Shown here: positions 1 to 64,000 of the stretch, piece by piece
Numbering within the stretch: the first letter of the stretch is position 1
Layout: every line of letters starts with the position of its first letter
NCBI GenBank assembly: GCA_900637705.1
Contig: LR134390.1
Coordinates: forward strand, 1,488,001-1,552,000
Reading direction: 5' to 3'
Length of the DNA stretch: 64,000 nucleotides
Source of the DNA: Fusobacterium varium
Lineage (GTDB): Bacteria; Fusobacteriota; Fusobacteriia; Fusobacteriales; Fusobacteriaceae
Translations under genes and position numbers: made by a program
The notes under the pieces: model-generated
Told to the model about the DNA's origin: nothing
Databases searched by the model: none
What the model saw: only the letters and a program-made list of their open reading frames with translations

Positions 1-522
1 GCTTTTCTTTTTAAAATCTCCATTAAGAAATTTTATTCCGTATTCTTTTTCAAGTTCCTCACCAATTTCATTTATCCACTGTGCGTTTTTCATTGGACTT
101 ATACTCAATACTGTTGTAAAGTATTCATATCCATCTTCTTTAGCTTTTTTTGCAGTTTCTTCAAGACGGATTCTATAACATTGATGGCATCTTTTCCCAC
201 CTTCTTTTTCATTTTCCAGCCCTTTTATACTTTGAAAGAAGTCAATTTCAGAATTATATCTTCCTTCAATTACATTTATTTGATATCCTCTTTTCTTATG
301 ATATTCTTTTTGTTCTTCTAGCCTTTTCATATATTCTTCTTGAAAAGTTATATTAGGATTAAAAAAATATACTGTTATTTCAAAATACTCCTGTAAAAAT
401 TCTAAAATTGCAGAACTACATGGTGCACAGCAGGAATGAAGAAGAAGCTTTGGTTTAATTTTATTTTTTTCTATTTCTTCCAACTGTTTTTCCATTACCA
501 AATCATAGTTAATTTTCATCAT
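1..522 (-). CDS. queH: Epoxyqueuosine reductase QueH (3' end beyond window)
   Basis: Catalyses the last step of queuosine biosynthesis, reducing epoxyqueuosine to queuosine in tRNA (the non-orthologous QueG replacement, DUF208). The reading frame shows the family's metal-binding cysteines: HSCCAPCSS about 30 residues in and CHQCYRIRLEE further on, which in known QueH ligate an iron-sulfur cluster and a second metal. The start is ATG at 522 (a second in-frame ATG follows directly), preceded by GGAGG at a 5-base spacing. The frame is open to base 1, so the C-terminus lies outside the window. It is followed by about 80 bases of intergenic DNA from the GNAT gene. Confidence 0.9.
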   Translation of the reverse strand, partial: MMKINYDLVMEKQLEEIEKNKIKPKLLLHSCCAPCSSAILEFLQEYFEITVYFFNPNITFQEEYMKRLEEQKEYHKKRGYQINVIEGRYNSEIDFFQSIKGLENEKEGGKRCHQCYRIRLEETAKKAKEDGYEYFTTVLSISPMKNAQWINEIGEELEKEYGIKFLNGDFKKKS

Positions 523-600
523 TTTAACCTCCAACATTGATTATATCATAGGTTTAATTTTTATCAAAATAAGTTTCTCAACATAAAAATGGAAGAGAGT

Positions 601-1029
601 TCATCTCCTCCACTCCATTAAATGTTCCTTTTCTCTTGTTTTTTTATCAATTTCAGTATTTAATATTTTAAACCCTGATTTGAGATAAAATTTCATTGCT
701 CTTTCATTTTTATCATATACTGTAAGCTGTAATTTATCATTCCTTTCTTTTAAAAAGTCTAAAATTACACTTCCAATTCCCTCTCTCTGACTATCTACTC
801 TTATAAATAATCCACCTATAAATATATTTTCTATCAAACTTACAAAACCTTTTATTTCTCCATCTTCTTCATACACATAAGTATCTGAATTAGGCAGATA
901 ATTGTTTTTCACATTATCATAATTTTCCAACCAATAGCTATCAGGAATAAAATTTTGAGCTTCAATTGTTGAATCCTTCCATAATTCCATAACTATATCA
1001 ATATCATCATTTTTTAGATTTCTAATCAT
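601..1029 (-). CDS. GNAT-family N-acetyltransferase
   Basis: A 142-residue protein with the single GNAT fold. The acetyl-CoA pyrophosphate-binding loop is visible as QREGIGS near residue 80, and the C-terminal KNERAMKFYLKSGFK block is typical of motif B. The substrate cannot be told from sequence; small acetyltransferases of this kind modify amino groups on antibiotics, polyamines or peptides. Its ATG overlaps the end of the upstream small gene by 8 bases, so the two are probably translationally coupled. Confidence 0.85.
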   Translation of the reverse strand: MIRNLKNDDIDIVMELWKDSTIEAQNFIPDSYWLENYDNVKNNYLPNSDTYVYEEDGEIKGFVSLIENIFIGGLFIRVDSQREGIGSVILDFLKERNDKLQLTVYDKNERAMKFYLKSGFKILNTEIDKKTREKEHLMEWRR

Positions 1030-1189
1030 TTTTCTTCCTTTTTAATTTTTTTAATTCTTCCATTTGGACAGTTAATCTCTTATATTTTTTGAGCAGAGCA
1101 TTTCTTTCTGGTTCATAATCACATTCATGTAATTCCTCTTTCAGTTCATCAATCATCTTTTCCAGCTTTTCAATTTCTCCATTACTCAT
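1022..1189 (-). CDS. Small charged coiled-coil protein, unknown function
   Basis: About 55 residues, almost entirely Lys/Glu/Leu with heptad-like spacing, so a short coiled coil is likely. I start it at the ATG at 1189, which has GGGAG about 11 bases upstream; an in-frame GTG at 1207 lacks a ribosome site. It overlaps the following GNAT gene by 8 bases, which argues that it is a real coupled gene. No family recognised. Confidence 0.55.
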   Translation of the reverse strand: MSNGEIEKLEKMIDELKEELHECDYEPERNALLKKYKRLTVQMEELKKLKRKKND

Positions 1190-1276
1190 TTTTTCATCAT
1201 CTCCCACAAGATTATTTATCCTAATATCTTATATACCTTTTGAAAGACAAAAAATCAATAGCTTTTTTCTTTAAAT

Positions 1277-1621
1277 TTATTTTAATTTTTCTGTCCAATT
1301 TTTCCAAACTTCTGGTTGATACCCCAATGTTATTTCATTTTTAAATCTTCCAATAGGACTTTTAAATAAAACTGGGTTTTCCAACAAAGTTTCTTCTAAA
1401 TTAAATACCATATACTGAAGATTTCTTTTTTTATAATCCATTCCTTCTGTATCAATCAACTCTTCAAGAGGGTACTTGCTGCATATACTTTTTAATTCTC
1501 CCTTAGATGGAGCTTTTTCTTTTAAGTCAATAAATTGGATTTTTATCCCTCTTTCTTTAAAGAATCTTTCAGCCTTCTTTGAACCATTACAATTCTTTTT
1601 TCCAAAAATCTGTATTATTAT
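1277..1621 (-). CDS. ArsC/Spx-family thioredoxin-fold protein with apparent ATA start
   Basis: A 114-115 residue protein of the arsenate reductase/Spx type: N-terminal strand IIQIFGKKNC, a CNGSKKAERFF segment where ArsC relatives have C-x-x-C/S, and a C-terminal PxxFKSPIGRFKNEITLGY block typical of ArsC-like proteins. Arsenate reduction itself is not assured. AGGAGG at 1635-1630 lies 8 bases upstream of an ATA codon at 1621, with no ATG, GTG or TTG nearby; the next possible start, TTG at 1459, would remove the fold's catalytic half. It starts just after the sbcC stop codon and is probably the last gene of the repair operon. Confidence 0.7.
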   Translation of the reverse strand: MIIQIFGKKNCNGSKKAERFFKERGIKIQFIDLKEKAPSKGELKSICSKYPLEELIDTEGMDYKKRNLQYMVFNLEETLLENPVLFKSPIGRFKNEITLGYQPEVWKNWTEKLK

Positions 1622-1633
1622 TTTAATCTCCTC

Positions 1634-4424
1634 CTATAGTTCTATTACCTTCTGTGCCATTTCTCTAAAAGTATCATCATGAGTCACTATTATACTTTGT
1701 TCCAGATTTTTCAATATCTCTCCAATTGAGTCAGCTAAACTTCTTCTTCTTTCTGTATCAAGATTATTAGTAGGTTCATCAAATATTGAAAATTTACTTT
1801 CTGTAAACAGTTCACTCATTGCTCCTCTTATAGAAATTGCTACTGCAACCTGTTCTCCCCCTGAAAGCTGCTCAAATTTCAATTCTCCCCTGTCCCCATC
1901 TAAAAACACAACATATTTATTTTTATCTTCATTAGACCAGACTATCTTTTCTCCTCTTCCAGTTATTTTTCTAAAATTCTCAGTTGCGAGTATTTCTATC
2001 TCTTTGAGCATATTTTTTGAAACTTCCTTACCCATAGATTTTATTTTTTCTCTGAATATCTTGGTAAGTTCCAATTTCATATTTAATTTTTCCAAATATT
2101 TTCTTTTATTTTTCAGCAGGTCCTCATATTTTTTTACCTCATCTAATTTTTTCTTCAAGGTTTCTACTTCACTATTTACTGCTCCTAATTTTTCTCTTAT
2201 CTCTTCAATATCTGATGTAATTTCCTCATCTTTTTTCTGAATTTTCTCTAGCTCTATACTTTCTATATCTTTTCTTTTTAGCTCTAATAAAGTACTCTTT
2301 TCTTTAAATTTCATTTGATTATTTTCAATAATTATTTTTATATTTTCAAGATTTTTTTCTAATTCATTTTTTTCCATAGCTTTTTTATAATTTTCAAGAT
2401 AAAGATTACTGCTTCTTTCTAAGCTATTGGTCTTTTTTTCCAACTTATCAATATTCGTATTAATAGTTATCAATTCATTAGAGAAAATTTTATTTTCATT
2501 AAGAAAATTTCTTTTTTCTTCTAAAATTTTTATATTTTCTTTAATTACTATTTTTTTTCTTCTATATTTTTTAATTCTATATTTATATTTTTATTAAGAT
2601 TTTCTATTTCTTTTTCAAGTCCACCTTTTATCTCTTCAGACTTTAATAAATCCAAGCTGTCAATCTTTGTTTTAAGTGTTATTTTTATTTCAGAAAGCTT
2701 TTCTTTACTTTCAATATTATTTTCTAATTTAAAATTTTTTAATTTCAATTTTTCATTTTCTATTTTGGATTTTCCTGTTTCCAGTTTTAATTTTTCCTGA
2801 ATAAATTCAACTTCCTTTTCATCAATTTCTTTTGATAAAGTATCTAGTCTTATTATTTTTCCATTATCTCATTTTTATTTATAAGTTTATTATTTATTTC
2901 TTTTACAGTATTTTTTTCTCTTCTATCTCTTTTATATACTTCTCTCTTTTATCTTTAAAATATTCATCTATATTTTTTCCATCAAGATTTTTACATTGTT
3001 CTTTTAAATATGGACAATATGAAGTTTTTAACATTTCAAAAGCTTCTTCGTTTTCTTTCAATAGTAAATCTTTTTTTAATATCTCATCTTCCAATAGCTT
3101 TTTATTTTTTCATGCTCCTCTAATTCAGAAAGTTGGTTTTCAAGATTTTCACTCATTAAATATTTTCTTTTTCTTTCTCTTTATTTATATCTTCCAACTT
3201 TTCCTCTAGTTTTATCTCAAAGTTTTTTATATTATTTTCTCCAACTTCAAGCTTTTTTTCAAATTCCTCCAATTTTATTAAAAGAGGGGTTATTTTGCTT
3301 AATTCAGATTTATATTCAACAGATTTCCCCTTTTTATCTATTATTTCTTTTTCTATTTCAAACAATTTATTTTTTCTTTCTAAAAGCAGTGATTCATTAT
3401 TTTCTTTTTTATTTTCAAAAACTTTTATTTCTCCATCAATTTCTGAATTTAATTTTTCCAATGAATTTATTTCTTTTTCATATAAAAGACACTCTTCTTT
3501 TATCTTTTCTAACTCTTTTTTTCTGATTTTCAATATATTTATTTCCTGAGAATATTTCTGATACTCTTCATACTTCTCTCTGTTCTCTTTTACTATTTTT
3601 TCTGAAATTTCACTTTCTTTTATAGAATTGGCTACTTTAGTAAATTCTTCATTTTTATTTTTTATACTTTCAGACAAAGCATTTATTTCACCAGTAAGTT
3701 TTTCTATCTCTATATTTAAAGCATTGTATGAATTCAAAAACTCTTTTACTTTACTTTTCTCTTCATTCAGCAAAGCCAAACTTGAATTATATTCTTTTGC
3801 TCTTCCTTTTTCAAATTCCAATTTTTCTTTTATATCAGCAGGATCTTCCATTATTTCAGCTATATTTTCCATACTGCTTCTTTCTATCTCAATATCTTTT
3901 TCATATCTGTTTACTGCATCTCTTGAATATCCTTCATATATTTTTTATAAATATCAGTGTTGAATACTTTATTAAATATTTTTCTCTTTCATTATCTTTT
4001 TCTTTAAAGGAAGATATAAATTCATTCTGCTTAGCTACAATTACATTATCATATATTCCTTTCAAGTCACCTTTAATACCACATAGTTCTCTTATTCTAT
4101 CTTCTTTTCCTATTAGTTGAAAATCTGGATTATCTTTTTGTATATACTTGTTGATCCAGGTATTTTTCTGGTAACTATATAATCTTCACCATCTATTCCA
4201 GTAAATTCTATCTCTATTTTTGCACTTTTTTTTCCATATTTTATTGCTTCTCTTTGATTTCCTCCTCTTAATTCAGAATCAAAAAGGGCGTATCCTATTG
4301 CTTCAAGAATCGATGATTTTCCTTTCCCGTTTTCTCCAAGAAGAAGATTTATTCCACTATCAAATTCTACATCTAGTTTGTCATGAATACGATAATTTTC
4401 TAAATGTATTCTATTTATTTTCAT
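1634..4424 (-). pseudogene. sbcC: SbcC exonuclease subunit, split by about eight single-base frameshifts
   Basis: SMC/Rad50-like ATPase partner of SbcD that opens DNA hairpins and processes double-strand ends. The N-terminus carries Walker A GENGKGKSS, the middle is long coiled coil with a zinc-hook-like CPYLKEQC, and the C-terminus has the LSGGEQVAVAIS signature and Walker B FSIFDEPTNNLD. The frame breaks near 4135, 4010, 3945, 3175, 3110, 2912, 2865 and 2550. Each break is cured by adding one A/T to a short A/T run; the total then becomes exactly 933 codons, normal for the family. Its ATG overlaps the sbcD end by 14 bases. I think these are assembly errors, but real decay cannot be excluded. 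Confidence 0.85.
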
Positions 4425-5591
4425 CTCCTATCTCCTCCTCAAGCATAGCATCAAAAAGTTCAAAAAAATCCTTTTCTCTATCATTTTCCTCTTGATATTC
4501 TTTAAATTTTTGAAGATAAGATGTTATTTTTTCAGCATCAGAAAACTCTTCCCAGCAGTTTATAATTTCTCTTTCCACATCTCTTACAGAATAATATCCC
4601 TCTTCTCCTAAATTTCTATCAAAAATAGAGTTAGGATATCTCAATTTTATATAACCTTTTAAAGCTCCATTACTTTCTAATATTTTTTCAAGTTCATTTA
4701 CATTTACATATCCACTATCTTTTAATTTTACATTTACAATAACCAGTTCTTCTCCAGTTAATTCTAAATTTTTTGAAAATTCTTCAAATTCAAGTGTAAT
4801 ATCTTTTTCATAAGTAAATTCCTTCTCTATTCTTTTTCTTGGAGAAAGTTCAGAAAATTCATATTCTAAAGTATCTGTATCAAAAATTATGACTCCCTTA
4901 GAGTTATTTTTTTCATTTAAAACATTCCAGAATTCAGTTGAACCAGGTATAAAAAAATATGGTTTATCTTTTGGATAACTTACAAATGAGTGAAGATGTC
5001 CTCCTGCCATATATATGACCTTATCTTTAAATTTTTTTATTATATCAGTATTCACCAACCCTGGAAGAAATTCTGATCCCCCCAATGCTGTATGTACCAT
5101 CACTATATTTTTTTCATTTTCATTTAAATTTTCACTCAATTTTTCTAAAACTTCATCAACAGCAAACCCTGGATATCCTACTCCATAAAAATTAACATCT
5201 TCTATTGTTATTTTTTCAAATTCATATCCATCATTTGAAGCCTTATATTTTCCTCGTCTTACATAGCCTTTTCTTTCCAGATATCCAAGCCATGAGTTTA
5301 TCTCATCATATCCAGATATATTATCATGATTTCCTTCAATAAGGAGAGCTTGAATATTATTATTTTTTAATTTTAAAAATACTTTTTCACACCTGTCTAA
5401 AGTATCTGGTGAAAGTTCCTTTTTATCAAATAAATCTCCAGTTATTAGAAAAATATCTACTTTTTTTTCTATTCCTCTATCTGCTGCCTGTTCAAAAGCA
5501 TAAAAAAATCCAAATATCTCTTTTGAGAAAATTCTTTTGTTCCAAAAGGTTTTTTCCCTAGATGTATATCTGAGCAATGAAGTATTTTCAT
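4411..5591 (-). CDS. sbcD: SbcD exonuclease subunit (one frameshift in this assembly)
   Basis: Mre11-like metallophosphoesterase nuclease that works with SbcC. All motifs are visible: HCSDIHLG (N-terminus), ITGDLFD, IEGNHD, MVHTAL and GGHLHS, which together bind the two catalytic metals. The true start is the ATG at 5591 (MKILHCSDIHLG), preceded by AGGAG and two bases after the helicase stop. A T run near 5500 is one base short (7 where 8 are needed), which throws the first 30 residues out of frame; with the extra base the gene is exactly 394 codons. Middle gene of the helicase-sbcD-sbcC operon. Confidence 0.88.
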
Positions 5592-5593
5592 TT

Positions 5594-8428
5594 TTATTCT
5601 CCTCTGCAATAATCTTTAAATTCACATTCTCTGCATTTTTCTTCTGAATATTCTCTTCTGTTGAATTCCTTATTCAATATTCTCTTTACAGTATCCTCAA
5701 AATCAGAAATAGTTTTCTCTATCTTATTTTTTTCTAACTTTATCTCTACCATAGGTTCATTTTTATTTCCAGTATAATATAAATAAGCTCTTAAATTTTC
5801 TAGATTATATTTTTCTCTCAGCATATATGAGTATATTTCTATCTGTCTTTCATAAGAAGCATATCTGCTGTCATCATATCCAGAAAATCTTCCAGTTTTA
5901 AAATCTAACAGTTCTATATAATCATCTTGTTTTCTCAGAAGGTCAATTGTTCCTTCTAGAATATAGTTATCTTCTACACTGTATTCTTTTTCTTCAGAAC
6001 TTATTAGATTATTCCAATTATTTTTTACACTATCTACATATCTTTTAATCTGTTCAAAAGCTCTTTCTCTTATATTTTCTCCAAGAAATACTCTGACATT
6101 CTTTTTTAATATATTATAGTTTTTTCAACAAGCTCTTTTAATTCCTCGTCAGAATAAATTTTTTCAGTATTATTTTTTACTTCTTTATGAATACTCTCAA
6201 TTGTTTTATGTACAAGTATTCCAAAAGATGTTTTATTGTTTTTTAAAGGTTTAAATTCAAATTCTTTGTAAAATCTATATCTTAGAGGACAATCTTCATA
6301 TATTAATATATGTCCTGTGTAAGATAGAAACTCTTTAGTTTCTGTTTCTTTCAATTTAGATATCTGTAACTTTTCAAAATGAAAAATTTCATCATTCCAA
6401 TAAGGTATAGTTTCATAAACAGGTTTAAAAATCTTTGATGGCAGTTCTTTTCCACCAGCTCTGTTTTCTATACTTGTCAATACAAGAAGATTTTGTGCTC
6501 TGGAAAAAGCTGTATAGAAAACTCTCCAGAAATCAAAAATATTTTTCCTATCTCTAGGTTCAAAATCATTTCCCAGAGTTATGATATCCTCCAGTCTGTC
6601 CTCTTCTGTCAACTCTCTGTTATCTGGTTCAGATTCCAATGATCCTACTATAACCACTGGGAACTCCAGCCCTTTTGCCTGATGAATTGTCATAAATGAC
6701 ACTGCTCCTAGCAGAGTTTCTTTATTTTCATATTCATCTATTCCTTTTTCAAAAAGAAGCCTGATATGTGTTACAAAAAAATATCTTACTACTTTTTCTA
6801 TATTTTCTTTGGTTATATATTCTATTCTGCTTATATTTTCAAATTTATCAAATATTTGTGAAAGAATTCCCAAATTGTAAATTTCTCTTCCCTCTTTAGC
6901 ACCATTTTTACTTAAGTCTATAAGTTCTTTAAATGTGTTGAATGCAAAAAGAGAATAAAAAATCCTGCTTATATTTTCTCCTTTTTCCTCTCCTAAATCT
7001 ATATTTTTTCTCTGTTCTTTAATATCCATTCATATAATTCCTTATCCTTTGCCAGATATTTTTTAATACAGCAATACAATCATTATAATATGCAGCTGTT
7101 TTTCTTATATAGACATCATCTAAGACTAATGGTTTAGTCTGTGGAAACAGTACAAGCAATGCTCCCAGCACAAGTTTTACTTCTTTTCTATAGAAAAAAT
7201 TCTTAGAACGGGGAGAATAAGTAGGAATACCTCTTTCTTCCAAATAATCTATCAATTCTTTTACTCTTGAAAATCTCACTGATTTGAATAAAAATGCTAC
7301 CTGACTGTAATCTTCTATTTTTCCCATTGCCTTTAAATTTTTGATAAACTTATATATATTTTCTTTCCATTGATTTTCAGAATTTCCTCCTATTCTGATA
7401 ACTCCTGGATTATCTACAAACTCTTTATCTGCTGGTGGCTGTATATCTTTTTGATATCTAAAATTCTTCCAGTTTATAAGATTTATCCATCTATTACAGA
7501 AAGTTATTATATCTTTATGAGAACGATAATTTATATCTAAAGTTATTATTCTACATTCATTTTCATCAAATTTATTTGGAAACTCCAATATATTCTTTAC
7601 TGATGCACCTCTAAATCTATATATTCCCTGATCATCATCTCCAACAACACATATATTTTTTCTGTTCCCTCCCAATTCAAAAATTATTTTTTCTTGAATT
7701 GAATTTGTATCTTGATATTCATCAATCATTATATATTGAATTTTTTCTCTTATCTCTTCCAGCACTGTATCATTATTTAAAAGCATTTTATATATTTCTC
7801 TTTGTATTGAAGCAAAGTCTATTACATTGTCCTCTATCAATAATTTTTGATATAATTCATGAGCTTTCTTTAAAAATTCTATTTTTTTGTCCTGCTCCTC
7901 TTTCACATAATCTAAGCTTCTTCCCTCTTCATTTATTCTATTTACCCATTTTTGAATTTTTCCTGCTTTTCCCCAGTTATTAGCAGCTGGAATTTCTTTA
8001 AAAAACTCATTATACCCTTCTATTTCTTTAAATTCCTTTATTTTGGAAAAAATAAAAAAATGCTGCTCAAGTTCATCTAACACTTGATACCCCTCACTAA
8101 AATCTGAATATTCTATATACTCATCTATTAAACGAAGACATATAGAGTGCAAGGTTCCCATGTATATATCATTTATATTTATTTTTGAATCGCAATCTTT
8201 TATTCTTTCAGATATCCTTCCAATTAATTCTTTTGAAGCTCTATCTGTAAAAGTTGACACCATTATTTTTTCTGGAGAGATTTTTTTCTCTATAAGCATA
8301 TGGACTACTCTTTCCACTAGTGTTCTTGTTTTTCCAGAACCAGGTCCTGCTATTACTAAAAGTGGTCCCTCTATATGTGTTGCTGCTTCCTTCTGTTCTT
8401 TATTTAAATTTATTTCTTTATGCTCCAT
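5594..8428 (-). pseudogene. UvrD/Rep-type helicase fused to PD-(D/E)XK nuclease with Fe-S cysteines, three frameshifts
   Basis: A superfamily 1A DNA helicase with a C-terminal nuclease, likely used in end processing or recombination. Helicase motifs: Walker A AGPGSGKT (residue ~30), DEYQDTN, GDDDQGIYRFRGA, MTIHQAKGLEFPVV and YTAFSRAQ. The C-terminal part shows YEDCPLRYRFY, the nuclease motif LLDFKTGR and CRECEFKDYC, i.e. four cysteines in the arrangement used for a 4Fe-4S cluster in AddB/Cas4-type nucleases. Frame breaks near 7067, 7012 and 6117 are each repaired by one extra A, giving 946 codons. It is first in the operon with sbcDC. The partner subunit of an AddAB pair is absent, so I do not call it addA. 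Confidence 0.8.
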
Positions 8429-8521
8429 ATACTCAACTCCATTTTTCTCTACCTCTATTTATACATAAATTATATCATATAATTTTCAAGTAAAAAATTT
8501 TATTTTGTTTTGTCAAAAGTA

Positions 8522-8550
8522 TTGACCTAATCTTAAAAAAGGACTACAAT
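8522..8550 (+). promoter_or_regulatory. Sigma-70 type promoter
   Basis: TTGACC, 17-base spacer, TACAAT. It sits 36 bases before the start of the 63-residue gene at 8586 and diverges from the repair operon. Confidence 0.7.
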
Positions 8551-8585
8551 ATATCTACTGGAGAGATACAGGGAGATGATCTTAA

Positions 8586-8777
8586 ATGAAAGAACATAAA
8601 TATGTAAATTTTTCTCAGGAGTATGATGTCAATTATATTGTCAATAGATATCCTAAGAAAGTACATGAAACAGTTAAAGAATATCTTCAAACGTTAAAAG
8701 CTCAAAAGAATCTTACTCATGAAGATGTTTTTAGTCTGATAGAAAAAAATTTAAAATTAAAAAAAATAGCTAAATAA
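8586..8777 (+). CDS. Small hypothetical protein (63 aa)
   Basis: Not recognised. Basic, mostly helical-looking protein (residues VNYIVNRYPKKVHETVKEYL then KNLTHEDVFSLIEKNL). It is monocistronic: a strong promoter lies upstream, a GGGAG ribosome site is present and a terminator follows. That punctuation is good evidence that it is expressed. The C-terminal half could be a small DNA- or protein-binding helix bundle, but I make no functional call. Confidence 0.7.
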   Translation: MKEHKYVNFSQEYDVNYIVNRYPKKVHETVKEYLQTLKAQKNLTHEDVFSLIEKNLKLKKIAK

Positions 8778-8834
8778 TCTATCTTTGATTAATTTTTGAT
8801 ATTTTCATAATTTTTAAATAACATCTCCAGTTAC

Positions 8835-8870
8835 AAAAGAGCAGTCTAAATATTTGGACTACTCTTTTTT
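8835..8870 (+). terminator. Rho-independent terminator
   Basis: Inverted repeat AAAAGAGCAGTC / GACTACTCTTTT with one bulge, followed by T run. Confidence 0.75.
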
Positions 8871-8915
8871 ATAATCAATACTTTTTTATATTTTTTGTCC
8901 ACTATAAATTAACTA

Positions 8916-8944
8916 TTGTCAATTCTGATAAAAAGTTGTAATAT
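8916..8944 (+). promoter_or_regulatory. Promoter of the YoaK-like operon
   Basis: TTGTCA, 17-base spacer, TAATAT, about 40 bases before the ATG at 8984. Confidence 0.5.
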
Positions 8945-8983
8945 TAGAGTATTATAACGAACTTAATATTGGGGTTGATTTAA

Positions 8984-9667
8984 ATGAAAGTATTAAATAA
9001 AATGCTGCTCAATTGGATCTATATGCTTTGCTTTTTAGGTGGATATATTAATGCTATTTGTATTGTAAAATATTCATATACCGTTTCCCATTTTACTGGA
9101 AATATTTCCAAAACAGCTATTAATATTTCTCAAGGAAACTTTAGTGAAGTTTTTAAAGTTTTTACTATTATAGCTGCTTTTGTTATTGGAACTACTATTT
9201 CTGGTTCACTGGTAGATGGTAGAGAGTTTAATCTCAAAAGGCGATATGGTTATGCTTCAATAACTTTAGGGAGTGGTTTATTAATTCTTTACTCATTTCT
9301 CTATGATACTCTTCCTTTTTTTTATTACCTGCCATTTATGATTGGGGTAGAAAATGGCTTATTTATTTCTTATAAAGGAGTAGTTGTAAGAACTTCCCAT
9401 ATTACTGGAAGCCTTACAGATATGGGAGTATACATAGGACATTGCATAAAAGGAAAAACTGAAGATAAGTGGAAAGTATTTTTCTGTTTATTTACTATTT
9501 TATCTTTTATGGCAGGAGGTTTTTTTGGAATAGAAGCCTTTTATGTATTTAAAAAGGAAGCTTTTCTTATTGCAGCTTTTTTATATATAGGTGTGGGATT
9601 GACTTATTTTTCAATTAGACAAAGATATCAAAAAATATTAGGATATTCAGATTTAAAATTATATTGA
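8984..9667 (+). CDS. YoaK family (DUF1275) membrane protein
   Basis: A 227-residue polytopic protein with about six hydrophobic segments. The HFTGNISKTAI motif after the first helix and the ARTSHITGSLTD-like segment (VVRTSHITGSLTDMG) in the second half are the internal repeat signature of the DUF1275/YoaK family. The function of the family is unsettled. A paralog lies at 50994-51659 in this window. The next gene starts 11 bases after its stop, so it is probably the first gene of a three-gene unit with the 64-residue protein and fRMsr. Confidence 0.85.
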   Translation: MKVLNKMLLNWIYMLCFLGGYINAICIVKYSYTVSHFTGNISKTAINISQGNFSEVFKVFTIIAAFVIGTTISGSLVDGREFNLKRRYGYASITLGSGLLILYSFLYDTLPFFYYLPFMIGVENGLFISYKGVVVRTSHITGSLTDMGVYIGHCIKGKTEDKWKVFFCLFTILSFMAGGFFGIEAFYVFKKEAFLIAAFLYIGVGLTYFSIRQRYQKILGYSDLKLY

Positions 9668-9678
9668 AAGGAATTAAA

Positions 9679-9873
9679 ATGGAAAAATACTTAATAACAA
9701 AGAAGGAAAAGGAAAATTATATAGAAAAATTTCCAGCATTAAACTGTGATGAATCTATCGGAATAGATTATGATGGATATATTTCTATTAAATGTAAAAA
9801 ACTTTATGGGACTTGTACTTACAGAATAAGCCAGAAAGAAGAATATAAAAATTGCAGACTTTTAACTAAGTAA
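9679..9873 (+). CDS. Small hypothetical protein (64 aa)
   Basis: Not recognised. It begins at the ATG at 9679 with AAAGGA upstream that overlaps the end of the YoaK-like gene; the longer frame from TTG 9664 is unlikely. Four cysteines (LNCDES, IKCKKLYGTC, KNCRLL) in a compact charged protein hint at metal binding or disulfides, but the spacing matches no family I know. Ten bases separate it from the fRMsr gene. Confidence 0.65.
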   Translation: MEKYLITKKEKENYIEKFPALNCDESIGIDYDGYISIKCKKLYGTCTYRISQKEEYKNCRLLTK

Positions 9874-9883
9874 TGGAGGTATT

Positions 9884-10390
9884 ATGGCTTTTAATGCAGA
9901 ACTTTACAAAGATTTAAACTTTAAAGAAAAGTATTCAGCTTTTTTAAATGAAATTGAAGAATATCTTTCTAAAGAGAGTGATCCAATTGCTAACCTTGCT
10001 AATGCTTCAGCTTTTATTTCAGCCTTTTTTGATGAAATAAATTGGTGTGGTTTCTATCTTCTAAAAAAGAATGAATTAGTTTTAGGTCCATTCTGTGGAA
10101 TGCCTGCTACTACAAGAATTCAAATAGGAAATGGTGTATGTGGCACTTCTGTAGAAAGAAAAGAAAAAATAGTGGTAGAAAATGTATGTGAATTTCCAGG
10201 TCATATCACTTGTGATGTAAGATCAAAATCTGAAGTTGTCATTCCACTTATTAAAGATGAAAAAATATATGGAGTGTTAGACATTGACAGTGCAGTTTAT
10301 TCAAGGTTCTCCTCAGAGGAAGTAGAAATTTTAGAAAAAGCTGTAGCTATTATTAATAAATATACTGATTATGAAAAAATAACTCATTAA
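9884..10390 (+). CDS. Free methionine-(R)-sulfoxide reductase (GAF domain)
   Basis: A single-GAF-domain enzyme of 168 residues that reduces free Met-R-sulfoxide in the cytoplasm. Family landmarks are NWCGFYLL, LGPFCGMPA, GNGVCGTSVE and FPGHITCDVRS followed by SEVVIPL. In characterised enzymes three cysteines take part. Here the second (GVCG) and the catalytic third (ITCD) are present, but the first (normally PAC) is PAT, with a cysteine displaced to FCGM instead; the disulfide relay may differ. Preceded by a GGAGG-type site (TAATGGAGG). Confidence 0.85.
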   Translation: MAFNAELYKDLNFKEKYSAFLNEIEEYLSKESDPIANLANASAFISAFFDEINWCGFYLLKKNELVLGPFCGMPATTRIQIGNGVCGTSVERKEKIVVENVCEFPGHITCDVRSKSEVVIPLIKDEKIYGVLDIDSAVYSRFSSEEVEILEKAVAIINKYTDYEKITH

Positions 10391-10508
10391 AAAAGAATTG
10401 CTGTAAATTTAAAATATTTTAGCTAATTTGAGCTAAGAATAGTTAGGGTAAATATTAAAATTAGTAGAAATCTATAAAATGATTTCTATTTTTTTATAGA
10501 AAAATAAA

Positions 10509-10560
10509 AGAGGCTGTAAAAACTAGTAAAATAAATTACTAATTACTACAGCCTTATTTT
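10509..10560. terminator. Bidirectional terminator with nested hairpin
   Basis: Outer stem AGGCTGTA / TACAGCCT encloses an inner stem AGTAA / TTACT. It lies between the convergent fRMsr and PBP genes. The inner AGTAAAATAAATTACT is repeated in the terminator at 17261-17313. Confidence 0.7.
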
Positions 10561-10563
10561 ATA

Positions 10564-12735
10564 TTAATTACCTAAAAGTCTTTTAAATAATGAGTCATTT
10601 GAAGTTGTATTTTCAGGAGCTATATCATTGTTAGTTTTTTCAATAACTGGATCATATCCCCCATTTCCTGCACTTTCATTTTCTTTTCTTGTATCTTTAA
10701 ATATTCCTGCTATTCCATTTGCATATTTCATTTCACTTTCCATCTGCAACTTTCCTTTTCTCACAAGAAATTCTCTTCCTGCTCCAGATATAAGTCCATT
10801 ATTTACTGTTAATGTCTGCAGATTAAAATCTCCATTTTTCAAATGATTTTCAAGGAAAGAAAAAGTACTTGGAACATACAGCCCTTTATCAATTAAAGTC
10901 TGATAATATTTTGCCCATAAAGGAGCCACTCCACTTCCTCCTGTAACATTTCCTTTTATAGCTCTGTTATCATCATAACCTATATATATAGTTGTAACAT
11001 AATCAGGTGTTATTCCAGCAAACCAAATAGTTCTGTTATCATTTACAGTTCCTGTTTTTCCTCCCTGCTCTATCCTCTTTTTATCTTTTGTGTATACAGA
11101 TGCTCTGTTAGAACTTCCATATTGCACTGAACTTTTCAGCATAAATGTTATTATACTTGTATTAATACTGTCAAATACTTTTTCTTTTTTAGGTGTATTC
11201 TGATATATAGGATTTCCATATCTATCTTCTACATCTATTACTGTTACAGGTTCTACTACATAACCTCCATTTGAAAATATTGAATAGTCTATAGCATGCT
11301 GTAATGGTGTATTTTCAAATGAACCTAAAGATGCAGTAAGATCATCTGGTATATTCAGACTTGGATCAAGTTTTGCAACAGTTTCTTTAAATGTTTTTGT
11401 TCCTATTTTTTGAAGCATTTTTATAGAAACTATATTTAATGATCTGTCCAAAGCATTAAGCAAAGTAACATTATTTGAATATCGGCTTCCAAAGTTCTTT
11501 GGTGTCCAGCTACCAAATGAAATAAATGAGTCTTCTACTACTGAATTCATTTCCATTCCATTTTCTACAGCTGTAAAATATAGGAAAGGCTTAAATGAAG
11601 AACCTAATTGTCTTTTTGCCATAGTTGCTCTATTAAAATTTCCTGATTTAAAATTTCTTCCACCAATTAAAGATATTACATATCCATTATTTGGATCTAT
11701 AGTTGCCATTCCACCTTGTAGCTCATCACTTTTCTTAAAGAATTCATAGTTTTCAAATACTTCTTTTGCAGTTTTCTGCATTTCCAAATCTAGAGTAGTA
11801 TGTACTTTTAATCCACCAGTATATACCATATTCTCTCCAAATTTATCTACTAAAAATTCTTCTACCATATTTGAAAAATCAGGATAATTGATTGTTACAT
11901 CACTTTTTTTATTATATATTATAGTTGTATTATTGTCCATTTTAAAATTTTCTGGCAGCTTATCTTCATTTATGAACTTATGGTTTTTTGCCTGTTCATA
12001 TTCTTCCTTTGTTATAAGTTTATCTTTATACATTTCAGATAAAATCAGATTAGCTCTTTTTAATGAAGCTTCTAGATTTCTTCTAGGATTATATTTTTCA
12101 GGTCTATTGGGTATACCTGCAAGAAGAGCTGACTCGGCTATATTTATTTCTGAAATATCTTTTCTGTACAGCTGTTTAGCTGCTGTCTTTATACCATAAG
12201 ACCCTGCTCCAAAATATATCTCATTCAGATATTTTTCAAATATCTCATCTTTTGTATATCTTCTTTCTATTTCAAATGTTATAATAGCCTCTTTTATTTT
12301 TCTTGAAAGTTTTCTTTCATGAGAAAGAAAGGCATTTTTTGCAAGCTGCTGAGTTATTGAACTTGCTCCTTGTACAGCACGACCACTACGAATATTAGCT
12401 ACAATAGCTCCTATTAATCTTTTTATATGTATTCCATGATGTGAATAAAATTGTTTATCTTCTATTGCTAAAAAAGCATTTCTACTGTATATAGGAACTT
12501 CTTTTAGCTTTACTGTATCCCTAGATTCTCTATATATGGTATCTATTACTTGACCATTCCTATCGTATAAGACAGTTGGCAAAGATGGGGCATAATCTTC
12601 TATCAAGGTTACTATATCAGGAAGTTCTTTGGAATATTTATTTATAACTCCTAAAACTACTCCCACAGATGCAATACTTCCAACAATAAATAAAACTATT
12701 ATTATTTTTATTATTCTTTTTACAGGTATTTTCAT
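10564..12735 (-). CDS. Class A penicillin-binding protein (PBP1A type)
   Basis: Bifunctional peptidoglycan synthase of 723 residues, anchored by one N-terminal membrane helix (residues ~7-30). The glycosyltransferase domain shows EDKQFYSHHGI, GASSITQQLAKN and the RRYTKDEIFEKYLNEIYFG block. The transpeptidase domain has the active-site SSFK (~376), RSLN (~431) and KTGT (~560) motifs. The C-terminal tail is Asn/Glu-rich and probably disordered. The start has AAGGAG at good spacing. The rlmN gene ends 27 bases upstream, so the two may be co-transcribed. Confidence 0.93.
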   Translation of the reverse strand: MKIPVKRIIKIIIVLFIVGSIASVGVVLGVINKYSKELPDIVTLIEDYAPSLPTVLYDRNGQVIDTIYRESRDTVKLKEVPIYSRNAFLAIEDKQFYSHHGIHIKRLIGAIVANIRSGRAVQGASSITQQLAKNAFLSHERKLSRKIKEAIITFEIERRYTKDEIFEKYLNEIYFGAGSYGIKTAAKQLYRKDISEINIAESALLAGIPNRPEKYNPRRNLEASLKRANLILSEMYKDKLITKEEYEQAKNHKFINEDKLPENFKMDNNTTIIYNKKSDVTINYPDFSNMVEEFLVDKFGENMVYTGGLKVHTTLDLEMQKTAKEVFENYEFFKKSDELQGGMATIDPNNGYVISLIGGRNFKSGNFNRATMAKRQLGSSFKPFLYFTAVENGMEMNSVVEDSFISFGSWTPKNFGSRYSNNVTLLNALDRSLNIVSIKMLQKIGTKTFKETVAKLDPSLNIPDDLTASLGSFENTPLQHAIDYSIFSNGGYVVEPVTVIDVEDRYGNPIYQNTPKKEKVFDSINTSIITFMLKSSVQYGSSNRASVYTKDKKRIEQGGKTGTVNDNRTIWFAGITPDYVTTIYIGYDDNRAIKGNVTGGSGVAPLWAKYYQTLIDKGLYVPSTFSFLENHLKNGDFNLQTLTVNNGLISGAGREFLVRKGKLQMESEMKYANGIAGIFKDTRKENESAGNGGYDPVIEKTNNDIAPENTTSNDSLFKRLLGN

Positions 12736-12762
12736 AGTTTCAGTACTCCTTATAAAATCAAA

Positions 12763-13815
12763 CTATTTTTTAGGAGCTTTCTGTCTTAACTGACCACAAG
12801 CACCATCTATATCAGTCCCTTTTTCTCTTCTCAATGTGACATTTACCTTTCTTACATCTTTCAAGAAAGTAAAGAACTTTTCTATTTTCTTTTCAGAAGG
12901 TCTTTCAAACTCTGTTCCAGCCACAGGATTATATGGGATAAGATTTACCACATGATCAAATTCATGTACAAAGTCAGCTAATGCATTAGCATCTACATCT
13001 GAAACATTAAATTCATTGATCATTATATATTCAAAACTTATTCTACGTTTAGTCTGTCTTTGATATTCCTGCAATATTGCATACAAATCCTCTAAAGGAT
13101 AGCTTCTGTTTACAGGTATTATCATATCTCTTTTTGCATTTATTGCACTGTGAAGAGATATAGCAAGTTCAATAGGAAGTTTTTCCAATAATATTTTTTC
13201 TATATTTGGTACTATTCCTGATGTTGAAATAGTTATCTTTCTTTTAGAAATATTTATTCCATTTTCATTAGAAAGTATATCAAGAGCTTTCAATACATTT
13301 GAAAGGTTAAGCAAAGGTTCTCCCATTCCCATGAAAACTATATTATTTATATTACTTCCTTGTTTTACAAGTCTTCTCTCTACAGTATAAACTTGATTTA
13401 TTATTTCATTTACATCAAGATTTCTTACAAACCCATCTTGTCCAGTTGCACAAAAAGCACATTTTACAGGACAACCCACTTGTGATGATATACATAGAGT
13501 ATTTCTTTTATCTTTATGTCTTAACAATACAGTTTCAATGGTATTTCCATCTTCAAGCTTAAAAAGAAATTTTTCTGTTTTATCTATTTTAGATATCTGT
13601 TGCTTCAAAAGATTTAAAAATGGTATATATGTTTTTTCAGCTAAAAGCTCTCTGTCTTTAAGTGAAAGATTTGTTATTTCATTAATATCTCTTACTATTT
13701 TTTGATGAAGCCAGTTAAATATTTGCTTCCCATAAAATTTTTTCATTCCAAGGGAAATTACTAATTCCTCCAGCTCTTGTTGATTTAAATTTAATAAATT
13801 AATTTTTTCTGACAT
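12763..13815 (-). CDS. rlmN: 23S rRNA (adenine2503-C2)/tRNA methyltransferase RlmN
   Basis: Radical-SAM enzyme of 350 residues that methylates A2503 of 23S rRNA and A37 of some tRNAs. The cluster-binding CPVKCAFC motif is near residue 117, GMGEPLLN follows, and the C-terminal GACGQL carries the methyl-carrying cysteine. The length is normal for the family. It is preceded by GGAGG and lies in the same direction as the editing protein upstream (55-base gap). Confidence 0.95.
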
Positions 13816-13870
13816 TATTCCTCCGATTATAAAATTACTAACATAATATTATATCAAAAAAAATGCTCAA

Positions 13871-14995
13871 TTACAACTTATTAAGAAAAGTTTCAAGTTG
13901 TTTTTTCAACTCTTCTTTTGATATTTTTCCTTTGAAATTTCCCTTTATCTGATTTCCTCCACCTTTAATGTTGGTATTAAATGAAGTTAACTCTTTTAAA
14001 AACTCTTTACAATTAATTTTATTTGAAATAATTGAATAGCTGTCCTCACTCCCTGTTATCAATATATAATCTTCTGGAGCTATATATCTTGGCAGATACT
14101 GCACTGTCATCTTATCTCCTGTATATATAACAAATTTATATCCATTTATTTCCTCTGCCTCTCTCATCAGTTTTTCTCCTAAAAGTTCAGCAAATTCAGA
14201 AGCAATCATTTTCATTTCTGTTTCAGTTTTTTTCTTTTCCTCCAGGCTTTTGTTCAGCATTGTGAGAATTTCATAATCTTTACAGCTGAATATATGACAT
14301 AGTTCTTTTGATAATTCATGTTTAAAAGCATAATCTTTTATAGCTCTATCACCAGCTATAAAAAAGAATCTTGTATAATTTCCTTTTATTTTTTCATGAG
14401 ATAATATTTTAAATAATTTTATATCCTTTGTGTTTTCAACATGAAAACCAGCACAGGCTCCTAAATCAATTTCTGGTATCTCTACAAATCTTACATCTCC
14501 AGTTACTTTATCTTTAATAGCTTTTCTCAGTCCCTCTATTTTTAGAGCTTCTTCATGGTTAAGTGTATATATTTTCAATTCTATAGCTTTCCTTATAATT
14601 TCATTGGCCTTATTTTCCAACTCAGTTATAGTTTCTTCTGATATTGTATTAGAATCTAGGTCTACAGTTGTATATTCTTCTGCCATTCTGAACCCAACAG
14701 TATTTAATTGATAGTCATTGTATGCAAGAGCTGAAAAAAGGTGTTGAGCTGTATGTTGACAGGCTATATCTTTTCTCCTTTCCATATCTATTGTATATTC
14801 TTGTTCTCCCAAAGGTACTTCTTTATCAGTTATTATACTTCCATCTTTCACTTCAAGAACATTACTCTCTCCCAATGTCCCCCTATCTCCCAACTGTCCC
14901 CCTTTTCCATCAATATAAAAAGGTCCATTTCCATCATTCAATTTTATTATATATCCTTCTTTAATTTTTTCACAATTTAAAATTTCTACTTTCAT
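13871..14995 (-). CDS. Alanyl-tRNA editing protein (AlaX-like, with DHHA1 domain)
   Basis: A free-standing editing enzyme that hydrolyses mischarged Ser- or Gly-tRNA(Ala). Zinc-binding HTAQH near residue 80 and CAGFH near residue 180 form the AlaRS-type editing site; the C-terminus has the DHHA1-like IKGGGNQIKGNFKG. I choose ATG 14995 (MKVEIL...) because GGAGG precedes it; an ATG 33 bases further upstream has no ribosome site. 374 residues, as in other long AlaX proteins. Confidence 0.87.
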   Translation of the reverse strand: MKVEILNCEKIKEGYIIKLNDGNGPFYIDGKGGQLGDRGTLGESNVLEVKDGSIITDKEVPLGEQEYTIDMERRKDIACQHTAQHLFSALAYNDYQLNTVGFRMAEEYTTVDLDSNTISEETITELENKANEIIRKAIELKIYTLNHEEALKIEGLRKAIKDKVTGDVRFVEIPEIDLGACAGFHVENTKDIKLFKILSHEKIKGNYTRFFFIAGDRAIKDYAFKHELSKELCHIFSCKDYEILTMLNKSLEEKKKTETEMKMIASEFAELLGEKLMREAEEINGYKFVIYTGDKMTVQYLPRYIAPEDYILITGSEDSYSIISNKINCKEFLKELTSFNTNIKGGGNQIKGNFKGKISKEELKKQLETFLNKL

Positions 14996-15028
14996 TGAAA
15001 TATACCTCCAGATATCTGTATTTATCAT

Positions 15029-15452
15029 TCTATTATATCACATAACAGAATGAATTTTTAATAAAAAATAGAGGCTGCAATTTAAAGCCAAGATATAATT
15101 TTACAATTTTTCCACTAGAAATATCTGCATTCATTTTATTTATAAAACTGAAAATAAAAGTCCTGCTCCTTTCAGGTAATAATATTTTCATATTTTATTC
15201 ATTTATTAAATACATAACTATCTCTAATATCTAAATTTCTAAAATTCAATCTAACTTTTTACTCAACCTCTAAATATAAAAATCTAAATTTATGTATATT
15301 GCAAATTAAAAAATAATTAAGTTACTATTCAACTGGAGGTGATGCAGGAGACTACGAAGGCATATTATTATTTAAAAACTACCAAGTTACTATTTAACTA
15401 TTAAAAATTTTTATTTTGCAAGATTTTTACTTTAATTTAAAAACTACCAAGT
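15029..15452. other. Intergenic region with gene-like remnant and short direct repeats
   Basis: No intact gene. A segment ATTTAAAAACTACCAAGTT occurs twice (near 15372 and 15430). On the plus strand around 15325-15402 a frame reads YYSTGGDAGDYEGILLFKNY and then stops, which looks like the C-terminal scrap of a lost protein. No start or ribosome site belongs to it. Confidence 0.35.
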
Positions 15453-16244
15453 TCATATTTCTATATCTTTTATGCTTTCTAATATATAATCAGGTTTATA
15501 TGGACTATTTTTTACATCTTCCCTCTTGCTTTCTCCAGTTAAAACTAAAATAGTATCGCAACTATTATCATAACCACAGGCTATATCAGTATATAATCTA
15601 TCTCCAACTATTACAGTTTCTCCTTTAGATACTCCATTCTTTTTGATACAATAATCTAAGATTTCTCTAGAGGGCTTCCCTAAAAACAAAGGCTTCCTTT
15701 TTACTGCATATTCCAACATTTTACATATTGCCCCACAGTCTGGAAGAAATTTACCTCCCTCAATTGGATAGACAAAATCAGGATTAGCAGCTAAATATTC
15801 TATTCCTTCGCTAAGCAATTCACAGGCAGTAACAATTTTAGGATAATTAAGTTCACTGTCTAAAGCTACAGCTACATAATCTACATTATATCTCCCATGA
15901 ATTTTTTTAGGTTCCTCTATTACTTTTACCCCCATATCTTCTAAAAGCTTTTTCAAAGATTTTGTTCCTACCAAAAATACTGATGGCTTATCCCTTTTTT
16001 CAATAAGATATTCACCAAGCATATATCCAGCAGTAACTATTTCTTCTTCTAAAATATCGATATTCATTTTTTTGAATTTTTCTACATACTCTGCTCTTGT
16101 CCTTGAAGAATTATTAGTAAACAGCATAAGCTTCTTACCTTTTTCTCTTATTTCTTTAATTACTTTCTCTGCACCATCTATAGGTTTATTCCCTAAAATA
16201 AGTGTTCCATCAATATCAAATAAATACAGTTTTTTATTTTTCAT
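15453..16244 (-). CDS. HAD-IIA family sugar-phosphate phosphatase (NagD-like)
   Basis: A 263-residue HAD hydrolase. Motif I is LFDIDGTLILG with the two catalytic aspartates, motif II is LFTNNSSR, and the C-terminal GDRLYTDIACGYDN provides motif IV for magnesium. The length and the large C2 cap between motifs II and III fit the NagD/AraL/phosphoglycolate phosphatase group. The physiological substrate is unknown. It stands alone. Confidence 0.87.
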   Translation of the reverse strand: MKNKKLYLFDIDGTLILGNKPIDGAEKVIKEIREKGKKLMLFTNNSSRTRAEYVEKFKKMNIDILEEEIVTAGYMLGEYLIEKRDKPSVFLVGTKSLKKLLEDMGVKVIEEPKKIHGRYNVDYVAVALDSELNYPKIVTACELLSEGIEYLAANPDFVYPIEGGKFLPDCGAICKMLEYAVKRKPLFLGKPSREILDYCIKKNGVSKGETVIVGDRLYTDIACGYDNSCDTILVLTGESKREDVKNSPYKPDYILESIKDIEI

Positions 16245-16421
16245 TTTCTTTTCCTCATTTCAATAATTTTTACTTTTTTATTATACAACAATTTTCCTGC
16301 TGTTTCTATAAGCAGATACTTTATTTTTACTTTTTTTACTTTAACATACGAGTGTAAAAAATATATGAAATTTTAGTTAATTATAAGTGAAAAATAATAT
16401 ACACTATTATTACTACATCTA

Positions 16422-16450
16422 TTGACATAAAGTATTTCATAAGGTATAAA
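16422..16450 (+). promoter_or_regulatory. Near-consensus sigma-70 promoter
   Basis: TTGACA, 17-base spacer, TATAAA, 40 bases before the nitroreductase ATG. Confidence 0.75.
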
Positions 16451-16489
16451 GAGAATAAGATATCTAATAAAAAGAAAAGGGGGTAAATT

Positions 16490-17101
16490 ATGTCAGATAT
16501 TTCAAAAATATTATTAGAAAAATCTAAAAAACGACGTACTTATCGTCAATTTTTAGAAGAACCTGTAGATATTGATATAATCAAAGATTGTATTATGACA
16601 GCTGCCACTGCTCCCAGTGGTGCTGATAAGCAGCCTTGGCATTTTTCAATAATTATTGATCCAGTTATGAAAGAAAAAATAAGAGAAGAGAGTGAAAAAA
16701 TAGAAAAAGAATTTTATGACTCTAAAATCACTAAGGAATGGCAAGAAGATTTAAATAAATTGACACTTACATGGAAAAAGCCTTTCCTCACTCAGGCTCC
16801 TTGTCTTATTGTCATATTTAAAGAATTTTATAAAGAAAATAGTGATGGAACTTTAGATAAAAATTACTATGTTAATGAATCTATTGGTATTTCAATTGGT
16901 TTTCTTATTAATGCACTTCATAATGCTGGATATGCCAGTCTTACATATACACCAGCTCCTATGATGTTTTTAAGAGATTTACTTAAAAGACCTTCAGGTG
17001 AAACTCCAGTAATGATACTAGTTGTTGGAAAACCTGATCCAAGTTATTCACTTCCCCTTTTAACTAAAAAAACTTTTGAAGAAATAGCTGAAATAATTTA
17101 A
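16490..17101 (+). CDS. Nitroreductase family protein
   Basis: An FMN-binding nitroreductase-fold protein of 203 residues. It has the N-terminal KKRRTYRQFLEEPVD block and TAPSGADKQPWHFSII, which contact the flavin phosphate in this family, and a C-terminal ETPVMILVVGKP segment. Natural substrate not predictable. It has a strong promoter and a GGGGG-type ribosome site, and is monocistronic. Confidence 0.88.
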   Translation: MSDISKILLEKSKKRRTYRQFLEEPVDIDIIKDCIMTAATAPSGADKQPWHFSIIIDPVMKEKIREESEKIEKEFYDSKITKEWQEDLNKLTLTWKKPFLTQAPCLIVIFKEFYKENSDGTLDKNYYVNESIGISIGFLINALHNAGYASLTYTPAPMMFLRDLLKRPSGETPVMILVVGKPDPSYSLPLLTKKTFEEIAEII

Positions 17102-17260
17102 AATATTTTTAGTCTATTATAGGCTTTAAGCTTAATAAAATAAAAAATTATTATAAATTTGAACTATAGTAGTCATTAAAAAATAGAATTATAAGTTATC
17201 ATTTAAAATTGTATTTTAATTTATTTAAAATAGCTTAACTTAAATAAATACCAAATAGAA

Positions 17261-17313
17261 AAAGAAGCTCTATAAATCAGTAAAATAAATTACTAATTTG
17301 CAGCAGCTTCTTT
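17261..17313. terminator. Bidirectional terminator with nested hairpin
   Basis: Outer stem AAAGAAGCT / AGCTTCTTT with the same inner AGTAAAATAAATTACT hairpin as the one at 10509-10560. It serves the convergent nitroreductase and YwqK-type genes. Confidence 0.65.
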
Positions 17314-17318
17314 ATTTT

Positions 17319-18332
17319 TTATTTTATCACTTTTATAATTTCGTCATTTTTATATCTCACTTTTTTCTCTTCTTTTCCATCAGAGGTATAAAAAATTACA
17401 ACTCCTTCTGCCTTTCCATTCTTGTAATTTTTTTCAAACATGAGCTGTCCATTCTTATAATATTCTTTATGACTTCCTTCTAGTTTTCCATCTTTATAAT
17501 GACTTTCATCTGCAATTTCTCCAGTCATATAATAACTTTTATAGCTTCCATTTTTTTTACCATCTTTATATGAAGTTTCTATATTTAACTGTCCATTGTT
17601 ATAATATTGCTTATATATTCCTTCCTGTTTCCCATCTTTATATTTTGTTTCACTATAAAGCTGACCATTTTCATAATAAACTTTATATTCTCCCCTTATT
17701 TTATTTTCTTCCATATTAGCTTCAATATTTAGATTTCCATTTTCATAGTACTTTTTATAAAGTCCTTCTTTTTTCTCATTTTTTATATTGGCTTCAATGC
17801 TAATATTACCATTCTCATGATACTCTTTAAAAAGTCCATCTATTTTCCCATTTTTAAAATTTGCTTCATATTTTAAATTGCCATTTTCTATATATAATTT
17901 ATAAAGACCATCTTTCTTCCCTTTTTTATATTCAGTTTCACTTTTTATTTTACCATCTTCATAATATTCTTTAAATACTCCATCAGGCTTATTATCCTTA
18001 AAATATTTTTCACTTGATAACTGACCATTTTCATAGTATTTTTTTTGTTCACCATCTAGATGATTATCTTTGTAGTTCCACTCATTTTGAATTTGTCCAT
18101 CTTTGTAGTATTCTCTTACTATCCCTTCAAGTTTTCCATCTTTATATTGAGAATCCATTTTCATTTGACCATTTTCATATTTAGATATAATTTTTCCAGT
18201 AAATGGCTTTTTCTCATTTTCAACATACACTATCCCATTTTTTTCTTGCTTTTTAGATATATCTACTTCTTTTGGACCACCACACCCAAATAAAAAAATT
18301 GTCAAAAATACTGCTGCCAGTTTGTTTTTCAT
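17319..18332 (-). CDS. YwqK-type (MORN-like) repeat lipoprotein
   Basis: A 337-residue lipoprotein: signal peptide ending LFGC, so lipidation at Cys17 is likely. The rest is about 12 tandem 23-24 residue units of the form YYENGQLxxEtxYKDGKxdG, the MORN-like repeat of YwqK-family antitoxin-annotated proteins. Such repeats usually form extended beta-sheet surfaces. No toxin neighbour is present, so an antitoxin role is not supported. A shorter relative lies at 48326-49045. Confidence 0.85.
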   Translation of the reverse strand: MKNKLAAVFLTIFLFGCGGPKEVDISKKQEKNGIVYVENEKKPFTGKIISKYENGQMKMDSQYKDGKLEGIVREYYKDGQIQNEWNYKDNHLDGEQKKYYENGQLSSEKYFKDNKPDGVFKEYYEDGKIKSETEYKKGKKDGLYKLYIENGNLKYEANFKNGKIDGLFKEYHENGNISIEANIKNEKKEGLYKKYYENGNLNIEANMEENKIRGEYKVYYENGQLYSETKYKDGKQEGIYKQYYNNGQLNIETSYKDGKKNGSYKSYYMTGEIADESHYKDGKLEGSHKEYYKNGQLMFEKNYKNGKAEGVVIFYTSDGKEEKKVRYKNDEIIKVIK

Positions 18333-18407
18333 GGCTTCCCTCCATAAACATTATTATTTGTATTATATCATAAATTTTCAAAATAATATCTCATCTTTTA
18401 TAAATTT

Positions 18408-18438
18408 AAAACCCCAGATATTTTATTCTGGGGTTTTT
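18408..18438 (-). terminator. Rho-independent terminator
   Basis: Inverted repeat AAAACCCCAGA / TCTGGGGTTTT with an 8-base loop, at the 3' end of the coiled-coil gene and able to act in both directions. Confidence 0.75.
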
Positions 18439-19011
18439 ACAAACTATTTTTTATTATTTCTTTAATTTCTTTTAATTTCTCTTTATCTTTTTCTATTCTT
18501 TTTTTAATTTTTCTGCTTCATCTTTTAAACCTTTTTTAGTTCCTTATTGCATTCCTCTATATCTTTTTTTAAAGAGTCTAGATTTTTTTTCAATTCTTCA
18601 ACTATTTTATCAGTTTCTTCTGAAATTTCTTCCTTAGTTTTAGAAGCAAGATCTTTAACTTTTACTCCAATTTCTTTTTCATTTAAAAATACCTTCAATG
18701 TTTCATCAGAAGAAACACTTGGTTTCAGCCTAAGCATTTCTACATTTCCATCATAAGGAACATATATAATTATATCTTTTTCTGACTCCTCTTTTTTATC
18801 TCTTTTTCTTTGATTTTTACTTCTTTAACATAGTACTTGTCAAAATATTCTCCCATTTTTTCTTCAATAAATCCTTTTAATTCTCCACTAGTTAAATCAT
18901 TTGCATTTTCAGCAATTTCACATCCAAAAGCTTTTATAGCTTCTTCTCTTTTTTCTCTGAATAATCATCAAATTTTTTGTTTGAAAAGGCATGGAATTCT
19001 TCATGTTTCAT
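18437..19011 (-). pseudogene. Coiled-coil protein of unknown function, four single-base frameshifts
   Basis: Reads MKHEEFHAFSNKKFDDYS... then a helical charged protein (about 192 residues) ending in a strongly coiled-coil Lys/Glu tail. Breaks near 18955, 18801, 18535 and 18500 are each cured by one extra A in an A run; the sum is then exactly 193 codons. GGAGG precedes the ATG at 19011. It has no signal peptide, so it is probably cytoplasmic. No family recognised. The regularity of the repairs suggests an intact gene with assembly errors. Confidence 0.6.
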
Positions 19012-19347
19012 AATATCACTCCTCCTAAAATTTATTATAATTCTATTTTAATTCTTAATTTAAATGAAACACCTCAAAATTTTAAATACTCTTATCTACT
19101 ATATCATTTAATAAATAAAACTATATCTTTGAAAACAATCCAGACTTTTATTTTCTTGTACTAAATATTCAATTGCAAATACAAATTTCCTCTATTATTA
19201 ATTAATATTTTTTCGTCATACAACAATTTTTTCTCCAAAATTTATTCTTAAATTTTTAAATTTAAAGTTTAAATTATATAAGCTTTAATTTACTTAGTAA
19301 ATTAACTATGCTATAATATTCTTTGATATATAAACAGGAGGCAGGTA
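19012..19347. other. Intergenic, divergent promoter region
   Basis: AT-rich. A TATAAT at about 19312 with a weak TTTACT 17 bases upstream probably drives the pseudouridine synthase gene. Nothing else seen. Confidence 0.4.
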
Positions 19348-20232
19348 ATGATAAAAAAAAGTAAAAAAAATACTGTATTTAAAGTTGAAGAAAAAAATGA
19401 ATTAATGAACTTTTTAATAGAAAAAATGCCAGAAAAAAGTCGTACAAGTATAAAATCACTTCTTACTAAAAGAAAGGTTTTTGTAGGAAATGATGTTGTT
19501 TCTCAATATAATCACCCTCTTCTTCCAGGTCAGACAGTAACTGTTGATTGGGGAAAAGTGACTATTGAAACAGTTATGAAAGGAGTTTCTGTCATTTATG
19601 AAGATGATGATATTCTTGTAGTAGAAAAAGAAAATGGAATTCTTTCTATTGCTACTAATAATGAAAGAGAAAAAACTGCATATAATATATTGAAAGACTA
19701 TTTAAAAAATAAAGACCCTAAAAATAAAATATTTGTTGTACATCGTTTAGATAGAGATACTTCTGGAATCATGATATTTGCTAAAACAGAGAAGGCTCAA
19801 GATATACTCCAAACTACTTGGAATGATTCTGTAAAAGAAAGAACATATATTGCTCTAGTTGAAGGAACGGTTCAAAAAGAAAAAGACACTATAATATCTT
19901 ATTTACAAGAAAATAGAGCTTTTATAACTTATTCAAGTCAGAATCCTAAAGATGGTAAAAAAGCTATTTCTCACTATAAAGTTTTGAAAAAGAATAAAAA
20001 TTATTCTCTTCTTGAAGTAAACATAGAAACTGGAAGAAAAAATCAAATTCGTGTACATATGCAAGATATTGGTCATAGTGTAGTTGGAGATAAAAAGTAT
20101 GGTTCTGGTAAAAGTCCTATCAATCGTTTAGGGCTACATGCCAATACTATCGTTTTTGTTCATCCTATTACTAAAAAAGTCTTACATTTCTCAAGTAAAA
20201 TTCCTTCGGTTTTTACAAAAATATTTAATTAA
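19348..20232 (+). CDS. RluA-family pseudouridine synthase
   Basis: Converts uridine to pseudouridine in rRNA or tRNA. An S4-like RNA-binding N-terminus (KMPEKSRTSIKSLLTKRKVFV...) is followed by the catalytic HRLDRDTSG motif near residue 133 (active-site Asp) and the C-terminal GRKNQIRVHMQDIGHSVVGD block. 294 residues, as for RluA/RluD relatives; which uridine it modifies cannot be assigned. AGGAGG precedes the ATG. Confidence 0.9.
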   Translation: MIKKSKKNTVFKVEEKNELMNFLIEKMPEKSRTSIKSLLTKRKVFVGNDVVSQYNHPLLPGQTVTVDWGKVTIETVMKGVSVIYEDDDILVVEKENGILSIATNNEREKTAYNILKDYLKNKDPKNKIFVVHRLDRDTSGIMIFAKTEKAQDILQTTWNDSVKERTYIALVEGTVQKEKDTIISYLQENRAFITYSSQNPKDGKKAISHYKVLKKNKNYSLLEVNIETGRKNQIRVHMQDIGHSVVGDKKYGSGKSPINRLGLHANTIVFVHPITKKVLHFSSKIPSVFTKIFN

Positions 20233-20240
20233 AAAAAATG

Positions 20241-20269
20241 TTGACTTTTTTTAATAAATGTTATATTAT
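20241..20269 (+). promoter_or_regulatory. tRNA-Leu promoter
   Basis: TTGACT, 17-base spacer, TATTAT, ending 13 bases before the tRNA. Confidence 0.65.
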
Positions 20270-20282
20270 AATTGAGTACCCA

Positions 20283-20369
20283 GCCTGGGTGGCGGAACGG
20301 TAGACGCGACGGACTCAAAATCCGTTTCCTGTTAAAGGAGTGAGGGTTCAAGTCCCTCCCTAGGCACCA
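20283..20369 (+). tRNA. tRNA-Leu (anticodon CAA), CCA encoded
   Basis: Acceptor stem GCCTGGG pairs with CCTAGGC (one G-T). Anticodon stem CGGA/TCCG encloses the loop CTCAAAA, so the anticodon is CAA. A long variable arm TTTCCTGTTAAAGGAG marks a class II tRNA, and GGTTCAAGTCC is the T loop. The CCA end is genomically encoded (20367-20369). Confidence 0.95.
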
Positions 20370-20424
20370 GACATAGCCCCACTATTGAAATATAGTAGCT
20401 ATGAAAATTATATATATTAGTAAT

Positions 20425-20457
20425 GCCTCTGGATCAAATGATCTGAGGCCTTTTTTT
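20425..20457 (+). terminator. tRNA-Leu terminator
   Basis: Hairpin GCCTC..GATC AAAT GATC.GAGGC then seven T. A near-copy stands at 24270-24310. Confidence 0.8.
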
Positions 20458-20563
20458 AACTTGAAAAATTAGTATAAAGTGGCAAGGGGAAGGAAAATGT
20501 ATAATATTTTTATTTTATTGTATTATTTTTCTACTGTTCGATTCAGTAAAAGGGAGGATGCAT

Positions 20564-20677
20564 ATGCAACTTTTTCTAAACTTTATTAGCTTGGTATCAG
20601 GATTAATAACGATTTTTGATAAAGTTTCTTTCCTTTTGGGTAGCGAGGGGTTATATCCCTTGGCCAGTTTATATTAA
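20564..20677 (+). CDS. Small hydrophobic peptide (37 aa)
   Basis: Starts MQLFLNFISLVSGLITIF, a single membrane-spanning stretch, and ends with GLYPLASLY. GGGAGG sits 6 bases before the ATG and a strong terminator follows 7 bases after the stop, so the unit is fully punctuated. A second in-frame ATG lies at 20558. It could be a small membrane protein or a type I toxin-like peptide; no relative recognised. Confidence 0.5.
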   Translation: MQLFLNFISLVSGLITIFDKVSFLLGSEGLYPLASLY

Positions 20678-20683
20678 TTAAAA

Positions 20684-20714
20684 GAAAAGAGAAGAAATTA
20701 ATCTTCTCTTTTTT
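20684..20714 (+). terminator. Rho-independent terminator
   Basis: AAAAGAGAAGA, short AT loop, TCTTCTCTTTTTT. Confidence 0.8.
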
Positions 20715-20777
20715 GATAGTAAATAATAGCCCTTACCCTTTCAAAGCTCTTTAAAATCAATTTTATGAGGTATTTTT

Positions 20778-20927
20778 TTAAATTCTGCCTGTAGACTTAT
20801 ACAAATATATTAATAATAAAGCTACTATTATAAATATAATCCTTTCACTCCAAGAATCTTCCATTAAATCTCCAATTGCTCTTTTAATTCCTTCAATAAT
20901 AGCCCAGACCATTGCTAGTAAAAACAT
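20778..20927 (-). CDS. Small holin-like membrane protein, possibly truncated
   Basis: A 49-residue frame from ATG 20927 with two hydrophobic segments and the core IGDLMEDSWSERIIFIIVAL. The frame stays open upstream as FSWKDLKIFLYI without an ATG, so the N-terminus may be missing. It resembles the C-terminal part of the small membrane protein at 25098-25351 (shared LMxDSWxExIxFI). Size and topology suggest a phage holin-like remnant, which is inference only. Confidence 0.4.
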   Translation of the reverse strand: MFLLAMVWAIIEGIKRAIGDLMEDSWSERIIFIIVALLLIYLYKSTGRI

Positions 20928-20965
20928 AATATACAAAAAAATTTTCAAATCTTTCCAACTAAAAT

Positions 20966-21025
20966 GAAGCTAAAACTAAATTAGATCTTCTTGTTAATAG
21001 AATAGAAGAAATAGAAGGAGAATAA
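20966..21025 (+). pseudogene. C-terminal remnant of a lost coiled-coil gene
   Basis: An open stretch EAKTKLDLLVNRIEEIEGE ends in a stop and is followed by a small hairpin (AAGGAGA / TCTCCTT). No start codon or upstream gene body exists. It looks like the tail of a coiled-coil protein, possibly phage-derived. Confidence 0.3.
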
Positions 21026-21087
21026 AAAGTCTCCTTTGCTTTATATTAGTTTTACTGATATAAATATTTTCTATCCTCTAATACATT

Positions 21088-21119
21088 AAAAAGGCCTTTC
21101 TATTATGAAAAGCCTTTTA
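21088..21119. terminator. Bidirectional hairpin terminator
   Basis: AAAAAGGC / GCCTTTT stem with flanking A and T runs, in the roughly 300-base gene-free stretch 21026-21334, which otherwise shows nothing. Confidence 0.55.
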
Positions 21120-21334
21120 TATAATTTTAATATAACATATACTTTTATTTTTGTGAATACAAAAAATATTTTCATTGATATATTATTCTTAAAAATTTAA
21201 TTTTTATATATTATTTTTATAAAAAATAATATAGTTTCTCTTACAATTTAATTTCTGTGAATAAAAGCTTTCTCTCTTAATGGAACTTTTGTTATATATT
21301 TGAAAAAAATATATTATCTCATTTTTATAAATTT

Positions 21335-22279
21335 TTAGAATTTATATGTAAGCCCTAGAGAAACTACATAATTACTATTTTTAATACCTGATAAATTTTT
21401 AATACCATTGATTTTTTCTCCATCTTCAGTTATAAAATCAGTAGTTGATTTCTTTTTATGAAAATATTTAGAATACTCTACAGTTCCATTTATATCAATA
21501 GATGGAGTAATTGGATACTTAGCTACAAATTTAATCCCTAAATTTTTCATATTTTTATATTTTTCTTTATCTTCCATAGGTCCTCTTTCAAGATGTCTAT
21601 CTTTAGCCTTTGCTTTTCCATATAAACTACCTTTAACTTCAAAGCCTAAAACTAGTTTTTCATAAGTATATGAAACACCATATCCTATATATGGTGTAAA
21701 AAACTTTTGTGAATATTTTATACTTTTTTTCGAATAATCATCTTTCATGATATCAACAGAACCATCCAGTGAATAGTTATATTGATCTCCACCTTTAGCA
21801 TAAAATTTAAAATAATCATATTTAAATCCTAATATAGGTCCAGACTTTAAATTTTCACTATGATTAAACCAATATCTAATATTTGTATCAAACATAAAAA
21901 GATTATCTACATAGTTTTTATTGTCACTAAAGTTTGAAAGCTTCCCATAGTCATTCGGAGTAGCTCCATCTTCTGCATCATCAGACGAATACCAATCATA
22001 ATCTTTCATCCTTCCACTAGAATTAGAGCCAAAATTTTTCTTTAAACCAATTTGAAATTCCGTATTACCTTGTATATGTGTATAATCAACTATAAAAACT
22101 GGAATATTTTTAATTTTCCAATCTAAATAACTGACTTTTTCTCCTGTTTCTGGAACATAAACATATTCTCCTGCTTTACCATTAACAGTTCCCAAAGAAA
22201 AATTTAAAGTATTATTTGATTGTGCAAAAACTCCTGTTGAAATACAAGTAAATAAAATTAAAACTTCTTTTTTTAACAT
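21335..22279 (-). CDS. Omptin-family outer membrane protease
   Basis: A 314-residue beta-barrel protein: signal peptide to about residue 20 (STGVFAQ) and C-terminal aromatic LGLTYKF for barrel insertion. It aligns by eye to OmpT/Pla: KAGEYVYVPETGEKVSYLDW near the first strand, RYWF..., YFKFYAKGGDQYNYS (compare RYSFTARGGSYIYSS of OmpT) and FTPYIGYGVSYTYE. The omptin catalytic groups appear retained: an Asp pair in MKDYDWYSS (D93, D95) and the Asp-His pair in KAKDRHLE (D227, H229). It should cleave surface-accessible substrates, classically between basic residues. Monocistronic, GGAGG ribosome site, with three 21-bp-spaced repeats about 170-210 bases upstream. Confidence 0.82.
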   Translation of the reverse strand: MLKKEVLILFTCISTGVFAQSNNTLNFSLGTVNGKAGEYVYVPETGEKVSYLDWKIKNIPVFIVDYTHIQGNTEFQIGLKKNFGSNSSGRMKDYDWYSSDDAEDGATPNDYGKLSNFSDNKNYVDNLFMFDTNIRYWFNHSENLKSGPILGFKYDYFKFYAKGGDQYNYSLDGSVDIMKDDYSKKSIKYSQKFFTPYIGYGVSYTYEKLVLGFEVKGSLYGKAKAKDRHLERGPMEDKEKYKNMKNLGIKFVAKYPITPSIDINGTVEYSKYFHKKKSTTDFITEDGEKINGIKNLSGIKNSNYVVSLGLTYKF

Positions 22280-22447
22280 AATTACCTCCTAAAAATTTTA
22301 TAAACTATTTAAAAAGAAACTTTAATAAAGTCTATTTTTAATTACAAATTATAAGGTTTCTATTGAAGAAATCATTACTAAAATTACAAAAACAATTCTC
22401 TATACTTTTTGATTTTAACATATAAAAAATAATTAAATATAAAAATA

Positions 22448-22495
22448 CACATTCTTTTATGTTACATGCACAAAAATAATTTTTATATACACAAA
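22448..22495. promoter_or_regulatory. Three direct repeats with 21-bp period upstream of omptin gene
   Basis: CACA/CACAAA cores start at 22448, 22469 and 22490, exactly 21 bases apart, each preceded by TA or TG. Read on the gene's strand the unit is roughly TTGTGyATrTA. The same triple is found upstream of the autotransporter operon at 41070-41117. The remainder of 22280-22543 is AT-rich without genes. Confidence 0.6.
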
Positions 22496-22543
22496 TATTT
22501 CATTATTTAACTACTATGATTAAAATAAATATCATATTTTTAT

Positions 22544-22783
22544 CTACTTTATCAAATAATCAGACATTCTTCTTAATTCTGTTTTTATTTCTTTTATGTT
22601 TTCATATAAAGCTTTATTATCCTCTTTTCTTTGCTGTTCTAAGTTTTGCCATAACTCCTGTAAATCCTATTTTAAAAAAACATACTAATTCTTCATTTAC
22701 TTGATAAGTAATCCTAAAGCTGTTCTCACTATTTCTAACCCCAGTCCTGTTCCTGCTACTTCTTTGCTTGCAAATTCTGCCAT
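22544..22783 (-). pseudogene. Phage-like small protein, degraded
   Basis: Starts at ATG 22783 behind a perfect GGAGG with MAEFASKEVAGTGLGLEIV, an N-terminus typical of a small phage-associated protein family. It hits a stop after 28 residues. Two further in-frame stops follow, and then the same frame resumes as QELWQNLEQQRKEDNKALYE... (38 residues, coiled coil). This looks like a decayed prophage gene. Confidence 0.5.
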
Positions 22784-22923
22784 ATAAACTACCTCCTTGC
22801 TCTTGATAGTTATATTTTATCTTTTCAAAAAAATAAATCTAAAAACAATATCTGATAATATTCTTTATTCAGTTTTTCTCATTTGTAATATTCTCTAATT
22901 CTTTGTATTTTACATAAAAAATA

Positions 22924-22952
22924 TTGACAATTTTTGATAATATTGATAAACT
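22924..22952 (+). promoter_or_regulatory. Possible promoter in the gene-free stretch 22784-23102
   Basis: TTGACA, 17-base spacer, TAAACT. About 45 bases further on an imperfect AGAG...CTCT hairpin with a T-rich tail (22995-23045) could end a roughly 90-base transcript. No gene in the stretch. Confidence 0.3.
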
Positions 22953-23102
22953 TTCTATGTACCTCATAGTCCAAGTATAAAAAACCAACTTATTCTTATT
23001 CTATAAAAAAGAGGGATATAACTGGTATAATCTCTCTGCTTTTTATTTTGAAAAAGTTAAACTTATGTTATAATAACTTATATTAATATTTGGGGGGATT
23101 TT

Positions 23103-23414
23103 ATGAAAAAAATATTTTTGGTTATCTTGGGAAGTTTTATACTGTTATCAACTGTAACATTTGGATGTCCAGATAAAAAACTTCACAACACTGTAACAGA
23201 GTATTTGGGTCTAAGTAAGGCTGTTCATGTAGAAGGAAAAAGAATGTTCATATCAAGTGATGCTCTTGCAAGAGAAGCAATGGATTCAAGTGAAGGCGAT
23301 GTAAAAGAAGCAGAGAAAATTGTCAAAGCAATACTTAACCATTTGTATGCATATTCAAAATCTCACGATTTAGAAATAATAGCACTAAATGAAATAAAAG
23401 GATGGAATAAATAA
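23103..23414 (+). CDS. Small secreted protein, unknown function (103 aa)
   Basis: N-terminal signal peptide (MKKIFLVILGSFILLSTVTFG) followed directly by Cys; the lipobox is poor, so cleavage by signal peptidase I is as likely as lipidation. The mature part is helical, charged and without recognised domain. GGGGGG ribosome site; a strong terminator begins at the stop codon. Probably periplasmic and monocistronic. Confidence 0.7.
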   Translation: MKKIFLVILGSFILLSTVTFGCPDKKLHNTVTEYLGLSKAVHVEGKRMFISSDALAREAMDSSEGDVKEAEKIVKAILNHLYAYSKSHDLEIIALNEIKGWNK

Positions 23415-23443
23415 AAAGGAGCTTCCACTATAAGCTCCTTTTT
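23413..23443 (+). terminator. Rho-independent terminator
   Basis: Perfect AAAAAGGAGCTT / AAGCTCCTTTTT hairpin. Confidence 0.85.
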
Positions 23444-23565
23444 GCTATCTATATTATAAAACATCTTGGGGAAGAGATTTTATATTATGTATATTCACAA
23501 TTATTTTAATATTCCTTTTTTATTTTTTAATTAATAAAAAAAGCACCAATGGGCAAAGTGTGAGG

Positions 23566-23649
23566 TTATTTTCTATCTAACCATTTACAGATAATACTAG
23601 CTAGTACATCGGCAACGACCTGTAAGGCAAGTTCTTTTAGAAAACTCAT
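23566..23649 (-). CDS. Candidate Fst/Ldr-like type I toxin peptide (27 aa)
   Basis: Peptide MSFLKELALQVVADVLAS... ending CKWLDRK: one membrane helix followed by a short charged tail with the W-L-D-R pattern of the Fst/Ldr type I toxin superfamily, which depolarise or disturb the inner membrane. GGAGG lies 7 bases before the ATG. A T-rich hairpin region follows at 23540-23560. Upstream is a structured leader with an opposing terminator, as expected for an antisense-RNA-controlled toxin. Confidence 0.6.
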   Translation of the reverse strand: MSFLKELALQVVADVLASIICKWLDRK

Positions 23650-23835
23650 TCAGCACCTCCATTGTTAAAATAGGATTACTGTATATCAAGACTCTGACCT
23701 CTTGCTATACATGAAATAAGCACCCACAAAGTGAGTGCCTATGTCATTCAGAGTTTTTTATATCCTATTTTAACAACGTAAGTCAATGGGTTGTTGCTGT
23801 AACTTATTATAATATCTTAGCTACTTATTTGTCAA
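23650..23835. promoter_or_regulatory. Toxin leader with promoter, inverted repeats and putative antisense RNA
   Basis: On the minus strand TTGACA (23835-23830), 18-base spacer and TATAAT (23811-23806) form a near-consensus toxin promoter. The leader carries a 13-15 bp perfect inverted repeat (GTTAAAATAGGAT near 23663, its complement near 23763) whose proximal arm abuts the ribosome site. On the plus strand ACTCTGA ... TCAGAGTTTTTT (about 23690-23760) is a terminator for an RNA antisense to this leader; its promoter is unclear. The GCACCCACAAAGTGAGTGCC hairpin resembles the sequence at 23543-23565. Confidence 0.5.
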
Positions 23836-24111
23836 TTTAATGTGTACTTTGTATATGGATTTATGTGCTTTATACACAGATAAGAATAATGGGATAAATT
23901 TATATTTTTTTAGTAGGAATCCCATTATATTTTCTTTTCAAAGCTTTTATAAATCAAAGTTTGTTAGTAGAAAAAATAGTGGGAGAATTAACAGGAATTA
24001 TCACAAGAGTACTACTAAAAACGACCTCATAAAATTGATTTTAAAGGACTTTTAAAGGGTAAGCCTATAATAAAATTATGCCTGTATTTTAAATCATTTT
24101 TTATTAAATTA

Positions 24112-24310
24112 TTGACTTAGACTTAATTGAATGATATAAGTATAATAAATAAAGAGGACATATATTAATCCTCTTTATTATTTTTCTAGGTGTAAGTACA
24201 CATAGTTCCCACTTAGGCACCATTCAATCCCTCACTTTTTATAGTAGATGATTGAAAATAAATATATATGTTAACAATACCTCTAGATCAAATGATCTGA
24301 GGCCTTTTTT
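24112..24310 (+). pseudogene. Decayed tRNA-Leu copy (promoter, 3' end and terminator)
   Basis: TTGACT-17-TATAAG mirrors the tRNA-Leu promoter; AGTTCCCACTTAGGCACCA (about 24205) matches 15 of 19 bases of the tRNA-Leu 3' end. About 60 bases on stands CCTC..GATCAAATGATC.GAGG with seven T, near-identical to the true tRNA terminator. The tRNA body between is lost and replaced by a hairpin AAAGAGGA / TCCTCTTT (24150-24184). It marks the far end of the accessory patch after the real tRNA. Confidence 0.55.
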
Positions 24311-24369
24311 TATTGTAAATACAAATATAATTAATTTACTGGTCCTAACATAAATTTTTAGAGATAATA

Positions 24370-24396
24370 AAAAAGGTGGAATTAACCACCTTTTTT
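24370..24396. terminator. Hairpin terminator
   Basis: AAAAGGTGG aattaa CCACCTTTTTT, downstream of the minus-strand 24405 gene. Confidence 0.8.
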
Positions 24397-24404
24397 AAAT
24401 ACTA

Positions 24405-24809
24405 TTATACAGTATATGGTCCTACGAAAGCTTCTAATAATAAAAACTTTATGAAATCTCTCATTTGCTTTTTAACTTCTTCATTAAAATATTTTTCTTC
24501 TATAACTTTATATCCCAGTATATAATTTTCATGCTCATAAAAATTATTATATAGATTGTTTTCTTTAAGAATTTCTATCAAAATTTCTTTATCTTCTTCA
24601 TGAGCAAAGAAAAAGAATGCTACTGGTTCTTTTTCATAAAATATTGTCGCAGCAACAACCTCTTTAACGTTTGCATAGCTAACCCTATATTTATTGTTTT
24701 TATCCAATAAATATTTCATCTCTTCAAACTCCTTTATATTTCCTAAGTTCATAACAATTTTTTCTCTCTCTTCAGTTCCTAAATTTATTAAATACATTTC
24801 AAATTTCAT
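24405..24809 (-). CDS. Hypothetical protein (134 aa)
   Basis: Not recognised. A soluble alpha/beta-looking acidic protein; hydrophobic strand ATIFYEKEPVAFFFFAH in the middle, helix-rich C-terminus. Start at ATG 24809 (MKFEMY), with GGGAG about 11 bases upstream; longer frames from TTG 24827 or GTG lack a better site. Monocistronic with its own terminator. Confidence 0.65.
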   Translation of the reverse strand: MKFEMYLINLGTEEREKIVMNLGNIKEFEEMKYLLDKNNKYRVSYANVKEVVAATIFYEKEPVAFFFFAHEEDKEILIEILKENNLYNNFYEHENYILGYKVIEEKYFNEEVKKQMRDFIKFLLLEAFVGPYTV

Positions 24810-25097
24810 ATTATTTCTCACTCCCAAGTTATATTATTGTATATATATCTTATTATGTATGTCACATTTTTGCAACTTATTTTATTTTTTTTTTTTTTCA
24901 ATAGAATATTTTTTAATTTATTAGGAAAATTTAGATATACATTATTGTGCATATCCTTACTATTTTAAAGTACTTTGAAAGCAATTTTGTAAGGACATTT
25001 TTTTTAACAAATTTAATTTCTCCTTTTACTTACTATTTAGTTTCTCATAATTTAAGAATTTTTAAGTTTAATATTTTTTTAAATTCTCCCAATAGGT

Positions 25098-25351
25098 TTA
25101 TATAAATATTAATAATAAAACTACTGCTATAAAAACTATCTGTTCTACCCAAGAATCTTTCATCAATTCTTCAACTATAATTTTGTGTATATTCTAAAAA
25201 TTTCCAAAATAAAGTTATTCCAACCAAAGCTACAATAAATAAAATAATATGATGTATTCCAAATGGTAAAATATAACCAATAGTTAGATAAATAAATATA
25301 TATAACAAATCCTATTATTAATAATAAAGCTGGCATTATGTTTTCTCTCAT
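25098..25351 (-). pseudogene. Small membrane protein, frame-disrupted, related to 20778-20927
   Basis: From ATG 25351 the frame gives MRENIMPALLLIIGFVIYIY. A second frame gives a good membrane segment (LPFGIHHIILFIVALVGI, then FWKFLEYT), and a third gives IIVEELMKDSWVEQIVFIAV before the stop. The last part matches the peptide at 20.8 kb. So the gene contains at least one or two indels. Two to three membrane helices, holin-like size; function unknown. Confidence 0.4.
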
Positions 25352-25508
25352 GCTCTTTCCTAATGATATTACTGAAAAGGTTAAATTATATTATTATACA
25401 TATCTATTCCAACATTCTTATCTAATTTTATATTAGGATTAATTTTTATATAAACTATTTATAATAAAAAAAGAAAGAATGTCAGTATACTGAAACAATT
25501 CTCTCTTT

Positions 25509-25874
25509 TTAAATATTTTTTATACTTAGTATTTCTCGGCCTACAAATAAATCACTTTCTAAAAATTCTTCTATTGTTATATTTAAAATCACTGGAATGC
25601 AATTTTGATGATTATATAAAAACACTATTTTTAGCAAAGGAGAGTAATTTTCATTTTTCAAATATCTAAGAAGTTCTCTATAATTCCATTTAAGACACTT
25701 TAAAGCCAATCTAAGTTCACCATGATGCATCAATTCAGAATATTTAAATTCTGGAACTTTTACTTTAAAGGAAGCTTTCTTTCTCGTCATAAAGCTTTCT
25801 CTTAATAAACTATGAACTTTTACCATAGAATTTATCAAACCTTGTTCAAGTTCATTTTTTACTGTTCTTTCCAT
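25509..25874 (-). CDS. Hypothetical protein, paralog of 51721-52080
   Basis: A 121-residue soluble protein of unknown family. It and the 119-residue protein at 51.7-52.1 kb share the order VKNxLxQxLIN, VPEFxYS, a KCLKWNYRELLRYL-type helix and the strongly conserved NYSPLLKxxFLY. Conservation of this block suggests a functional surface. Helical, basic N-half. No signal peptide. AGGAG-like site upstream. Confidence 0.7.
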   Translation of the reverse strand: MERTVKNELEQGLINSMVKVHSLLRESFMTRKKASFKVKVPEFKYSELMHHGELRLALKCLKWNYRELLRYLKNENYSPLLKIVFLYNHQNCIPVILNITIEEFLESDLFVGREILSIKNI

Positions 25875-25994
25875 TTAAGGTACTCCTTTTTACTTAAGAT
25901 TATACCATTTTCATTGAAAAATCCAAATACTTATAAGCAGTAAATATTTAACTAACTCTATTTATCCTTATTTCTAAAGTTTTTAAATTATATA

Positions 25995-26333
25995 TTATTC
26001 TTTTTCCTGCTCTTCAACCTTTGGTGGAATATATTCATATAAAACAACATCTGTAACACCTATTTCAGCTAATTTAACTCTGCTTTCTTTTTCAATTACC
26101 ATATATGCAGATTTTTTAGTATGCTTTCTTGTATATCTATTCATCATTCCTAATAATTCTTTTTTTTCTATGTCAGAAAGTTTATCCCAGTCCTTTAAAC
26201 TTATCAATATCTCTCTATCCTCTATTGTCACAATTTCATTTTTTAGAAGATCATTTACTTTTTCATCATATTCACAAGAATAAGTTAAAGTAAAAAAAAC
26301 TAACCCTAGAATAGCTACTAATTTTTTTCTCAT
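25995..26333 (-). CDS. Small secreted protein or lipoprotein (112 aa)
   Basis: Signal peptide MRKKLVAILGLVFFTLTYS followed by Cys20, so a lipoprotein is possible although the -3 to -1 residues (TYS) are not ideal. The mature part is charged and helical and ends in a Pro/Glu tail. Function unknown. AGGAGG upstream. Confidence 0.65.
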   Translation of the reverse strand: MRKKLVAILGLVFFTLTYSCEYDEKVNDLLKNEIVTIEDREILISLKDWDKLSDIEKKELLGMMNRYTRKHTKKSAYMVIEKESRVKLAEIGVTDVVLYEYIPPKVEEQEKE

Positions 26334-26480
26334 GAGTTTATCCTCCTTTGATTTTATACTTAATTTGATTATCTAATTAAAATTATATATTAATAACTTT
26401 TAAAGTCAACTAAATAAAATTTTCTATCTTTTTATTTTTCTCAATAGCTTACTATAATACTAGTTTTTTTAATTGAAAAT

Positions 26481-26680
26481 AAATTTTATTTTTATATATT
26501 CTTTTTGATTCTTTTCTATACTTTTTTATTCATAATTTATAGTTATTTTCCACTTTACTAAAAAATGAGAATAGAAAAAATTTTATTTTTATATATTCTC
26601 TTTGACTCTTCTCTATACTTTTTTATTCATAATTTATAGTTATTTTCCATTTTACTAAAAAATGAGAATAGAAAAAATTT
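26481..26680. repeat. 97-bp tandem duplication
   Basis: Unit 26481-26577 is repeated at 26578-26674 with only about five mismatches, and the first dozen bases recur again at 26675. Each unit contains TTTATTCATAATTTATAG and an A-run/T-run pair (AAAAAATGAGAATAGAAAAAAT). It fills the gene-free 26334-26728 interval downstream of the LytTR gene. Confidence 0.85.
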
Positions 26681-26728
26681 TATTTTGTAAATTAGAATTA
26701 TTTTATTATGAAAATATTTATAATTTTT

Positions 26729-27409
26729 TTATTGAGTATTTCTCAAATATAATTTATTTTTAGTTATAAAAGTATTCTCTTCTATTTCTTTTAGTTTTAT
26801 CTTGCTTATGTATAGTTCTGACAAATCCTTAAATAGTATCTTTTCTTCTTTGTAGTCGAGATATTTTATTAAATTAATATTTACTATAGTACCTCGTTCA
26901 ACTTTATAGAAATTAGTAAATTCAATTAAACTGGTTTCAACAGTAGAAAAATTAATTTTCAATGTAAAAATCTCTTTATTCAAAATATTAAATTGTACCC
27001 TTCTTGATACTCTACAGTAATTTATATATGTGACCTCTGAAAATTCAAGAATTCCCTTTTGATAAATATCATTTAAATAAAATTGAGTGTATTTGATCTG
27101 AGAATTTTTTAATCTATCTATACTTTTTTCAATTTCATAAATATCATGTCTTAAAATACAATCTGCAACCTGTTTATTTAAAAATAAAGTTCGCATTTTT
27201 TGAATATCATTTTTTCCAAGAACAACAATAATTGGAATTCCTTTTAAAAAAATATCTTTTATCTTCATATCTGCTTCTTCAGAAGCGATATCTATTATAA
27301 AAATTTGAAAATCTACATTACTCCTTTTATATTCTATGAATTCATAATCTAAAACTTCTCTTAAGAGAATCAGTAAATTTTCTTTAATATCTGTCCCTAT
27401 CTTAATCAT
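26729..27409 (-). CDS. LytTR-type DNA-binding response-regulator-like protein
   Basis: A 226-residue protein. The C-terminal ~100 residues fit the LytTR DNA-binding fold (FSEVTYINYCRVSRRVQF, then the characteristic FYKVERGTIVNINLIKYLDY, LYISKIKLKEIEE), as in AgrA or LytR. The N-terminal ~110 residues have a receiver-like strand pattern (FQIFIIDIASEEAD, IPIIVVLGKN), but the phospho-acceptor geometry is unclear, so phosphorylation is doubtful. It overlaps the upstream sensor gene by 8 bases. A likely binder of the 21-bp repeats upstream of the omptin and autotransporter genes. Confidence 0.75.
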   Translation of the reverse strand: MIKIGTDIKENLLILLREVLDYEFIEYKRSNVDFQIFIIDIASEEADMKIKDIFLKGIPIIVVLGKNDIQKMRTLFLNKQVADCILRHDIYEIEKSIDRLKNSQIKYTQFYLNDIYQKGILEFSEVTYINYCRVSRRVQFNILNKEIFTLKINFSTVETSLIEFTNFYKVERGTIVNINLIKYLDYKEEKILFKDLSELYISKIKLKEIEENTFITKNKLYLRNTQ

Positions 27410-28961
27410 AAAAACTTATCTCCTTATAAATAGAGTTGAGCCTAATATTGCTTGCTATACTTGAAATGTTTTCAGCCAATTTAGACAAATATCTCATTTC
27501 TTCTACATTTAGTGATGTCGAATTCTCTTCAATAAATATTATTCCAACACAAGGATTTTTATTAAAAGCTAGTCTTATTCCAAAAGAATACTTTGTTCCC
27601 TTTATATTATTTTTCTCTATGTATAAATCATCTTCAATAAAATTAAGATTATTTAAATACTTTTTAATAGCCTTATTATTAAAGAATAGTTTTACACTAA
27701 CAGATTTTATATTGATATTTTTTTGAATTTCTTTTTCTAATTCCTCTTTAAACTCAAGTTCGTTTTGGGCCAAACACAGTTTATTGTATGTTTTTTCAAC
27801 ATTTTTGTCTTTGAATACCATAATTTTTTTTAATGCTTCAGTATAAAAATCTAATATAAAAATAGTAAATAAAATTAAAAAGGGATCTTTTAAATCTTTA
27901 AAATAGAAAAGAACAATATATGAAATAGTAAATCCAAGTATATATCGTACTACTCTGTTTATATTTTGATTATAAATTCTTAAATTAATGAAGCAAATCC
28001 CCCAATATATACACATATATTCAATTAGTCTTATAAAATAATATAAATTTATGGCTTTCGGAAATAATAAATAAAAAAATTCTAAGAAGAAATATACAGC
28101 AATAATTGCAATCCAGTAAAATTTATTAGTAAATTCAAGAAATTTTTTGTTTATAACTAAATTAAATACTAACATAATCAAAATTATTCTTCTTAAATTA
28201 ATGAACTTGTAAAGTCTTTGCAGAAAAATTAAGATTATCTCATGATGTTGATATAAATGTGCATAAACCTTCGGGAAAATTAAATTAACACAAATTATTG
28301 CATAATGAAATAAGGTTAAAATAAGCAATATATAAATAAAAATTCTCATCTTTTTATATTTTTTATCCAACATATAATTTAAAATATATAATATAAGATT
28401 AGTTACCAAAATAATTGAAATTAAGAAATCTATAGTTACCATAAAATTATTTTCTATATCAGCTTTAACAGAAAAAAATAATTTCACCATTAAAAGAAAA
28501 AAAGAGAAATCAAGTGCTTTAACTTTTTTTATATGCTCTTTTATCTTTAGATAAATATTAAAATTTAGAATAATAAGTGCTAAAGTTACTATATTCAGAA
28601 CAATTTTTTGATTTCGTGAAAATATATCTCCTTGAAGATATATTGTCATTTTTTTCCAAGTATCATTTTTTACAAAAGGAATATATTTAACTTGATTGTC
28701 ATAATTGACTCTTAATAAATACTCTCCATTAGGAACATTTAAAAATAATTTACCATTTATAAAATTTTTCGTTTTAAAATTCAAATAAGTTTTATTTAAA
28801 GAAAGTATGGAATATTCACCAATATTTCTATCTAAAACTTCAGTATATTTTATTCGAGGAACAATATATATAAAATCATTTTCATTTCTAGAATCATATT
28901 TTAATATTAAAATCAAAAAAATACTTGTCATTATAATATATAATAATATTTTTTTATTCAT
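27402..28961 (-). CDS. Membrane sensor-like protein without kinase domain
   Basis: A 519-residue protein: N-terminal membrane helix, an extracytoplasmic beta-rich domain (~30-110), then seven to eight membrane helices (~120-375). A cytoplasmic C-terminus with a coiled-coil linker and a GAF-like region follows (VKLFFNN..., CVGIIFIEENS). I see no H-box or ATPase motifs of a histidine kinase. The arrangement resembles 7TM receptors with N-terminal carbohydrate-binding-like domains. Translational overlap with the LytTR gene suggests that it signals to that regulator. Confidence 0.65.
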   Translation of the reverse strand: MNKKILLYIIMTSIFLILILKYDSRNENDFIYIVPRIKYTEVLDRNIGEYSILSLNKTYLNFKTKNFINGKLFLNVPNGEYLLRVNYDNQVKYIPFVKNDTWKKMTIYLQGDIFSRNQKIVLNIVTLALIILNFNIYLKIKEHIKKVKALDFSFFLLMVKLFFSVKADIENNFMVTIDFLISIILVTNLILYILNYMLDKKYKKMRIFIYILLILTLFHYAIICVNLIFPKVYAHLYQHHEIILIFLQRLYKFINLRRIILIMLVFNLVINKKFLEFTNKFYWIAIIAVYFFLEFFYLLFPKAINLYYFIRLIEYMCIYWGICFINLRIYNQNINRVVRYILGFTISYIVLFYFKDLKDPFLILFTIFILDFYTEALKKIMVFKDKNVEKTYNKLCLAQNELEFKEELEKEIQKNINIKSVSVKLFFNNKAIKKYLNNLNFIEDDLYIEKNNIKGTKYSFGIRLAFNKNPCVGIIFIEENSTSLNVEEMRYLSKLAENISSIASNIRLNSIYKEISFYD

Positions 28962-29401
28962 TTTATCTCCTTAAATATAATCTTTCTTTAAAATAATATA
29001 AACTTTCATATTATTAGTCTTTTTGTAAATTTTTCATTAATTATTCAAGAAAAAATCTTTATAACTTCTTCTTGATTTTATCTTAAAATTGGAAAAGGAG
29101 AATAAATTTGGTTAAAAACTAGGCATATTATTTTAAAAATATCATTTTAAAAAATTACTAAAAAACATACTTTTTAGATATTTTTTTTAATTTTAAACAA
29201 TATTTTCAATATTATTTATAACTCTTACTTTAATCATATTAATATTCTATAATATTATCACCATAATATATTCAACCAGTAGTAAAATACATCTTGTCAA
29301 TATATTTTCTTTTTTTATTCCCTTATTTTTATAAAATATTATTAACAGTAATTTGGAATAAGATTATTTATTTTTCAAGGTGTTTTCAACTACTAGTCCC
29401 A
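28962..29401. other. Intergenic, AT-rich
   Basis: About 440 bases between the HU-like gene and the sensor gene. I see only A/T-rich sequence; an AAGGAG ribosome site serves the sensor start. No ORF or clear hairpin. Confidence 0.5.
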
Positions 29402-29692
29402 CTATTCTTTTACTTTTGTATTAAAACTTCTTTTTAAATTTTTTCCTTGTTTAAATGTAATCTTCTTCTGTGCTGGTATTTTTTCTATCTTTTTCGTTCT
29501 TGGATTGCTGAAGATTCTCTCTTTTGTTTCTTTCACTTCAAATTTACCCCAGCCTTTAAATTCAAGTTTTTCATTTGTCTTTAAAACATCAACTATCCCT
29601 TCCCAGAAAATATCTACTTTATTTTTTGCTATTTTCATACTTCTTAATTCTCTTTTTTCTTTTAATTCTTTTATAAATTCTATTTCTTTCAT
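29402..29692 (-). CDS. HU/IHF-family DNA-binding protein
   Basis: A 96-residue histone-like protein. The beta-arm region is visible as FKGWGKFEVKETKER, IFSNPRTKKIEKIP and then KKITFKQGKNLK, the usual HU dimerisation and minor-groove arm signature. The N-terminus is somewhat longer and more charged than standard HU. It follows two small DNA-binding genes downstream of the giant autotransporter (5-base gap to the previous one), so it is likely co-transcribed with them rather than a housekeeping HU. Confidence 0.85.
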   Translation of the reverse strand: MKEIEFIKELKEKRELRSMKIAKNKVDIFWEGIVDVLKTNEKLEFKGWGKFEVKETKERIFSNPRTKKIEKIPAQKKITFKQGKNLKRSFNTKVKE

Positions 29693-29697
29693 GGCTT

Positions 29698-29898
29698 CTA
29701 TCCTTTCGATTTATTTTCATCTTCTAATGCAAGTTTAAAAAGCTCTATTAATATTTCAGTATTATTTCTTTTCACACCATTAATTTCTCTTAAGGTTTTT
29801 AACTTATTTTTTATGAAAATATATTCTTTTTTTGTGAGCCAGCAACCATACAAACGATACCTCTGTTTATCACTCTCTTTCTTCTTTTCTATTTCCAT
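29698..29898 (-). CDS. Small basic DNA-binding-like protein (66 aa)
   Basis: Paralogous to the proteins at 29998, 54874 and 55912: shared pattern (R)xLGCxxTxKEYxxIKxxLKxLRE...NxxILIxLFK, here YRLYGCWLTKKEYIFIKNKL. The arrangement of a beta strand followed by two helices suggests a ribbon-helix-helix-like fold, though I cannot prove it. It lacks the N-terminal AT-hook of two paralogs. AGGAG precedes the ATG. Confidence 0.6.
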   Translation of the reverse strand: MEIEKKKESDKQRYRLYGCWLTKKEYIFIKNKLKTLREINGVKRNNTEILIELFKLALEDENKSKG

Positions 29899-29997
29899 AT
29901 ATTTCTCCTACAAAATTCTCTTTTAAACATCTATACTTTTTCTTGATAATAACTCTTATTTTAATATTTTTTCCCATATTAATATTTTTAATTTCAG

Positions 29998-30339
29998 TTA
30001 TATATTAAAAAGATTTTTTAATCCTTTAGTCTGAATTTCTTTATAAATTTTTTTCAACTGTATTTTTTCCTCTTTACTATAATTAATTTTATTTAATTCT
30101 TTGCTTATTAGTTCAAGAAGTAATTCTTCTAATTCTAGTTTGTTCACCATGTGGAATTTATTATATTTTTCAAAAAGATATATAAGTATTTTTTTATTAG
30201 TTTTAAATTTAGGTTTTAATTTGACAAGACCTTCTTTTACTATATTGTATTCTTCATAGCTGACTCTCATACCTAATATAGTTCTAACTTTGTTCCCACT
30301 TCCTAAGGGTCTTCCTCTTCTTTCTATTTTTTCATTCAT
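29998..30339 (-). CDS. AT-hook protein downstream of autotransporter 1
   Basis: A 113-residue basic protein. The N-terminal ERRGRPLGSGNK is a consensus AT-hook (RGRP core) that binds the minor groove of AT-rich DNA. It is followed by ILGMRVSYEEYNIVKEGL, a ribbon-helix-like element shared with paralogs at 55912, 29698 and 54874. The C-terminal third is an extra charged helix. It lies just after the autotransporter gene, separated by a hairpin. AAAGGTG ribosome site. Confidence 0.7.
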   Translation of the reverse strand: MNEKIERRGRPLGSGNKVRTILGMRVSYEEYNIVKEGLVKLKPKFKTNKKILIYLFEKYNKFHMVNKLELEELLLELISKELNKINYSKEEKIQLKKIYKEIQTKGLKNLFNI

Positions 30340-30357
30340 ATTTTCACCTTTAGATAA

Positions 30358-30385
30358 TAAACTGTCCCTACATAAGGGACAGTTT
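30358..30385 (-). terminator. Hairpin between autotransporter 1 and AT-hook gene
   Basis: Perfect stem AAACTGTCCCT / AGGGACAGTTT with a 4-6 base loop; the T tract on the minus strand is interrupted, so read-through is plausible. Confidence 0.7.
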
Positions 30386-30392
30386 ATTCAAT

Positions 30393-33300
30393 TTAAAATT
30401 TATAATTGAATCTTACACCATATTTAATTGATGAATCTTTTTTATGTGACTCATCTGCTGCTTCCACTTCAAATGTTACTCCCATGTGGTTGGCTTTCTC
30501 TACTGTCAGTCCTACTTTTCCTGATAGCTTTCCTTCTTTTTCATCTGGAGTAATCAGACTGTAATATCCTTCTCCTCCATTTTTAAGTCTTGCTTTGTTT
30601 CCATCATAGTTATCTCCAAGTTCATATGCATATTTTACATCTGCTGTTACTTTTACAGATACATCATTTACTACATAGACTCTCTGCTGAGCTTTTACTC
30701 CTGCTGCTGCCTGTGCGCTTAAGTAATCATTATCTTTAATTTGCACTTCAAGTCCACCTTTGCTTCCAGCACTTTCTTTAAAATCATCTACTTTTCCATA
30801 TTCTAAATTTAAGTCAGCATATACATCTAATTGTCTAGATAAATCTGTATAGATAGCTTTTGTTAATCTGTTATCAAGTGCTACAGAGTAAGTATTATAC
30901 TCTCCCTTATTTTCAAATGTTTCTTGAAGATTAAGTTTTCTCTTAGCAATATGTCTGTTGTATCCTAGTTCTATTCTTGATAACCATGATACTTTATGCT
31001 CATCACTTAGATTTTTAACTCTGTGTGCTCCTACTCTCAATGAATATACATCTTCTTTTGAACCACCATCATCAAAGTCAAATTTAGATCCAGCAAATCC
31101 TATTGTATATCCATACTTGCTTCCATACTCTGTTCCCTCTTTTTCTTTCATATATAGAAGTCCCATTACTTTGTAGTCATAGTCATCTATTCCTAAAGTA
31201 GAGTCCTTGTAGTTTCCATCAGTATAAATAACACTGTATTTACTGCTGTCTTTAGTTAGGTTGTATGATGATTCAAGTTCATAGAAAGAATTATTAAATG
31301 CCTGATTAATATCCTGCATTCTTCCTTGAATAGTTGCATAGATATCTCCTCTGAATTCAGCTAATTTTTTTGAAGCTTCCCCTGTAAATTTATTTTTTTC
31401 CATTCCTTCTAAATAATTGTTTAATCCTTTTAAGATTTCAGCATCTCTTCCATTTCCACCACTATTTCTTAAAACATTATCAAGTCCCTTATCCAAAGTA
31501 TCAAATTGTTTCCCAAGAGTTAAATCTGCATATGGTCTTTTAGCTATTACTAAATCTCCAGCATTTGTCACTTTTGCTATAAATAGAGGTGATGTTACAG
31601 GAGTAAATTTTGTTCCTGTTATTGTTTTGATAGCTGTATTTACAAATCCTTTTATTTCATATGAAATACCATTTCCTGTAAGTGTAAAATTAGGTAGTAA
31701 TCTTATCTCTCCACTTACACTACGTGCATTAAACAGAGGTGTTTTAGTTGTTACATCTACATATGCTCCATTAACAATTACATTTCCAACAGTTGAGAGA
31801 GTTCCTCCAATAGCAGTATATTTATCATTAATCAGTATAGTTCCATCTGGCTGTATTACTACTGCTCCTACTCTTGCAGCTGTAACATTACTTGAGTCTT
31901 CCGTTTTTCCTTTTCCTGTTACTATTATATTTCCTGTATTAGTAACATTTCCTATACCTTCAATACCTGTTCCATTCTTTACATATATTGTCCCTTTATT
32001 AATTAGATTTGCTTGAGTACCTACCAGCATTCCTACACCTTCATTAACAGTTATTATTCCTCTGTTTTCTATTGTAGCTCCTGCATATGCTGCCATACCT
32101 ATTGTTCTATTTCCACTTGATACTAAAGTTCCACCTAAATTGATATTACCATTAGTTTCATTTATTGCTGTAGCTCCATCTCTTACCAGAACTCCTACTC
32201 CACCATTATCTATATTTATTATTCCTTTGTTTGTAAAACTAGTTCCTTCACCTTGTCCATATATTCCTACTGAATATTCATGGTTTACTGTTATTGTTCC
32301 AGAACTTGTTGCCATAGTTCCTCCTGACAAATACATTCCTATTGAATTCTCATGTTTTGTTTTGTCATTAGGTTCTCCATTTACATTTGTACTTCCTACA
32401 GTTATAGTTCCTGTATTTGTAACTCTATTTGCTCCTTCTGAATAAACACCTACAGCTGACATTCCTAATGTTATATTTGCTTTATTTTCAATTAATGCTG
32501 ATTCTCCTGCTGTTTGTTTTAAATAGATTCCATATCCACTATTTCCTACTGTCCAGTTTCCTGCTGATGTAGTTATAGTTCCTCTTCCATCTATCTTATA
32601 GATTCCAACTGATGCTCTCTCAGTTTTATTAGCTATTATCATGTTTCCTGTATATGTTATATCTCCATTACCTTCACTTGCAATACCTATACTTGTATCA
32701 GCACCAATTCCCATATTTCCTGTTACTACTGAGTCCATTCCTTTAGCATATACTCCTATTGCATCACCTGATTCTACTGTAATGTTTGACATATTAGCAG
32801 TTATTGTTCCTCCAGTTCCTTCACCATAGATTCCCACTCCCTCTGTTCCAACAGACATTCTCTCTGTTCCAGTTCCTTGGGTAATTATACTTCCAGGTGC
32901 CATTCCTTTTCCAAAAACACCTATACTGTAGTTTCCTGCTGAAAGATTTCCACTTCCTGTATATGAACCACCATTTAAAACAACTCCTATTGATGATATT
33001 GATTTATCTTCTGATATTGGAGAATCCCCAACTAAAAGATTTCCTCTAGTTGTAATTTGGCTCTCTTCTCCATATATACCTATATTTTTATTTCCTTTTA
33101 CTGAAATATCACCTGTTATTACCAAATTAGAGTTATCTTTTGCCATTACTCCTACTTGATTATTTTCAGTAGCACTTCCAATAGAGATTCCTCCTGCTGT
33201 ACTTCCTGCTGAGTTATTCAATACCATTCCAATAGTATAGTTTCCTGTTTGAGTTATTGTTGGTACTGCCCCAAGTGCTGCTACTCCATCATAATAAATT

Positions 33301-36300
33301 CCCATAGAATACTTAACTGATGTTCCACTTTGTACATTTATTGCAGTTGCTCCAAATGTTGGTGCTGCTCCTTTTACATAGGCTCCTATTCCACCATTTT
33401 GAACTGTTATAGCTGATGCTCCTACAGCATTGATAGTTCCACCATCTGCTACTATTCCTATTTGGTTATCAGCTGTAATATTTCCACTGAAATTTAATGT
33501 AGCACCTTTAGAATACATATATATTCCATCTGCTCCTACTGTAATATTAGCTGTATTCCCAACTGTTACTGTCGTTCCAGCTCCCTCAGCATATACTCCT
33601 ATTCCCTTATTTCCAGTTGTAATTGTTGCTGTTCCTGCCATAGTCATATCTGCCCCATTTTGAGCTACTATTCCTATTGCACTTTTTGATGCACTTCCTT
33701 CACCTGTTGTAATTGTTCCATCTATTGTGGAAACTGCTGTTCCTGTTGCAAATACTCCTACACTTTCATTTCCTAAGTTAACAGTTCCTACATTTATATT
33801 CCCTGATGTTCCCTCTAGAACTACTCCTGTATTTCTTGAACCTGTTGAAGTTATATTATTTGCAGTAAGTCCATTTGTTGCTCCTTTAATATATACTCCT
33901 ATTCCATCTGTTCCTGTCATATTCATATTATTATTTTGTACAGAAGTAAGCACACCATTGTGAGCTGAATATATTCCAATTCCATTACTTCCTACATTTA
34001 TATTTCCTGTATTTGCTACATCTGCTACATCTGTATAGATTCCTATTGATGGTGTATTTGTACTTGATTTTCCAGATGCATTGATTGTTCCTGTATTATT
34101 TATTGTTACTGGAAAGCCAGGATTTGTTCCTCCTTTTACTGCTGCCAGTCCTATTCCTCCAGATACAGCTGTTATTGTACCAGAGTTATTTACACTGTGT
34201 GCTGCTGTAAGTCCTGAATCATATAGCCCCATAAGTCCTGTTGCGCCTTCTCCTACGTTTAGAGTTCCTGAAGAGCTTAGGCTTCCATTTGTTGTTGCTG
34301 CTAGTGAACCTGACCCTATCACATTTATATTTGCTCCAAGATTCATTGTTCCCCCATTATTGAATACTCCTATTCCTCCACCTGCTAAGAAGTTGAATTT
34401 AAGGTTTCCTCCAGTTCCTAAATTAGCTATTCCACCTTTTATATATACTCCTGTTCCTCCATTTATATTAAGCACAGTTGTATTAGTTGTAAGAGTAGTT
34501 CCATTGTCTACATAGATACCTATTCCTCCTACTGTATTTATTGTTCCACTATGAGTAAGATTTGTTCCTGGTGTAGTTCCATCTAAATAAATTCCTACTC
34601 CATTTTGAGCATTTACAGTTACATTACTCATTGTATATGCTCCTAATGCACTCTTCAAAAGAATTCCTATTGAAGATTTTAATGGAGTTCCTGTTTTTGT
34701 ACCTGTTGCTATATTTGCTCCATTAAAAGTTACACTATTATCTAGAACATATACTCCTACTGAGTCCTGTCCTGTTGTTATATTTCCTGATATTACTGAA
34801 GTTCCTTTAGCTACAACTCCTACTGCTCCTCCAGAATTTGATGTATCAACTGTAAAATCTATCTTGGAATTTTCTCCAAATACTCCAACTCCTCCTGAAG
34901 CTATGTTTAAAGTTCCTGTTTTTATTTTATTTGCTTCAGTATTTTTAAGATACATTCCTACTTTATTTGAATTAATTGTTCCTCCAGTTCCATCAAAACT
35001 GTTAGTAGAGCCATCTACATATACTCCTGTTCCTGTTGTAGTAGTTATTGTTCCTGCATTTTTACCTGAGTTTGTTCCAGCTCCTCCTATATACATTCCA
35101 AGATTAGCACCTGCTGTGATTGTTCCCCCAGCTGCATTTTCCACTGCTGCAGTTTTTCCAGCTTTAGCTCCAGCAACCATTCCTACAACTGATTTATTTA
35201 ATCCACTTGGTGCTCCATTCATCAGTATAGTTCCTGAGTTTTCTCCTTTACCTTCTTCTGTATATATTCCTATGCTGTCACTATCATTCATTGTAATAGT
35301 TCCTGTTGAAGTTAACTGAGAACCTTCTCCTACATATGAACCAATATTTTCTGATTTTCCTGCTGTCGATGTAATATTAGAATTATTTACTAAAGTTATC
35401 CCATCTGCTGCATATATTCCAATGCTTTCACTACCAGTCAGAGAAATATCTGAGCTATTTGTCACTGTTCCAGAAGCAGTTCCCTTGCTGTAATATATTC
35501 CTATATTTTTAGTTCCTGCTGCTGTATTATTTACAGTTATTGTTCCTCCAGTTGCAGAAGCTCCATCAGCTAAATACATTCCTGTTCCTCTTCCTGTATC
35601 AGTATTAAGAGTCAGTCCTCCTGCTCCTACAGTCACAGCTCCTCCACTTCCATATATTCCTACTGCATTTCCTCTTGCTGTTACACTTCCTGTTATTTCA
35701 GAAGCCCCATCTATAAATATACCTGTAGTCTTATTTCCAGTTACTGTTACATTCACATCTAGATTATTATTTCCTTTAGAATAAAGTCCTACAGCTTCAT
35801 TTACAACATTCAGCTTTCCTGTTGTATTACTTATAAATCTGCTTCCTGTTCCAGCATTTTCAAGATAGATTCCTACTGTTTTATTTCCTGTTGATGAAAT
35901 AACTTCTCCATCTATAGTTATTGTTTTATTTGCTTTTATTCCAATAGTTGCATCTTTTCCATATACAAATATATTTTTATTTTCATTTGCATTTTTTAGT
36001 GTTACATTTTCTACAAAATCCACTAAAGCTTTTTCAGCAAATATCCCTATACTTGATTTTCCACCAAATCTAATATTACTTCTATCATCAAGTTCAGTTT
36101 TAGCTCCTCCCTTGATATATATTCCTGTTGTACCATCAGCATTAAGATTTATAGTTCCCTTGTTTATAACTTGACTATTTATTCCTTCAGCATACATTCC
36201 TATTTGAGAGGCTTCATTTACATTAATAACTCCAGCTGCATTATTAACAATATGAGCTGTTTTAGTGTACATACCTACAGCTCCAGTTTTACCTGCACCT

Positions 36301-39300
36301 AAAGTAATATTTCCCTCATTATATCCAGAATTAGTTTCTGTCCCTTTAACATATATTCCGATTCCAGCAGTTCCAATATTTAAAGCTCCTTTTGAAGTGA
36401 TATTCATATTTTCACTATATACTGCTGTTCCATTATCTAAATCTGATATATCAATATTCACTTTTATTTCTTTAGAAGTGTTTCCTTCTCCTTTGTAGAA
36501 AATTACAGTTTTTCCAAGAGTTCCTATCCCATTTGAAGTAACCCTTACATCAGTTGCAGTAAGGTCTGATGTTCCATCTAACATTACTCCAATTCCATCT
36601 GCTCCAAGATTAAGAGTTCCAAGAGCTTTTATTTCAGAATTATTTTTAGCATATATTGCAATTCCATTATTTCCTACTGAAATAATTCCTAAATTTGATA
36701 TTGTAGTTTTATCTCCATATATACCAATAGCTGCATTTGTAGCTGTTGAACTTCCTACATCAATTATTCCATTAATATCATTACTAACTTTAGAATCTGC
36801 TTTGGTTCCAGCTACATTGTTGTTATATGCATATATACCTATAGTTCCAGTTCCACCTAAACCTATATATTTATTATTAACAATATTTATTTTTCCCTGC
36901 TCAGCAAAAATTCCTCCTGCTCCAAATTCATTTACAATAGGAGTTTCTGCTGGTTGTTCTCTATATGCCATTCCTAAAATACCTATAGCCTGATTTCCTT
37001 TTACTTCTATATCCCCTGCATTTGACACTGTACTTCCATTTACTGCATATACTCCTATTGCTTTATCATTAACAGTATTAGCACCTTTTTCAACTTCTAC
37101 TTTTGCACCTGCTGCAATATCTATTTTACCAAAGTTCATATAAAGACCAATTGCTCCTGCACCTGCATCTGTTCTGTCTGCTATTACTTTAGATCCTGCT
37201 GCAAGATTTATTTGAGCATCTGTTGCACTTCCTGCTGCCTTACTTGAATTCATTTCAAGTCCTACTACCTGTCCCTTAAAATATGTTGATGCATCTGAAC
37301 TGTTGATTTCTGATTTTACTTCTACTCCATTAAGAACATTGAGTTTAAGTCTTTGACCTAAAAATCTTCTGTAATAGAAAAATCCTGGTGAAGTAGTGGA
37401 AGTATCTGTTTTGTCCATGTTAGCATTGATATTTAAAATTCCTCCATCTACAGCTGCTATTTTATACTTATCAAATACTTGAGTTCCATTTGTTCCAGCA
37501 ACTATATTTACTCCACCTAATTTATTTTCTATATCTGTTTTAAGTGTTCCTATATTTAAAGTTCCTATATTCTTAAGATTAACTCCTACTGCATCATTAG
37601 ACATTACTACAATTTTAGCTCCAGTCAAAGTTATCGGATTAGAAGAAGGAGTACTTAAATCCAATTCAAGACCTGTAGCTTTTCCTCTCAGAATTATTTC
37701 TCCATTTGATAAATTAACAGTTCCTCCATTTGAAGTATAAACAGCATATCCATCTCCACTATAATCAACTATACCTCCTGACAAGTCTATATTTGAATTA
37801 CTTCCTGTTGCTACTGCCCCTACTGTTCCATCTTTTACTTTAACATAAGTGTTTTTAACACTGATTTTTCCACCATCACTTGCATAAATTCCTAAACCTG
37901 ATGTACTTCCATCAGCTTGTATTTTTCCTTCTACATATATATTGGCTGGAGTAGTTGGCTCAGAAATATTTCCATTAGCATCTGGCTGAGAAAGTGTCAA
38001 AGAAGTTCTGTCTGTTATAATACTTCCTTGATTTGTAGCAAATAGTCCTGTACTATTTCCTGATAAATTCAAACTCAATTTATCTTTTTCTATATTTATA
38101 ACTGTTCCACTATTCTTAGCATATATAGCAACTGTATCTTCAATTTTTTTAGTATCCTTTCCTGCTATTACATCGCCTTTCATAGTTATTGTTTTTCCAT
38201 TTTGTGCAATTGCTATCTGATTGTTTTTTCCACCTTCTATTAAAATATCTCCATCAAACTTTACATCTCCACCTTGAGCAATTATTCCAATATTTCCTTC
38301 TCCACCAGATATTTTTACACTGCTCTTTTCTGCTGGATTTCCATATGGTTTTAAAATTTCAATTGTTCCATTTTTCCCAAATATTCCTATTCCACCATAA
38401 GAATGCTCTCCTATTTCTATTTGAGCTGCTGTTTTTGTTGTACTTGAGTTATCCATCAGTATTCCAATAGCTTGCTCTACTAGATTAGGGTCATTTGCTC
38501 TTGCAGAACCATCAGGATTAGTAAAAATACTATTTATAGAGTTTCCTTTTTCTATAGCTTGTTTTTTACTTCCAATATTGAACTTCACTATATTTTTTCA
38601 TTTGTTATATTTGTATTTTGTGCAACCAGACCAACACTTTTATCTCCTAATAATTCAATTGGTTTTTTTATATATGCTGTATGTCCAATATGAAAAGGAC
38701 TATTGTCTGACATATACAGAGCTATTGCCTCTGCTCCTCTTATTTCAGCGATTCCCTCATTTACAAATGCAGCTCTGTTATAAGGTAAATTTCTATAAAC
38801 CCATTGCATCAATGAAGCTCCTATTCCATCTACATATATTTTTCCAGTTGGTCCATTTGAATAGATATATGCTTTTGCTTCTTGTGTATCTGGAGAATGC
38901 ATATATACAGCTGATTTATCTCCATTGACAATAATTGTTCCTTCATTATCTAAATAATTAGTTCTAAGACCTCCATTTGTATGTGATGTTGTGAAAAAAT
39001 ATGCTGAGTTTGTTCCATTTATATCTACTTTCCCTTTATTGACAAACAAAAGCTCAGTATTATTATTACCTTTAATTCCACTATATGTCTGATACTCTCT
39101 CAATCTGTCACGTGTTTCTGAAGTTATAAGCCCTTCTGCTACTCTATTGTCTAAATTACCATTTACTATTCCTTCAGTTTCAAGATCAATAAGTTTAGCA
39201 TGATTTGAATTAAAAACTATTTTTGTATTTTCTCCATAATATGAATATGGTACATTTAATAAAGTATGAAAAAAGTTTTTATTTACAGTATATGTTCCAT

Positions 39301-40360
39301 TTGCTGGTTTATTACCTTGAGGATTTGTTCCAGCAAATGCTTCAGCATCATATCCTGTTACTCCCACACTATAATTTCCTGAGCTTCCATTTATAATATA
39401 CTCTCCAGATTTTAAACTTATTTGAGAGATTACCCCATCATTTCCGTCCCACCAATAGTATCTTACTGTTGGGTTTGCTCCACTTCCAGTTATTGATGGA
39501 GATGAAACATTCACTGGTACTACTACTGGTAGTGAAGGTGCTGTTGGAAGTTTTATTATTGTTGGGTTATACCCCTCAGGCAAAGTTGGATTAGTTACTT
39601 TTACATTCTTTTCAGATGGAACAGTTGGTGTTTTTATAACTGGAGTTGCTACTGTTATTTTTTCTACTGGATTTGGTGTTGACAGTTCTACTGATACTTC
39701 ATTTGGTGCTAATGGAGTTGAAATAACTGGTGCTATCACTGTTGGTACTGAAGCTACCACTGGATTTATTGTTTTAGGTAATGTCCCTAAAATAACTATT
39801 GGTGCTGATGCTGTTACTGAAACATTGGGATTTACTTTTGGTAAATCTGGCTGTATTAATTTTATATTAGCTCCAATTTCTACTGTTTCTCTGAATACAG
39901 TGTCATCAACACTAACTCCATTTCCCTCTTGTATCTTAACAATTCCTGAATCTTTCCCTAGTTTATAATATTTATCTACGGCATCTATTGTTTCTTTAAA
40001 TTCTTTATCTGTTACATCTTTCATCTTCCCATTATCTAAATATTGATAACTGAAAAAAACTTGTGTGCTTGGAGCTAAGGGTTTTGAATAAAAATCTCCT
40101 TTTCTTATAAGCTCTACAAAATCTGAATTATATTTTTTTATTAACTTTTCATTTTCTATTATCTTCTTTTTTATTTCTTCTCTTTCTATTTGTATCTTTT
40201 TCAACAATTCATTTTTATTTTCTTGTATTTCTTCAGTTGTTATTCCTGTGGCTAATGAAATTTCACCAGTTATCATAAATACTACTAGCAATGATAAAGA
40301 ATAACCAATTTTTCTCTTCAAAAATCTCTTCAAAGCTTTTTCAACATTATTTTTTTTCAT
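30393..40360 (-). CDS. Giant type Va autotransporter adhesin (one frameshift at 38597)
   Basis: About 3,322 residues. The N-terminus (MKKNNVEKALKRFLKRKIGY...) is an extended fusobacterial autotransporter signal peptide. A coiled-coil and a Pro/Val/Thr-rich segment (~185-270) follow, then a very long passenger of short repeats built around GIGIY/GVGIY turns, typical of a right-handed beta-helix. The last ~280 residues form the outer-membrane barrel, ending FNYKF. The reading frame is interrupted near 38597 where GAAAAAATATAG needs one more A; with it the gene is exactly 3,323 codons, so the two visible frames (590 and 2,731 residues) are one protein. GGGAG precedes the ATG. Confidence 0.88.
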
Positions 40361-40377
40361 AAATCTTTTCTCCCTCT

Positions 40378-40971
40378 TTAATTTCCTGCTTTTACTTTTT
40401 CTTCCATTCTATCTAGTCTACTCAAGTATTCTTTAAGTTTTTCATTTTCTAATAAAAGTATTTCAAGTTCATTATTATTAGATTTAAATTCATCATAAAC
40501 TTTATCAAACTTCTGTCCTAAAAATACATCTCTGTTTGCATCTTCTATTCCTAAAGATTTTTCAAGTTCCATAATTTCCTTTTCTTCTGCCTTTAAAAAT
40601 GCCATTCTTTCCCTTCCTATTTCAAAGGCCTTTTCTGCAGCTACCATTCTTGCTTCAGGGTTATTTTCACTTCTAAAAACTTTTTCCTCTAGAGATTCAT
40701 TCATATCTCTTCTAATCTCTTCAAGTATTTTCTTCCCCTTTTTTTCTTCTGCCTTCTCAGCACTTATTTTTGCTTTCTCCTCTGCTGCTTTGATTTTTTC
40801 TGCTTCTCTAGCAGCTCTGGCTTTTTCTTTTTCTTCCAATTGAACTTCTTTTCTTATTTGTTTAAGAACTCTCATTCCCTCTTTTTCACTTATCTCTTGT
40901 GAGTAAGTAGAAACATAGAAAACAGAGAAACTAAAAAAAAGAAATATAAATAATAATTTTTTTCGTTTCAT
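40378..40971 (-). CDS. Secreted coiled-coil protein upstream of autotransporter 1
   Basis: A 197-residue protein: signal peptide (MKRKKLLFIFLFFSFSVFYV...TYS) and then almost continuous charged coiled coil rich in KAxEEKA repeats. It ends 17 bases before the autotransporter start, so it is the first gene of that operon. It could be a FadA-like filament or a periplasmic helper, but it lacks the FYKxQYQ motif of FadA. AGGAG ribosome site. Confidence 0.75.
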   Translation of the reverse strand: MKRKKLLFIFLFFSFSVFYVSTYSQEISEKEGMRVLKQIRKEVQLEEKEKARAAREAEKIKAAEEKAKISAEKAEEKKGKKILEEIRRDMNESLEEKVFRSENNPEARMVAAEKAFEIGRERMAFLKAEEKEIMELEKSLGIEDANRDVFLGQKFDKVYDEFKSNNNELEILLLENEKLKEYLSRLDRMEEKVKAGN

Positions 40972-41069
40972 AAATTATCTCTCCTTAATTGTTTTTATGT
41001 AATCTTTAAATAGAACTTTTTATCTATATAAATACTATAATTTATTTTTTCTTTTATTTTTTGTATATA

Positions 41070-41117
41070 CACAAATTCTATTATTGTATGCACAAAATAT
41101 AATATTACATACACAAT
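41070..41117. promoter_or_regulatory. Three direct repeats with 21-bp period upstream of autotransporter operon
   Basis: CACAA cores at 41070, 41091 and 41112, exactly 21 bases apart, with TATA/TATG/CATA flanks. They lie 100-145 bases upstream of the secreted coiled-coil gene, in the divergent region 40972-41395. Same motif and spacing as 22448-22495. Confidence 0.6.
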
Positions 41118-41325
41118 TTCTTTAAATCTGTTAATATGAATCACTATTTTTTGATTTTTTTATTATTCATCTCATATTTATCAAAAAAATATTAATATAA
41201 AGAATTTTTTTAGAAAAATAATACTCTTTAAATTTAAAATTTATACAGATATAGGTCTTTAATATAAAATATTAAATTTAAATATTTGATATTTAAAATT
41301 TGAATAAATTTTGATTTAAAAATAT

Positions 41326-41369
41326 TTTGATATTAAAAATAAAAAGGTATAATAACTTCAAAGCGCTTT
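41326..41369 (+). promoter_or_regulatory. Metallophore operon promoter with palindromic operator
   Basis: TTTGAT (41326), 16-base spacer, TATAAT (41348-41353). Just downstream, at the probable transcript start, is the perfect 10-bp palindrome AAAGCGCTTT (41360-41369), unusual for its GC core in this AT-rich DNA. An AT-rich inverted repeat (AAATTTAAATAT / ATATTTAAAATTT) lies further upstream near 41277-41302. Repressor identity unknown. Confidence 0.5.
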
Positions 41370-41395
41370 TATAAAAAATTAATGGAGGTATTACA

Positions 41396-42535
41396 ATGAT
41401 TAAAAAAAATTTTTTAAAATTATTTACAATATGTTTATTTATTAGCTTTATTTTCTTAGGAAAAAATGTATATTCCAATGAGCTTCAGCAGCATGAAAAG
41501 AGTAATAGGATCACTTTTACTGATCTTTCTAATAGAAAAATTGAAATTGATGCTCCTGTTAATAGAATTTTTTTAGGTTTTTATGAGGAATCTTATTTAG
41601 CAGTTGCAGAAAATTTTGATAAAGTTGTAAGTATATCTAAAGGAGAATGGGCAGATTTTTTTAACGATCAATATAATGCTTATGAAAAACAAATGCCGGA
41701 AATAGCTAAAATTATAGATACTGGCTCTATTTATAAAGGTTCTTTCAGTATGGAAACTTTATTAAATTCTAAGCCTCAGGTGGCTATAGTTGCTCCTTTC
41801 CAATATGAAACTCTGGCTGAAAATATAGATAAATTAGAAAAGTCTGGAATAAAAGTTATTGTAATTGACTATAATTCTCAAACTTTAGAAAATCATATAA
41901 AAAGTACAAAAATTTTAGGAAAAATTACTGGAAATGAAAAGAGAGCTGAAGAATTAATAAGAAATTATGAAAATGCCTTAAATGAAGTAAAAGAAAGAGT
42001 AGAAAATATTAAAAATAGGAAAAAAGTATATATAGAATTAGGTAATCTAGGTGCAGATCAAATAGGTAATAGTTATGGTAATTATTTATGGGGAAGTCTT
42101 GTAAAATTAGCTGGAGGTAATAATATAGCAGAAAATAAAATTGACAGTTATGGTCCATTAAGTCCAGAATATATTTTAACATCTAATCCTGATACAATAT
42201 TCTTTGCTGGAGCAAACTGGGCTAATGATGCTGGAAACAGAGTTTTAATTGGATTTAATGTTTCTCCCGAACAAACATGGAAAAGACTTACTCCATATAC
42301 AAAAAGAACTGGTTGGAAAAAATTAAATGCCATAAAAAATGGTGAAATATATGCTGTAAATCATGGTGGACTTCGTTCTATCTATGATTATGTCTATGTA
42401 CAATATATAGCAAAGTCTTTATATCCTGAATTATTTGAAGATATTGACCCTAAAGAAAATTTAGAAAATTTTTATAAAAAATATCTTCCAATTACTCCAG
42501 AAGGAACTTTTATGACAAAATATAATAAAAAATAG
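41396..42535 (+). CDS. Metal-chelate ABC transporter substrate-binding protein
   Basis: A 379-residue periplasmic binding protein of the cobalamin/siderophore class. It has a signal peptide (to ~residue 28), then ITFTDLSNRKIEIDAPVNRIF, the standard N-lobe opening, a long linking helix, and the C-lobe GGNNIAENKIDSYGPLSPEYIL. First gene of the metallophore operon; it probably captures the metal-loaded opine in the periplasm. GGAGG precedes the ATG at 41396, with an 18-nt gap (after trimming the start) to the permease. Confidence 0.88.
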   Translation: MIKKNFLKLFTICLFISFIFLGKNVYSNELQQHEKSNRITFTDLSNRKIEIDAPVNRIFLGFYEESYLAVAENFDKVVSISKGEWADFFNDQYNAYEKQMPEIAKIIDTGSIYKGSFSMETLLNSKPQVAIVAPFQYETLAENIDKLEKSGIKVIVIDYNSQTLENHIKSTKILGKITGNEKRAEELIRNYENALNEVKERVENIKNRKKVYIELGNLGADQIGNSYGNYLWGSLVKLAGGNNIAENKIDSYGPLSPEYILTSNPDTIFFAGANWANDAGNRVLIGFNVSPEQTWKRLTPYTKRTGWKKLNAIKNGEIYAVNHGGLRSIYDYVYVQYIAKSLYPELFEDIDPKENLENFYKKYLPITPEGTFMTKYNKK

Positions 42536-42558
42536 CAGTTACCTAAGGAGTGATGAAA

Positions 42559-43596
42559 ATGAATAAAAAAATCAATGGGGAAGAAGTATATAAAAAAATA
42601 AATAAAAAACGGCAAATGGCTTTCTATATTTCCTTAGTTGCAATAATTATAATGCTACTCTTTGACCTCATGACAGGTTCTTCTGGAATGACTTTAAAAG
42701 ATACACTAAAAGCACTTTTGGCAGGTCCTTCCTCTGAAAGTATAGAAGCTTCTATCATTTGGAATATCAGACTTCCTATGACACTTATATGTCTGACAGT
42801 TGGTGCATCATTAGGTTTAGCAGGTACACAGATGCAAACTATACTTTCTAATCCACTAGCAAGTCCATATACTTTAGGAGTATCCTCTGCTGCTGGTTTT
42901 GGAGCAGCAATAGCTTTTATATCTGGGTTTCCGTTTAAAGGAATACCATGGCTAAATGCTCCTTTTATGGCATTTGCCATGACTTTGCTGGGTACAATGG
43001 CGATTTACTTTTTAGGAAAACTAAAAGGTATGAAGGCTCAATCTATGGTACTTTTTGGAATAGTTACACATTTCTTCTTTCAAGCATTACTATCTCTAGT
43101 ACAATTTCGTTCTACTCCTGAGGTAGCAGGTCAAATTGTTTACTGGATGTTTGGAAGTCTGCTTAAATCAACTTGGACGGGAGTCATAGTAAGTGGAGTT
43201 ATATTTTTAATTTGCAGTATATTGTTATCCAGATATGCTTGGAAATTGACTGCAATAGCTGCTGGAGAAGAAAGAGCTAAAAGTCTGGGAATAGACACAG
43301 ATAAAGTAAGGCTACATGTATTTTTATTAAGTTCACTCCTTACAGCTGGTGCTGTGGCATTTGTTGGAACTATAGGTTTTATAGGACTGGTAGCTCCACA
43401 CTTTTCAAGATATTTTGCAGGAGAGGATCAAAGATATCTAGCCCCTATGGCTTCTCTTTTTGGAGTATTATTAATTGCATGTGCTTCAATTTTAGCTAAA
43501 ATAATTATTCCTGGAATAATTATTCCAATTGGAATAGTAACATCTCTTATTGGTGTTCCATTCTTAATTTTCTTAATTCTAAAGAAAGGGGTATGA
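42559..43596 (+). CDS. FecCD-family ABC transporter permease
   Basis: About 346 residues with eight to ten membrane helices; NPLASPYTLGVSSAAGFGAA and the C-terminal GTIGFIGLVAPHFSRYFAGEDQR (the ATPase-coupling loop) are FecCD signatures. I start it at ATG 42559, eight bases after AAGGAG; GTG 42550 and ATG 42553 are too close to that site. It is one gene for a homodimeric permease. Confidence 0.92.
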   Translation: MNKKINGEEVYKKINKKRQMAFYISLVAIIIMLLFDLMTGSSGMTLKDTLKALLAGPSSESIEASIIWNIRLPMTLICLTVGASLGLAGTQMQTILSNPLASPYTLGVSSAAGFGAAIAFISGFPFKGIPWLNAPFMAFAMTLLGTMAIYFLGKLKGMKAQSMVLFGIVTHFFFQALLSLVQFRSTPEVAGQIVYWMFGSLLKSTWTGVIVSGVIFLICSILLSRYAWKLTAIAAGEERAKSLGIDTDKVRLHVFLLSSLLTAGAVAFVGTIGFIGLVAPHFSRYFAGEDQRYLAPMASLFGVLLIACASILAKIIIPGIIIPIGIVTSLIGVPFLIFLILKKGV

Positions 43597-43599
43597 CAT

Positions 43600-44358
43600 A
43601 TGCTAAAAATGAATCTTACAGACATAAAAATAAGCTATGGTAAAAGTAATATTATAAAAAATATAAAAGCTGAATTTCATGGTGGAAAAGTAATTTCACT
43701 AATTGGTCCTAATGGAACTGGAAAAACTACATTGCTGAAAGCTATTGCTCACTTAGTAAAGTATGAAGGAGATATCAACGTTATTGGGGAAACTGGTTAT
43801 AAAAATTTTAGAGATAGTTTTACATATGTTCCTCAGATGTCTGTTAATAATATTAATCTAACTGTTTTTGAAATAGTTTTATTGGGAAGAGTAAGAGATT
43901 TAACATGGAAAATTGAAAAAATTCATTTAAATGCTGTAGCTGAAATACTTGATGAATTAAATTTAAGCCATTTAAGCTACAGTAAATTCTCAAGTTTAAG
44001 TGGAGGACAAAAACAAATGGTTATAATGGCACAGGCAATGGTTTCAAAACCTAAAATTTTATTATTAGATGAACCTACAAGTGCCTTGGATTTAAAACAT
44101 CAGCTCCAGATTATGGAAACAGCAAAAAAATATACAAAAAAAACAGGCTCTATAACAGTTATTGTTTTGCATGATATAGCATTAGCAGCTAGATATAGTG
44201 ATGAAATACTACTTTTACATGAGGGCTATTCTGTACAACAGGGAATTCCTGAAGATGTTTTGAAGGAAGAATTGTTAGAAGAAATATATGGAGTTGAGCT
44301 TGACATTTCCAAAAGCTCCAGAGGTTTTATTTCTATAACCCCAATAAAAACAAAGTGA
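43600..44358 (+). CDS. ABC transporter ATP-binding protein (FecE/BtuD type)
   Basis: A 252-residue ATPase with Walker A GPNGTGKTT, signature LSGGQKQ, Walker B ILLLDEPTSALD and switch histidine VLHDIALAARY. It starts 3 bases after the permease stop and powers uptake together with the two preceding genes. The chelate specificity is set by context: next to opine-metallophore genes. Confidence 0.93.
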   Translation: MLKMNLTDIKISYGKSNIIKNIKAEFHGGKVISLIGPNGTGKTTLLKAIAHLVKYEGDINVIGETGYKNFRDSFTYVPQMSVNNINLTVFEIVLLGRVRDLTWKIEKIHLNAVAEILDELNLSHLSYSKFSSLSGGQKQMVIMAQAMVSKPKILLLDEPTSALDLKHQLQIMETAKKYTKKTGSITVIVLHDIALAARYSDEILLLHEGYSVQQGIPEDVLKEELLEEIYGVELDISKSSRGFISITPIKTK

Positions 44359-44371
44359 ATGGAGGAATACA

Positions 44372-45217
44372 ATGAATAAAGGAATAACAATGGCAGTTAT
44401 GTCATCACTTACTTTCAGTATTATGAACGTTTTAGTAAAATTAGTAAGTACAAGAATTCCATCTTCTGAAATTACATTTTTTAGAGGTCTAATTGGTACT
44501 ATTCTTGTTTTAATATTTATGAAAGTCCAAAAAGTAAAATTTTCCAATAAGGAAAATAAAATATTATATTTACGGGGATTACTAGGTGGAATTTATATGC
44601 TGACATACTTCTATGCCATATCAAAATTGAAATTAGGAGATGTATCTATACTAGTTCAATTATCTGGAGTTTTTGTTGTAATCTTTTCTTCAATTTTTCT
44701 TAAAGAGAAGCTGCAGCCTAAAACATATATTTTTATTTTTGCTATAATTATTGGAACCTGTATAATTATAAATCCTTTAAAATTTTCTTCATATTCCCAA
44801 TATGCAATATTTGGTATTCTGGCAGCAGCTTTTTCTGGAGCAGCATCTATTACAATAAGATATTTAGCTAGATCAGGATTGCACCATAATTATGAAATTA
44901 TGTTTTTTTTCCTGTTTATATCAACAATAGTTGCTATTCCGTTGATGTACTCAAATTTTATAATTCCTAATGGAAAAGAACTTATTATTTTAATTATAAT
45001 TGGAGTTGTTTCTTTTATTGCACAAATATTTTTAACAGGAGCATTTTCACATCAAAATGCAATTATTGTTGAATTTGTAAGATATATAGGAATTTTTATA
45101 AATAATTTATGGGGATTTATTATTTTTAAAGAAACAATTACACTACAATCTATTATTGGAGGTACTATTATAGTAATATCAACAATCTTATTATCAAAAA
45201 CTCAAAAAGATAAATAG
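44372..45217 (+). CDS. EamA/DMT-family transporter, probable metallophore exporter
   Basis: A 281-residue protein with ten predicted helices and the two EamA repeats (SSEITFFRGLIGTI and VEFVRYIGIFINNLWGFIIFKE). In Pseudomonas the pseudopaline cluster uses an EamA exporter (CntI) for the freshly made opine, and the position here, directly before the two biosynthetic genes, suggests the same job. GGAGG at good spacing; 13-base gap from the ATPase gene. Confidence 0.82.
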   Translation: MNKGITMAVMSSLTFSIMNVLVKLVSTRIPSSEITFFRGLIGTILVLIFMKVQKVKFSNKENKILYLRGLLGGIYMLTYFYAISKLKLGDVSILVQLSGVFVVIFSSIFLKEKLQPKTYIFIFAIIIGTCIIINPLKFSSYSQYAIFGILAAAFSGAASITIRYLARSGLHHNYEIMFFFLFISTIVAIPLMYSNFIIPNGKELIILIIIGVVSFIAQIFLTGAFSHQNAIIVEFVRYIGIFINNLWGFIIFKETITLQSIIGGTIIVISTILLSKTQKDK

Positions 45218-45259
45218 TATATTTATTACTCGAGAATTGTACAGAAAGGAAAAAAGAAC

Positions 45260-46030
45260 ATGAATAATAATTTAATATTTCAATTAAAAGTTATAAGATT
45301 TAAAATATCAGAGGCCTTAAAATTATATGAAAAGACTGGAGAGAAGGATAATTTTTTAAAAGAATGTATTGAAGAGCTGTGTTCTTTCATCTTAAATGAA
45401 AAAAATTACATGGATTTTATTTTAAATTCTGAAAACAATTTAATAAAAAACCTCATAAGAGATATCAGAGATAGAGCAGCTGAGGCTTTGGAAATTTTGG
45501 AAAAAATAGAGGCAAGAAATATTTTAAATGAAGAAAATACTGCATTTAAATATGGAGATGACCTGGCTTTAGCTGTAAAACGTGAGATTGAAGATTACAA
45601 AATTTTAAAATCTTCAAAAGTTTTATTAATAGGCTCTGGTGCAATGCCCATAACAGCTTATACTATTTTTAAGGAAACAGCAGCTCACATTACATGTGTT
45701 GATATAGATTCAGAAGCTCTTAATTTATCTAAAAAAGTTACAGACAAATTAGGGATTCAAGGAGTTTATTTTGAAGGAGATATAGAGGCTGTAGAAATAG
45801 AAAATTTTTCTCATATAATTATAGCTTCTTTAGTCCAGAAAAAATGTGAATTAGTAGATTATGTATCTCAAAAAATAAATAATGATGCAAAAATTATTTT
45901 GAGATATGGTAATGAAATCAAGGAAGCCTTTAATTTCCCCTTATGTATAAAAGAGATAAATGATTTTACCAAGACTGTAATTAGAGATAAAAGCTTTATA
46001 TATGATACATTGCTACTAGAAAGGATATAA
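45260..46030 (+). CDS. Nicotianamine-synthase-like aminobutanoyltransferase (CntL-type)
   Basis: A 256-residue enzyme. The N-terminal ~110 residues are helical as in nicotianamine synthases; the C-terminal half is a SAM-binding Rossmann fold starting SSKVLLIGSGAMPITAYTI (compare GSGPLPLT of plant enzymes), with CVDIDSEALNLSKK and EGDIEAVE. CntL enzymes transfer an aminobutanoate group from SAM to an amino acid, classically histidine. Its stop is one base from the next ATG. There is no histidine racemase (CntK) in the cluster, so an L-amino acid substrate is likely, as in pseudopaline. Confidence 0.82.
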   Translation: MNNNLIFQLKVIRFKISEALKLYEKTGEKDNFLKECIEELCSFILNEKNYMDFILNSENNLIKNLIRDIRDRAAEALEILEKIEARNILNEENTAFKYGDDLALAVKREIEDYKILKSSKVLLIGSGAMPITAYTIFKETAAHITCVDIDSEALNLSKKVTDKLGIQGVYFEGDIEAVEIENFSHIIIASLVQKKCELVDYVSQKINNDAKIILRYGNEIKEAFNFPLCIKEINDFTKTVIRDKSFIYDTLLLERI

Positions 46031-46031
46031 A

Positions 46032-47315
46032 ATGGTAAAAAACTACTTTGATAATGTACTAATTGTAGGTTCTGGCTCAGTAGGAATCAACTTATATATA
46101 AATTTTAATAAAGGATATGCTGAAAAAGTAGGGTTAAAAATCAGGAATAGTAAAAACAGCCAATTGTTTTTAAAAATTTAAAAAGTAATAACAATCTTAT
46201 AGAGAGTACTGTTTCAATTAATGAAATTAATTCAATAAGTGGTAAATGTCTTTTAGAAAACTTGTATATAGATTCTGAAGAACTCATCAATGAATGGGAT
46301 ATTCTGATTCTTTGTACTCCATGTGACGTCTACCTTTCAGTATTGAAAGATTTAAACTTAAAAAAATTAACCCGAATAAAAAAATAGTATTAATTTCTCC
46401 TGAATTTGGTTCAGGTCTAATATTAAAAAACTTTTTTAAAGATGATACGGTGATTGAATTTATAAGCTTTTCAAATTACTTTGGAGCAAGTAATTTCTCT
46501 GATGATAATCGCTGTTTAGTTATAACCAATGCTCTTAAAAAAATGTATATATAGGAAGTAGCCATGAAAATAGTTTGTTTGTTAAAAAAATAGCAAATTT
46601 TCTTGGCGAATTTAAAATAAATAGCATCTGTTGTAAAAATCAATTAGAAGCTGAATCAAAAAATATTACTTTATTTGTACATTCTTCATTTTTGTTAAAT
46701 AAAGTAAGTTTAGAACAAGTTTTTGATATTGATAAAACAAAGAGATTTTTGTATAAACTTTATCCTGAAGGTCCAATAACTATGAGTGTAATTCATAAAA
46801 TGGTGAATCTCTATCATGAAATATTAGAATTATATAGTGCAGTAAACCTTCCTGAATTTAATCTTTTAAAGTTTTTAAATGATAGTTATCCTGTATCAGA
46901 AAATTCTATTTCAAAAAATGATATAGAAAATTATTTAAGATTTCCTCAGTTAAAAAAAGAATATTTGCTATATGTAAGATATGCTTCTATTCTCATTGAT
47001 CCATTTTCTACTCCAGATGAAGATGGTAGATATTTTGATTTTTCTAGAGTTAGTTATTCAAAAATTTACAAAGATAAAGAAAATTTATGGAATATTCCAA
47101 GAAGACCTCTAGAAGATTATAATAAATTAAATCTAATCTGGCATCTTACTAAATTATATGGAACTAAATCAGATCAGATTTTTGAATTAATAAAAATTTA
47201 TAAAGAGTATTATTTTAATTTTATTAAAACTGTTGGTGAAAAAAATATTAAAGAAAACTGTAAACTCACAGATAGAAAGTATGAAGCAGAAATAATTTAT
47301 TCATCTTTAAAATAA
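46032..47315 (+). pseudogene. Opine dehydrogenase (CntM-type), three frameshifts in this assembly
   Basis: Condenses the CntL product with an alpha-keto acid (pyruvate or alpha-ketoglutarate) using NAD(P)H. The N-terminus NVLIVGSGSVGINLY is the dinucleotide-binding Rossmann motif; the C-terminal part (FVHSSFLLNKVSLEQVF, YPEGPITMSVIHKM, DPFSTPDEDGRYFDFSRV) is typical of staphylopine/pseudopaline dehydrogenases. Breaks near 46175, 46365 and 46540 each lack one A in an A run. With three extra bases the gene has exactly 429 codons, the family's normal length. No residue-level damage is seen, so I believe that it is functional and mis-assembled. Confidence 0.82.
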
Positions 47316-47326
47316 TACAGCCATAA

Positions 47327-47367
47327 AAAATAGTCTTCTAAGATAAAATATCATAGAAGACTATTTT
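47327..47367 (+). terminator. Terminator of the metallophore operon
   Basis: Long perfect stem AAAATAGTCTTCTA / TAGAAGACTATTTT. Confidence 0.85.
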
Positions 47368-47437
47368 ATATATAATTCTTTTTCTTAAATTAATAAAAAT
47401 TAATCTATCTGCTAAATAATTTTAACATACAACTCAG

Positions 47438-48186
47438 TTATTTATTATCTACCTCTTTCATAGTAGATAATGTATCTTCATCATACTTTGTAGATTTCAT
47501 ATTTGGAAATGATTTCATAATACGTTTTTCCAGCCATGGAATATTTTTTAATAACTCTTCTCTCTTTAATTTTAATTCCTCTATCTTATCTTGAGCTGTT
47601 ATAAAATCTGATGATACCTTACCTCCAATTTTATCAGAAAACTTATGAATATCCTCTGCTATTTTCTCTAGTTTTTCTAATTTTGCATTAAGCTTTAATA
47701 CAGTTTTTACTGTAACTATAAAATCTATTATCATAAATATCCCAGCTACTACTAGAATTATTTTTCCTGCAAACAAAGGGAGCCATGATATAACACTTTC
47801 CACAACAGGGTGTACAATATCTACTACCAATACACAGGCAAGTCCCCATAAAATAGAAAACTTCAAACATATATATCCACATATATTAAAGGGAACATCT
47901 GAATAATCCCACCATCTATAGTGAAATATCTTTTCAAGAATAAATCCTGTTAAAAATTCTAGTATAGAAGTCAATGCCACAGAAGCTATGAAAAGAATAA
48001 GCATATTATTTTTAGTGGAAAAACAAAATATATAATGGTCATAACCCCTACACCATATATTGGACAATAAGGTCCATTCAAAAAACCTCTATTTATAAAT
48101 TTTTTAGTATTAAGAGTTGCATAACAAACTTCTACACACCAGCCTAAAAAAGAATAAATCAAAAAATAAAATAAATATCTATACAT
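47438..48186 (-). CDS. Putative ABC-transporter permease-like membrane protein (CmpB-like family), one frameshift
   Basis: About 249 residues. Four to six membrane helices with the family-typical YSFLGWCVEVCYA and FINRGFLNGPYCPIYGVG at the N-terminus, then GFILEKIFHYRWWDYS and a C-terminal cytoplasmic coiled coil. The two visible frames (48186-47986 and 48067-47438) join if one A is added near 48015, giving exactly 250 codons. The family name comes from annotation; its transport role is unproven. AAGGAGG precedes the ATG. Confidence 0.8.
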
Positions 48187-48325
48187 TTTTCCTCCTTAAA
48201 ATTAAAGTTTATCTTTCCCCATATTTTTTAGTTTTTATAATCAAATATATTTCAATATTTATTATTGATTTTTTAAGATATCTCCATTGGAAAGCTATAC
48301 CTTAATTTATAGGTTTTTAAAATAA

Positions 48326-49045
48326 TTATTCTTCAACTTCTTCTAAAATTATTTTATCAGTATCTGTTTCACTTATAGGAGAGAATTTTCCATTTTCAAA
48401 AGTTCCTTCTAATTGAATTTGACCAACAGAATCATACATTTTATAAGACCCCTTAGGTATATTATTTTCATAATACATTTCCACTTTTTTTCTACCATTT
48501 TCATAATATTCTTGAGCTAATCCATTTATTTTGCCACTACTATAATTAATTTCACTCAACAATTTTTTATTTTGATAATATTCCTTTACTTTTCCATGTA
48601 AAAGTCCTTCAACATAATAGGCTTCTATATGTAAATTTCCAGTATCATTATAATATTGTTTAGTAATACCGTTTCTATTTCCATCTTTAAAAACTGCATC
48701 ATCAATCAAAATACCTTCTTCAGTATAAAGTTTAAATACTCCATTCTGTAAATTATTTTTCCAATGACCAATTTCCTTAATTTTACCATTTTTATATACT
48801 ACATTAACTCCATCTAACAGTCCATTCTTATAAGAATAAATTTCAATCCTATCCCCAAGATCAGTTTTAAGTCTACCTGTATATGGTTTTTGACTCTCAT
48901 TATTTATCATAACTTCATCTCTAATACTATAATTTTCATCAGACTGAACAGGTAAAAATTGATAAAAGAAATACCTATTGTAATAAATTATACACAATAA
49001 AACTATAATAAATATTATAAATATTTTTAATTTTCCTCTTTTCAT
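48326..49045 (-). CDS. YwqK-type repeat protein, membrane anchored
   Basis: A 239-residue protein with an N-terminal signal anchor (KLKIFIIFIIVLLCIIYY) and six to seven 23-residue MORN-like repeats (YYENGRKKVEMYYENNIPKG type). It is a shorter relative of the 17.3-18.3 kb lipoprotein. It probably faces the periplasm. AGGAG ribosome site; 38 bases downstream of the small secreted protein gene. Confidence 0.8.
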   Translation of the reverse strand: MKRGKLKIFIIFIIVLLCIIYYNRYFFYQFLPVQSDENYSIRDEVMINNESQKPYTGRLKTDLGDRIEIYSYKNGLLDGVNVVYKNGKIKEIGHWKNNLQNGVFKLYTEEGILIDDAVFKDGNRNGITKQYYNDTGNLHIEAYYVEGLLHGKVKEYYQNKKLLSEINYSSGKINGLAQEYYENGRKKVEMYYENNIPKGSYKMYDSVGQIQLEGTFENGKFSPISETDTDKIILEEVEE

Positions 49046-49083
49046 GAAACTTCTCCTTTTTTAATTTATTCGCACATTTTAAA

Positions 49084-49404
49084 TTAATCCCTTTTTATTG
49101 CTTCTGTTACAGTCCAAACTGTTTCTGTCCTCCCAACTAACCTAATTTCTACTAAACCTAAATCGTTATTTATAATTTCAACTTTCAAACCATCATCTAA
49201 TGCTCCACCTTCTCCTGTTACTTGAAGTTCTTTTACATATTTAAGGAAAGATTCTTTATCTCCATTTCTTACATATCCTACTAATCTAATCATCTGGTCT
49301 TTATTTCTTGCAAAAATATACCCTTCTAATGTTGTTCCTATAACAGAAGCCCAAATATTTAAAGAAAACATAAATATAGCCAATACTATCATTATTTTTT
49401 TCAT
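49084..49404 (-). CDS. Small secreted protein, unknown function (106 aa)
   Basis: Signal peptide MKKIMIVLAIFMFSLNIWAS, then an 85-residue mature domain with beta-strand character (LGLVEIRLVGRTETVWTVTE). No family recognised. It probably forms a two-gene unit with the YwqK-type protein downstream. GGAGG upstream. Confidence 0.65.
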   Translation of the reverse strand: MKKIMIVLAIFMFSLNIWASVIGTTLEGYIFARNKDQMIRLVGYVRNGDKESFLKYVKELQVTGEGGALDDGLKVEIINNDLGLVEIRLVGRTETVWTVTEAIKRD

Positions 49405-49711
49405 AAATCATTCCTCCATAAAATTATTATTTTCTATTATAACATAAAATATAATCATAATAATATCTTGTTCTCTAAATTATTTTTTAATAATTCTCTC
49501 CTATCTCCATTGCCTTTTCCAATAAATATGCATTTTTTAATTATAAATATTTTTCATTATTATATTACAAGAAAATATTTAAATATAATTAATTGGATTT
49601 TTTTATTTTATATTTTTTTATTTTATATTTTTTTATTTTCCATTAAATAATATTAAAATAATTATCTCTAATCAGTCATTTATAAACTTATCGATAGATT
49701 TTAAGAGCATA
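49405..49711. other. Intergenic, AT-rich, short tandem T-rich repeat
   Basis: No gene. Near 49598-49640 a unit of about 16 bases (TATTTTTTTATTTTA-like) is repeated three times. Confidence 0.4.
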
Positions 49712-49740
49712 TTGACATATTAGATATATTTTGCTAGAAT
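49712..49740 (+). promoter_or_regulatory. Strong promoter of candidate small RNA
   Basis: TTGACA, 17-base spacer, TAGAAT; no ORF of useful size follows. Confidence 0.75.
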
Positions 49741-49746
49741 ATATTT

Positions 49747-49845
49747 GAACATCATTCCCTCGATGTTTTTTACAAAATAATCATTCATTTTCAGAAACGG
49801 ACATTTTCTGAAGGTCACCTATGAAAAGCCCACTTGGGCTTTTTC
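49747..49845 (+). ncRNA. Candidate small RNA (~99 nt)
   Basis: Bounded by the promoter at 49712-49740 and the perfect terminator AAAAGCCC ACTT GGGCTTTTT (49824-49844). Inside, hairpins CATC attccct GATG followed by a T run, and TTTCAGAAA / TTTTCTGAA, indicate structure; GGTCACCT lies between. No start codon with a ribosome site is present. No known riboswitch or housekeeping RNA recognised. Confidence 0.6.
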
Positions 49846-49863
49846 GTTTAATGATTTCAAAAC

Positions 49864-49913
49864 AAAAAAGATATTACAGCAGCATATTTTACACTGTCTA
49901 TAATATCTCTTTT
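49864..49913 (-). terminator. Terminator for the minus-strand gene at 50045
   Basis: AAAAAAGATATTA / TATAATATCTCTTTT stem; on the minus strand it ends in a T run. Confidence 0.6.
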
Positions 49914-50044
49914 ATTTTATACTTCATAAATAATAATGTACCTCATCATTTATATAAGTAACATCTAATATTAAATTGTATTTTCCATAAAAATCTTCTA
50001 AGCTTCCTTTATGTTTATCATAACTCTATATTTAAAATAAAATT

Positions 50045-50562
50045 CTACCAACTTTTAAAGGAAATTTTCTCATATAATTCTATACTTTTTTCTTTAAGCA
50101 TATCAGCTAAATCTCTATTATAACTTTCAATCTCTTTTTTTAAAAAACTGCAAATCTCATTTATTTTAGTCAAATGATTTATAAGTTCCTCTTTTATTTC
50201 ATGTTCATTTTTGAATTCAGTTTCTTTTAAAGAAATATGATATTTTCTTCCTTTCTCATTACAGGGAGTTTTATTCCTTCTATTGAGTCAGGTGAAACTT
50301 TTAATAATTCCCCACTTCCAGAAAAAGGTAGTGAAAAAATTATTTTATTTTTCTCTACTATTTCCTTTATTTCTCCATAGGAAAAATTTAAATATTCTAT
50401 TTTATTTTCTTTATAAATTTTTTCTACCATTTTAGAAAATTTTAAAAAATTAGTTTTCCCCTTTTTAGTTTCATTTTCTAAATCTCTTAGAGCATAATCT
50501 CTCATTCTATTCAAATAAGTACTACATATTGTTCCAGTAAAAATAATGAATTTATCTTCCAT
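50045..50562 (-). CDS. Hypothetical protein (172 aa), one frameshift
   Basis: The N-terminal frame (MEDKFIIFTGTICSTYLNRM... to 50227) and a second frame ending at 50045 (SLKETEFKNEHEIKEELIN...) join if one T is added at a TTT run near 50237, giving exactly 173 codons. The protein is soluble, alpha/beta N-terminal and helical C-terminal. The opening FIIFTGTICSTYLNRM resembles a nucleotide-fold strand and turn, but I assign no family. Good ribosome site (GGGGGA). Confidence 0.55.
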
Positions 50563-50993
50563 ATAGTCCCCCTTTTCTCTGCCATTATTAATTATAATAA
50601 AGCTGTTTGCTTAAAATTTATTTTTACTCTATATAAATTTAATAATAATTTTTTATTCCCTATACTATATTATATCATACTTTTTAGATTTATTTTTTAT
50701 TCTCTTATTTTTAAGATATTTTTCTAGCAATATAGGATTTAATAAAGCTTTCTCCTCTCTTTTATAAATTTCTTTATTTATCAATTATCTTTAGTTTTTT
50801 CTTTTCAACAAAATATAGTATACAATATACTAACATCTGGTAAAATAAATATTTTTATGTTAATTTATTTTTTTCTTTAGTCCTCTCTTATTCAATACTT
50901 TTATTTTTGTTTTTTCTTTTGGATATTTTTTTTATTGAAAATAGTTTTTGATTATGATATAGTCTTATATGAACACTTAAGGGGGATTTTATT
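50563..50993. promoter_or_regulatory. Divergent intergenic region with promoter for the YoaK-like gene
   Basis: TTGAAA at 50935, 17-base spacer and TATAGT at 50958 precede the gene at 50994. The rest of the stretch is AT-rich with nothing else visible. Confidence 0.5.
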
Positions 50994-51659
50994 ATGGAAG
51001 CAAAGAAAAATAAGGTAGATGAAAGTTTAATTTTTATGGGTCTTCTTACTTTTATTGGGGGATTTATTAATGCATATGCATTTTTTACAAGAGGGCAAGC
51101 TTTTGTTAGTATGCATACAGGAAATATGGCTAAAATAGGATTATCTTTATATCAGAATGATTTTAATATGCTTATATCAAGTATTGTGCCTATATTAGGT
51201 TGTCTTTTAGGAGCTGTATTTGCTCAGTTGCTAAAATCCATTTTGAAGGAATATGAACTGCCAAAACTGCAGAAAGCTCTTTTAATTACAGAACTTATTA
51301 TTCTATTAGGAATCGGATTTATTTCTACTTCCTTTTCTAATAATATAGTAAATTTTTTACTTTCTGTTATAACAACTTTCCAGTTAAGCAATTTTAGAAA
51401 ATATAATGGCAATGTCCATAATAGTACTATTGCAACAGGGAATTTAAGAAGTCTTGGAGCTCATATAGGTGATGTTTTAATAAAGAAAGATATTGAATCT
51501 TTTAAAATAGCTTCTAAATATTTTATATTGGTATTTTCTTTTCCAGTTGGAATATTCTTTGGTGGATTTCTTAGTACTCTATGTGGCATATATGCAATTT
51601 GGTTTTGCTGTATTATTTTATTATTTTTAACTTCATTAATCAAATACGAAAATAAATAA
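50994..51659 (+). CDS. YoaK family (DUF1275) membrane protein, second copy
   Basis: A 221-residue polytopic protein with the family motifs FVSMHTGNMAKIGLSL after the first helices and VHNSTIATGNLRSLGAHIG in the second half. It is clearly diverged from the copy at 8984-9667, so not a recent duplicate. Monocistronic; GGGGGA ribosome site and its own terminator. Confidence 0.87.
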   Translation: MEAKKNKVDESLIFMGLLTFIGGFINAYAFFTRGQAFVSMHTGNMAKIGLSLYQNDFNMLISSIVPILGCLLGAVFAQLLKSILKEYELPKLQKALLITELIILLGIGFISTSFSNNIVNFLLSVITTFQLSNFRKYNGNVHNSTIATGNLRSLGAHIGDVLIKKDIESFKIASKYFILVFSFPVGIFFGGFLSTLCGIYAIWFCCIILLFLTSLIKYENK

Positions 51660-51667
51660 TTTTTATA

Positions 51668-51697
51668 AAAAACACCTTATTTTTCTTAAGGTGTTTT
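51668..51697. terminator. Bidirectional terminator
   Basis: AAAAACACCTTA / TAAGGTGTTTTT between convergent genes. Confidence 0.85.
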
Positions 51698-51720
51698 TAT
51701 TTCATCTACTTTTGATTTTG

Positions 51721-52080
51721 CTATTTCATCTTAATTTCATCTTTTCCTATATATAAATCACTTGTTAAAAATTCTTTTAAAGTCATATTTACTACTGTGG
51801 GTACACAATATTCATAATCATATAAAAAAATTACTTTCAATAAAGGTGAGTAATTTTCACTTTTAATATATTTCAATAATTCTTTGTAATTATGTTTTAA
51901 ACATTCCAACGTATTTTTTAACTCTGTATAATATAATAAATCTGAATAACTAAATTCAGGAACAATAATCTTAGTTTTCACTCTTTCTTTTTTCTTAAAA
52001 GATTCTTTTAAAAGTTCATGATACAATATCATAGCATTTATTAACTGCTGATCTAAATTATTCTTAACAACTCTTTTCAT
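51721..52080 (-). CDS. Hypothetical protein, paralog of 25509-25874
   Basis: A 119-residue protein with the same block order as its paralog: VKNNLDQQLINAM, IVPEFSYSDLLYY, CLKHNYKELLKYIKSENYSPLLKVIFLYDYE. N-terminus basic; no membrane helix or signal. The function is not known. Two copies 26 kb apart, each monocistronic, suggest a lineage-specific family. Confidence 0.7.
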   Translation of the reverse strand: MKRVVKNNLDQQLINAMILYHELLKESFKKKERVKTKIIVPEFSYSDLLYYTELKNTLECLKHNYKELLKYIKSENYSPLLKVIFLYDYEYCVPTVVNMTLKEFLTSDLYIGKDEIKMK

Positions 52081-52799
52081 TTTTTATTTCCACCCCATTT
52101 TAATGTCTTTTTAGTATTGCTCATACTTTTATTATAGCACCTGTCATTAAGTTTTTAAATATATTAAATACCATTCTTTCTAATTTTAATATTATAATTA
52201 CAATACTAAATTTTTAATGCAACAAATTTTTTAATATAATACTTCTATTTTTTATTATACATACTTTATTCTTATCAGTCGAAAAAATTTAAAAACTATT
52301 TAAGTATTTTAAATAAAGCAAATAAATATTTTATAACAAATTTAACTTTTAAAACTATCTTTATAATTTTATTCTAAATTATTAGAAAAATCCTCTTATT
52401 TTTTTTATAATATTTATTTTTAAAAAATATCTTTATTTAGTATATTTATAATATATTTTCTATTTTCAATGTCCAATAACGAGCTTTTATACTAATATAT
52501 TTTGTAAATTTTTTAAACATATAAAACTATTTCAAAAAAATAAAAATTTTTTTTGTATACGAAAAAAAGCTGATATTCTCCATATACTTTCGTTCACAAA
52601 CCACCTCGTTGTCTGTTTTTTAGTATTTTTATAGCAATACTATTACAAAAGTTATTTTATATCTTTTTATATTTTTCTTTTTTCTATTGAAAAAAAATTT
52701 TTTTTCTATATAATATATTCGTTAAATGTTTTCTATATTAATACTGGGAGAAGATTTTATCATTTTATACATAAACTTAATTTACTTAAGGAGGAAAAA
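52081..52799. other. Long gene-free region before the sigma factor
   Basis: About 720 bases of very AT-rich DNA. The only clear signal is TTGAAA (52687), 16-base spacer, TATAAT (52709-52714), a promoter for the sigma gene about 90 bases downstream. The leader after it is long enough for regulation, but I see no strong hairpin. Confidence 0.45.
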
Positions 52800-53392
52800 A
52801 TGATAAATATTCACACTATTCATGCTGCTCAAGAGGGTGACGAAGACGCCATACAACAAATCTTTGAAAGTTTTAAACAACTCATAATTTTCAAAACAAA
52901 AAATATTTCTTTCACGGTGGAGATAGAGATGATGTTATGCAAGAAGCTATGATTGGGCTTTTAAAAGCTATAAATGCTTATGATGAAAATAAAAATGCTT
53001 CTTTCACAACTTTTGCATTATTATGCATTAAACGCCAAATTATTACTGCATTAAAAAATTCAAATTCAGGAAAAAACAGAATACTAAACATGGCAGTTTC
53101 TACTTCTTCAGATGATGAAGATGAGGCAGATCTCACATATGATAATAAGTCATTCAATTTTTATAATCCAGAAGAAATTTACCTTAGTAAAGAAAAAATG
53201 AAGTATCTCAACCAATATTTAAAAACACATTTGAGCCCTATGGAAAATGAAATTTTTGAATATATGCTTGCTGAAATGTCTTATACAGAAATAGCAAAAA
53301 AAACTGGAAGAGAATTAAAATCTGTAGATAACAGTATACAGAGAATAAAGAAAAAGTTGAAAACTTTTATTGAAGAATATGAAAAAAATTAA
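52800..53392 (+). CDS. SigH-like sigma-70 family RNA polymerase sigma factor, one frameshift
   Basis: About 197 residues. Region 2 is visible as GDRDDVMQEAMIGLLKAINAY (core binding and -10 recognition) with TTFALLCIKRQI; region 4 is the C-terminal helix-turn-helix LAEMSYTEIAKKTGRELKSVDNSIQRI. It most resembles SigH/ECF-intermediate sigmas. Just before region 2 an A run (near 52905) is one base short; adding it gives exactly 198 codons. Start ATG 52800 follows GGAGG. A degenerate paralog lies downstream. Confidence 0.85.
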
Positions 53393-53401
53393 TCATTAAA
53401 A

Positions 53402-53436
53402 AATCCCTTTGCATAGTTTTACTATGCAAGGGGATT
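53402..53436 (+). terminator. Terminator of the sigma gene
   Basis: AATCCCTTTGCATAG / CTATGCAAGGGGATT long stem, one mismatch-like GT, T run after. Confidence 0.8.
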
Positions 53437-53445
53437 CATACTTTT

Positions 53446-53541
53446 TTAAATCACTATTAATTTTTCTAAAAACAGGAGTTCAGCTAGTACTACTCCTATT
53501 AAACCCATTCCTAACATAACTAAAAATAATTTTACTTTCAA
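53446..53541 (-). CDS. Small hydrophobic peptide (31 aa), TTG start
   Basis: Reads as MKVKLFLVMLGMGLIGVVLA... with a single membrane helix, then ELLFLEKLIVI. GGGAAG stands 7 bases before a TTG codon. It converges on the sigma terminator. The composition is that of small membrane proteins or type I toxins; weakly supported because of the non-ATG start. Confidence 0.4.
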   Translation of the reverse strand: MKVKLFLVMLGMGLIGVVLAELLFLEKLIVI

Positions 53542-53820
53542 TTACTCACTTCCCTTTATGTTAAAAATAATTAAATTTAATTTTTAATATTATAACATAT
53601 TTTTGACATAAAATTAAATTTATTAAGCTTATGACTTTATTTATTTTATTATATTCTTTATTTTTTATTTTATTTTATTTTTCATTTTAATTAATTCTTT
53701 ATTTCTACATATTTTATCAATTTATTAATATTATTTACTCCTGATTTACTAAAAATAATTCTTATGTTATAATACTATAACAATAATAAAATTAGTCTTG
53801 TATTAATAGGAGGTTATTTT

Positions 53821-54300
53821 ATGGAAAAACTACCTAATATAAACTCTACATCTTCTATTATTATCTATTTTAAAGTTCATGATTTTCTTTTTTATGAAAA
53901 ATTTATTATATCTTTAAAGAATTTTTTTACTTGCTTTTTTTTAAAGATAATTAATACTTTTTCTGAAATTGTTTTTCAATATATTTATCTCCAATTAAAA
54001 TTTACTAATAAAACAAGCAAAAAATATAAAATTCTTAACATAATTTTTAAAAATTCTGATCTAGATTTTTATGATAAAATATTTTCTAATCATTTATTTG
54101 AATATTTTCTTAAAACGCATTTAACAAAAATGGAAAATCAAGTTTTAAAATTTCTTATTCTAAATATTGATGAAACTAAAATTTATAACAGGACTGGAAT
54201 GGATAGTATTTTCATTAATAAAAGAATTGAAGGAATAAGAAAAAAATTTAAAAAATTTATGGAAAAAGAAGATTGTCATTTTAAAAATTACACTTCATAG
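53821..54300 (+). CDS. Degenerate sigma-like protein
   Basis: A 159-residue protein whose C-terminus copies the sigma factor upstream: FEYFLKTHLTKMENQVLKFL and INKRIEGIRKKFKKFMEK align with NQYLKTHLSPMENEIFEYML and DNSIQRIKKKLKTFIEE. Region 2 is not recognisable; the N-terminal half is Phe/Ile/Lys-rich. It may have lost core binding and retain only a region 4-like module. Own promoter (TTTACT-17-TATAAT near 53750) and AGGAGG site; 24 bases before the PAP2 gene. Confidence 0.6.
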   Translation: MEKLPNINSTSSIIIYFKVHDFLFYEKFIISLKNFFTCFFLKIINTFSEIVFQYIYLQLKFTNKTSKKYKILNIIFKNSDLDFYDKIFSNHLFEYFLKTHLTKMENQVLKFLILNIDETKIYNRTGMDSIFINKRIEGIRKKFKKFMEKEDCHFKNYTS

Positions 54301-54323
54301 TTTCCAAAATACTTGGAGGACAA

Positions 54324-54859
54324 ATGTTTCACTTTTTTGAATCTATAGACATTCAAATTTTATTCTTTATTCAAGAACATTATAAAACTTCTCTTTTCGA
54401 CAAATTGATGCCAATAATAACCAAGCTAGGAAATATAGGTATATTCTGGATAGTACTTGCTTGTATCTTTATTTTTATAAAAAAATACAGAAAAATTGGA
54501 ATAATGATTTTATCTCAATATTTTTATGTACATTACTTGGAAATATTATTCTCAAACCTTTAGTTAAAAGGATAAGACCATTTGAGTTAGTCTATTTTAC
54601 ACAATTATTGATATCTGCCCCAAAGGATTTTTCTTTTCCTTCTGGGCATACAATGGTTTCTTTTGCTTCAGCATCTATAATAATTTCTCAAAATAAAAAA
54701 TGGGGTATATACGCATTTATTCTTGCTTTTTTAATAGGATTTTCACGTTTATATCTTTTTGTACATTTCCCTACTGATGTGATAATAGGAGCTTTTATTG
54801 GTTCCATTCTAGGAGTAGTTTCAATAAAAATATATAATAAATATATTATCATAAAATAA
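54324..54859 (+). CDS. PAP2-family membrane phosphatase, one frameshift
   Basis: About 178 residues, five to six membrane helices. All three lipid phosphatase motifs survive: KPLVKRIRPF, PSGHTM and SRLYLFVHFPTDV. The substrate may be undecaprenyl pyrophosphate or phosphatidic acid-type lipids. The frame breaks near 54510, where GATTTTATC needs one more T; with it the gene is exactly 179 codons. It is probably co-transcribed with the degenerate sigma gene; GGAGG ribosome site. Confidence 0.85.
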
Positions 54860-54860
54860 A

Positions 54861-54884
54861 AACTCCCCTTATTTTAGGGGAGTT
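54861..54884. terminator. Bidirectional terminator
   Basis: AACTCCCCT / AGGGGAGTT hairpin; the end of the minus-strand gene at 54874 runs into it. Confidence 0.8.
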
Positions 54885-55069
54885 CTAATTTATAAATTTT
54901 TACTACTTCACCATACTCTTTAAGTAATTTAAAAAGTATTACACTATTTGACATATCTTGTTTTTTCTTCAATTTTTTTAATTTTTTATTTATATATTTA
55001 AAATCCTCTTCGATAAAACAACAACCAAATAGTCTGTAAGTTTTTCTACTTCTTTATCAACTATTTCAT
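54874..55069 (-). pseudogene. Small DNA-binding-like protein paralog, two frameshifts
   Basis: The main frame reads TYRLFGCCFIEEDFKYINKK..., matching the 66-residue protein at 29698 (YRLYGCWLTKKEYIFIKNK). To join the ATG at 55069 to this frame, one A must be added in AAATAG and one in GAAGTAG; the gene is then exactly 66 codons. It starts 10 bases after fadA. It lacks an AT-hook. Confidence 0.5.
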
Positions 55070-55079
55070 AGTATCACTC

Positions 55080-55441
55080 TTACTTTATTGCTTCAAATAT
55101 ACTGATTATTTCTTCCTGCTTCCTCATATCTGCCTCAAGTTCCTTTTTAGCCTCACCATATTTTTTTGCTAATTCCTGATATTGTCCTTTATAAAACTTA
55201 TTATCTTTTACACTTAATATTCTTTTTTCTTTCTCTGATATCTCTGCATACATTTTTCTTTGAGCTTCTAATGTTTTTTCTGCCTCTTCTGCCTCAGCTT
55301 TTCTTTGATTGTACATTGCTCTTTCCTCTGCTTCTAATTGTTGAAGATTAAGTTCAAGCTGCTCCAATGTAGACATTACATCTGTTGCTGAATATGATAC
55401 TGCTGATACTGCCAGAAGACACCCTATTATTATTTTTTCAT
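55080..55441 (-). CDS. fadA: FadA-type adhesin, one frameshift in the signal peptide
   Basis: A 120-residue FadA-family adhesin: signal peptide (MKK then IIIGCLLAVSAVSYSAT) and a helical hairpin with KFYKGQYQELAKKYGEAKKE, matching FYKSQYQELASKYEDALKKL of F. nucleatum FadA, and the IISIFEAIK end. FadA forms filaments and binds host cadherins in F. nucleatum. After ATGAAAAAA one A is missing; with it the gene is exactly 121 codons. Start ATG 55441 follows AGGGGAT. Third gene after the second autotransporter. Confidence 0.85.
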
Positions 55442-55463
55442 CTTATCCCCTTTTAGTTTTTCT

Positions 55464-55894
55464 TTATTTATTTTCCTCTTCTTTTTCGCTGATTCTTCTA
55501 CCTTTATATACTCTTTTAATACATCGTTTATCTTGTACTTCTCAACTATTTCATTTATTACCTTTACTTTTTCTTCTCCAAGTTTTTGATTAAATAGCGC
55601 CTGTTGAACTTGTGGATATACTTCCACTGTATTTTTATCCTTTAATAGTTCTGCATTGTTTTTGTATACTTCTAATAATTCATAGTCATGTATTTGAACT
55701 GTTTTTTGAGCTATTGAATTAAGATAAAATTCTATCTCCATATTAAGTTTCATTTCTTCAAGATACTTTTTTTCCTCTTCTGTATATTCTTTTTTTCCCA
55801 TTTCTTCAAGGATAGCTTTTCTCACTAAAAGTTGTGCAATTGCATCTTTATTTTCCCCTAAAGTTTCTAATTCCTTTTTTGTTAATTTTATCAT
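55464..55894 (-). CDS. Chaperone-like helical protein (SurA/PrsA N-domain-like), one frameshift
   Basis: About 143 residues, fully helical. KKELETLGENKDAIAQLLVRKAILEEM followed by YKNNAELLKDKNTVEVYPQV and LFNQKLGEEKVKVINEIVEKY resembles the N-terminal helical region of SurA/PrsA-type proteins. No signal peptide is visible, which is odd for a periplasmic chaperone. Without correction it runs into the fadA start as 154 residues; adding one A in the AAAAAG run (about 55490) makes it end at 55464 and gives exactly 144 codons. Sits between the AT-hook gene and fadA. Confidence 0.6.
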
Positions 55895-55911
55895 TGCTTT
55901 CCTCCAAGTTA

Positions 55912-56133
55912 TTATACTTTTATTTTCTTTTTATTATCTTTTCCATCTAAGTATTTTCCATATTTTTTAAAAAGATTTAAAATTATCTTATTATTTGTTC
56001 CATATTCCTCTTTTAAACTTTTGAAACTTTCTTGAATTAATAAGTATTCTTTTTCAGTGAAGCGACACCCAAGGGCACAATAATTTTTTACTCCACTTCC
56101 TAAAGGACGACCTCTTTTTCTTTTTTCTACCAT
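55912..56133 (-). CDS. AT-hook protein downstream of autotransporter 2
   Basis: A 73-residue basic protein: KRKRGRPLGSGVKNYCALG at the N-terminus is an AT-hook; CRFTEKEYLLIQESFKSLKEE is the shared ribbon-helix-like element. It parallels the 29998-30339 gene, which lies at the same position behind autotransporter 1. It begins the small operon with the chaperone-like gene and fadA (17-base gap). Its ribosome site (AAAAGAGG) is adequate. Confidence 0.7.
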   Translation of the reverse strand: MVEKRKRGRPLGSGVKNYCALGCRFTEKEYLLIQESFKSLKEEYGTNNKIILNLFKKYGKYLDGKDNKKKIKV

Positions 56134-56193
56134 ATTTTGACCTCTTTTAATAATAATGAAATTACTTTAAAACTAGTATAATTTTGAAAATTT

Positions 56194-56270
56194 AGAAAGG
56201 TTTGTGCAAATTACTGTAGTAAATAAATTATTATTTTTACTTTCATAATTATGTAACCACAAACCTCTCT
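56194..56270. repeat. Inverted repeat between autotransporter 2 and AT-hook gene
   Basis: AGAAAGGTTTGTG and CACAAACCTCTCT are near-perfect complements separated by about 50 bases. It may be a long hairpin or an operator pair. Confidence 0.45.
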
Positions 56271-56327
56271 AATAGAAAATTCTAAAATTATATTTTTTTA
56301 CTAATTACCTTCAGTATATTAATATGA

Positions 56328-59300
56328 TTAGAATTTGTAATTGAATCTTACACCATATTTGATAGATGAATCTTTTTTATGTGATTCATCTGCTGCTTCC
56401 ACTTCAAATGTTACTCCCATATGGTTGGCTTTCTCCACTGTCAGTCCTACTTTTCCTGATAGTTTTCCTTCTCTCTCTTCTGGAGTGATTAGACTATAAT
56501 ATCCTTCTTCTCCATTTTTAAGTCTTGCTTTGTTTCCATCATAGTTATCTCCGAATTCATATGCATATTTTACATCTGCTGTTACTTTTACAGATATATC
56601 ATTTCCTGCATAAATTCTTTGTGATGCTTTTACTCCTGCTGCTGCCTGTGCGCTTAAGTAATCATTATCTTTAATTTGTACTTCAAGTCCACCTTTGCTT
56701 CCAGCATGCTCTTTAAAGTCATCTACTTTTCCATATTCTAAATCTAAATCAGCATATACATCTAATTGTCTAGATAAATCTGTATAGATAACTTTTGTAA
56801 GTTTGTTGTCAAATGCTACAGAGTAAGTATTATACTCTCCTTTATTTTCAAATGTTTCTTGAAGATTAAGTTTTCTCTTAGCAATATGTCTGTTGTATCC
56901 TAGTTCTATTCTTGATAACCATGATACTTTATGCTCATCACTTAGATTTTTAACTCTGTGAGCTCCTACTCTCAATGAGTATACATCTTCTTTTGATCCA
57001 CCATCATCAAAGTCAAATTTAGATCCAGCGAATCCTATTGTATATCCATACTTGCTTCCATACTCTGTTCCCTCTTTTTCTTTCATATATAGAAGTCCCA
57101 TTACTTTGTAGTCATAGTCGTCTATTCCTAAAGTAGAATCCTTGTAGTTTCCATCAGTATAGATAACACTGTATTTACTGCTGTCTTTAGTCAGGTTGTA
57201 TGATGATTCAAGTTCATAGAAAGAATTATTAAATGCCTGATTAATATCCTGCATTCTTCCTTGAATAGTTGCATAGATATCTCCTCTGAATTCAGCTAAT
57301 TTCAATGATGTTTCTCTTTCAAATTGATCTGCTGGAAGACCTTCTAAGTATTCATTTAATCCTTTCAAAATATCAGCATCTCTTCCACTTCCACCACTAT
57401 TTTTAAGAATATTATCCAATCCTTTATCCATTGCATCAAATTGTTCCCCTATTGTCAAGTCTGCATATGGTCTTTTTGCAATAACAAGGCTTCCTTTATC
57501 TGTAATTTTAGCAATAAATAGAGGTGATGTTACAGGAGTAAGTTTAGTTCCTGTTATTGTTCCTAATGCTGTATTTACAAATCCTTCCATTTCATATGAA
57601 ATACCATTTCCTGTTGAAGCAAAGTTTGGAAGCAGTCTTACTTCTCCACTTACACTATGTGCATTAAATAGAGGTGTTCCTGTTGTTGCATCTACATATG
57701 CTCCATCAACTATTATATCTCCTGCTGTAGAAAGTGTTCCTCCTATAGCTGTATACTGGTCGTTAATCAATATAGTTCCATCTGGTTTTATTGTTACTAC
57801 TCCTACTTCAGCCGTAGCTAAACCACTTGAATCTTCACCTGTTGCTCCTGGTGCTACATTCATTGTTCCAGTGTTAGTAATATGTCCTGTTCCTGTTATT
57901 CCAACTCCATTATTAACATTTAAAGTTCCTGTATTTATTAGATTTGCCTGATTTCCAACAACCATTCCTGCTCCAGAATTTATTGTTATAATACCATTAT
58001 TTTCTATTGTACTTCCAGGACCAGATGCAGACATTCCTACATTGACAGCCCCACATATAGGTGAAGCATTTCCTCCTAATGTAATAACTCCTTCATTTAC
58101 AGCTATTGCTCCATTTCTTACAATAACTCCAACTCCACCATTATCTACATCAATTATTCCATAGTTCTCAAAACGAGTTTTATCTCCAGTAATTATATTA
58201 CTTCCATCAACATACACACCAACAGAGTGATCTTCATGAACTTTTATTGTAGCTCCTGCTGCATTGAAGATTTTTGTTCCACCTGCTCCATAGATTCCAA
58301 CTGAGTTTAAATGCTTTGTTGGATCAGAATGATTTGAAGGTCCTCCCTCTACATAAGTTTCTCCTACAGTTATATTTCCAGAATTATTTACTGTATTAGC
58401 TCCATTAGAGAATATTCCTACAGATGACATACCTAAATTCATATCAGCACTATTATTGATTGTTGCAGAATTAGAAGTCATAGTTGTTGATATTTCTTTC
58501 CCTGCTGCATCTACAGTTACTATAGCCTGTTGTACATAGATTCCATATCCACTGTTTCCTACTGACCAGTTTCCTCCTGATGTAGTTATAGTTCCTGATC
58601 CCAGTTTCTTATAGATTCCTACTGATGCTGTATCATCTTTTCCAGTTCCCTTATCATCTATTGTTATAGCTCCAGTATATGTTATATTTCCAGTTCCTTC
58701 ACTTGCAATACCAACACTTGTATTTGCACCAATTCCCATGTTTCCTGTTACTACTGAATCCATTCCTTTGGCATATACTCCTATTGCATTACCTGTTCCT
58801 ACTGTAATGTTTGACATGTTAGCAGTTATTGTTCCTCCAGTTCCTTCTCCATAGATTCCAACTCCTTCTGTTCCAACAGCCATTGTTTCTGTTCCAGTTC
58901 CTTGAGTAATTACACTTCCAGGTGCCATTTTTTTTCCAAAAACACCTATACTGTAGTTTCCTGCTGAAAGATTTCCACTTCCTGTATATGAACCACCACT
59001 TAAAACAACCCCTATTGATGAAGAGGCTTTATTTATACATAATGAAGAATTTCCAACTGCTACATTACCATTTACAGTAATTATACTATTTTCTCCATAT
59101 ATACCAATATTATTATCTCCTCCACTTATATTTACTGTTCCTGCTACTGTAAGGTTAGAGTTTCCTTTTGCCATTACTCCTACTTGATTAGATGTTCCAG
59201 CACCTCCAATAGAAATTCCTCCTGCTGTAGTTCCTGTTGAACTATTAAGTGCCATTCCCAGAGTATAGCTTCCTGATTGTGTTATTACAGGTGCAGTTCC

Positions 59301-62300
59301 TATAGAAGATACTCCGTCATAGTAAACTCCCATAGAATATATAGAAGATGTTCCTGTTTGTACATCTATTGTTGTTGTTCCAAATGCTGGTGCTGCTCCT
59401 TTTACATAGGCTCCTACTCCTCCATTTTGAACTGTTATTGTTGAAGCTCCCATAACATTAATAGTTCCACCTTCTGCTACTATTCCTGTTTGATTGTTTG
59501 CTGTAATATTTCCACTGAAATTTAATGTAGCACCTTTAGAATACATATATATTCCAGTTGCTCCTACTGAAATATTTCCTGCATTTGAAACTGTTGCTGT
59601 TGTTGATGCTCCTTCAGCATATACTCCTATTCCCTTATTTCCAGTTGTAATTGTTGCTGTTCCTGCCATAGTCATATCTGCTCCATTTTGAGCTACTATT
59701 CCTATTGCACTTTTTGATGCACTTCCTTCACCTGTTGAAATTGTCCCATCTATTGTGGAAACTGCTGTTCCTGTTGCAAATACTCCTACACTTTCATTTC
59801 CTAAGTTAACAGTTCCTACATTTATATTTCCTGCTGTTCCCTCTAGAACTACTCCTGTATTTCTTGAACTTGTTGAGTTTATATTATTTGCAGTAAGTCC
59901 ATTTGTTGCTCCTTTAATATATACTCCTATTCCATCTGTTCCTGTCATATTCATATTATTATTTTGTACAGAAGTAAGCACACCATTGTGAGCTGAATAT
60001 ATTCCAATTCCATTACTTCCTACATTTATATTTCCTGTATTTGCTACATCTGCTACATCTGTATAGATTCCTATTGATGGTGTATTTGTACTTGATTTTC
60101 CAGATGCATTGATTGTTCCTGTATTATTTATTGTTACTGGAAAGCCAGGATTTGTTCCTCCTTTTACTGCTGCCAGTCCTATTCCTCCAGATACAGCTGT
60201 TATTGTACCAGAGTTATTTACACTGTGTGCTGCTGCCAGTCCTGAATCATATAGCCCCATAAGTCCTGTTGCGCCTTCTCCTATGTTTAGAGTTCCTGAA
60301 GAACTTAGGCTTCCATTTGTTGTTGCTGCTAGTGAACCTGACCCTGTTACATTTATATTTGCTCCAAGATTCATTGTTCCACCATTATTGAATACTCCTA
60401 TTCCTCCACCTGCTAGGAAATTAAATGTCAAACTTCCTATTGTTCCAAGATTAGCAGTTCCTCCATCTACATATACCCCTGTTCCTCCATTTATGTTAAG
60501 TACAGTTGTATTAGTTGTAAGAGTAGTTCCATTGTCTACATAGATACCTATTCCTCCTACTGTATTTATTGTTCCACTATGAGTAAGATTTGTTCCTGGT
60601 GTAGTTCCATCTAAATAAATTCCTACTCCATCTTGAGCATTTACAGTTACATTACTCATTGTATATGTCCCTAATGCACTCTTCAAAAGAATTCCTATTG
60701 AAGATTTTAATGGAAGTCCTGATTTTGTACCTGTTGTTATATTTGCCCCATTAAAAGTTACACTATTATCAAGAACATATACTCCTACCGAATCCTGTCC
60801 TGTTGTTGTAATATTTCCTGATATTACAGAATTAGTTTTTGCTGCAACTCCTACTGCTTCTACTCCTGAAACATTTACTACAAAGTCAATATTTGCATTT
60901 TCTCCAAATACTCCTACTCCTCCTGAAGCTATATTGAAAGTTCCTGCTGTTATTTTATTCACTCCAGTATTTTTCAGATACATTCCTACTGCATTTGAAT
61001 TAATTGTTCCTCCAGTTCCATCAAAGCTGTTAGTAGAACCATCTACATATACTCCTGTTCCTGTTGTAGTAGTTATTGTTCCTGCATTTTTTCCTGAACT
61101 TGTTCCAGTTCCTCCTACATACATTCCAAGATTAGCCCCTGCTGTGATTGTTCCCCCAGCTGCATTTTCTGCAACAGCAGTTTTTCCTGTCTGAGTTTCA
61201 GCAGCCATTCCTACAACTGATTTACTTAAAGAACTAGCTGTTCCATTCATTGCAATAGCACCAGAATTAATTCCTCTTCCTTCTTCTACATATATTCCTA
61301 TACTGTCATCATCATTCATTGTAATAGTTCCTGTTGAAGTTAATTGAGAACCTCCTCCTACATATGAACCAATATTTTCAGATTTTCCTGCTACTGATGT
61401 AATATTAGAATTATTTACTAAAGTTATTCCATCTGCTGCATATATTCCTATACTTTCATTGTTGGCAATACTAATTACTGAACCATTTGTTACAGTTCCT
61501 GATGCAGTTCCTTTACTGTAATAAACTCCTATATTTTTAGTTCCAGCAACTGTATTATTTACAGTTATTGTTCCTCCTGTTGCAGAAGCTCCATCTGTAA
61601 GATACATTCCTGTTCCTCTTCCAGAATTAGTATTAAGAACAAGTCCTCCTGTATCTATAGTTACAGCTCCTCCACTTCCATATACTCCTACTGCTCCTGC
61701 AGTTGCTGTTCCTGTAGCAGCTACTGTTCCTGATATAATTGATGTTCCATCAATAAATATACCAGTTGTTTTATCTCCTGCTGCTGTTACATCAACATTT
61801 AAAGTATTATTTCCCTTAGAATATATACCTACTGCTTCATTTGTAACATTAAGCTTTCCTGTTCCATTAAATGTACTTCCAGTACTAACATTTTCAAGAT
61901 AAATCCCAACAGTTTTATTTCCAGGTGTTGTTGGTGTTCCCACTCCATCTATTGTTACAGTTTTACCTGAATCTATTCCTACTGTTGCATCTTTCCCATA
62001 TACAAAGATATTTTTATTTTCATTTGTACTTGTAAGAGTCTGGTTATCTTTAAAGTTTACAGATGAATTTTCAGCGAAAACTCCTACACTGGATTTTCCA
62101 TCAAACACTATTTTATTTCCAGTATTAAGTTCAGTTACAGCACCTGCTTTAACATATATTCCTGTAGTTCCATCTACCTTAAGGTTGATTGTACCTTGAT
62201 TTATTGCTTTAACCCCTGATCCTTCTGCATACATTCCTATTTGTGAAGCATCATTTACATTGATTATTCCTGTTGTAGTATCATTAAGGATATTAGCTGT

Positions 62301-64000
62301 TTTAGTATACATTCCAACAGCTCCTGTCTTCCCTGTTCCTAAAGTTATAGTTCCTGTATTAGTTCCTGTATTAGTACTACTTCCTTTAATATATATTCCT
62401 ACTCCAGAAGTTCCTATACTTAATGCTCCTGATGATGAAACACTCATATCTTCTGCATATATAGCAGTTCCTTTATCTAAAGCTAAAGCATTTACAGCTA
62501 CACCAATATTTTTAGTTTCTCCACCAGTTCCTTTATAGTAGATAGCAGTTTTTCCAAGTGTTCCAGTATTATTTGAAGTTACTGTTACAGTAGTTGCACT
62601 AAGGTCTGATGTTCCATCAAGCATTACTCCAACTCCATCTGCACCAAGATCAAGAATACCAAGACTTGCAACTTTAGTTTTATTTTTAGCATATATTGCT
62701 ACTCCACCATCTCCTACTGATACTTTTCCCTGATTAGAAATAGTCGCTTTATCTCCATAAATACCTATTGCCGCATTTGAAGCATCTGAGCTTCCAACTT
62801 TTATTTCTCCAGTTGCTGTATTTGTTACAGTAACATCTGCTTCTGTTCCTAAAGTATTGTTGTTATATGCATAAATACCAATACTTCCTTTTCCATCAAG
62901 AGTTATTTTACTGCTGTTAGTAATATCAGCTTTTCCTTGAGCAGTAAAAATACCTCCAGTTCCAAATTCATTAACTAGTGGTGTTCCTATAGGTTGTTCT
63001 CTATATGCCATTCCTAGAATACCTATAGATTGATCTCCTCCTACTTCAATACTTCCATTGTTTAATACTGTACTTCCATTTACGGCATAAACTCCTACTG
63101 CTTTATTACTTCCACCATATATCTTTCCTACTTCTACTTTAGCTCCACCAGCTATATCTACTTTACCAAAGTTCATGTAAAGTCCAATAGCTCCATTTCC
63201 AGCATCTACTCTATCTACTGATACTTCAGAGTTAGCCAGCAGATTAATTTGTGCATCTGTTGCACTTGTTGCTGCCTTACTTGAACTCATTTCTAGTCCA
63301 ACTATCTGATTATTAAAATATGCTGTAGCATAAGTAGTATCTGTTAAACTTAATACTTTAACTCCCATATCCACTGTCAACTTAAGTCTTTGTCCCAAAA
63401 ATCTTCTAGAATAGAAATATCCAGTAGTAGTTTCATTTTGATTATATTTAGACATATCATCATCAATAGTTAAATCTCCACCATCAACAGTAGCTATCTT
63501 ATATTTGTCAAATGTATTTATTCCATCAAATCCATTTGCTATTGATACTCCTGATCCTAAATTTGTTTCCACTGTGCTTTTTAAATTACTAGTAAGAAGA
63601 CCAGTAGCATTTTTTAAATTTGCTACTGTAGCATCATTTGACATCATTGTGATTGTTGTATTATTCATTGTTACTTTTGGAGATAACAGGTCAAGTTCTA
63701 CTCCTGTTGCTTTTCCTGAAAGTTCTAAATTGGCATTAGTCAAATTGATTGTTCCATTTCCATCTGAATATGCAGCATATCCTTCTCCAGAATATTTCAA
63801 TTCTGCCCCTGTAAGATTAATACTAGTCCCAGCTCCAAAGGCTGCTACTCCTGCTGCTCCATTTTTTACATCTATCTTGGCAGCTCCTAAATTTACTGCT
63901 GCTCCACCTTCTGCATATACAGCTAATCCTCTTGTTGCTGGATTTGATGTATCATCAACTGAAATAGTCAAAGCATTTCCAGAAGTTGATGTAATTGTTC
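56328..64000 (-). CDS. Second giant type Va autotransporter adhesin (5' end beyond window)
   Basis: At least 2,557 residues, open to the window edge. Architecture equals autotransporter 1: GIGIY/GVGIY-rich beta-helix passenger, then the barrel. The barrel (from about FNNSFYELESSYNLTKD to FNYKF, ~300 residues) and long passenger stretches (for example 59530-60640 versus 33500-34615) are nearly identical to the first at DNA level, while other passenger parts differ. No frame breaks in 7.7 kb. The signal peptide is outside the window. Confidence 0.9.
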   Translation of the reverse strand, partial: TITSTSGNALTISVDDTSNPATRGLAVYAEGGAAVNLGAAKIDVKNGAAGVAAFGAGTSINLTGAELKYSGEGYAAYSDGNGTINLTNANLELSGKATGVELDLLSPKVTMNNTTITMMSNDATVANLKNATGLLTSNLKSTVETNLGSGVSIANGFDGINTFDKYKIATVDGGDLTIDDDMSKYNQNETTTGYFYSRRFLGQRLKLTVDMGVKVLSLTDTTYATAYFNNQIVGLEMSSSKAATSATDAQINLLANSEVSVDRVDAGNGAIGLYMNFGKVDIAGGAKVEVGKIYGGSNKAVGVYAVNGSTVLNNGSIEVGGDQSIGILGMAYREQPIGTPLVNEFGTGGIFTAQGKADITNSSKITLDGKGSIGIYAYNNNTLGTEADVTVTNTATGEIKVGSSDASNAAIGIYGDKATISNQGKVSVGDGGVAIYAKNKTKVASLGILDLGADGVGVMLDGTSDLSATTVTVTSNNTGTLGKTAIYYKGTGGETKNIGVAVNALALDKGTAIYAEDMSVSSSGALSIGTSGVGIYIKGSSTNTGTNTGTITLGTGKTGAVGMYTKTANILNDTTTGIINVNDASQIGMYAEGSGVKAINQGTINLKVDGTTGIYVKAGAVTELNTGNKIVFDGKSSVGVFAENSSVNFKDNQTLTSTNENKNIFVYGKDATVGIDSGKTVTIDGVGTPTTPGNKTVGIYLENVSTGSTFNGTGKLNVTNEAVGIYSKGNNTLNVDVTAAGDKTTGIFIDGTSIISGTVAATGTATAGAVGVYGSGGAVTIDTGGLVLNTNSGRGTGMYLTDGASATGGTITVNNTVAGTKNIGVYYSKGTASGTVTNGSVISIANNESIGIYAADGITLVNNSNITSVAGKSENIGSYVGGGSQLTSTGTITMNDDDSIGIYVEEGRGINSGAIAMNGTASSLSKSVVGMAAETQTGKTAVAENAAGGTITAGANLGMYVGGTGTSSGKNAGTITTTTGTGVYVDGSTNSFDGTGGTINSNAVGMYLKNTGVNKITAGTFNIASGGVGVFGENANIDFVVNVSGVEAVGVAAKTNSVISGNITTTGQDSVGVYVLDNSVTFNGANITTGTKSGLPLKSSIGILLKSALGTYTMSNVTVNAQDGVGIYLDGTTPGTNLTHSGTINTVGGIGIYVDNGTTLTTNTTVLNINGGTGVYVDGGTANLGTIGSLTFNFLAGGGIGVFNNGGTMNLGANINVTGSGSLAATTNGSLSSSGTLNIGEGATGLMGLYDSGLAAAHSVNNSGTITAVSGGIGLAAVKGGTNPGFPVTINNTGTINASGKSSTNTPSIGIYTDVADVANTGNINVGSNGIGIYSAHNGVLTSVQNNNMNMTGTDGIGVYIKGATNGLTANNINSTSSRNTGVVLEGTAGNINVGTVNLGNESVGVFATGTAVSTIDGTISTGEGSASKSAIGIVAQNGADMTMAGTATITTGNKGIGVYAEGASTTATVSNAGNISVGATGIYMYSKGATLNFSGNITANNQTGIVAEGGTINVMGASTITVQNGGVGAYVKGAAPAFGTTTIDVQTGTSSIYSMGVYYDGVSSIGTAPVITQSGSYTLGMALNSSTGTTAGGISIGGAGTSNQVGVMAKGNSNLTVAGTVNISGGDNNIGIYGENSIITVNGNVAVGNSSLCINKASSSIGVVLSGGSYTGSGNLSAGNYSIGVFGKKMAPGSVITQGTGTETMAVGTEGVGIYGEGTGGTITANMSNITVGTGNAIGVYAKGMDSVVTGNMGIGANTSVGIASEGTGNITYTGAITIDDKGTGKDDTASVGIYKKLGSGTITTSGGNWSVGNSGYGIYVQQAIVTVDAAGKEISTTMTSNSATINNSADMNLGMSSVGIFSNGANTVNNSGNITVGETYVEGGPSNHSDPTKHLNSVGIYGAGGTKIFNAAGATIKVHEDHSVGVYVDGSNIITGDKTRFENYGIIDVDNGGVGVIVRNGAIAVNEGVITLGGNASPICGAVNVGMSASGPGSTIENNGIITINSGAGMVVGNQANLINTGTLNVNNGVGITGTGHITNTGTMNVAPGATGEDSSGLATAEVGVVTIKPDGTILINDQYTAIGGTLSTAGDIIVDGAYVDATTGTPLFNAHSVSGEVRLLPNFASTGNGISYEMEGFVNTALGTITGTKLTPVTSPLFIAKITDKGSLVIAKRPYADLTIGEQFDAMDKGLDNILKNSGGSGRDADILKGLNEYLEGLPADQFERETSLKLAEFRGDIYATIQGRMQDINQAFNNSFYELESSYNLTKDSSKYSVIYTDGNYKDSTLGIDDYDYKVMGLLYMKEKEGTEYGSKYGYTIGFAGSKFDFDDGGSKEDVYSLRVGAHRVKNLSDEHKVSWLSRIELGYNRHIAKRKLNLQETFENKGEYNTYSVAFDNKLTKVIYTDLSRQLDVYADLDLEYGKVDDFKEHAGSKGGLEVQIKDNDYLSAQAAAGVKASQRIYAGNDISVKVTADVKYAYEFGDNYDGNKARLKNGEEGYYSLITPEEREGKLSGKVGLTVEKANHMGVTFEVEAADESHKKDSSIKYGVRFNYKF

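What the first reader, a model, noticed from the sequence alone, without database searches (positions are those of the whole stretch)
26729..28961. LytTR regulator paired with a multi-helix membrane sensor that has no kinase domain
The 519-residue partner has an N-terminal extracytoplasmic domain, seven to eight helices and a GAF-like tail but no H-box or ATP-binding motifs, and the regulator's receiver-like domain has unclear phosphoacceptor residues. The pair overlaps by 8 bases. Signalling may occur by direct contact or sequestration instead of phosphotransfer.
Basis: partly seen in the sequence, partly recalled or inferred. Interest (0 to 1): 0.55.

Follow-up and report, generated by a model that had tools for sequence, protein, structure and literature searches.

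The report
Kinase-less membrane switch for surface genes
Next to the gene for a giant surface adhesin, this Fusobacterium carries a two-gene membrane-to-DNA switch that looks like a bacterial two-component system whose kinase is missing, and repeated DNA sites that would fit its DNA-binding half sit in front of the adhesin operon and of a surface protease gene.

Summary
The 519-aa partner (27402-28961) is a predicted ten-helix membrane protein: an outer beta-sandwich (CnaB/transthyretin-like), nine further helices, and a GAF domain where the chain ends. No kinase was found in 28 aligned family members. The 226-aa regulator models as a receiver domain plus LytTR. Asp40, at the phosphoacceptor position, is invariant (29/29), but the window protein lacks the acid pair, the Thr/Ser and the Lys. 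In 39 of 41 pairs the genes overlap or touch, sensor first. The new finding is an operator-like element: TTTGTGTA half-sites every 21 bp, the geometry of LytTR sites. Exact triples occur eight times in 98 Fusobacteriota genomes: six upstream of outer-membrane or adhesin genes, two directly upstream of distant versions of the pair. In the window, copies precede the RadD-like adhesin operon (41068-41117) and, with one mismatch, an omptin protease gene (22446-22495). Best reading: the sensor gates a LytTR regulator by direct contact, without phosphotransfer, to control surface proteins. It works like the LytTR Regulatory Systems of Streptococcus but differs in gene order, sensor type and retained receiver. 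Contact, its sign and DNA binding are inferred, not shown.

The parts
27402..28961 (-). Membrane sensor, 519 aa; no Pfam/NCBIfam family; no kinase domain
   Evidence: homologues in 24 of 98 Fusobacteriota genomes
28629..28880 (-). Sensor residues 28-111: extracytoplasmic beta-sandwich, CnaB/transthyretin-like
   Evidence: model pLDDT 72 overall; Z 8.5 (UafA), 8.4 (BcpA), 7.6 (5-hydroxyisourate hydrolase); Z near 8 is moderate
27819..28616 (-). Sensor residues 116-381: nine predicted transmembrane helices (plus anchor helix 3-26)
   Evidence: positive-inside pattern
27405..27809 (-). Sensor residues 385-519: cytoplasmic GAF domain ending in a long helix; contains K414, invariant in 28 of 28 rows
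26729..27409 (-). LytTR regulator, 226 aa, starts 8 bases inside the sensor gene
27095..27409 (-). Regulator residues 1-105: degenerate receiver domain; D40 codon at 27290-27292
   Evidence: fold; residue counts; codon; 0 of 29 match Pfam Response_reg
26732..27094 (-). Regulator residues 106-226: LytTR DNA-binding domain and tail
   Evidence: Pfam; AgrA LytTR Z 13.1, 2.7 A over 100 residues
41068..41117 (.). Operator-like triple repeat (TACACAAA / TGCACAAA / TACACAAT, period 21 bp), 111 bp (first doublet) upstream of the adhesin operon
22446..22495 (.). Operator-like triple repeat (TACACATT / TGCACAAA / TACACAAA, period 21 bp), about 200 bp upstream of the omptin gene; one mismatch to the triple pattern
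40378..40971 (-). 197-aa exported protein (by its N-terminus), first gene of the adhesin operon (predicted target)
   Evidence: ORF; no Pfam hit; operator upstream
38588..40360 (-). N-terminal part of a RadD-like autotransporter adhesin (predicted target); the frame ends here
   Evidence: NCBIfam NF049908 profile positions 4-609, 248 bits, below the curated cut-off of 3500
30393..38588 (-). Remainder of the RadD-like autotransporter, 2731 aa
   Evidence: NCBIfam NF049908 from profile position 617, 1255 bits, below the curated cut-off of 3500
21335..22279 (-). Omptin-family outer-membrane protease (predicted target)
   Evidence: Pfam PF01278 E 3.4e-47

Best explanation
The pair is a kinase-independent membrane-to-DNA switch. 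The sensor reads an envelope signal through its periplasmic CnaB-like domain and helix bundle and passes it to its cytoplasmic GAF domain. The GAF domain holds or releases the LytTR regulator by direct contact with the regulator's degenerate receiver domain. No phosphate is transferred. The regulator binds TTTGTGTA half-sites spaced 21 bp apart and so sets expression of outer-membrane proteins: here a RadD-like adhesin operon and an omptin, in relatives subtilase autotransporters and small barrels, and in several relatives the pair's own operon. Shown by computation: no kinase found, receiver and LytTR folds (models), conserved pairing, the repeats and their placement. Inferred: direct contact, that this regulator is the one that binds the repeats, and the signal. 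I lean slightly (about 60:40) to the sensor being an inhibitor, as in the Streptococcus LytTR Regulatory Systems.
For: Kinase absence: 0 of 28 sensors, with LytS kinases found in the same genome as positive control. Degraded pocket. Sensor directly upstream of the regulator in 41 of 41 loci, 39 of 41 gaps between -35 and +1 bases. Regulator model matches full-length ComE best and receivers at Z 14.7. Operator: period-21 TTGTG doublets 14 (13 intergenic) in 857 kb (51 loci), against 14 in all (1 intergenic) for 15 other periods. Exact triples: 8 in 98 genomes (reversed control 2); six are 95-144 bp upstream of surface-protein genes and two lie between a distant sensor gene and a divergent gene. 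The triple pattern was drawn after seeing the RadD-like, omptin and 227-aa barrel promoters; the hits that it newly brought in are the 1102-aa autotransporter of G001 and the two distant pairs of G071 and G075. Exact doublets: 7 of 7 in G000, G001, G007, G021 and G053 are intergenic, upstream of surface genes (one of them, G053, was used to find the motif); 5 of 5 in other genomes are inside ORFs. Pair promoters of seven Cetobacterium loci carry TGT-type triples at the same period (pattern drawn).
Against: The window pair's own upstream region has no recognisable repeat. D40 is invariant and the second acidic residue is kept in 24 of 29 relatives, so phosphorylation is not excluded for the family. 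No complex was modelled. Nothing shows that this regulator, rather than one of the three other LytTR loci of the genome (one is the broken copy of this pair) or another protein, binds the repeats. Sites of three genomes (G000, G001, G007) are partly orthologous. With one mismatch allowed, triple hits are not specific: of 11 one-mismatch hits, 8 lie inside ORFs, and the reversed pattern gave 11 hits against 17 for the pattern. A consensus-free test on 21 pair promoters gives only a modest peak at period 21 (mean z 0.97, next 0.33). Fusobacterium nucleatum radD is reported under a different regulator (PMC12186487).
Confidence: 0.58

Rival explanations
1. A worn two-component system: the regulator is still phosphorylated on D40 by another kinase or by acetyl phosphate, and the kinase-less sensor acts as an accessory or as a phosphatase-like brake.
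For: D40 is invariant in 29 of 29 and a basic residue at 87 in 29 of 29; the second acid is kept in 24 of 29. Two LytS-type kinases exist in the genome. The fold is a receiver.
Against: In the window protein both acid-pair positions (I8, K9) and the Thr/Ser position (L64) are replaced. Both LytS kinases have their own receiver gene beside them. 0 of 29 regulators match Pfam Response_reg.
Confidence: 0.22
2. The sensor gates the regulator, but the 21-bp repeats belong to a different regulator that controls surface genes; the shared neighbourhood is a surface-protein island.
For: The window pair lacks the repeat at its own promoter; other LytTR genes exist; pairs often lie among surface genes anyway.
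Against: Two exact triples sit between a distant pair and a divergent gene in G071 and G075, genomes without a sensor match. Repeats of the same period precede Cetobacterium pairs that are next to ABC-transporter-like genes, not surface genes. The 21-bp period fits LytTR direct repeats as reported for LRS (9-bp repeats, mostly 12 bp apart; PMC6193735, passages).
Confidence: 0.2
3. The membrane protein is a transporter or enzyme unrelated to the regulator and only shares an operon with it.
For: No domain of the helical part is known.
Against: Pairing is kept in 41 loci of very different neighbourhoods with overlapping or touching genes in 39; an outer domain and a GAF domain at the two ends are typical of receptors.
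Confidence: 0.05
4. It is a true member of the LytTR Regulatory Systems (LRS).
For: LytTR regulator plus kinase-less membrane protein, and direct repeats upstream of the operon in relatives (PMC6193735, abstract, passages and section 8 read).
Against: LRS regulators lack a receiver domain and its Asp, the regulator gene comes first, and four of the five S. mutans LRS membrane proteins carry DUF3021 or DUF2154 (PMC6193735). None of these holds here.
Confidence: 0.15

Closest known systems
LytTR Regulatory Systems (HdrRM, BrsRM of Streptococcus mutans; PMC6193735)
   Same: LytTR regulator and a membrane partner without kinase, in one operon; direct repeats with about 21-bp period upstream of the operon in several relatives
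   Different: Gene order reversed (sensor first); regulator has a receiver fold with an invariant Asp; sensor is a ten-helix protein with outer beta-sandwich and GAF; predicted targets are outer-membrane proteins
LytS/LytT-type two-component systems (one intact copy in this genome, L122 3098-5485)
   Same: Membrane part followed by GAF (for LytS the GAF is recalled, not scanned); receiver plus LytTR regulator; adjacent genes, sensor first
   Different: No H-box or ATPase domain after the GAF; receiver pocket degraded; no similarity of the membrane part was found by Pfam
7TMR-DISM receptors
   Same: Outer beta-sandwich, helix bundle, cytoplasmic signalling domain (layout recalled, not from a call)
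   Different: No Pfam match; nine helices, not seven, follow the outer domain; output is a separate LytTR protein
ComE/AgrA family regulators
   Same: Same two-domain fold (top structural match is full-length ComE; AgrA LytTR Z 13.1)
   Different: 14-18% identity; receiver pocket residues missing; no kinase partner
CarSR control of radD in Fusobacterium nucleatum (PMC12186487, passages seen)
   Same: A signalling system acting at the rad operon promoter
   Different: [quoted passage not shown] 'LytTR' and 'direct repeat' do not occur in that paper

Membership tests
LytTR Regulatory System (LRS) | LytTR-family regulator | tested here: met
   28 of 29 rows
LytTR Regulatory System (LRS) | Membrane partner without kinase or other enzymatic domain | tested here: met
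   0 of 28
LytTR Regulatory System (LRS) | Regulator lacks receiver domain and conserved Asp | tested here: not met
   receiver fold Z 14.7; D40 in 29 of 29
LytTR Regulatory System (LRS) | Regulator gene upstream of membrane-protein gene | tested here: not met
   sensor first in 41 of 41
LytTR Regulatory System (LRS) | Direct repeats upstream of the operon promoter (autoregulation) | tested here: inconclusive
   present in several relatives; not found upstream of the window pair
LytTR Regulatory System (LRS) | Membrane protein inhibits the regulator | not testable with these tools
   needs reporter or deletion experiment
LytTR Regulatory System (LRS) | DUF3021 or DUF2154 membrane protein (four of the five S. 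mutans LRS) | tested here: not met
   no such Pfam hit in 28 at E<=1
LytS/LytT two-component system | Histidine kinase domains (H-box, ATPase) in the sensor | tested here: not met
   control kinases found
LytS/LytT two-component system | Receiver acid pair, Asp, Thr/Ser and Lys | tested here: not met
   only the Asp is kept in the window protein: I8/K9, D40, L64, R87
LytS/LytT two-component system | LytTR output domain | tested here: met
7TMR-DISM receptor | 7TMR-DISM membrane or outer-domain Pfam match | tested here: not met
   0 of 28
7TMR-DISM receptor | Seven helices after the outer domain | tested here: not met
   nine predicted
GAF domain | GAF fold at the sensor's C-terminus | tested here: met
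   Z 12.8, 3.4 A, 133 aligned; no Pfam GAF hit

The most novel reading that the evidence does not exclude
A distinct class of bacterial signalling system, found here mostly in Fusobacteriaceae, made by stripping the kinase from a LytS/LytT-like pair. The sensor's GAF helix (invariant K414) would grip the receiver's invariant Asp (D40) as a reversible latch instead of phosphorylating it. The freed regulator would read tandem 21-bp repeats to switch adhesins, proteases and other surface proteins on or off together.
Probability: 0.4. Interest if true: 0.82.

Novelty: new variant of a known kind. Interest (0 to 1): 0.68.

Why it matters
A named regulator, a named DNA site and named target genes would make the control of giant adhesins and an outer-membrane protease in this branch of Fusobacterium directly testable. 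The pair also looks like an intermediate between phosphorelay systems and kinase-free LytTR systems, so it bears on how signalling can outlive the loss of its kinase. The window sensor has no Pfam or NCBIfam match, none of the 28 aligned has a credible Pfam match, and the sensor is annotated 'hypothetical protein' in a named Cetobacterium somerae record.

Tried and rejected
Rejected: a hidden or frameshifted kinase (no match in 28 sensors; 26 of 28 end 9-13 residues after the last GAF-helix Arg, and the two longer tails have no kinase match). 7TMR-DISM membership (no Pfam match, nine helices). Filing under LRS (three reported features fail). Pfam's HGTP_anticodon hit on the regulator (E 0.027, below cut-off) and the other sub-threshold hits taken as chance. 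Foldseek on the whole sensor gave only domain-level matches; no fold was found for the helical part, which was not searched alone. The longer tails of the distant L103, L108 and L111 sensors looked to me like a kinase dimerisation hairpin without its His; neither a PDB sequence search of the L111 tail nor Pfam on three of these tails and L104's supported that, so I do not claim it.

Led nowhere: two genome-contig scans gave three loci in all. A consensus-free period test on 240 bp of 21 pair promoters gave a weak peak only; it did not reach most of the Cetobacterium repeats, which begin 220-286 bp upstream. A first period scan of 15 pair promoters was mostly non-significant one by one. One-mismatch triple hits are largely chance. 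In one search MAFFT placed the control LytT out of register in the first strand, so I took the acid-pair register from the structural alignment ranges, not from that alignment.

Limits: structure models rest on four-sequence alignments (pLDDT 72 and 76). The motif was found by eye in the intergenic regions and then tested; the spacer counts include the loci that gave it. Neighbour labels for loci not scanned with Pfam come from blastp or, where I say so, from reading the sequence. The 41 pairs include contig-edge pieces, the broken copy L045, and seven pairs (L108-L112 without L110 and L109, and L114-L117, counted one by one) whose sensors are related to the window's only distantly or not detectably.
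Full report
What is there. The sensor gene (27402-28961, minus strand) encodes 519 aa and the regulator gene (26729-27409) 226 aa; they overlap by 8 bases. The regulator has a LytTR domain (PF04397, E 1.7e-6). The sensor has no Pfam or NCBIfam match. The genome is a 3.3 Mb Fusobacteriota genome. A genome placed in the same genus (G010) has a 77,968-base contig with the identical 517-aa sensor of the named Fusobacterium mortiferum An814 contig of 77,968 bases.

Family. With a ten-row profile, sensor homologues occur in 24 of 98 Fusobacteriota genomes; regulator homologues, including other LytTR proteins, in 41 of 98. I aligned 28 sensors (five of them partial: L045, L050, L093, L098, L102; the distant L103 and L104 included) and 29 regulators; a few near-duplicate rows (such as L042, L049 and L087 among the sensors) were left out. 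Counting more distant pairs, 41 pair loci were examined: the sensor gene precedes the regulator gene in all 41, and 39 of 41 gaps lie between -35 and +1 bases (the exceptions are L111, +15, and L117, +133). A second kinase-less pair with no detectable sensor similarity to the first exists in the same genome (L117); its sensor occurs in 7 of 98 genomes. Three regulators without a sensor gene beside them were seen: L052, L106 and L107, all near ExbB/ExbD/TonB-like genes (those labels are read from the sequence, not from a family scan).

No kinase. None of the 28 sensors matches a kinase model at E<=1, nor do ten sensors scanned, eight of them further ones. The same genome's two LytS-type kinases are found with PF06580, each beside its own receiver protein; one of them, L122, is a textbook LytS/LytT pair. 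No column of the cytoplasmic part of the sensor holds His in five or more rows.

Structure. The sensor model (four-sequence alignment, pLDDT 72, pTM 0.57) has an anchor helix, a beta domain (28-111) that matches CnaB and transthyretin-like folds (Z 8.5, 2.2 A over 77 residues with UafA, a moderate score), nine further helices, and a GAF domain (385-519; Z 12.8, 3.4 A over 133 with PDE6; Z 12.4, 3.3 A over 122 with KdpD). Net charge of the loops alternates as the positive-inside rule wants for ten crossings, with 230-253 outside the membrane. The regulator model (pLDDT 76) is a receiver fold (residues 1-105, Z 14.7, 1.8 A over 104 with PmrA) plus LytTR (Z 13.1 with AgrA); the best full-length match is ComE.

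The pocket. D40 ends strand 3, where the phosphoacceptor sits, and is the only invariant residue of the receiver part in 29 rows. The acid pair falls on I8 and K9 in this protein, the Thr/Ser on L64 and the Lys on R87. Across the 29, the first acid is kept in 0, the second in 24, Thr/Ser in 0, a basic residue at 87 in 29. Among 12 further regulators aligned, D40 is kept in 6 and replaced in 6 (K, S, P, E, E, E), including both sensor-less L106 and L107; L052, also without a sensor gene, keeps it. So the pocket is degraded, most of all in the window protein, but not erased in the family. In the sensor, K414 on the first GAF helix is the one residue invariant in all 28 rows. A D40-K414 latch is a guess.

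Neighbours. By Pfam or blastp to Pfam-tested neighbours, 14 of 41 pairs have an outer-membrane or surface gene within about 700 bp: subtilase autotransporters (L047-L050, L088, L089, L092), OMP_b-brl barrels (L043, L044), TraT (L086, L087, L090, L091), MipA (L108). Three more (window, L041, L042) follow a RadD-like gene within 2.3 kb. DUF535 (VirK/YbjX family) genes lie within about 3.2 kb of eight pairs (L043-L045, L088, L089, L104, L109, L110), four of which are not among the 17 above. Eight Cetobacterium-type pairs instead precede an ABC-transporter binding protein (label read from the sequence). The remaining twelve pairs have none of these at such distances. In enterobacteria VirK/YbjX genes are reported as PhoP-linked (PMC13109725, PMC5775216; search listing only), which hints at envelope stress but proves nothing here.

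The repeats. Intergenic regions between sensors and divergent surface genes showed half-sites of the form TAC-A-C-A/G-AA, equal to TTTGTGTA on the other strand, at an exact 21-bp period. With a looser half-site, the 13-base spacer gave 13 hits in 857 kb of pair loci, against 0 to 7 (mean 2.5) for 20 other spacers. For TTGTG doublets, period 21 gave 14 hits (13 intergenic); the 15 other periods from 15 to 30 gave 14 together (1 intergenic). Genome-wide in G000, at most one mismatch to the doublet, there are five hits: three at the two window sites, one at the broken paralogous pair and one before a 227-aa barrel-like gene (its Pfam barrel scores are just below cut-off). Over nine genomes one search gave 20 such hits and its reversed control one; of the 13 one-mismatch hits, 7 lie inside long ORFs.

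Phylum-wide tests. Exact doublets: 12 in 98 genomes. The seven in G000, G001, G007, G021 and G053, all carriers of the pair, are intergenic and 64-202 bp from a surface gene or its operon: the RadD-like operon three times, omptin, a YadA-head protein, a TonB-dependent receptor, and a subtilase autotransporter opposite the G053 pair. The five in other genomes (G032, G080, G085, G090, G093; G090 has a distant pair) are all inside ORFs. Reversed-pattern control: 0. Nineteen of the 24 carriers have no exact doublet. Exact triples: eight in 98 genomes (control 2). Six are 95-144 bp upstream of surface genes or operons, in the same orientation toward the gene (RadD-like operon in G000, G001, G007; 227-aa barrel in G000, G001; 1102-aa autotransporter in G001). 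In G001 and G007 a very large ORF with a RadD-like start follows the first gene directly. Two, in G071 and G075, lie between a distant sensor gene and a divergent 187/186-aa gene; these two were not used to draw any pattern. Seven Cetobacterium loci have TGT-type triples at the same period upstream of the sensor; L101 has four copies. The window pair itself has none.

Mechanism. A kinase-less receptor tied by position, not by chain, to a LytTR regulator with a worn receiver suggests contact signalling. The Streptococcus LRS paper (abstract, passages and section 8 read) reports kinase-free pairs with 9-bp repeats mostly 12 bp apart, that is a 21-bp period. The layout differs as tabulated. In G009 the sensor gene is broken while the regulator, the autotransporter and a looser form of the repeat remain (L050), which fits an inhibitor slightly better than an activator, but one case decides nothing.

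Novelty. Literature searches for LytTR with Fusobacterium, membrane inhibitor, 7TMR-DISM, pseudo-receiver, GAF plus atypical response regulator, and Fusobacteria plus receiver domain listed no paper that, by title and start of abstract, is on this system; only open-licence papers are held. One listed paper (PMC13210348, passages) names a LytTR family protein of F. nucleatum only as a gene raised by probiotic supernatant. F. nucleatum radD is reported under CarSR control through a different motif (PMC12186487, passages).

Noticed in passing
window 30393-40360: The RadD-like adhesin is split over two ORFs in different frames that meet at 38588; broken gene, phase variation or assembly error cannot be told apart here.
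   Followed up: partly
L045 (G000:C1:3149001-3169000), 8858-11035: A second, broken copy of the same pair in this genome: the sensor is in pieces and the regulator is shortened.
   Followed up: partly
L117 7841-10079 (G000, about 2.52 Mb): Another kinase-less membrane protein with a LytTR regulator in the same genome; the sensor occurs in 7 of 98 Fusobacteriota genomes, and no 21-bp repeat stood out upstream.
   Followed up: partly
L052 9573-10238; L106 7722-8405; L107 7870-8553: Regulators of this family without a sensor gene, near TonB/ExbB/ExbD-like genes; two of the three have lost the invariant Asp.
   Followed up: partly
L103 11399-11620; L108 8696-8929; L111 7868-8089: Distant sensors carry about 45-65 extra residues after the GAF, which might be a remnant of a kinase dimerisation hairpin; two searches did not support it.
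   Followed up: partly
window 26478-26671: A 97-bp stretch just downstream of the regulator is present twice in tandem, 95% identical.
   Followed up: partly
window 29402-29692: A 96-aa ORF between the adhesin and the sensor resembles HU/IHF proteins (recalled, not tested); two more small ORFs lie beside it.
   Followed up: no
NZ_CP092520.1 527207-534751 (L172): Cetobacterium somerae carries the pair behind traT on a 705-kb replicon recorded as a plasmid; the sensor is annotated as hypothetical protein.
   Followed up: yes
window 56328-63971: A second very large ORF (2547 aa), possibly another autotransporter; not scanned.
   Followed up: no

What the first reader, a model, noticed from the sequence alone, without database searches (positions are those of the whole stretch)
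29402..30339. Nest of small DNA-binding proteins (AT-hook, ribbon-helix-like, HU) behind autotransporter 1
An RGRP AT-hook protein, a hookless paralog and an HU-like protein follow the autotransporter in the same direction. The same AT-hook type recurs behind autotransporter 2. Such nucleoid-type proteins coupled to giant adhesin genes could control silencing, conversion or copy maintenance of these very AT-rich loci.
Basis: partly seen in the sequence, partly recalled or inferred. Interest (0 to 1): 0.6.

Follow-up and report, generated by a model that had tools for sequence, protein, structure and literature searches.

The report
DNA-binding proteins embedded in adhesin operons
In one group of large-genome Fusobacterium species, genes for small chromosome-binding proteins (AT-hook proteins and dozens of extra HU proteins) sit directly behind the genes for surface adhesins, most likely so that each adhesin operon makes its own local regulator; I found no description of this in the papers I could search.

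Summary
Behind autotransporter 1 lie, in order and on the same strand, an AT-hook protein (113 aa), a hookless paralog (66 aa) and an HU protein (96 aa). An AT-hook relative follows autotransporter 2. The pairing is a rule: all 28 AT-hook-clade genes in four complete genomes of the genus lie in adhesin loci. 23 are behind a RadD-type autotransporter (19 of them 57-90 bp behind the barrel), 4 behind an orphan FadA, and 1 where the autotransporter is missing. The cassette also occurs on two F. varium plasmids.

The larger finding: these genomes carry 48-58 HU-family genes, against 1-8 in 93 of 98 Fusobacteriota genomes. Most extras come as A/B pairs, many directly behind a second autotransporter family. 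The proteins are under purifying selection and keep HU's intercalating proline.

Best reading: operon-embedded, locus-specific nucleoprotein regulators of surface operons, working like P. gingivalis HU PG0121 at its capsule operon. Regulation itself is inferred, not shown. A conversion role is untested, although the autotransporters are mosaic.

The parts
29998..30339 (-). AT-hook protein, 113 aa, RGRPLGSG motif plus strand-helix-helix (RHH-like) core and C-terminal helices
29698..29898 (-). hookless paralog, 66 aa
29402..29692 (-). HU-family protein, A class, without a B partner, 96 aa
30356..30388 (-). hairpin between the autotransporter stop codon and the AT-hook gene
30393..38588 (-). autotransporter 1, C-terminal part with beta-barrel (2731 aa)
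38588..40360 (-). autotransporter 1, N-terminal part (590 aa), RadD-like N terminus
   Evidence: NF033175 over cut-off
40378..40971 (-). first gene of the autotransporter 1 operon (197 aa), found upstream of many RadD-type autotransporters
41061..41117 (-). three direct repeats (TTGTGYATRTA-like) at 21-bp spacing upstream of the operon, conserved in two other species; candidate operator
56328..63971 (-). autotransporter 2, part inside the window (continues beyond the window end)
55912..56133 (-). AT-hook protein of locus 2, 73 aa
55430..55894 (-). protein X of the cassette, 154 aa, no family match
55080..55376 (-). FadA-family protein of locus 2 (98-aa ORF)
   Evidence: PF09403, E 7.5e-19
54901..55044 (-). 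remnant of the hookless gene behind FadA, frame broken

Best explanation
The AT-hook, hookless and HU genes form the 3' part of adhesin operons and encode regulators of those operons. Shown: they lie same-strand right behind the adhesin gene, usually with a hairpin and ribosome-binding site filling the gap; they recur at many loci; and they are under purifying selection. Inferred: they are made from the adhesin mRNA, the hook and HU bind and bend the AT-rich control region, the RHH-like core gives sequence specificity, and together they set expression of their own operon (and perhaps of a few other surface genes) by local DNA architecture. In the second autotransporter family an HU A/B pair, probably an IHF-like heterodimer, would do the same job.
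For: 28 of 28 AT-hook genes in adhesin loci. Fixed cassette order, also on plasmids. HU expansion confined to this lineage, with 12 of 29 HU clusters behind autotransporters against 0.47 expected. HU A/B classes, and a separate HU-A clade for RadD/FadA-type loci. dN/dS about 0.1-0.5 for close hook pairs and 0.31 for HUs; HU proline invariant. Two autotransporters and the FadAs three locus tags away are co-induced in F. varium Fv113-g1, fitting two hook cassettes. Precedent: HU PG0121 is co-transcribed with and needed for the P. gingivalis capsule operon. A 3 x 21 bp repeat array upstream of operon 1, conserved across species.
Against: No binding or expression test of these proteins. No operator shared by all cassettes was found. 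The repeat array occurs only at one locus type and before an omptin-family gene, and its binder is unknown. About half of the RadD-type autotransporters lack the hook. The RHH fold rests on secondary structure in modest-confidence models; structure searches found nothing.
Confidence: 0.58

Rival explanations
1. Trans-acting pool: the hook and HU proteins are interchangeable nucleoid proteins that coat AT-rich promoters of many surface genes genome-wide, in the manner of H-NS, and their position behind adhesins only ties their amount to adhesin expression.
For: AT-hook plus HU are generic AT-rich DNA binders; upstream DNA is 14% GC; many near-identical copies exist; the repeat array occurs at two separate surface genes.
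Against: Hooks differ a lot between neighbouring loci (about 47% identity in the window), and HU subclades follow locus type, which suggests locus specificity; the autotransporter genes are not AT-rich.
Confidence: 0.2
2. Recombination helpers: the proteins assist gene conversion or rearrangement among the repeated autotransporter genes.
For: Autotransporters 1 and 2 share islands of 97-100% DNA identity within 55-80% surroundings; HU/IHF proteins assist recombination in general (established knowledge).
Against: The same hook sits behind a FadA with no autotransporter in all four genomes; HU pairs also sit behind non-repeated genes; no recombinase is part of the cassette.
Confidence: 0.1
3. 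Passengers: the genes came with mobile elements and were copied along with adhesin genes, without a role in adhesin control.
For: Distant hook relatives lie in a prophage-like region and beside ParA/ParB; cassettes are on plasmids and one matches a chromosomal copy almost exactly; some copies are broken.
Against: Purifying selection across divergent copies; three different protein types recur with different adhesin types.
Confidence: 0.12

Closest known systems
HU PG0121 of Porphyromonas gingivalis at the K-antigen capsule operon (PMC3969353)
   Same: An HU gene at the edge of a surface-structure operon, co-transcribed with it and needed for its expression.
   Different: One HU gene at one operon; here dozens, in A and B classes, with AT-hook and hookless proteins, at adhesin genes; no expression test here.
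RadD operon of F. nucleatum (rapA, rapB, fad-I, radD; PMC7023056)
   Same: A giant RadD-type autotransporter in an operon with small FadA-related genes.
   Different: That four-gene operon is described without DNA-binding proteins; here they follow the autotransporter.
T5SS/FadA neighbourhoods of F. varium Fv113-g1 (PMC5720691)
   Same: The same loci: FadA paralogs next to autotransporters, some co-induced.
   Different: The paper does not mention the DNA-binding proteins between and behind them (0 occurrences of 'DNA-binding' in the main text).
IHF alpha/beta
   Same: Two diverged HU-fold classes encoded as partners.
   Different: Genes are adjacent and present in many pairs per genome; heterodimer not shown; the window HU is far below the IHF model cut-offs.
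NikA-like / ribbon-helix-helix proteins
   Same: Strand-helix-helix core predicted; weak Pfam match in 2 of 24 members.
   Different: Below any cut-off; N-terminal AT-hook; tied to adhesins.

Membership tests
HU/IHF family (PF00216) | profile score above the curated cut-off | tested here: met
   71.8 bits against 22.4 for the window HU
HU/IHF family (PF00216) | DNA-intercalating proline of the arm | tested here: met
   invariant in the HU alignment
IHF subunit | score above the IHF equivalog cut-offs | tested here: not met
   45 and 41 bits against 111 and 115
AT-hook motif protein | core RGRP (GRP) flanked by basic residues | tested here: met
   RGRPLGSG in 22 of 24 aligned members; G, R and LGSG invariant
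AT-hook motif protein | minor-groove binding of AT-rich DNA | not testable with these tools
   needs a binding assay
Ribbon-helix-helix superfamily | match to an RHH profile or solved RHH structure | tested here: inconclusive
   NikA-like in 2 of 24 at E 0.019; no structural match; predicted strand-helix-helix
Operon-embedded HU regulator (PG0121-like) | gene lies at the surface operon in the same direction | tested here: met
Operon-embedded HU regulator (PG0121-like) | co-transcription and loss of operon expression on deletion | not testable with these tools
   only indirect co-induction of autotransporter and FadA in a paper
RadD-type autotransporter | fusobacterial autotransporter N-terminal domain | tested here: met
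   NF033175, 99.7 bits against 55
RadD itself (NF049908 equivalog) | score above the equivalog cut-off | tested here: not met
   248 bits against 3500, N-terminal piece only

The most novel reading that the evidence does not exclude
Each adhesin operon carries a private set of chromosome-architecture proteins (AT-hook plus HU-A, or an HU A/B pair) whose specificity diverged with the operon, so that dozens of local chromatin switches decide which adhesins a cell displays.
Probability: 0.3. Interest if true: 0.85.

Novelty: new variant of a known kind. Interest (0 to 1): 0.65.

Why it matters
HU is normally a housekeeping protein with a few copies per genome. Genomes with about 50 HU genes, many paired behind adhesin genes, plus a dedicated AT-hook family, would be a natural case of HU proteins turning into locus-specific regulators, and would give a testable handle on how gut fusobacteria choose among dozens of adhesins.

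Tried and rejected
Hook-specific hairpin: rejected, the hairpin also follows autotransporters without a hook. One operator for all cassettes: not found; a TTGTRTGTA-like box near the promoter recurs with and without hooks and is absent from the window. Phage origin of the hook clade: no match in the phage collection. The named-genome scan gave two chance-like hits that cover the hook motif only. Structure searches gave nothing usable. 'Any genome rich in autotransporters needs many HUs': rejected, other autotransporter-rich genera have 1-3 HUs. Copy maintenance: nothing in the cassette resembles partition or replication genes. Counts are capped at 47 and 23 per genome, and the HU list is truncated, so the 28 of 84 linked HUs is a lower bound. 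Two literature searches failed on a term that was too short.

Full report
OBSERVATION. Window 29402-30339 holds three minus-strand genes behind autotransporter 1: an AT-hook protein (29998-30339), a hookless relative (29698-29898) and an HU protein (29402-29692). HU is certain; the other two reach no Pfam cut-off. The hookless gene is a distant paralog by profile and alignment. The AT-hook type recurs behind autotransporter 2 at 55912-56133.

WHERE IT IS. The window lies in a 3.30-Mb single-contig genome. Among its congeners, G010 has contigs of the same lengths as the F. varium Fv113-g1 plasmids.

THE PAIRING IS A RULE. The AT-hook clade has 28 genes in four complete genomes. Twenty-three lie same-strand behind a RadD-type barrel, 19 of them at 57-90 bp; four lie behind an orthologous orphan FadA. 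The last (G009:2928447) sits between the usual upstream gene of the operon and protein X with the autotransporter missing, in a neighbourhood that matches the intact locus at G000:27306. The full cassette is autotransporter, hook, X (about 150 aa), FadA, hookless, HU, with parts absent at some loci. Cassettes occur on both Fv113-g1 plasmids, where the hook is annotated 'hypothetical protein' and the HU 'putative DNA-binding protein'. About half of the RadD-type autotransporters have no hook.

THE HU EXPANSION. PF00216 has 48 copies in this genome, 55-58 in G008-G010, 15 in G011, and 1-8 in the other 93 Fusobacteriota. Autotransporter-rich genomes of other genera have 1-3. In this genome 21 of 48 HU genes lie within 1 kb behind an autotransporter barrel, mostly as pairs at fixed spacing; 12 of 29 HU clusters are linked, against 0.47 expected and at most 5 in 20,000 random placements. 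Others lie just upstream of an autotransporter, behind a FadA pair, behind a long autotransporter-like gene, or behind genes that read like bactofilin and surface-polysaccharide functions (these last names are from reading the sequences). A tree gives three groups: housekeeping HUs, an A class (first gene of each pair, with the window HU) and a B class (second gene); within A, the HUs of RadD/FadA-type loci form their own clade, support 99/92. In the other genomes at least 20 of the small autotransporters have an HU within 1 kb.

SELECTION AND SEQUENCE. Close hook pairs mostly have dN/dS of 0.1-0.5; the overall median of 0.44 includes saturated comparisons between classes. HU A and B medians are 0.31. 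The hook core and the HU intercalating proline are conserved. Models of the hook proteins show strand, helix, helix at modest confidence, as in ribbon-helix-helix proteins, but no structure match was found and Pfam support is weak, so I call them RHH-like only.

HOW IT PROBABLY WORKS. The gap between the autotransporter stop and the hook is filled by a hairpin, with compensatory changes in 10 of 11 pairs, and the ribosome-binding site. The hook is therefore most simply read from the adhesin mRNA. In Fv113-g1 two autotransporters, and two FadAs three locus tags away, are co-induced in D-MEM; tag spacing and genome position fit the hook cassettes at G010:1792831 and G010:3680563 (my mapping, not checked against the annotation). 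HU PG0121 of P. gingivalis shows that an HU gene co-transcribed with a surface operon can control it. I infer local, operon-embedded regulation by DNA architecture.

A CANDIDATE OPERATOR. Three direct repeats at 21-bp spacing lie upstream of the autotransporter 1 operon (41061-41117) and are conserved in two other species. In 1.46 Mb of fetched sequence the only other doublet lies upstream of an omptin-family gene in this window. The motif was derived from the array itself, so only the omptin doublet and the cross-species conservation count as evidence. The binding protein is unknown.

CONVERSION. Autotransporters 1 and 2 are mosaic. The cassettes did not follow: the barrels are 96% identical in protein, the two hooks about 47%. 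That fits regulators kept specific to their locus but does not prove it.

ORIGIN. Distant hook relatives occur in a prophage-like region, beside ParA/ParB, and on the chromosome beside a response-regulator-like gene in other Fusobacteriota. Recruitment from mobile elements is plausible.

LIMITS. Literature searches covered open-access papers only. Selection and tree tests are simple. No function was tested.

Noticed in passing
window 38540-38640: Autotransporter 1 is split into two ORFs by a frameshift near a short A tract; phase variation, decay or assembly error cannot be told apart here.
   Followed up: partly
window 30393-40360 against autotransporter 2: Mosaic identity: islands of 97-100% within 55-80% identical sequence, the mark of recombination between autotransporter copies.
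   Followed up: partly
window 22460-22495 and 21335-22279: A doublet of the same 21-bp-spaced repeat lies upstream of an omptin-family gene.
   Followed up: partly
L019:1516-2016: A 166-aa RHH-looking protein lies directly upstream of the first gene of another RadD-type operon, so some operons may carry a further regulator at the 5' end; no Pfam match over cut-off.
   Followed up: no
L062, L063, L064, L067, L117, L123: The small autotransporters share a strongly conserved upstream leader of about 250 bp across many loci.
   Followed up: no
L089:7557-8508: Two adjacent genes carry the same core as the hook family, one fused to a larger unknown domain (226 aa); relatives occur in the other large genomes.
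   Followed up: no
window 30356-30388 and most RadD-type loci: A covarying hairpin follows the autotransporter stop codon with or without a hook gene, usually without a clear T run.
   Followed up: partly
window 55080-55376: The FadA ORF of locus 2 is shorter at the N terminus (98 aa) than its paralog behind the autotransporter at G000:2828088 (120 aa, with a signal-like start).
   Followed up: no

What the first reader, a model, noticed from the sequence alone, without database searches (positions are those of the whole stretch)
49712..49845. Orphan small RNA with near-perfect promoter and terminator
TTGACA-17-TAGAAT is followed by about 99 structured bases and a perfect GC-rich hairpin terminator, with no ORF. 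The contrast with the surrounding AT desert is marked. Its exposed GGTCACCT could pair with mRNA ribosome sites (AGGTGACC).
Basis: seen in the sequence. Interest (0 to 1): 0.55.

Follow-up and report, generated by a model that had tools for sequence, protein, structure and literature searches.

The report
Multicopy, prophage-linked Fusobacterium small RNA
A short stretch of gut-bacterium DNA looks like the gene for a small regulatory RNA that exists in several copies, some of them inside resident viruses, and probably silences other genes by pairing with their translation start sites.

Summary
TTGACA-17-TAGAAT (49712-49740) precedes a strongly folding 99-base stretch (49747-49845; z about -4.4) that ends in a GCCC/GGGC hairpin plus T5. 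It sits in a 15-20% GC gap and contains no plausible gene.

It is not an orphan. Covariance models find a second copy in the same genome, inside a prophage, and five in G028 (chromosome length identical to F. varium Fv113-g1), two of them in prophages; three more in IMG/VR prophage contigs; one divergent copy in G027. Promoter, upstream block, three hairpins and terminator are conserved; identity drops to about 0.3 after the terminator in most comparisons. Base pairs covary. No Rfam family matches.

Best reading: a free-standing, prophage-disseminated sRNA family whose C-rich 5' loop (UUCCCUC) pairs with G-rich ribosome-binding sites, working like Listeria LhrC or FoxI/FoxJ but not shown to be homologous to either. 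One candidate target (DUF6173 gene) is suggestive, not significant. Transcription is untested.

The parts
49666..49676 (+). CTCTAATCAGT block upstream of the promoter, kept in sRNA copies; possible regulator or UP-type site (function inferred)
   Evidence: Aligned copies; the block plus TTGACA occurs twice in G000, both times at an sRNA copy, and seven times in G028, four of them sRNA copies; reversed-pattern control 1 and 4.
49712..49740 (+). Promoter TTGACA-17-TAGAAT with TG at 49732-49733
   Evidence: conserved with 17-base spacing in the aligned copies.
49747..49845 (+). Predicted sRNA, about 99 nt (5' end inferred from the -10 box, 3' end from the terminator)
   Evidence: relatives.
49747..49768 (+). 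Hairpin 1, loop AUUCCCUC (49754-49761) unpaired: proposed seed
   Evidence: 3 pairs changed on both sides; the pair at alignment columns 5/18 occurs as UA, AU and GC.
49787..49815 (+). Hairpin 2
49816..49822 (+).
   Evidence: CACYTA in 7 of 9 sequences.
49823..49844 (+). Intrinsic terminator GAAAAGCCC-ACTT-GGGCTTTTT
   Evidence: GCCC/GGGC invariant in 9 of 9. Not listed by the pattern scan.

Best explanation
The region encodes a free-standing small RNA of about 99 nt, one of a multicopy family confined, as far as searched, to the F. varium/F. ulcerans-like branch and carried partly by prophages. A strong sigma-70-type promoter transcribes it and the terminator ends it (inferred from sequence). 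Hairpin 1 displays a C-rich loop and the linker a second C-containing segment (predicted structure, supported by covariation). The loop most likely pairs with G-rich Shine-Dalgarno regions of target mRNAs and blocks translation (inferred by analogy; no target shown). The window copy is the chromosomal ortholog of one of two tandem copies in Fv113-g1.
For: Nine aligned copies share promoter, three hairpins and terminator. Model R2 finds the G027 copy, which was not in its training set, at E 2.5e-7. Identity of the window copy to other copies is 0.65-0.86 in the promoter and 0.51-0.79 in the transcript, but 0.23-0.48 in the 50 bases after the terminator. Pairs: 91.5% of cells paired, 6 pairs changed on both sides, 0 of 500 shuffles reach this; RNAalifold on a MAFFT alignment made without the model gives the same three hairpins. 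The loop is unpaired in all 9. The loop's complement before ATG is enriched 3.2-fold and 1.9-fold over the reversed control. No shared downstream gene: the next same-strand gene is A, B, a DUF1007 gene or none near.
Against: No transcript data. The alignment was fitted to the model; the independent one shows only 3 compensatory pairs. Nine sequences from few genomes are closely related. Two copies in Fv113-g1 lie only about 40 nt upstream of small genes, as a leader would. GAGGGAA is itself Shine-Dalgarno-like, so its enrichment shows pairing capacity, not targeting. The best duplex is not significant (32 of 500 shuffled loops as good).
Confidence: 0.58

Rival explanations
1. A cis-acting leader or attenuator: the hairpins and terminator regulate read-through into the small gene that follows.
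For: In Fv113-g1 two copies end about 37 and 43 nt before the start codons of genes A and B, which have good Shine-Dalgarno sites. The structure ends in a terminator.
Against: Window copy: the next + strand gene starts at 50994. G027: the neighbour is on the other strand. In prophages the sRNA follows gene A, and the next gene differs between copies. No alternative anti-terminator fold was apparent, but none was searched for systematically.
Confidence: 0.17
2. A prophage-borne regulatory RNA that acts on phage or superinfecting-phage functions rather than on host mRNAs; the window copy is a remnant or a domesticated immunity factor.
For: 6 of the copies found lie in prophage-like DNA: G000 second copy, two in G028, three IMG/VR contigs. 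They sit next to replication genes.
Against: The DNA collections of phages gave no match. Four chromosomal copies in three genomes have no phage gene recognised beside them. Over 158 start regions, including the prophage stretches, no phage gene stands out.
Confidence: 0.15
3. A promoter-terminator spacer of gene cassettes without a trans function: an insulator that travels with accessory genes.
For: The copies lie between accessory genes. A weaker second unit in the prophages shares the same terminator.
Against: Covarying hairpins and a conserved C-rich loop are not needed for an insulator; the window copy persists without genes A and B.
Confidence: 0.1

Closest known systems
LhrC1-5 of Listeria monocytogenes (PMC4132741, passages read)
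   Same: Multicopy sRNA; exposed C-rich (UCCC) motifs in a loop and a single-stranded stretch; proposed block of G-rich ribosome-binding sites; low-GC host.
   Different: No sequence relationship found (no Rfam match). LhrC has UCCC in three sites including the terminator loop; here the terminator loop is ACUU and the linker CACCUA. Envelope-stress control by LisRK is not known here.
FoxI and FoxJ of Fusobacterium nucleatum (PMC11005410, abstract and passages read)
   Same: Fusobacterial sRNAs that use a cytosine stretch as seed (FoxJ: in a hairpin loop).
   Different: FoxJ is about 156 nt, sigma-E dependent and lies upstream of ylmH; here about 99 nt, sigma-70-type promoter, unrelated neighbours.
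Prophage-encoded trans-acting sRNAs such as DicF, STnc6030 and SprY (review PMC12197685, passages read)
   Same: sRNA genes carried by prophages.
   Different: The review's text does not mention Fusobacteria. No sequence relationship tested beyond Rfam.

Membership tests
Any described RNA family (Rfam 15) | Score at or above a family's gathering threshold | tested here: not met
   Whole window: only a tRNA. 49600-49900 at E up to 5: six sub-threshold chance-level matches, best score 19.4 bits against a cut-off of 63.
LhrC | UCCC motif in an exposed loop | tested here: met
   Loop AUUCCCUC unpaired; UCCC in 6 of 9 copies, other C-rich loops in 3.
[quoted passage not shown]
   Linker CACCUA, terminator loop ACUU.
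LhrC | Binding to target Shine-Dalgarno sites; LisRK control | not testable with these tools
   Needs RNA experiments.
FoxJ | Location upstream of ylmH, between der and 4.5S RNA | tested here: not met
   Neighbours are a 106-aa gene, a MORN_2 protein, a broken 111-aa ORF and a DUF1275 gene.
FoxJ/FoxI | Sigma-E dependent promoter | tested here: inconclusive
   The promoter is sigma-70-like; the sigma-E motif is shown only in a figure, which is not held.
Cis leader / riboswitch | Constant downstream gene on the same strand | tested here: not met
   Downstream genes differ or are absent among copies.
Type I toxin-antitoxin | RNA complementary to the adjacent small gene's start region | tested here: not met
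   Gene A and B start regions pair with the loop at only -3.3 to -7.7 kcal/mol, near or above the mean of -7 for 158 start regions.

The most novel reading that the evidence does not exclude
A phage-to-host sRNA system: fusobacterial prophages carry gene A plus this sRNA as a cassette, hosts have kept copies as their own regulators, and the adjacent DUF6173 gene in Fv113-g1 has acquired a start site matched to the sRNA loop (14 contiguous pairs), unlike its orthologs in six other genomes.
Probability: 0.15. Interest if true: 0.6.

Novelty: new member of a known kind. Interest (0 to 1): 0.4.

Why it matters
Fusobacteria are far from the model bacteria and, according to PMC11005410 (passages), F. 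nucleatum lacks Hfq and ProQ; the sRNAs seen in the papers read here (FoxI, FoxJ) are from F. nucleatum. A multicopy, prophage-shared sRNA family in the F. varium group would be a compact system for learning how C-rich seeds find targets there, and whether prophages deliver regulatory RNA to gut fusobacteria. RNA-seq reads for Fv113-g1 are already public, so the first test needs no new experiment.

Tried and rejected
Phage and plasmid collections: no DNA match for the window copy (151 bases) or a prophage copy (191 bases) in phages; in plasmids only six Arcobacter/Aliarcobacter matches of about 57 bases to the AT-rich upstream and promoter part. Gene A protein: no match in phages or plasmids.

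Of the 79 rows shown in its listing, none names a Fusobacterium; I take them as chance and used none. The viral pattern gave 7 stretches; none reached E 0.05 with model R1, so they were dropped.

Weak model matches (G013, G011, G024, G071 and others) share mainly the terminator or lie in AT-rich coding-like DNA; I count them as chance. R1 and R2 were trained on the copies that they find again; only the matches outside training (second G000 copy, fifth G028 copy and IMG/VR copies for R1; G027 for R2) are independent. R2's RNAalifold structure also contains a spurious helix inside the promoter.

Target search: 158 start regions in 7 stretches. The best duplex for the window loop is the DUF6173 gene of Fv113-g1 (-16.7; next -13.1 kcal/mol), and its orthologs lack it (-12.1 or weaker at their start sites). 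But 32 of 500 shuffled loops do as well, 50 of 500 if CCC is kept: rejected as proof. The gene is absent from the window's genome, so it cannot be the window copy's target there. The repeated GAGGGAACAGAGTATG lies inside autotransporter coding sequence and was dropped as a ribosome site.

Literature: F. varium + sRNA gave 2 unrelated listings; F. ulcerans + small RNA 1 unrelated; Fusobacterium + sRNA + prophage + noncoding RNA 9 listings, none on such an RNA by title.

Full report
What is there. The finding's coordinates are right. A near-consensus promoter, TTGACA (49712-49717), 17 bases, TAGAAT (49735-49740), with an extended -10 TG, is followed by a 99-base stretch (49747-49845) that ends in GAAAAGCCC-ACTT-GGGCTTTTT. 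It folds into three hairpins at -26.1 kcal/mol, z -4.46, none of 200 shuffles as good. GC is 36%, against 15% and 20% in the flanks. No ORF longer than 5 codons starts inside it except one of 46 codons that crosses the terminator. The pattern scan for terminators missed the hairpin, and the promoter by itself is not far beyond chance in 64 kb (2 exact matches, 0.5 expected). What decides is conservation.

Relatives. BLAST of 111 bases over 98 Fusobacteriota genomes found the window copy, four copies in G028, and two 28-base chance-like matches. A covariance model of five sequences (R1) over 61 family genomes added a second copy in the window's own genome and a fifth in G028. A model that includes the promoter (R2, eight sequences) gave, over 12 genus genomes, two in G000, five in G028 and one in G027 that had not been used for training (E 2.5e-7); everything else was at E 0.18 or worse. 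Over 98 phylum genomes the same eight returned, plus G013 (E 0.005) and G071 (E 0.08), which I judge to be chance. G028's chromosome has 3,965,155 bases, exactly that of F. varium Fv113-g1 in PMC5720691 (passages read); G000 (3.30 Mb) is therefore probably F. varium too, an inference. Three IMG/VR contigs carry copies next to gene A; three further patterns return the same three contigs. The phage record collection has none.

Anatomy of the family. All copies share the promoter, an upstream block (CTNTAAYCAGT and an AT-rich segment), the three hairpins and the terminator. The block plus TTGACA occurs twice in G000, both at sRNA copies, and seven times in G028, four at sRNA copies; the reversed-pattern control gives 1 and 4. 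Just after the terminator, identity of the window copy to six other copies falls to 0.23-0.48, from 0.51-0.79 in the transcript. On nine sequences, 91.5% of cells pair, six pairs change on both sides and none of 500 shuffles reaches this. That alignment was fitted to the model; RNAalifold on a MAFFT alignment made without it gives the same three hairpins with three compensatory pairs. The loop of hairpin 1 is unpaired in all nine predictions and always C-rich: UUCCCUC in six, UUCCAUC, UUCUCCU and ACCCCCA in the others. The linker before the terminator is unpaired as well, CACYTA in seven of nine.

Genomic setting. Two G028 copies and the second G000 copy lie in prophages, near terminase and replication genes, each just downstream of gene A, a 77-aa protein without Pfam or PHROG match. 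Gene A occurs in 2 of 98 genomes, four copies in all; each lies beside an sRNA copy (compare). At the window's own locus the order of neighbours is shared with Fv113-g1: the 106-aa gene, the MORN_2 gene and the DUF1275 gene. Fv113-g1 has there sRNA, gene A, sRNA, gene B, and further on a DUF6173 gene. The window has only the sRNA. G026 and G027 keep the 106-aa gene in another setting without an sRNA there. The fifth G028 copy precedes DUF1007 and NicO-like genes; the G027 copy lies between a flavoprotein-like ORF and an ORF on the opposite strand.

How it probably works. Shown by computation: conserved promoter-to-terminator unit, covarying hairpins, accessible C-rich loop. Inferred: transcription, free existence, pairing, repression. 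The complement of the loop, GAGGGAA followed by ATG within 3-12 bases, is enriched over the reversed pattern in both genomes (174 against 55; 161 against 85); the complement of the linker, TAGGTGA, is not (60 against 68; 68 against 74). This fits a loop that resembles an anti-Shine-Dalgarno, but it says only that many start sites could pair. Among 158 start regions, the best partner of the window loop is the DUF6173 gene of Fv113-g1, the third gene after the paired sRNAs: sRNA CAUUCCCUCGAUGU against AUAUUGGGGGAAUG, 14 pairs over the Shine-Dalgarno site. Its orthologs in six other genomes lack the match. Shuffled loops reach the same energy in 32 of 500 trials, so this is a lead. Genes A and B are not complementary, which speaks against a toxin-antitoxin pair.

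Rivals. A leader or attenuator is suggested by two Fv113-g1 copies about 40 nt upstream of genes A and B, but the window copy has no gene for more than 1 kb downstream on its strand and the G027 copy faces a gene on the other strand. A phage-directed regulator and a function-free cassette spacer remain possible.

Comparison. [quoted passage not shown] Here only the first of these sites has UCCC, and no Rfam family matches, so it is not filed as a member. FoxJ and FoxI of F. nucleatum also use cytosine stretches (PMC11005410, abstract and passages), but size, locus and promoter type differ for FoxJ, and FoxI could not be compared. Prophage-encoded sRNAs are a known kind (PMC12197685, passages). 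The library searches listed no paper on such an RNA in F. varium or F. ulcerans, judged from titles and abstract starts.

Verdict. A real and previously undescribed (by these searches) sRNA family, a new member of a known kind; of moderate interest because it is multicopy, shared with prophages, and testable at once on public reads.

Noticed in passing
L010 7783-7861 (-), L177 7601-7667 (-), L023 5468-5534 (-): Three prophage copies of the sRNA are followed on the opposite strand by a tRNA or tRNA-like gene; the L010 one is called tRNA-Tyr with the unusual anticodon ATA, the others are scored by Rfam but not by ARAGORN.
   Followed up: partly
window 50045-50562 (-): Two ORFs that in Fv113-g1 form one gene of 172 aa (L009 5472-5990): the window's copy is broken by a frame change or an assembly error.
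   Followed up: no
window 30393-38588 (-) and 56328-63971 (-): Two giant repetitive proteins (2731 and at least 2547 aa) with nearly identical C-terminal ends, autotransporter-like by eye; Pfam gave no hit for the first at 0.001.
   Followed up: no
L177 7700-7801 (+), also L023-L025 near 5560: A weaker second unit in the prophages: promoter-like stretch, a different hairpin and the same AAGCCCACACGGGCTTTTTT terminator (24.7-25.3 bits); perhaps a second small RNA.
   Followed up: no
L009 7042-7251 (-), L011 7492-7692 (-): Gene B, a 66-69 aa Cys-rich protein matching phrog_4298 of unknown function, next to sRNA copies.
   Followed up: no
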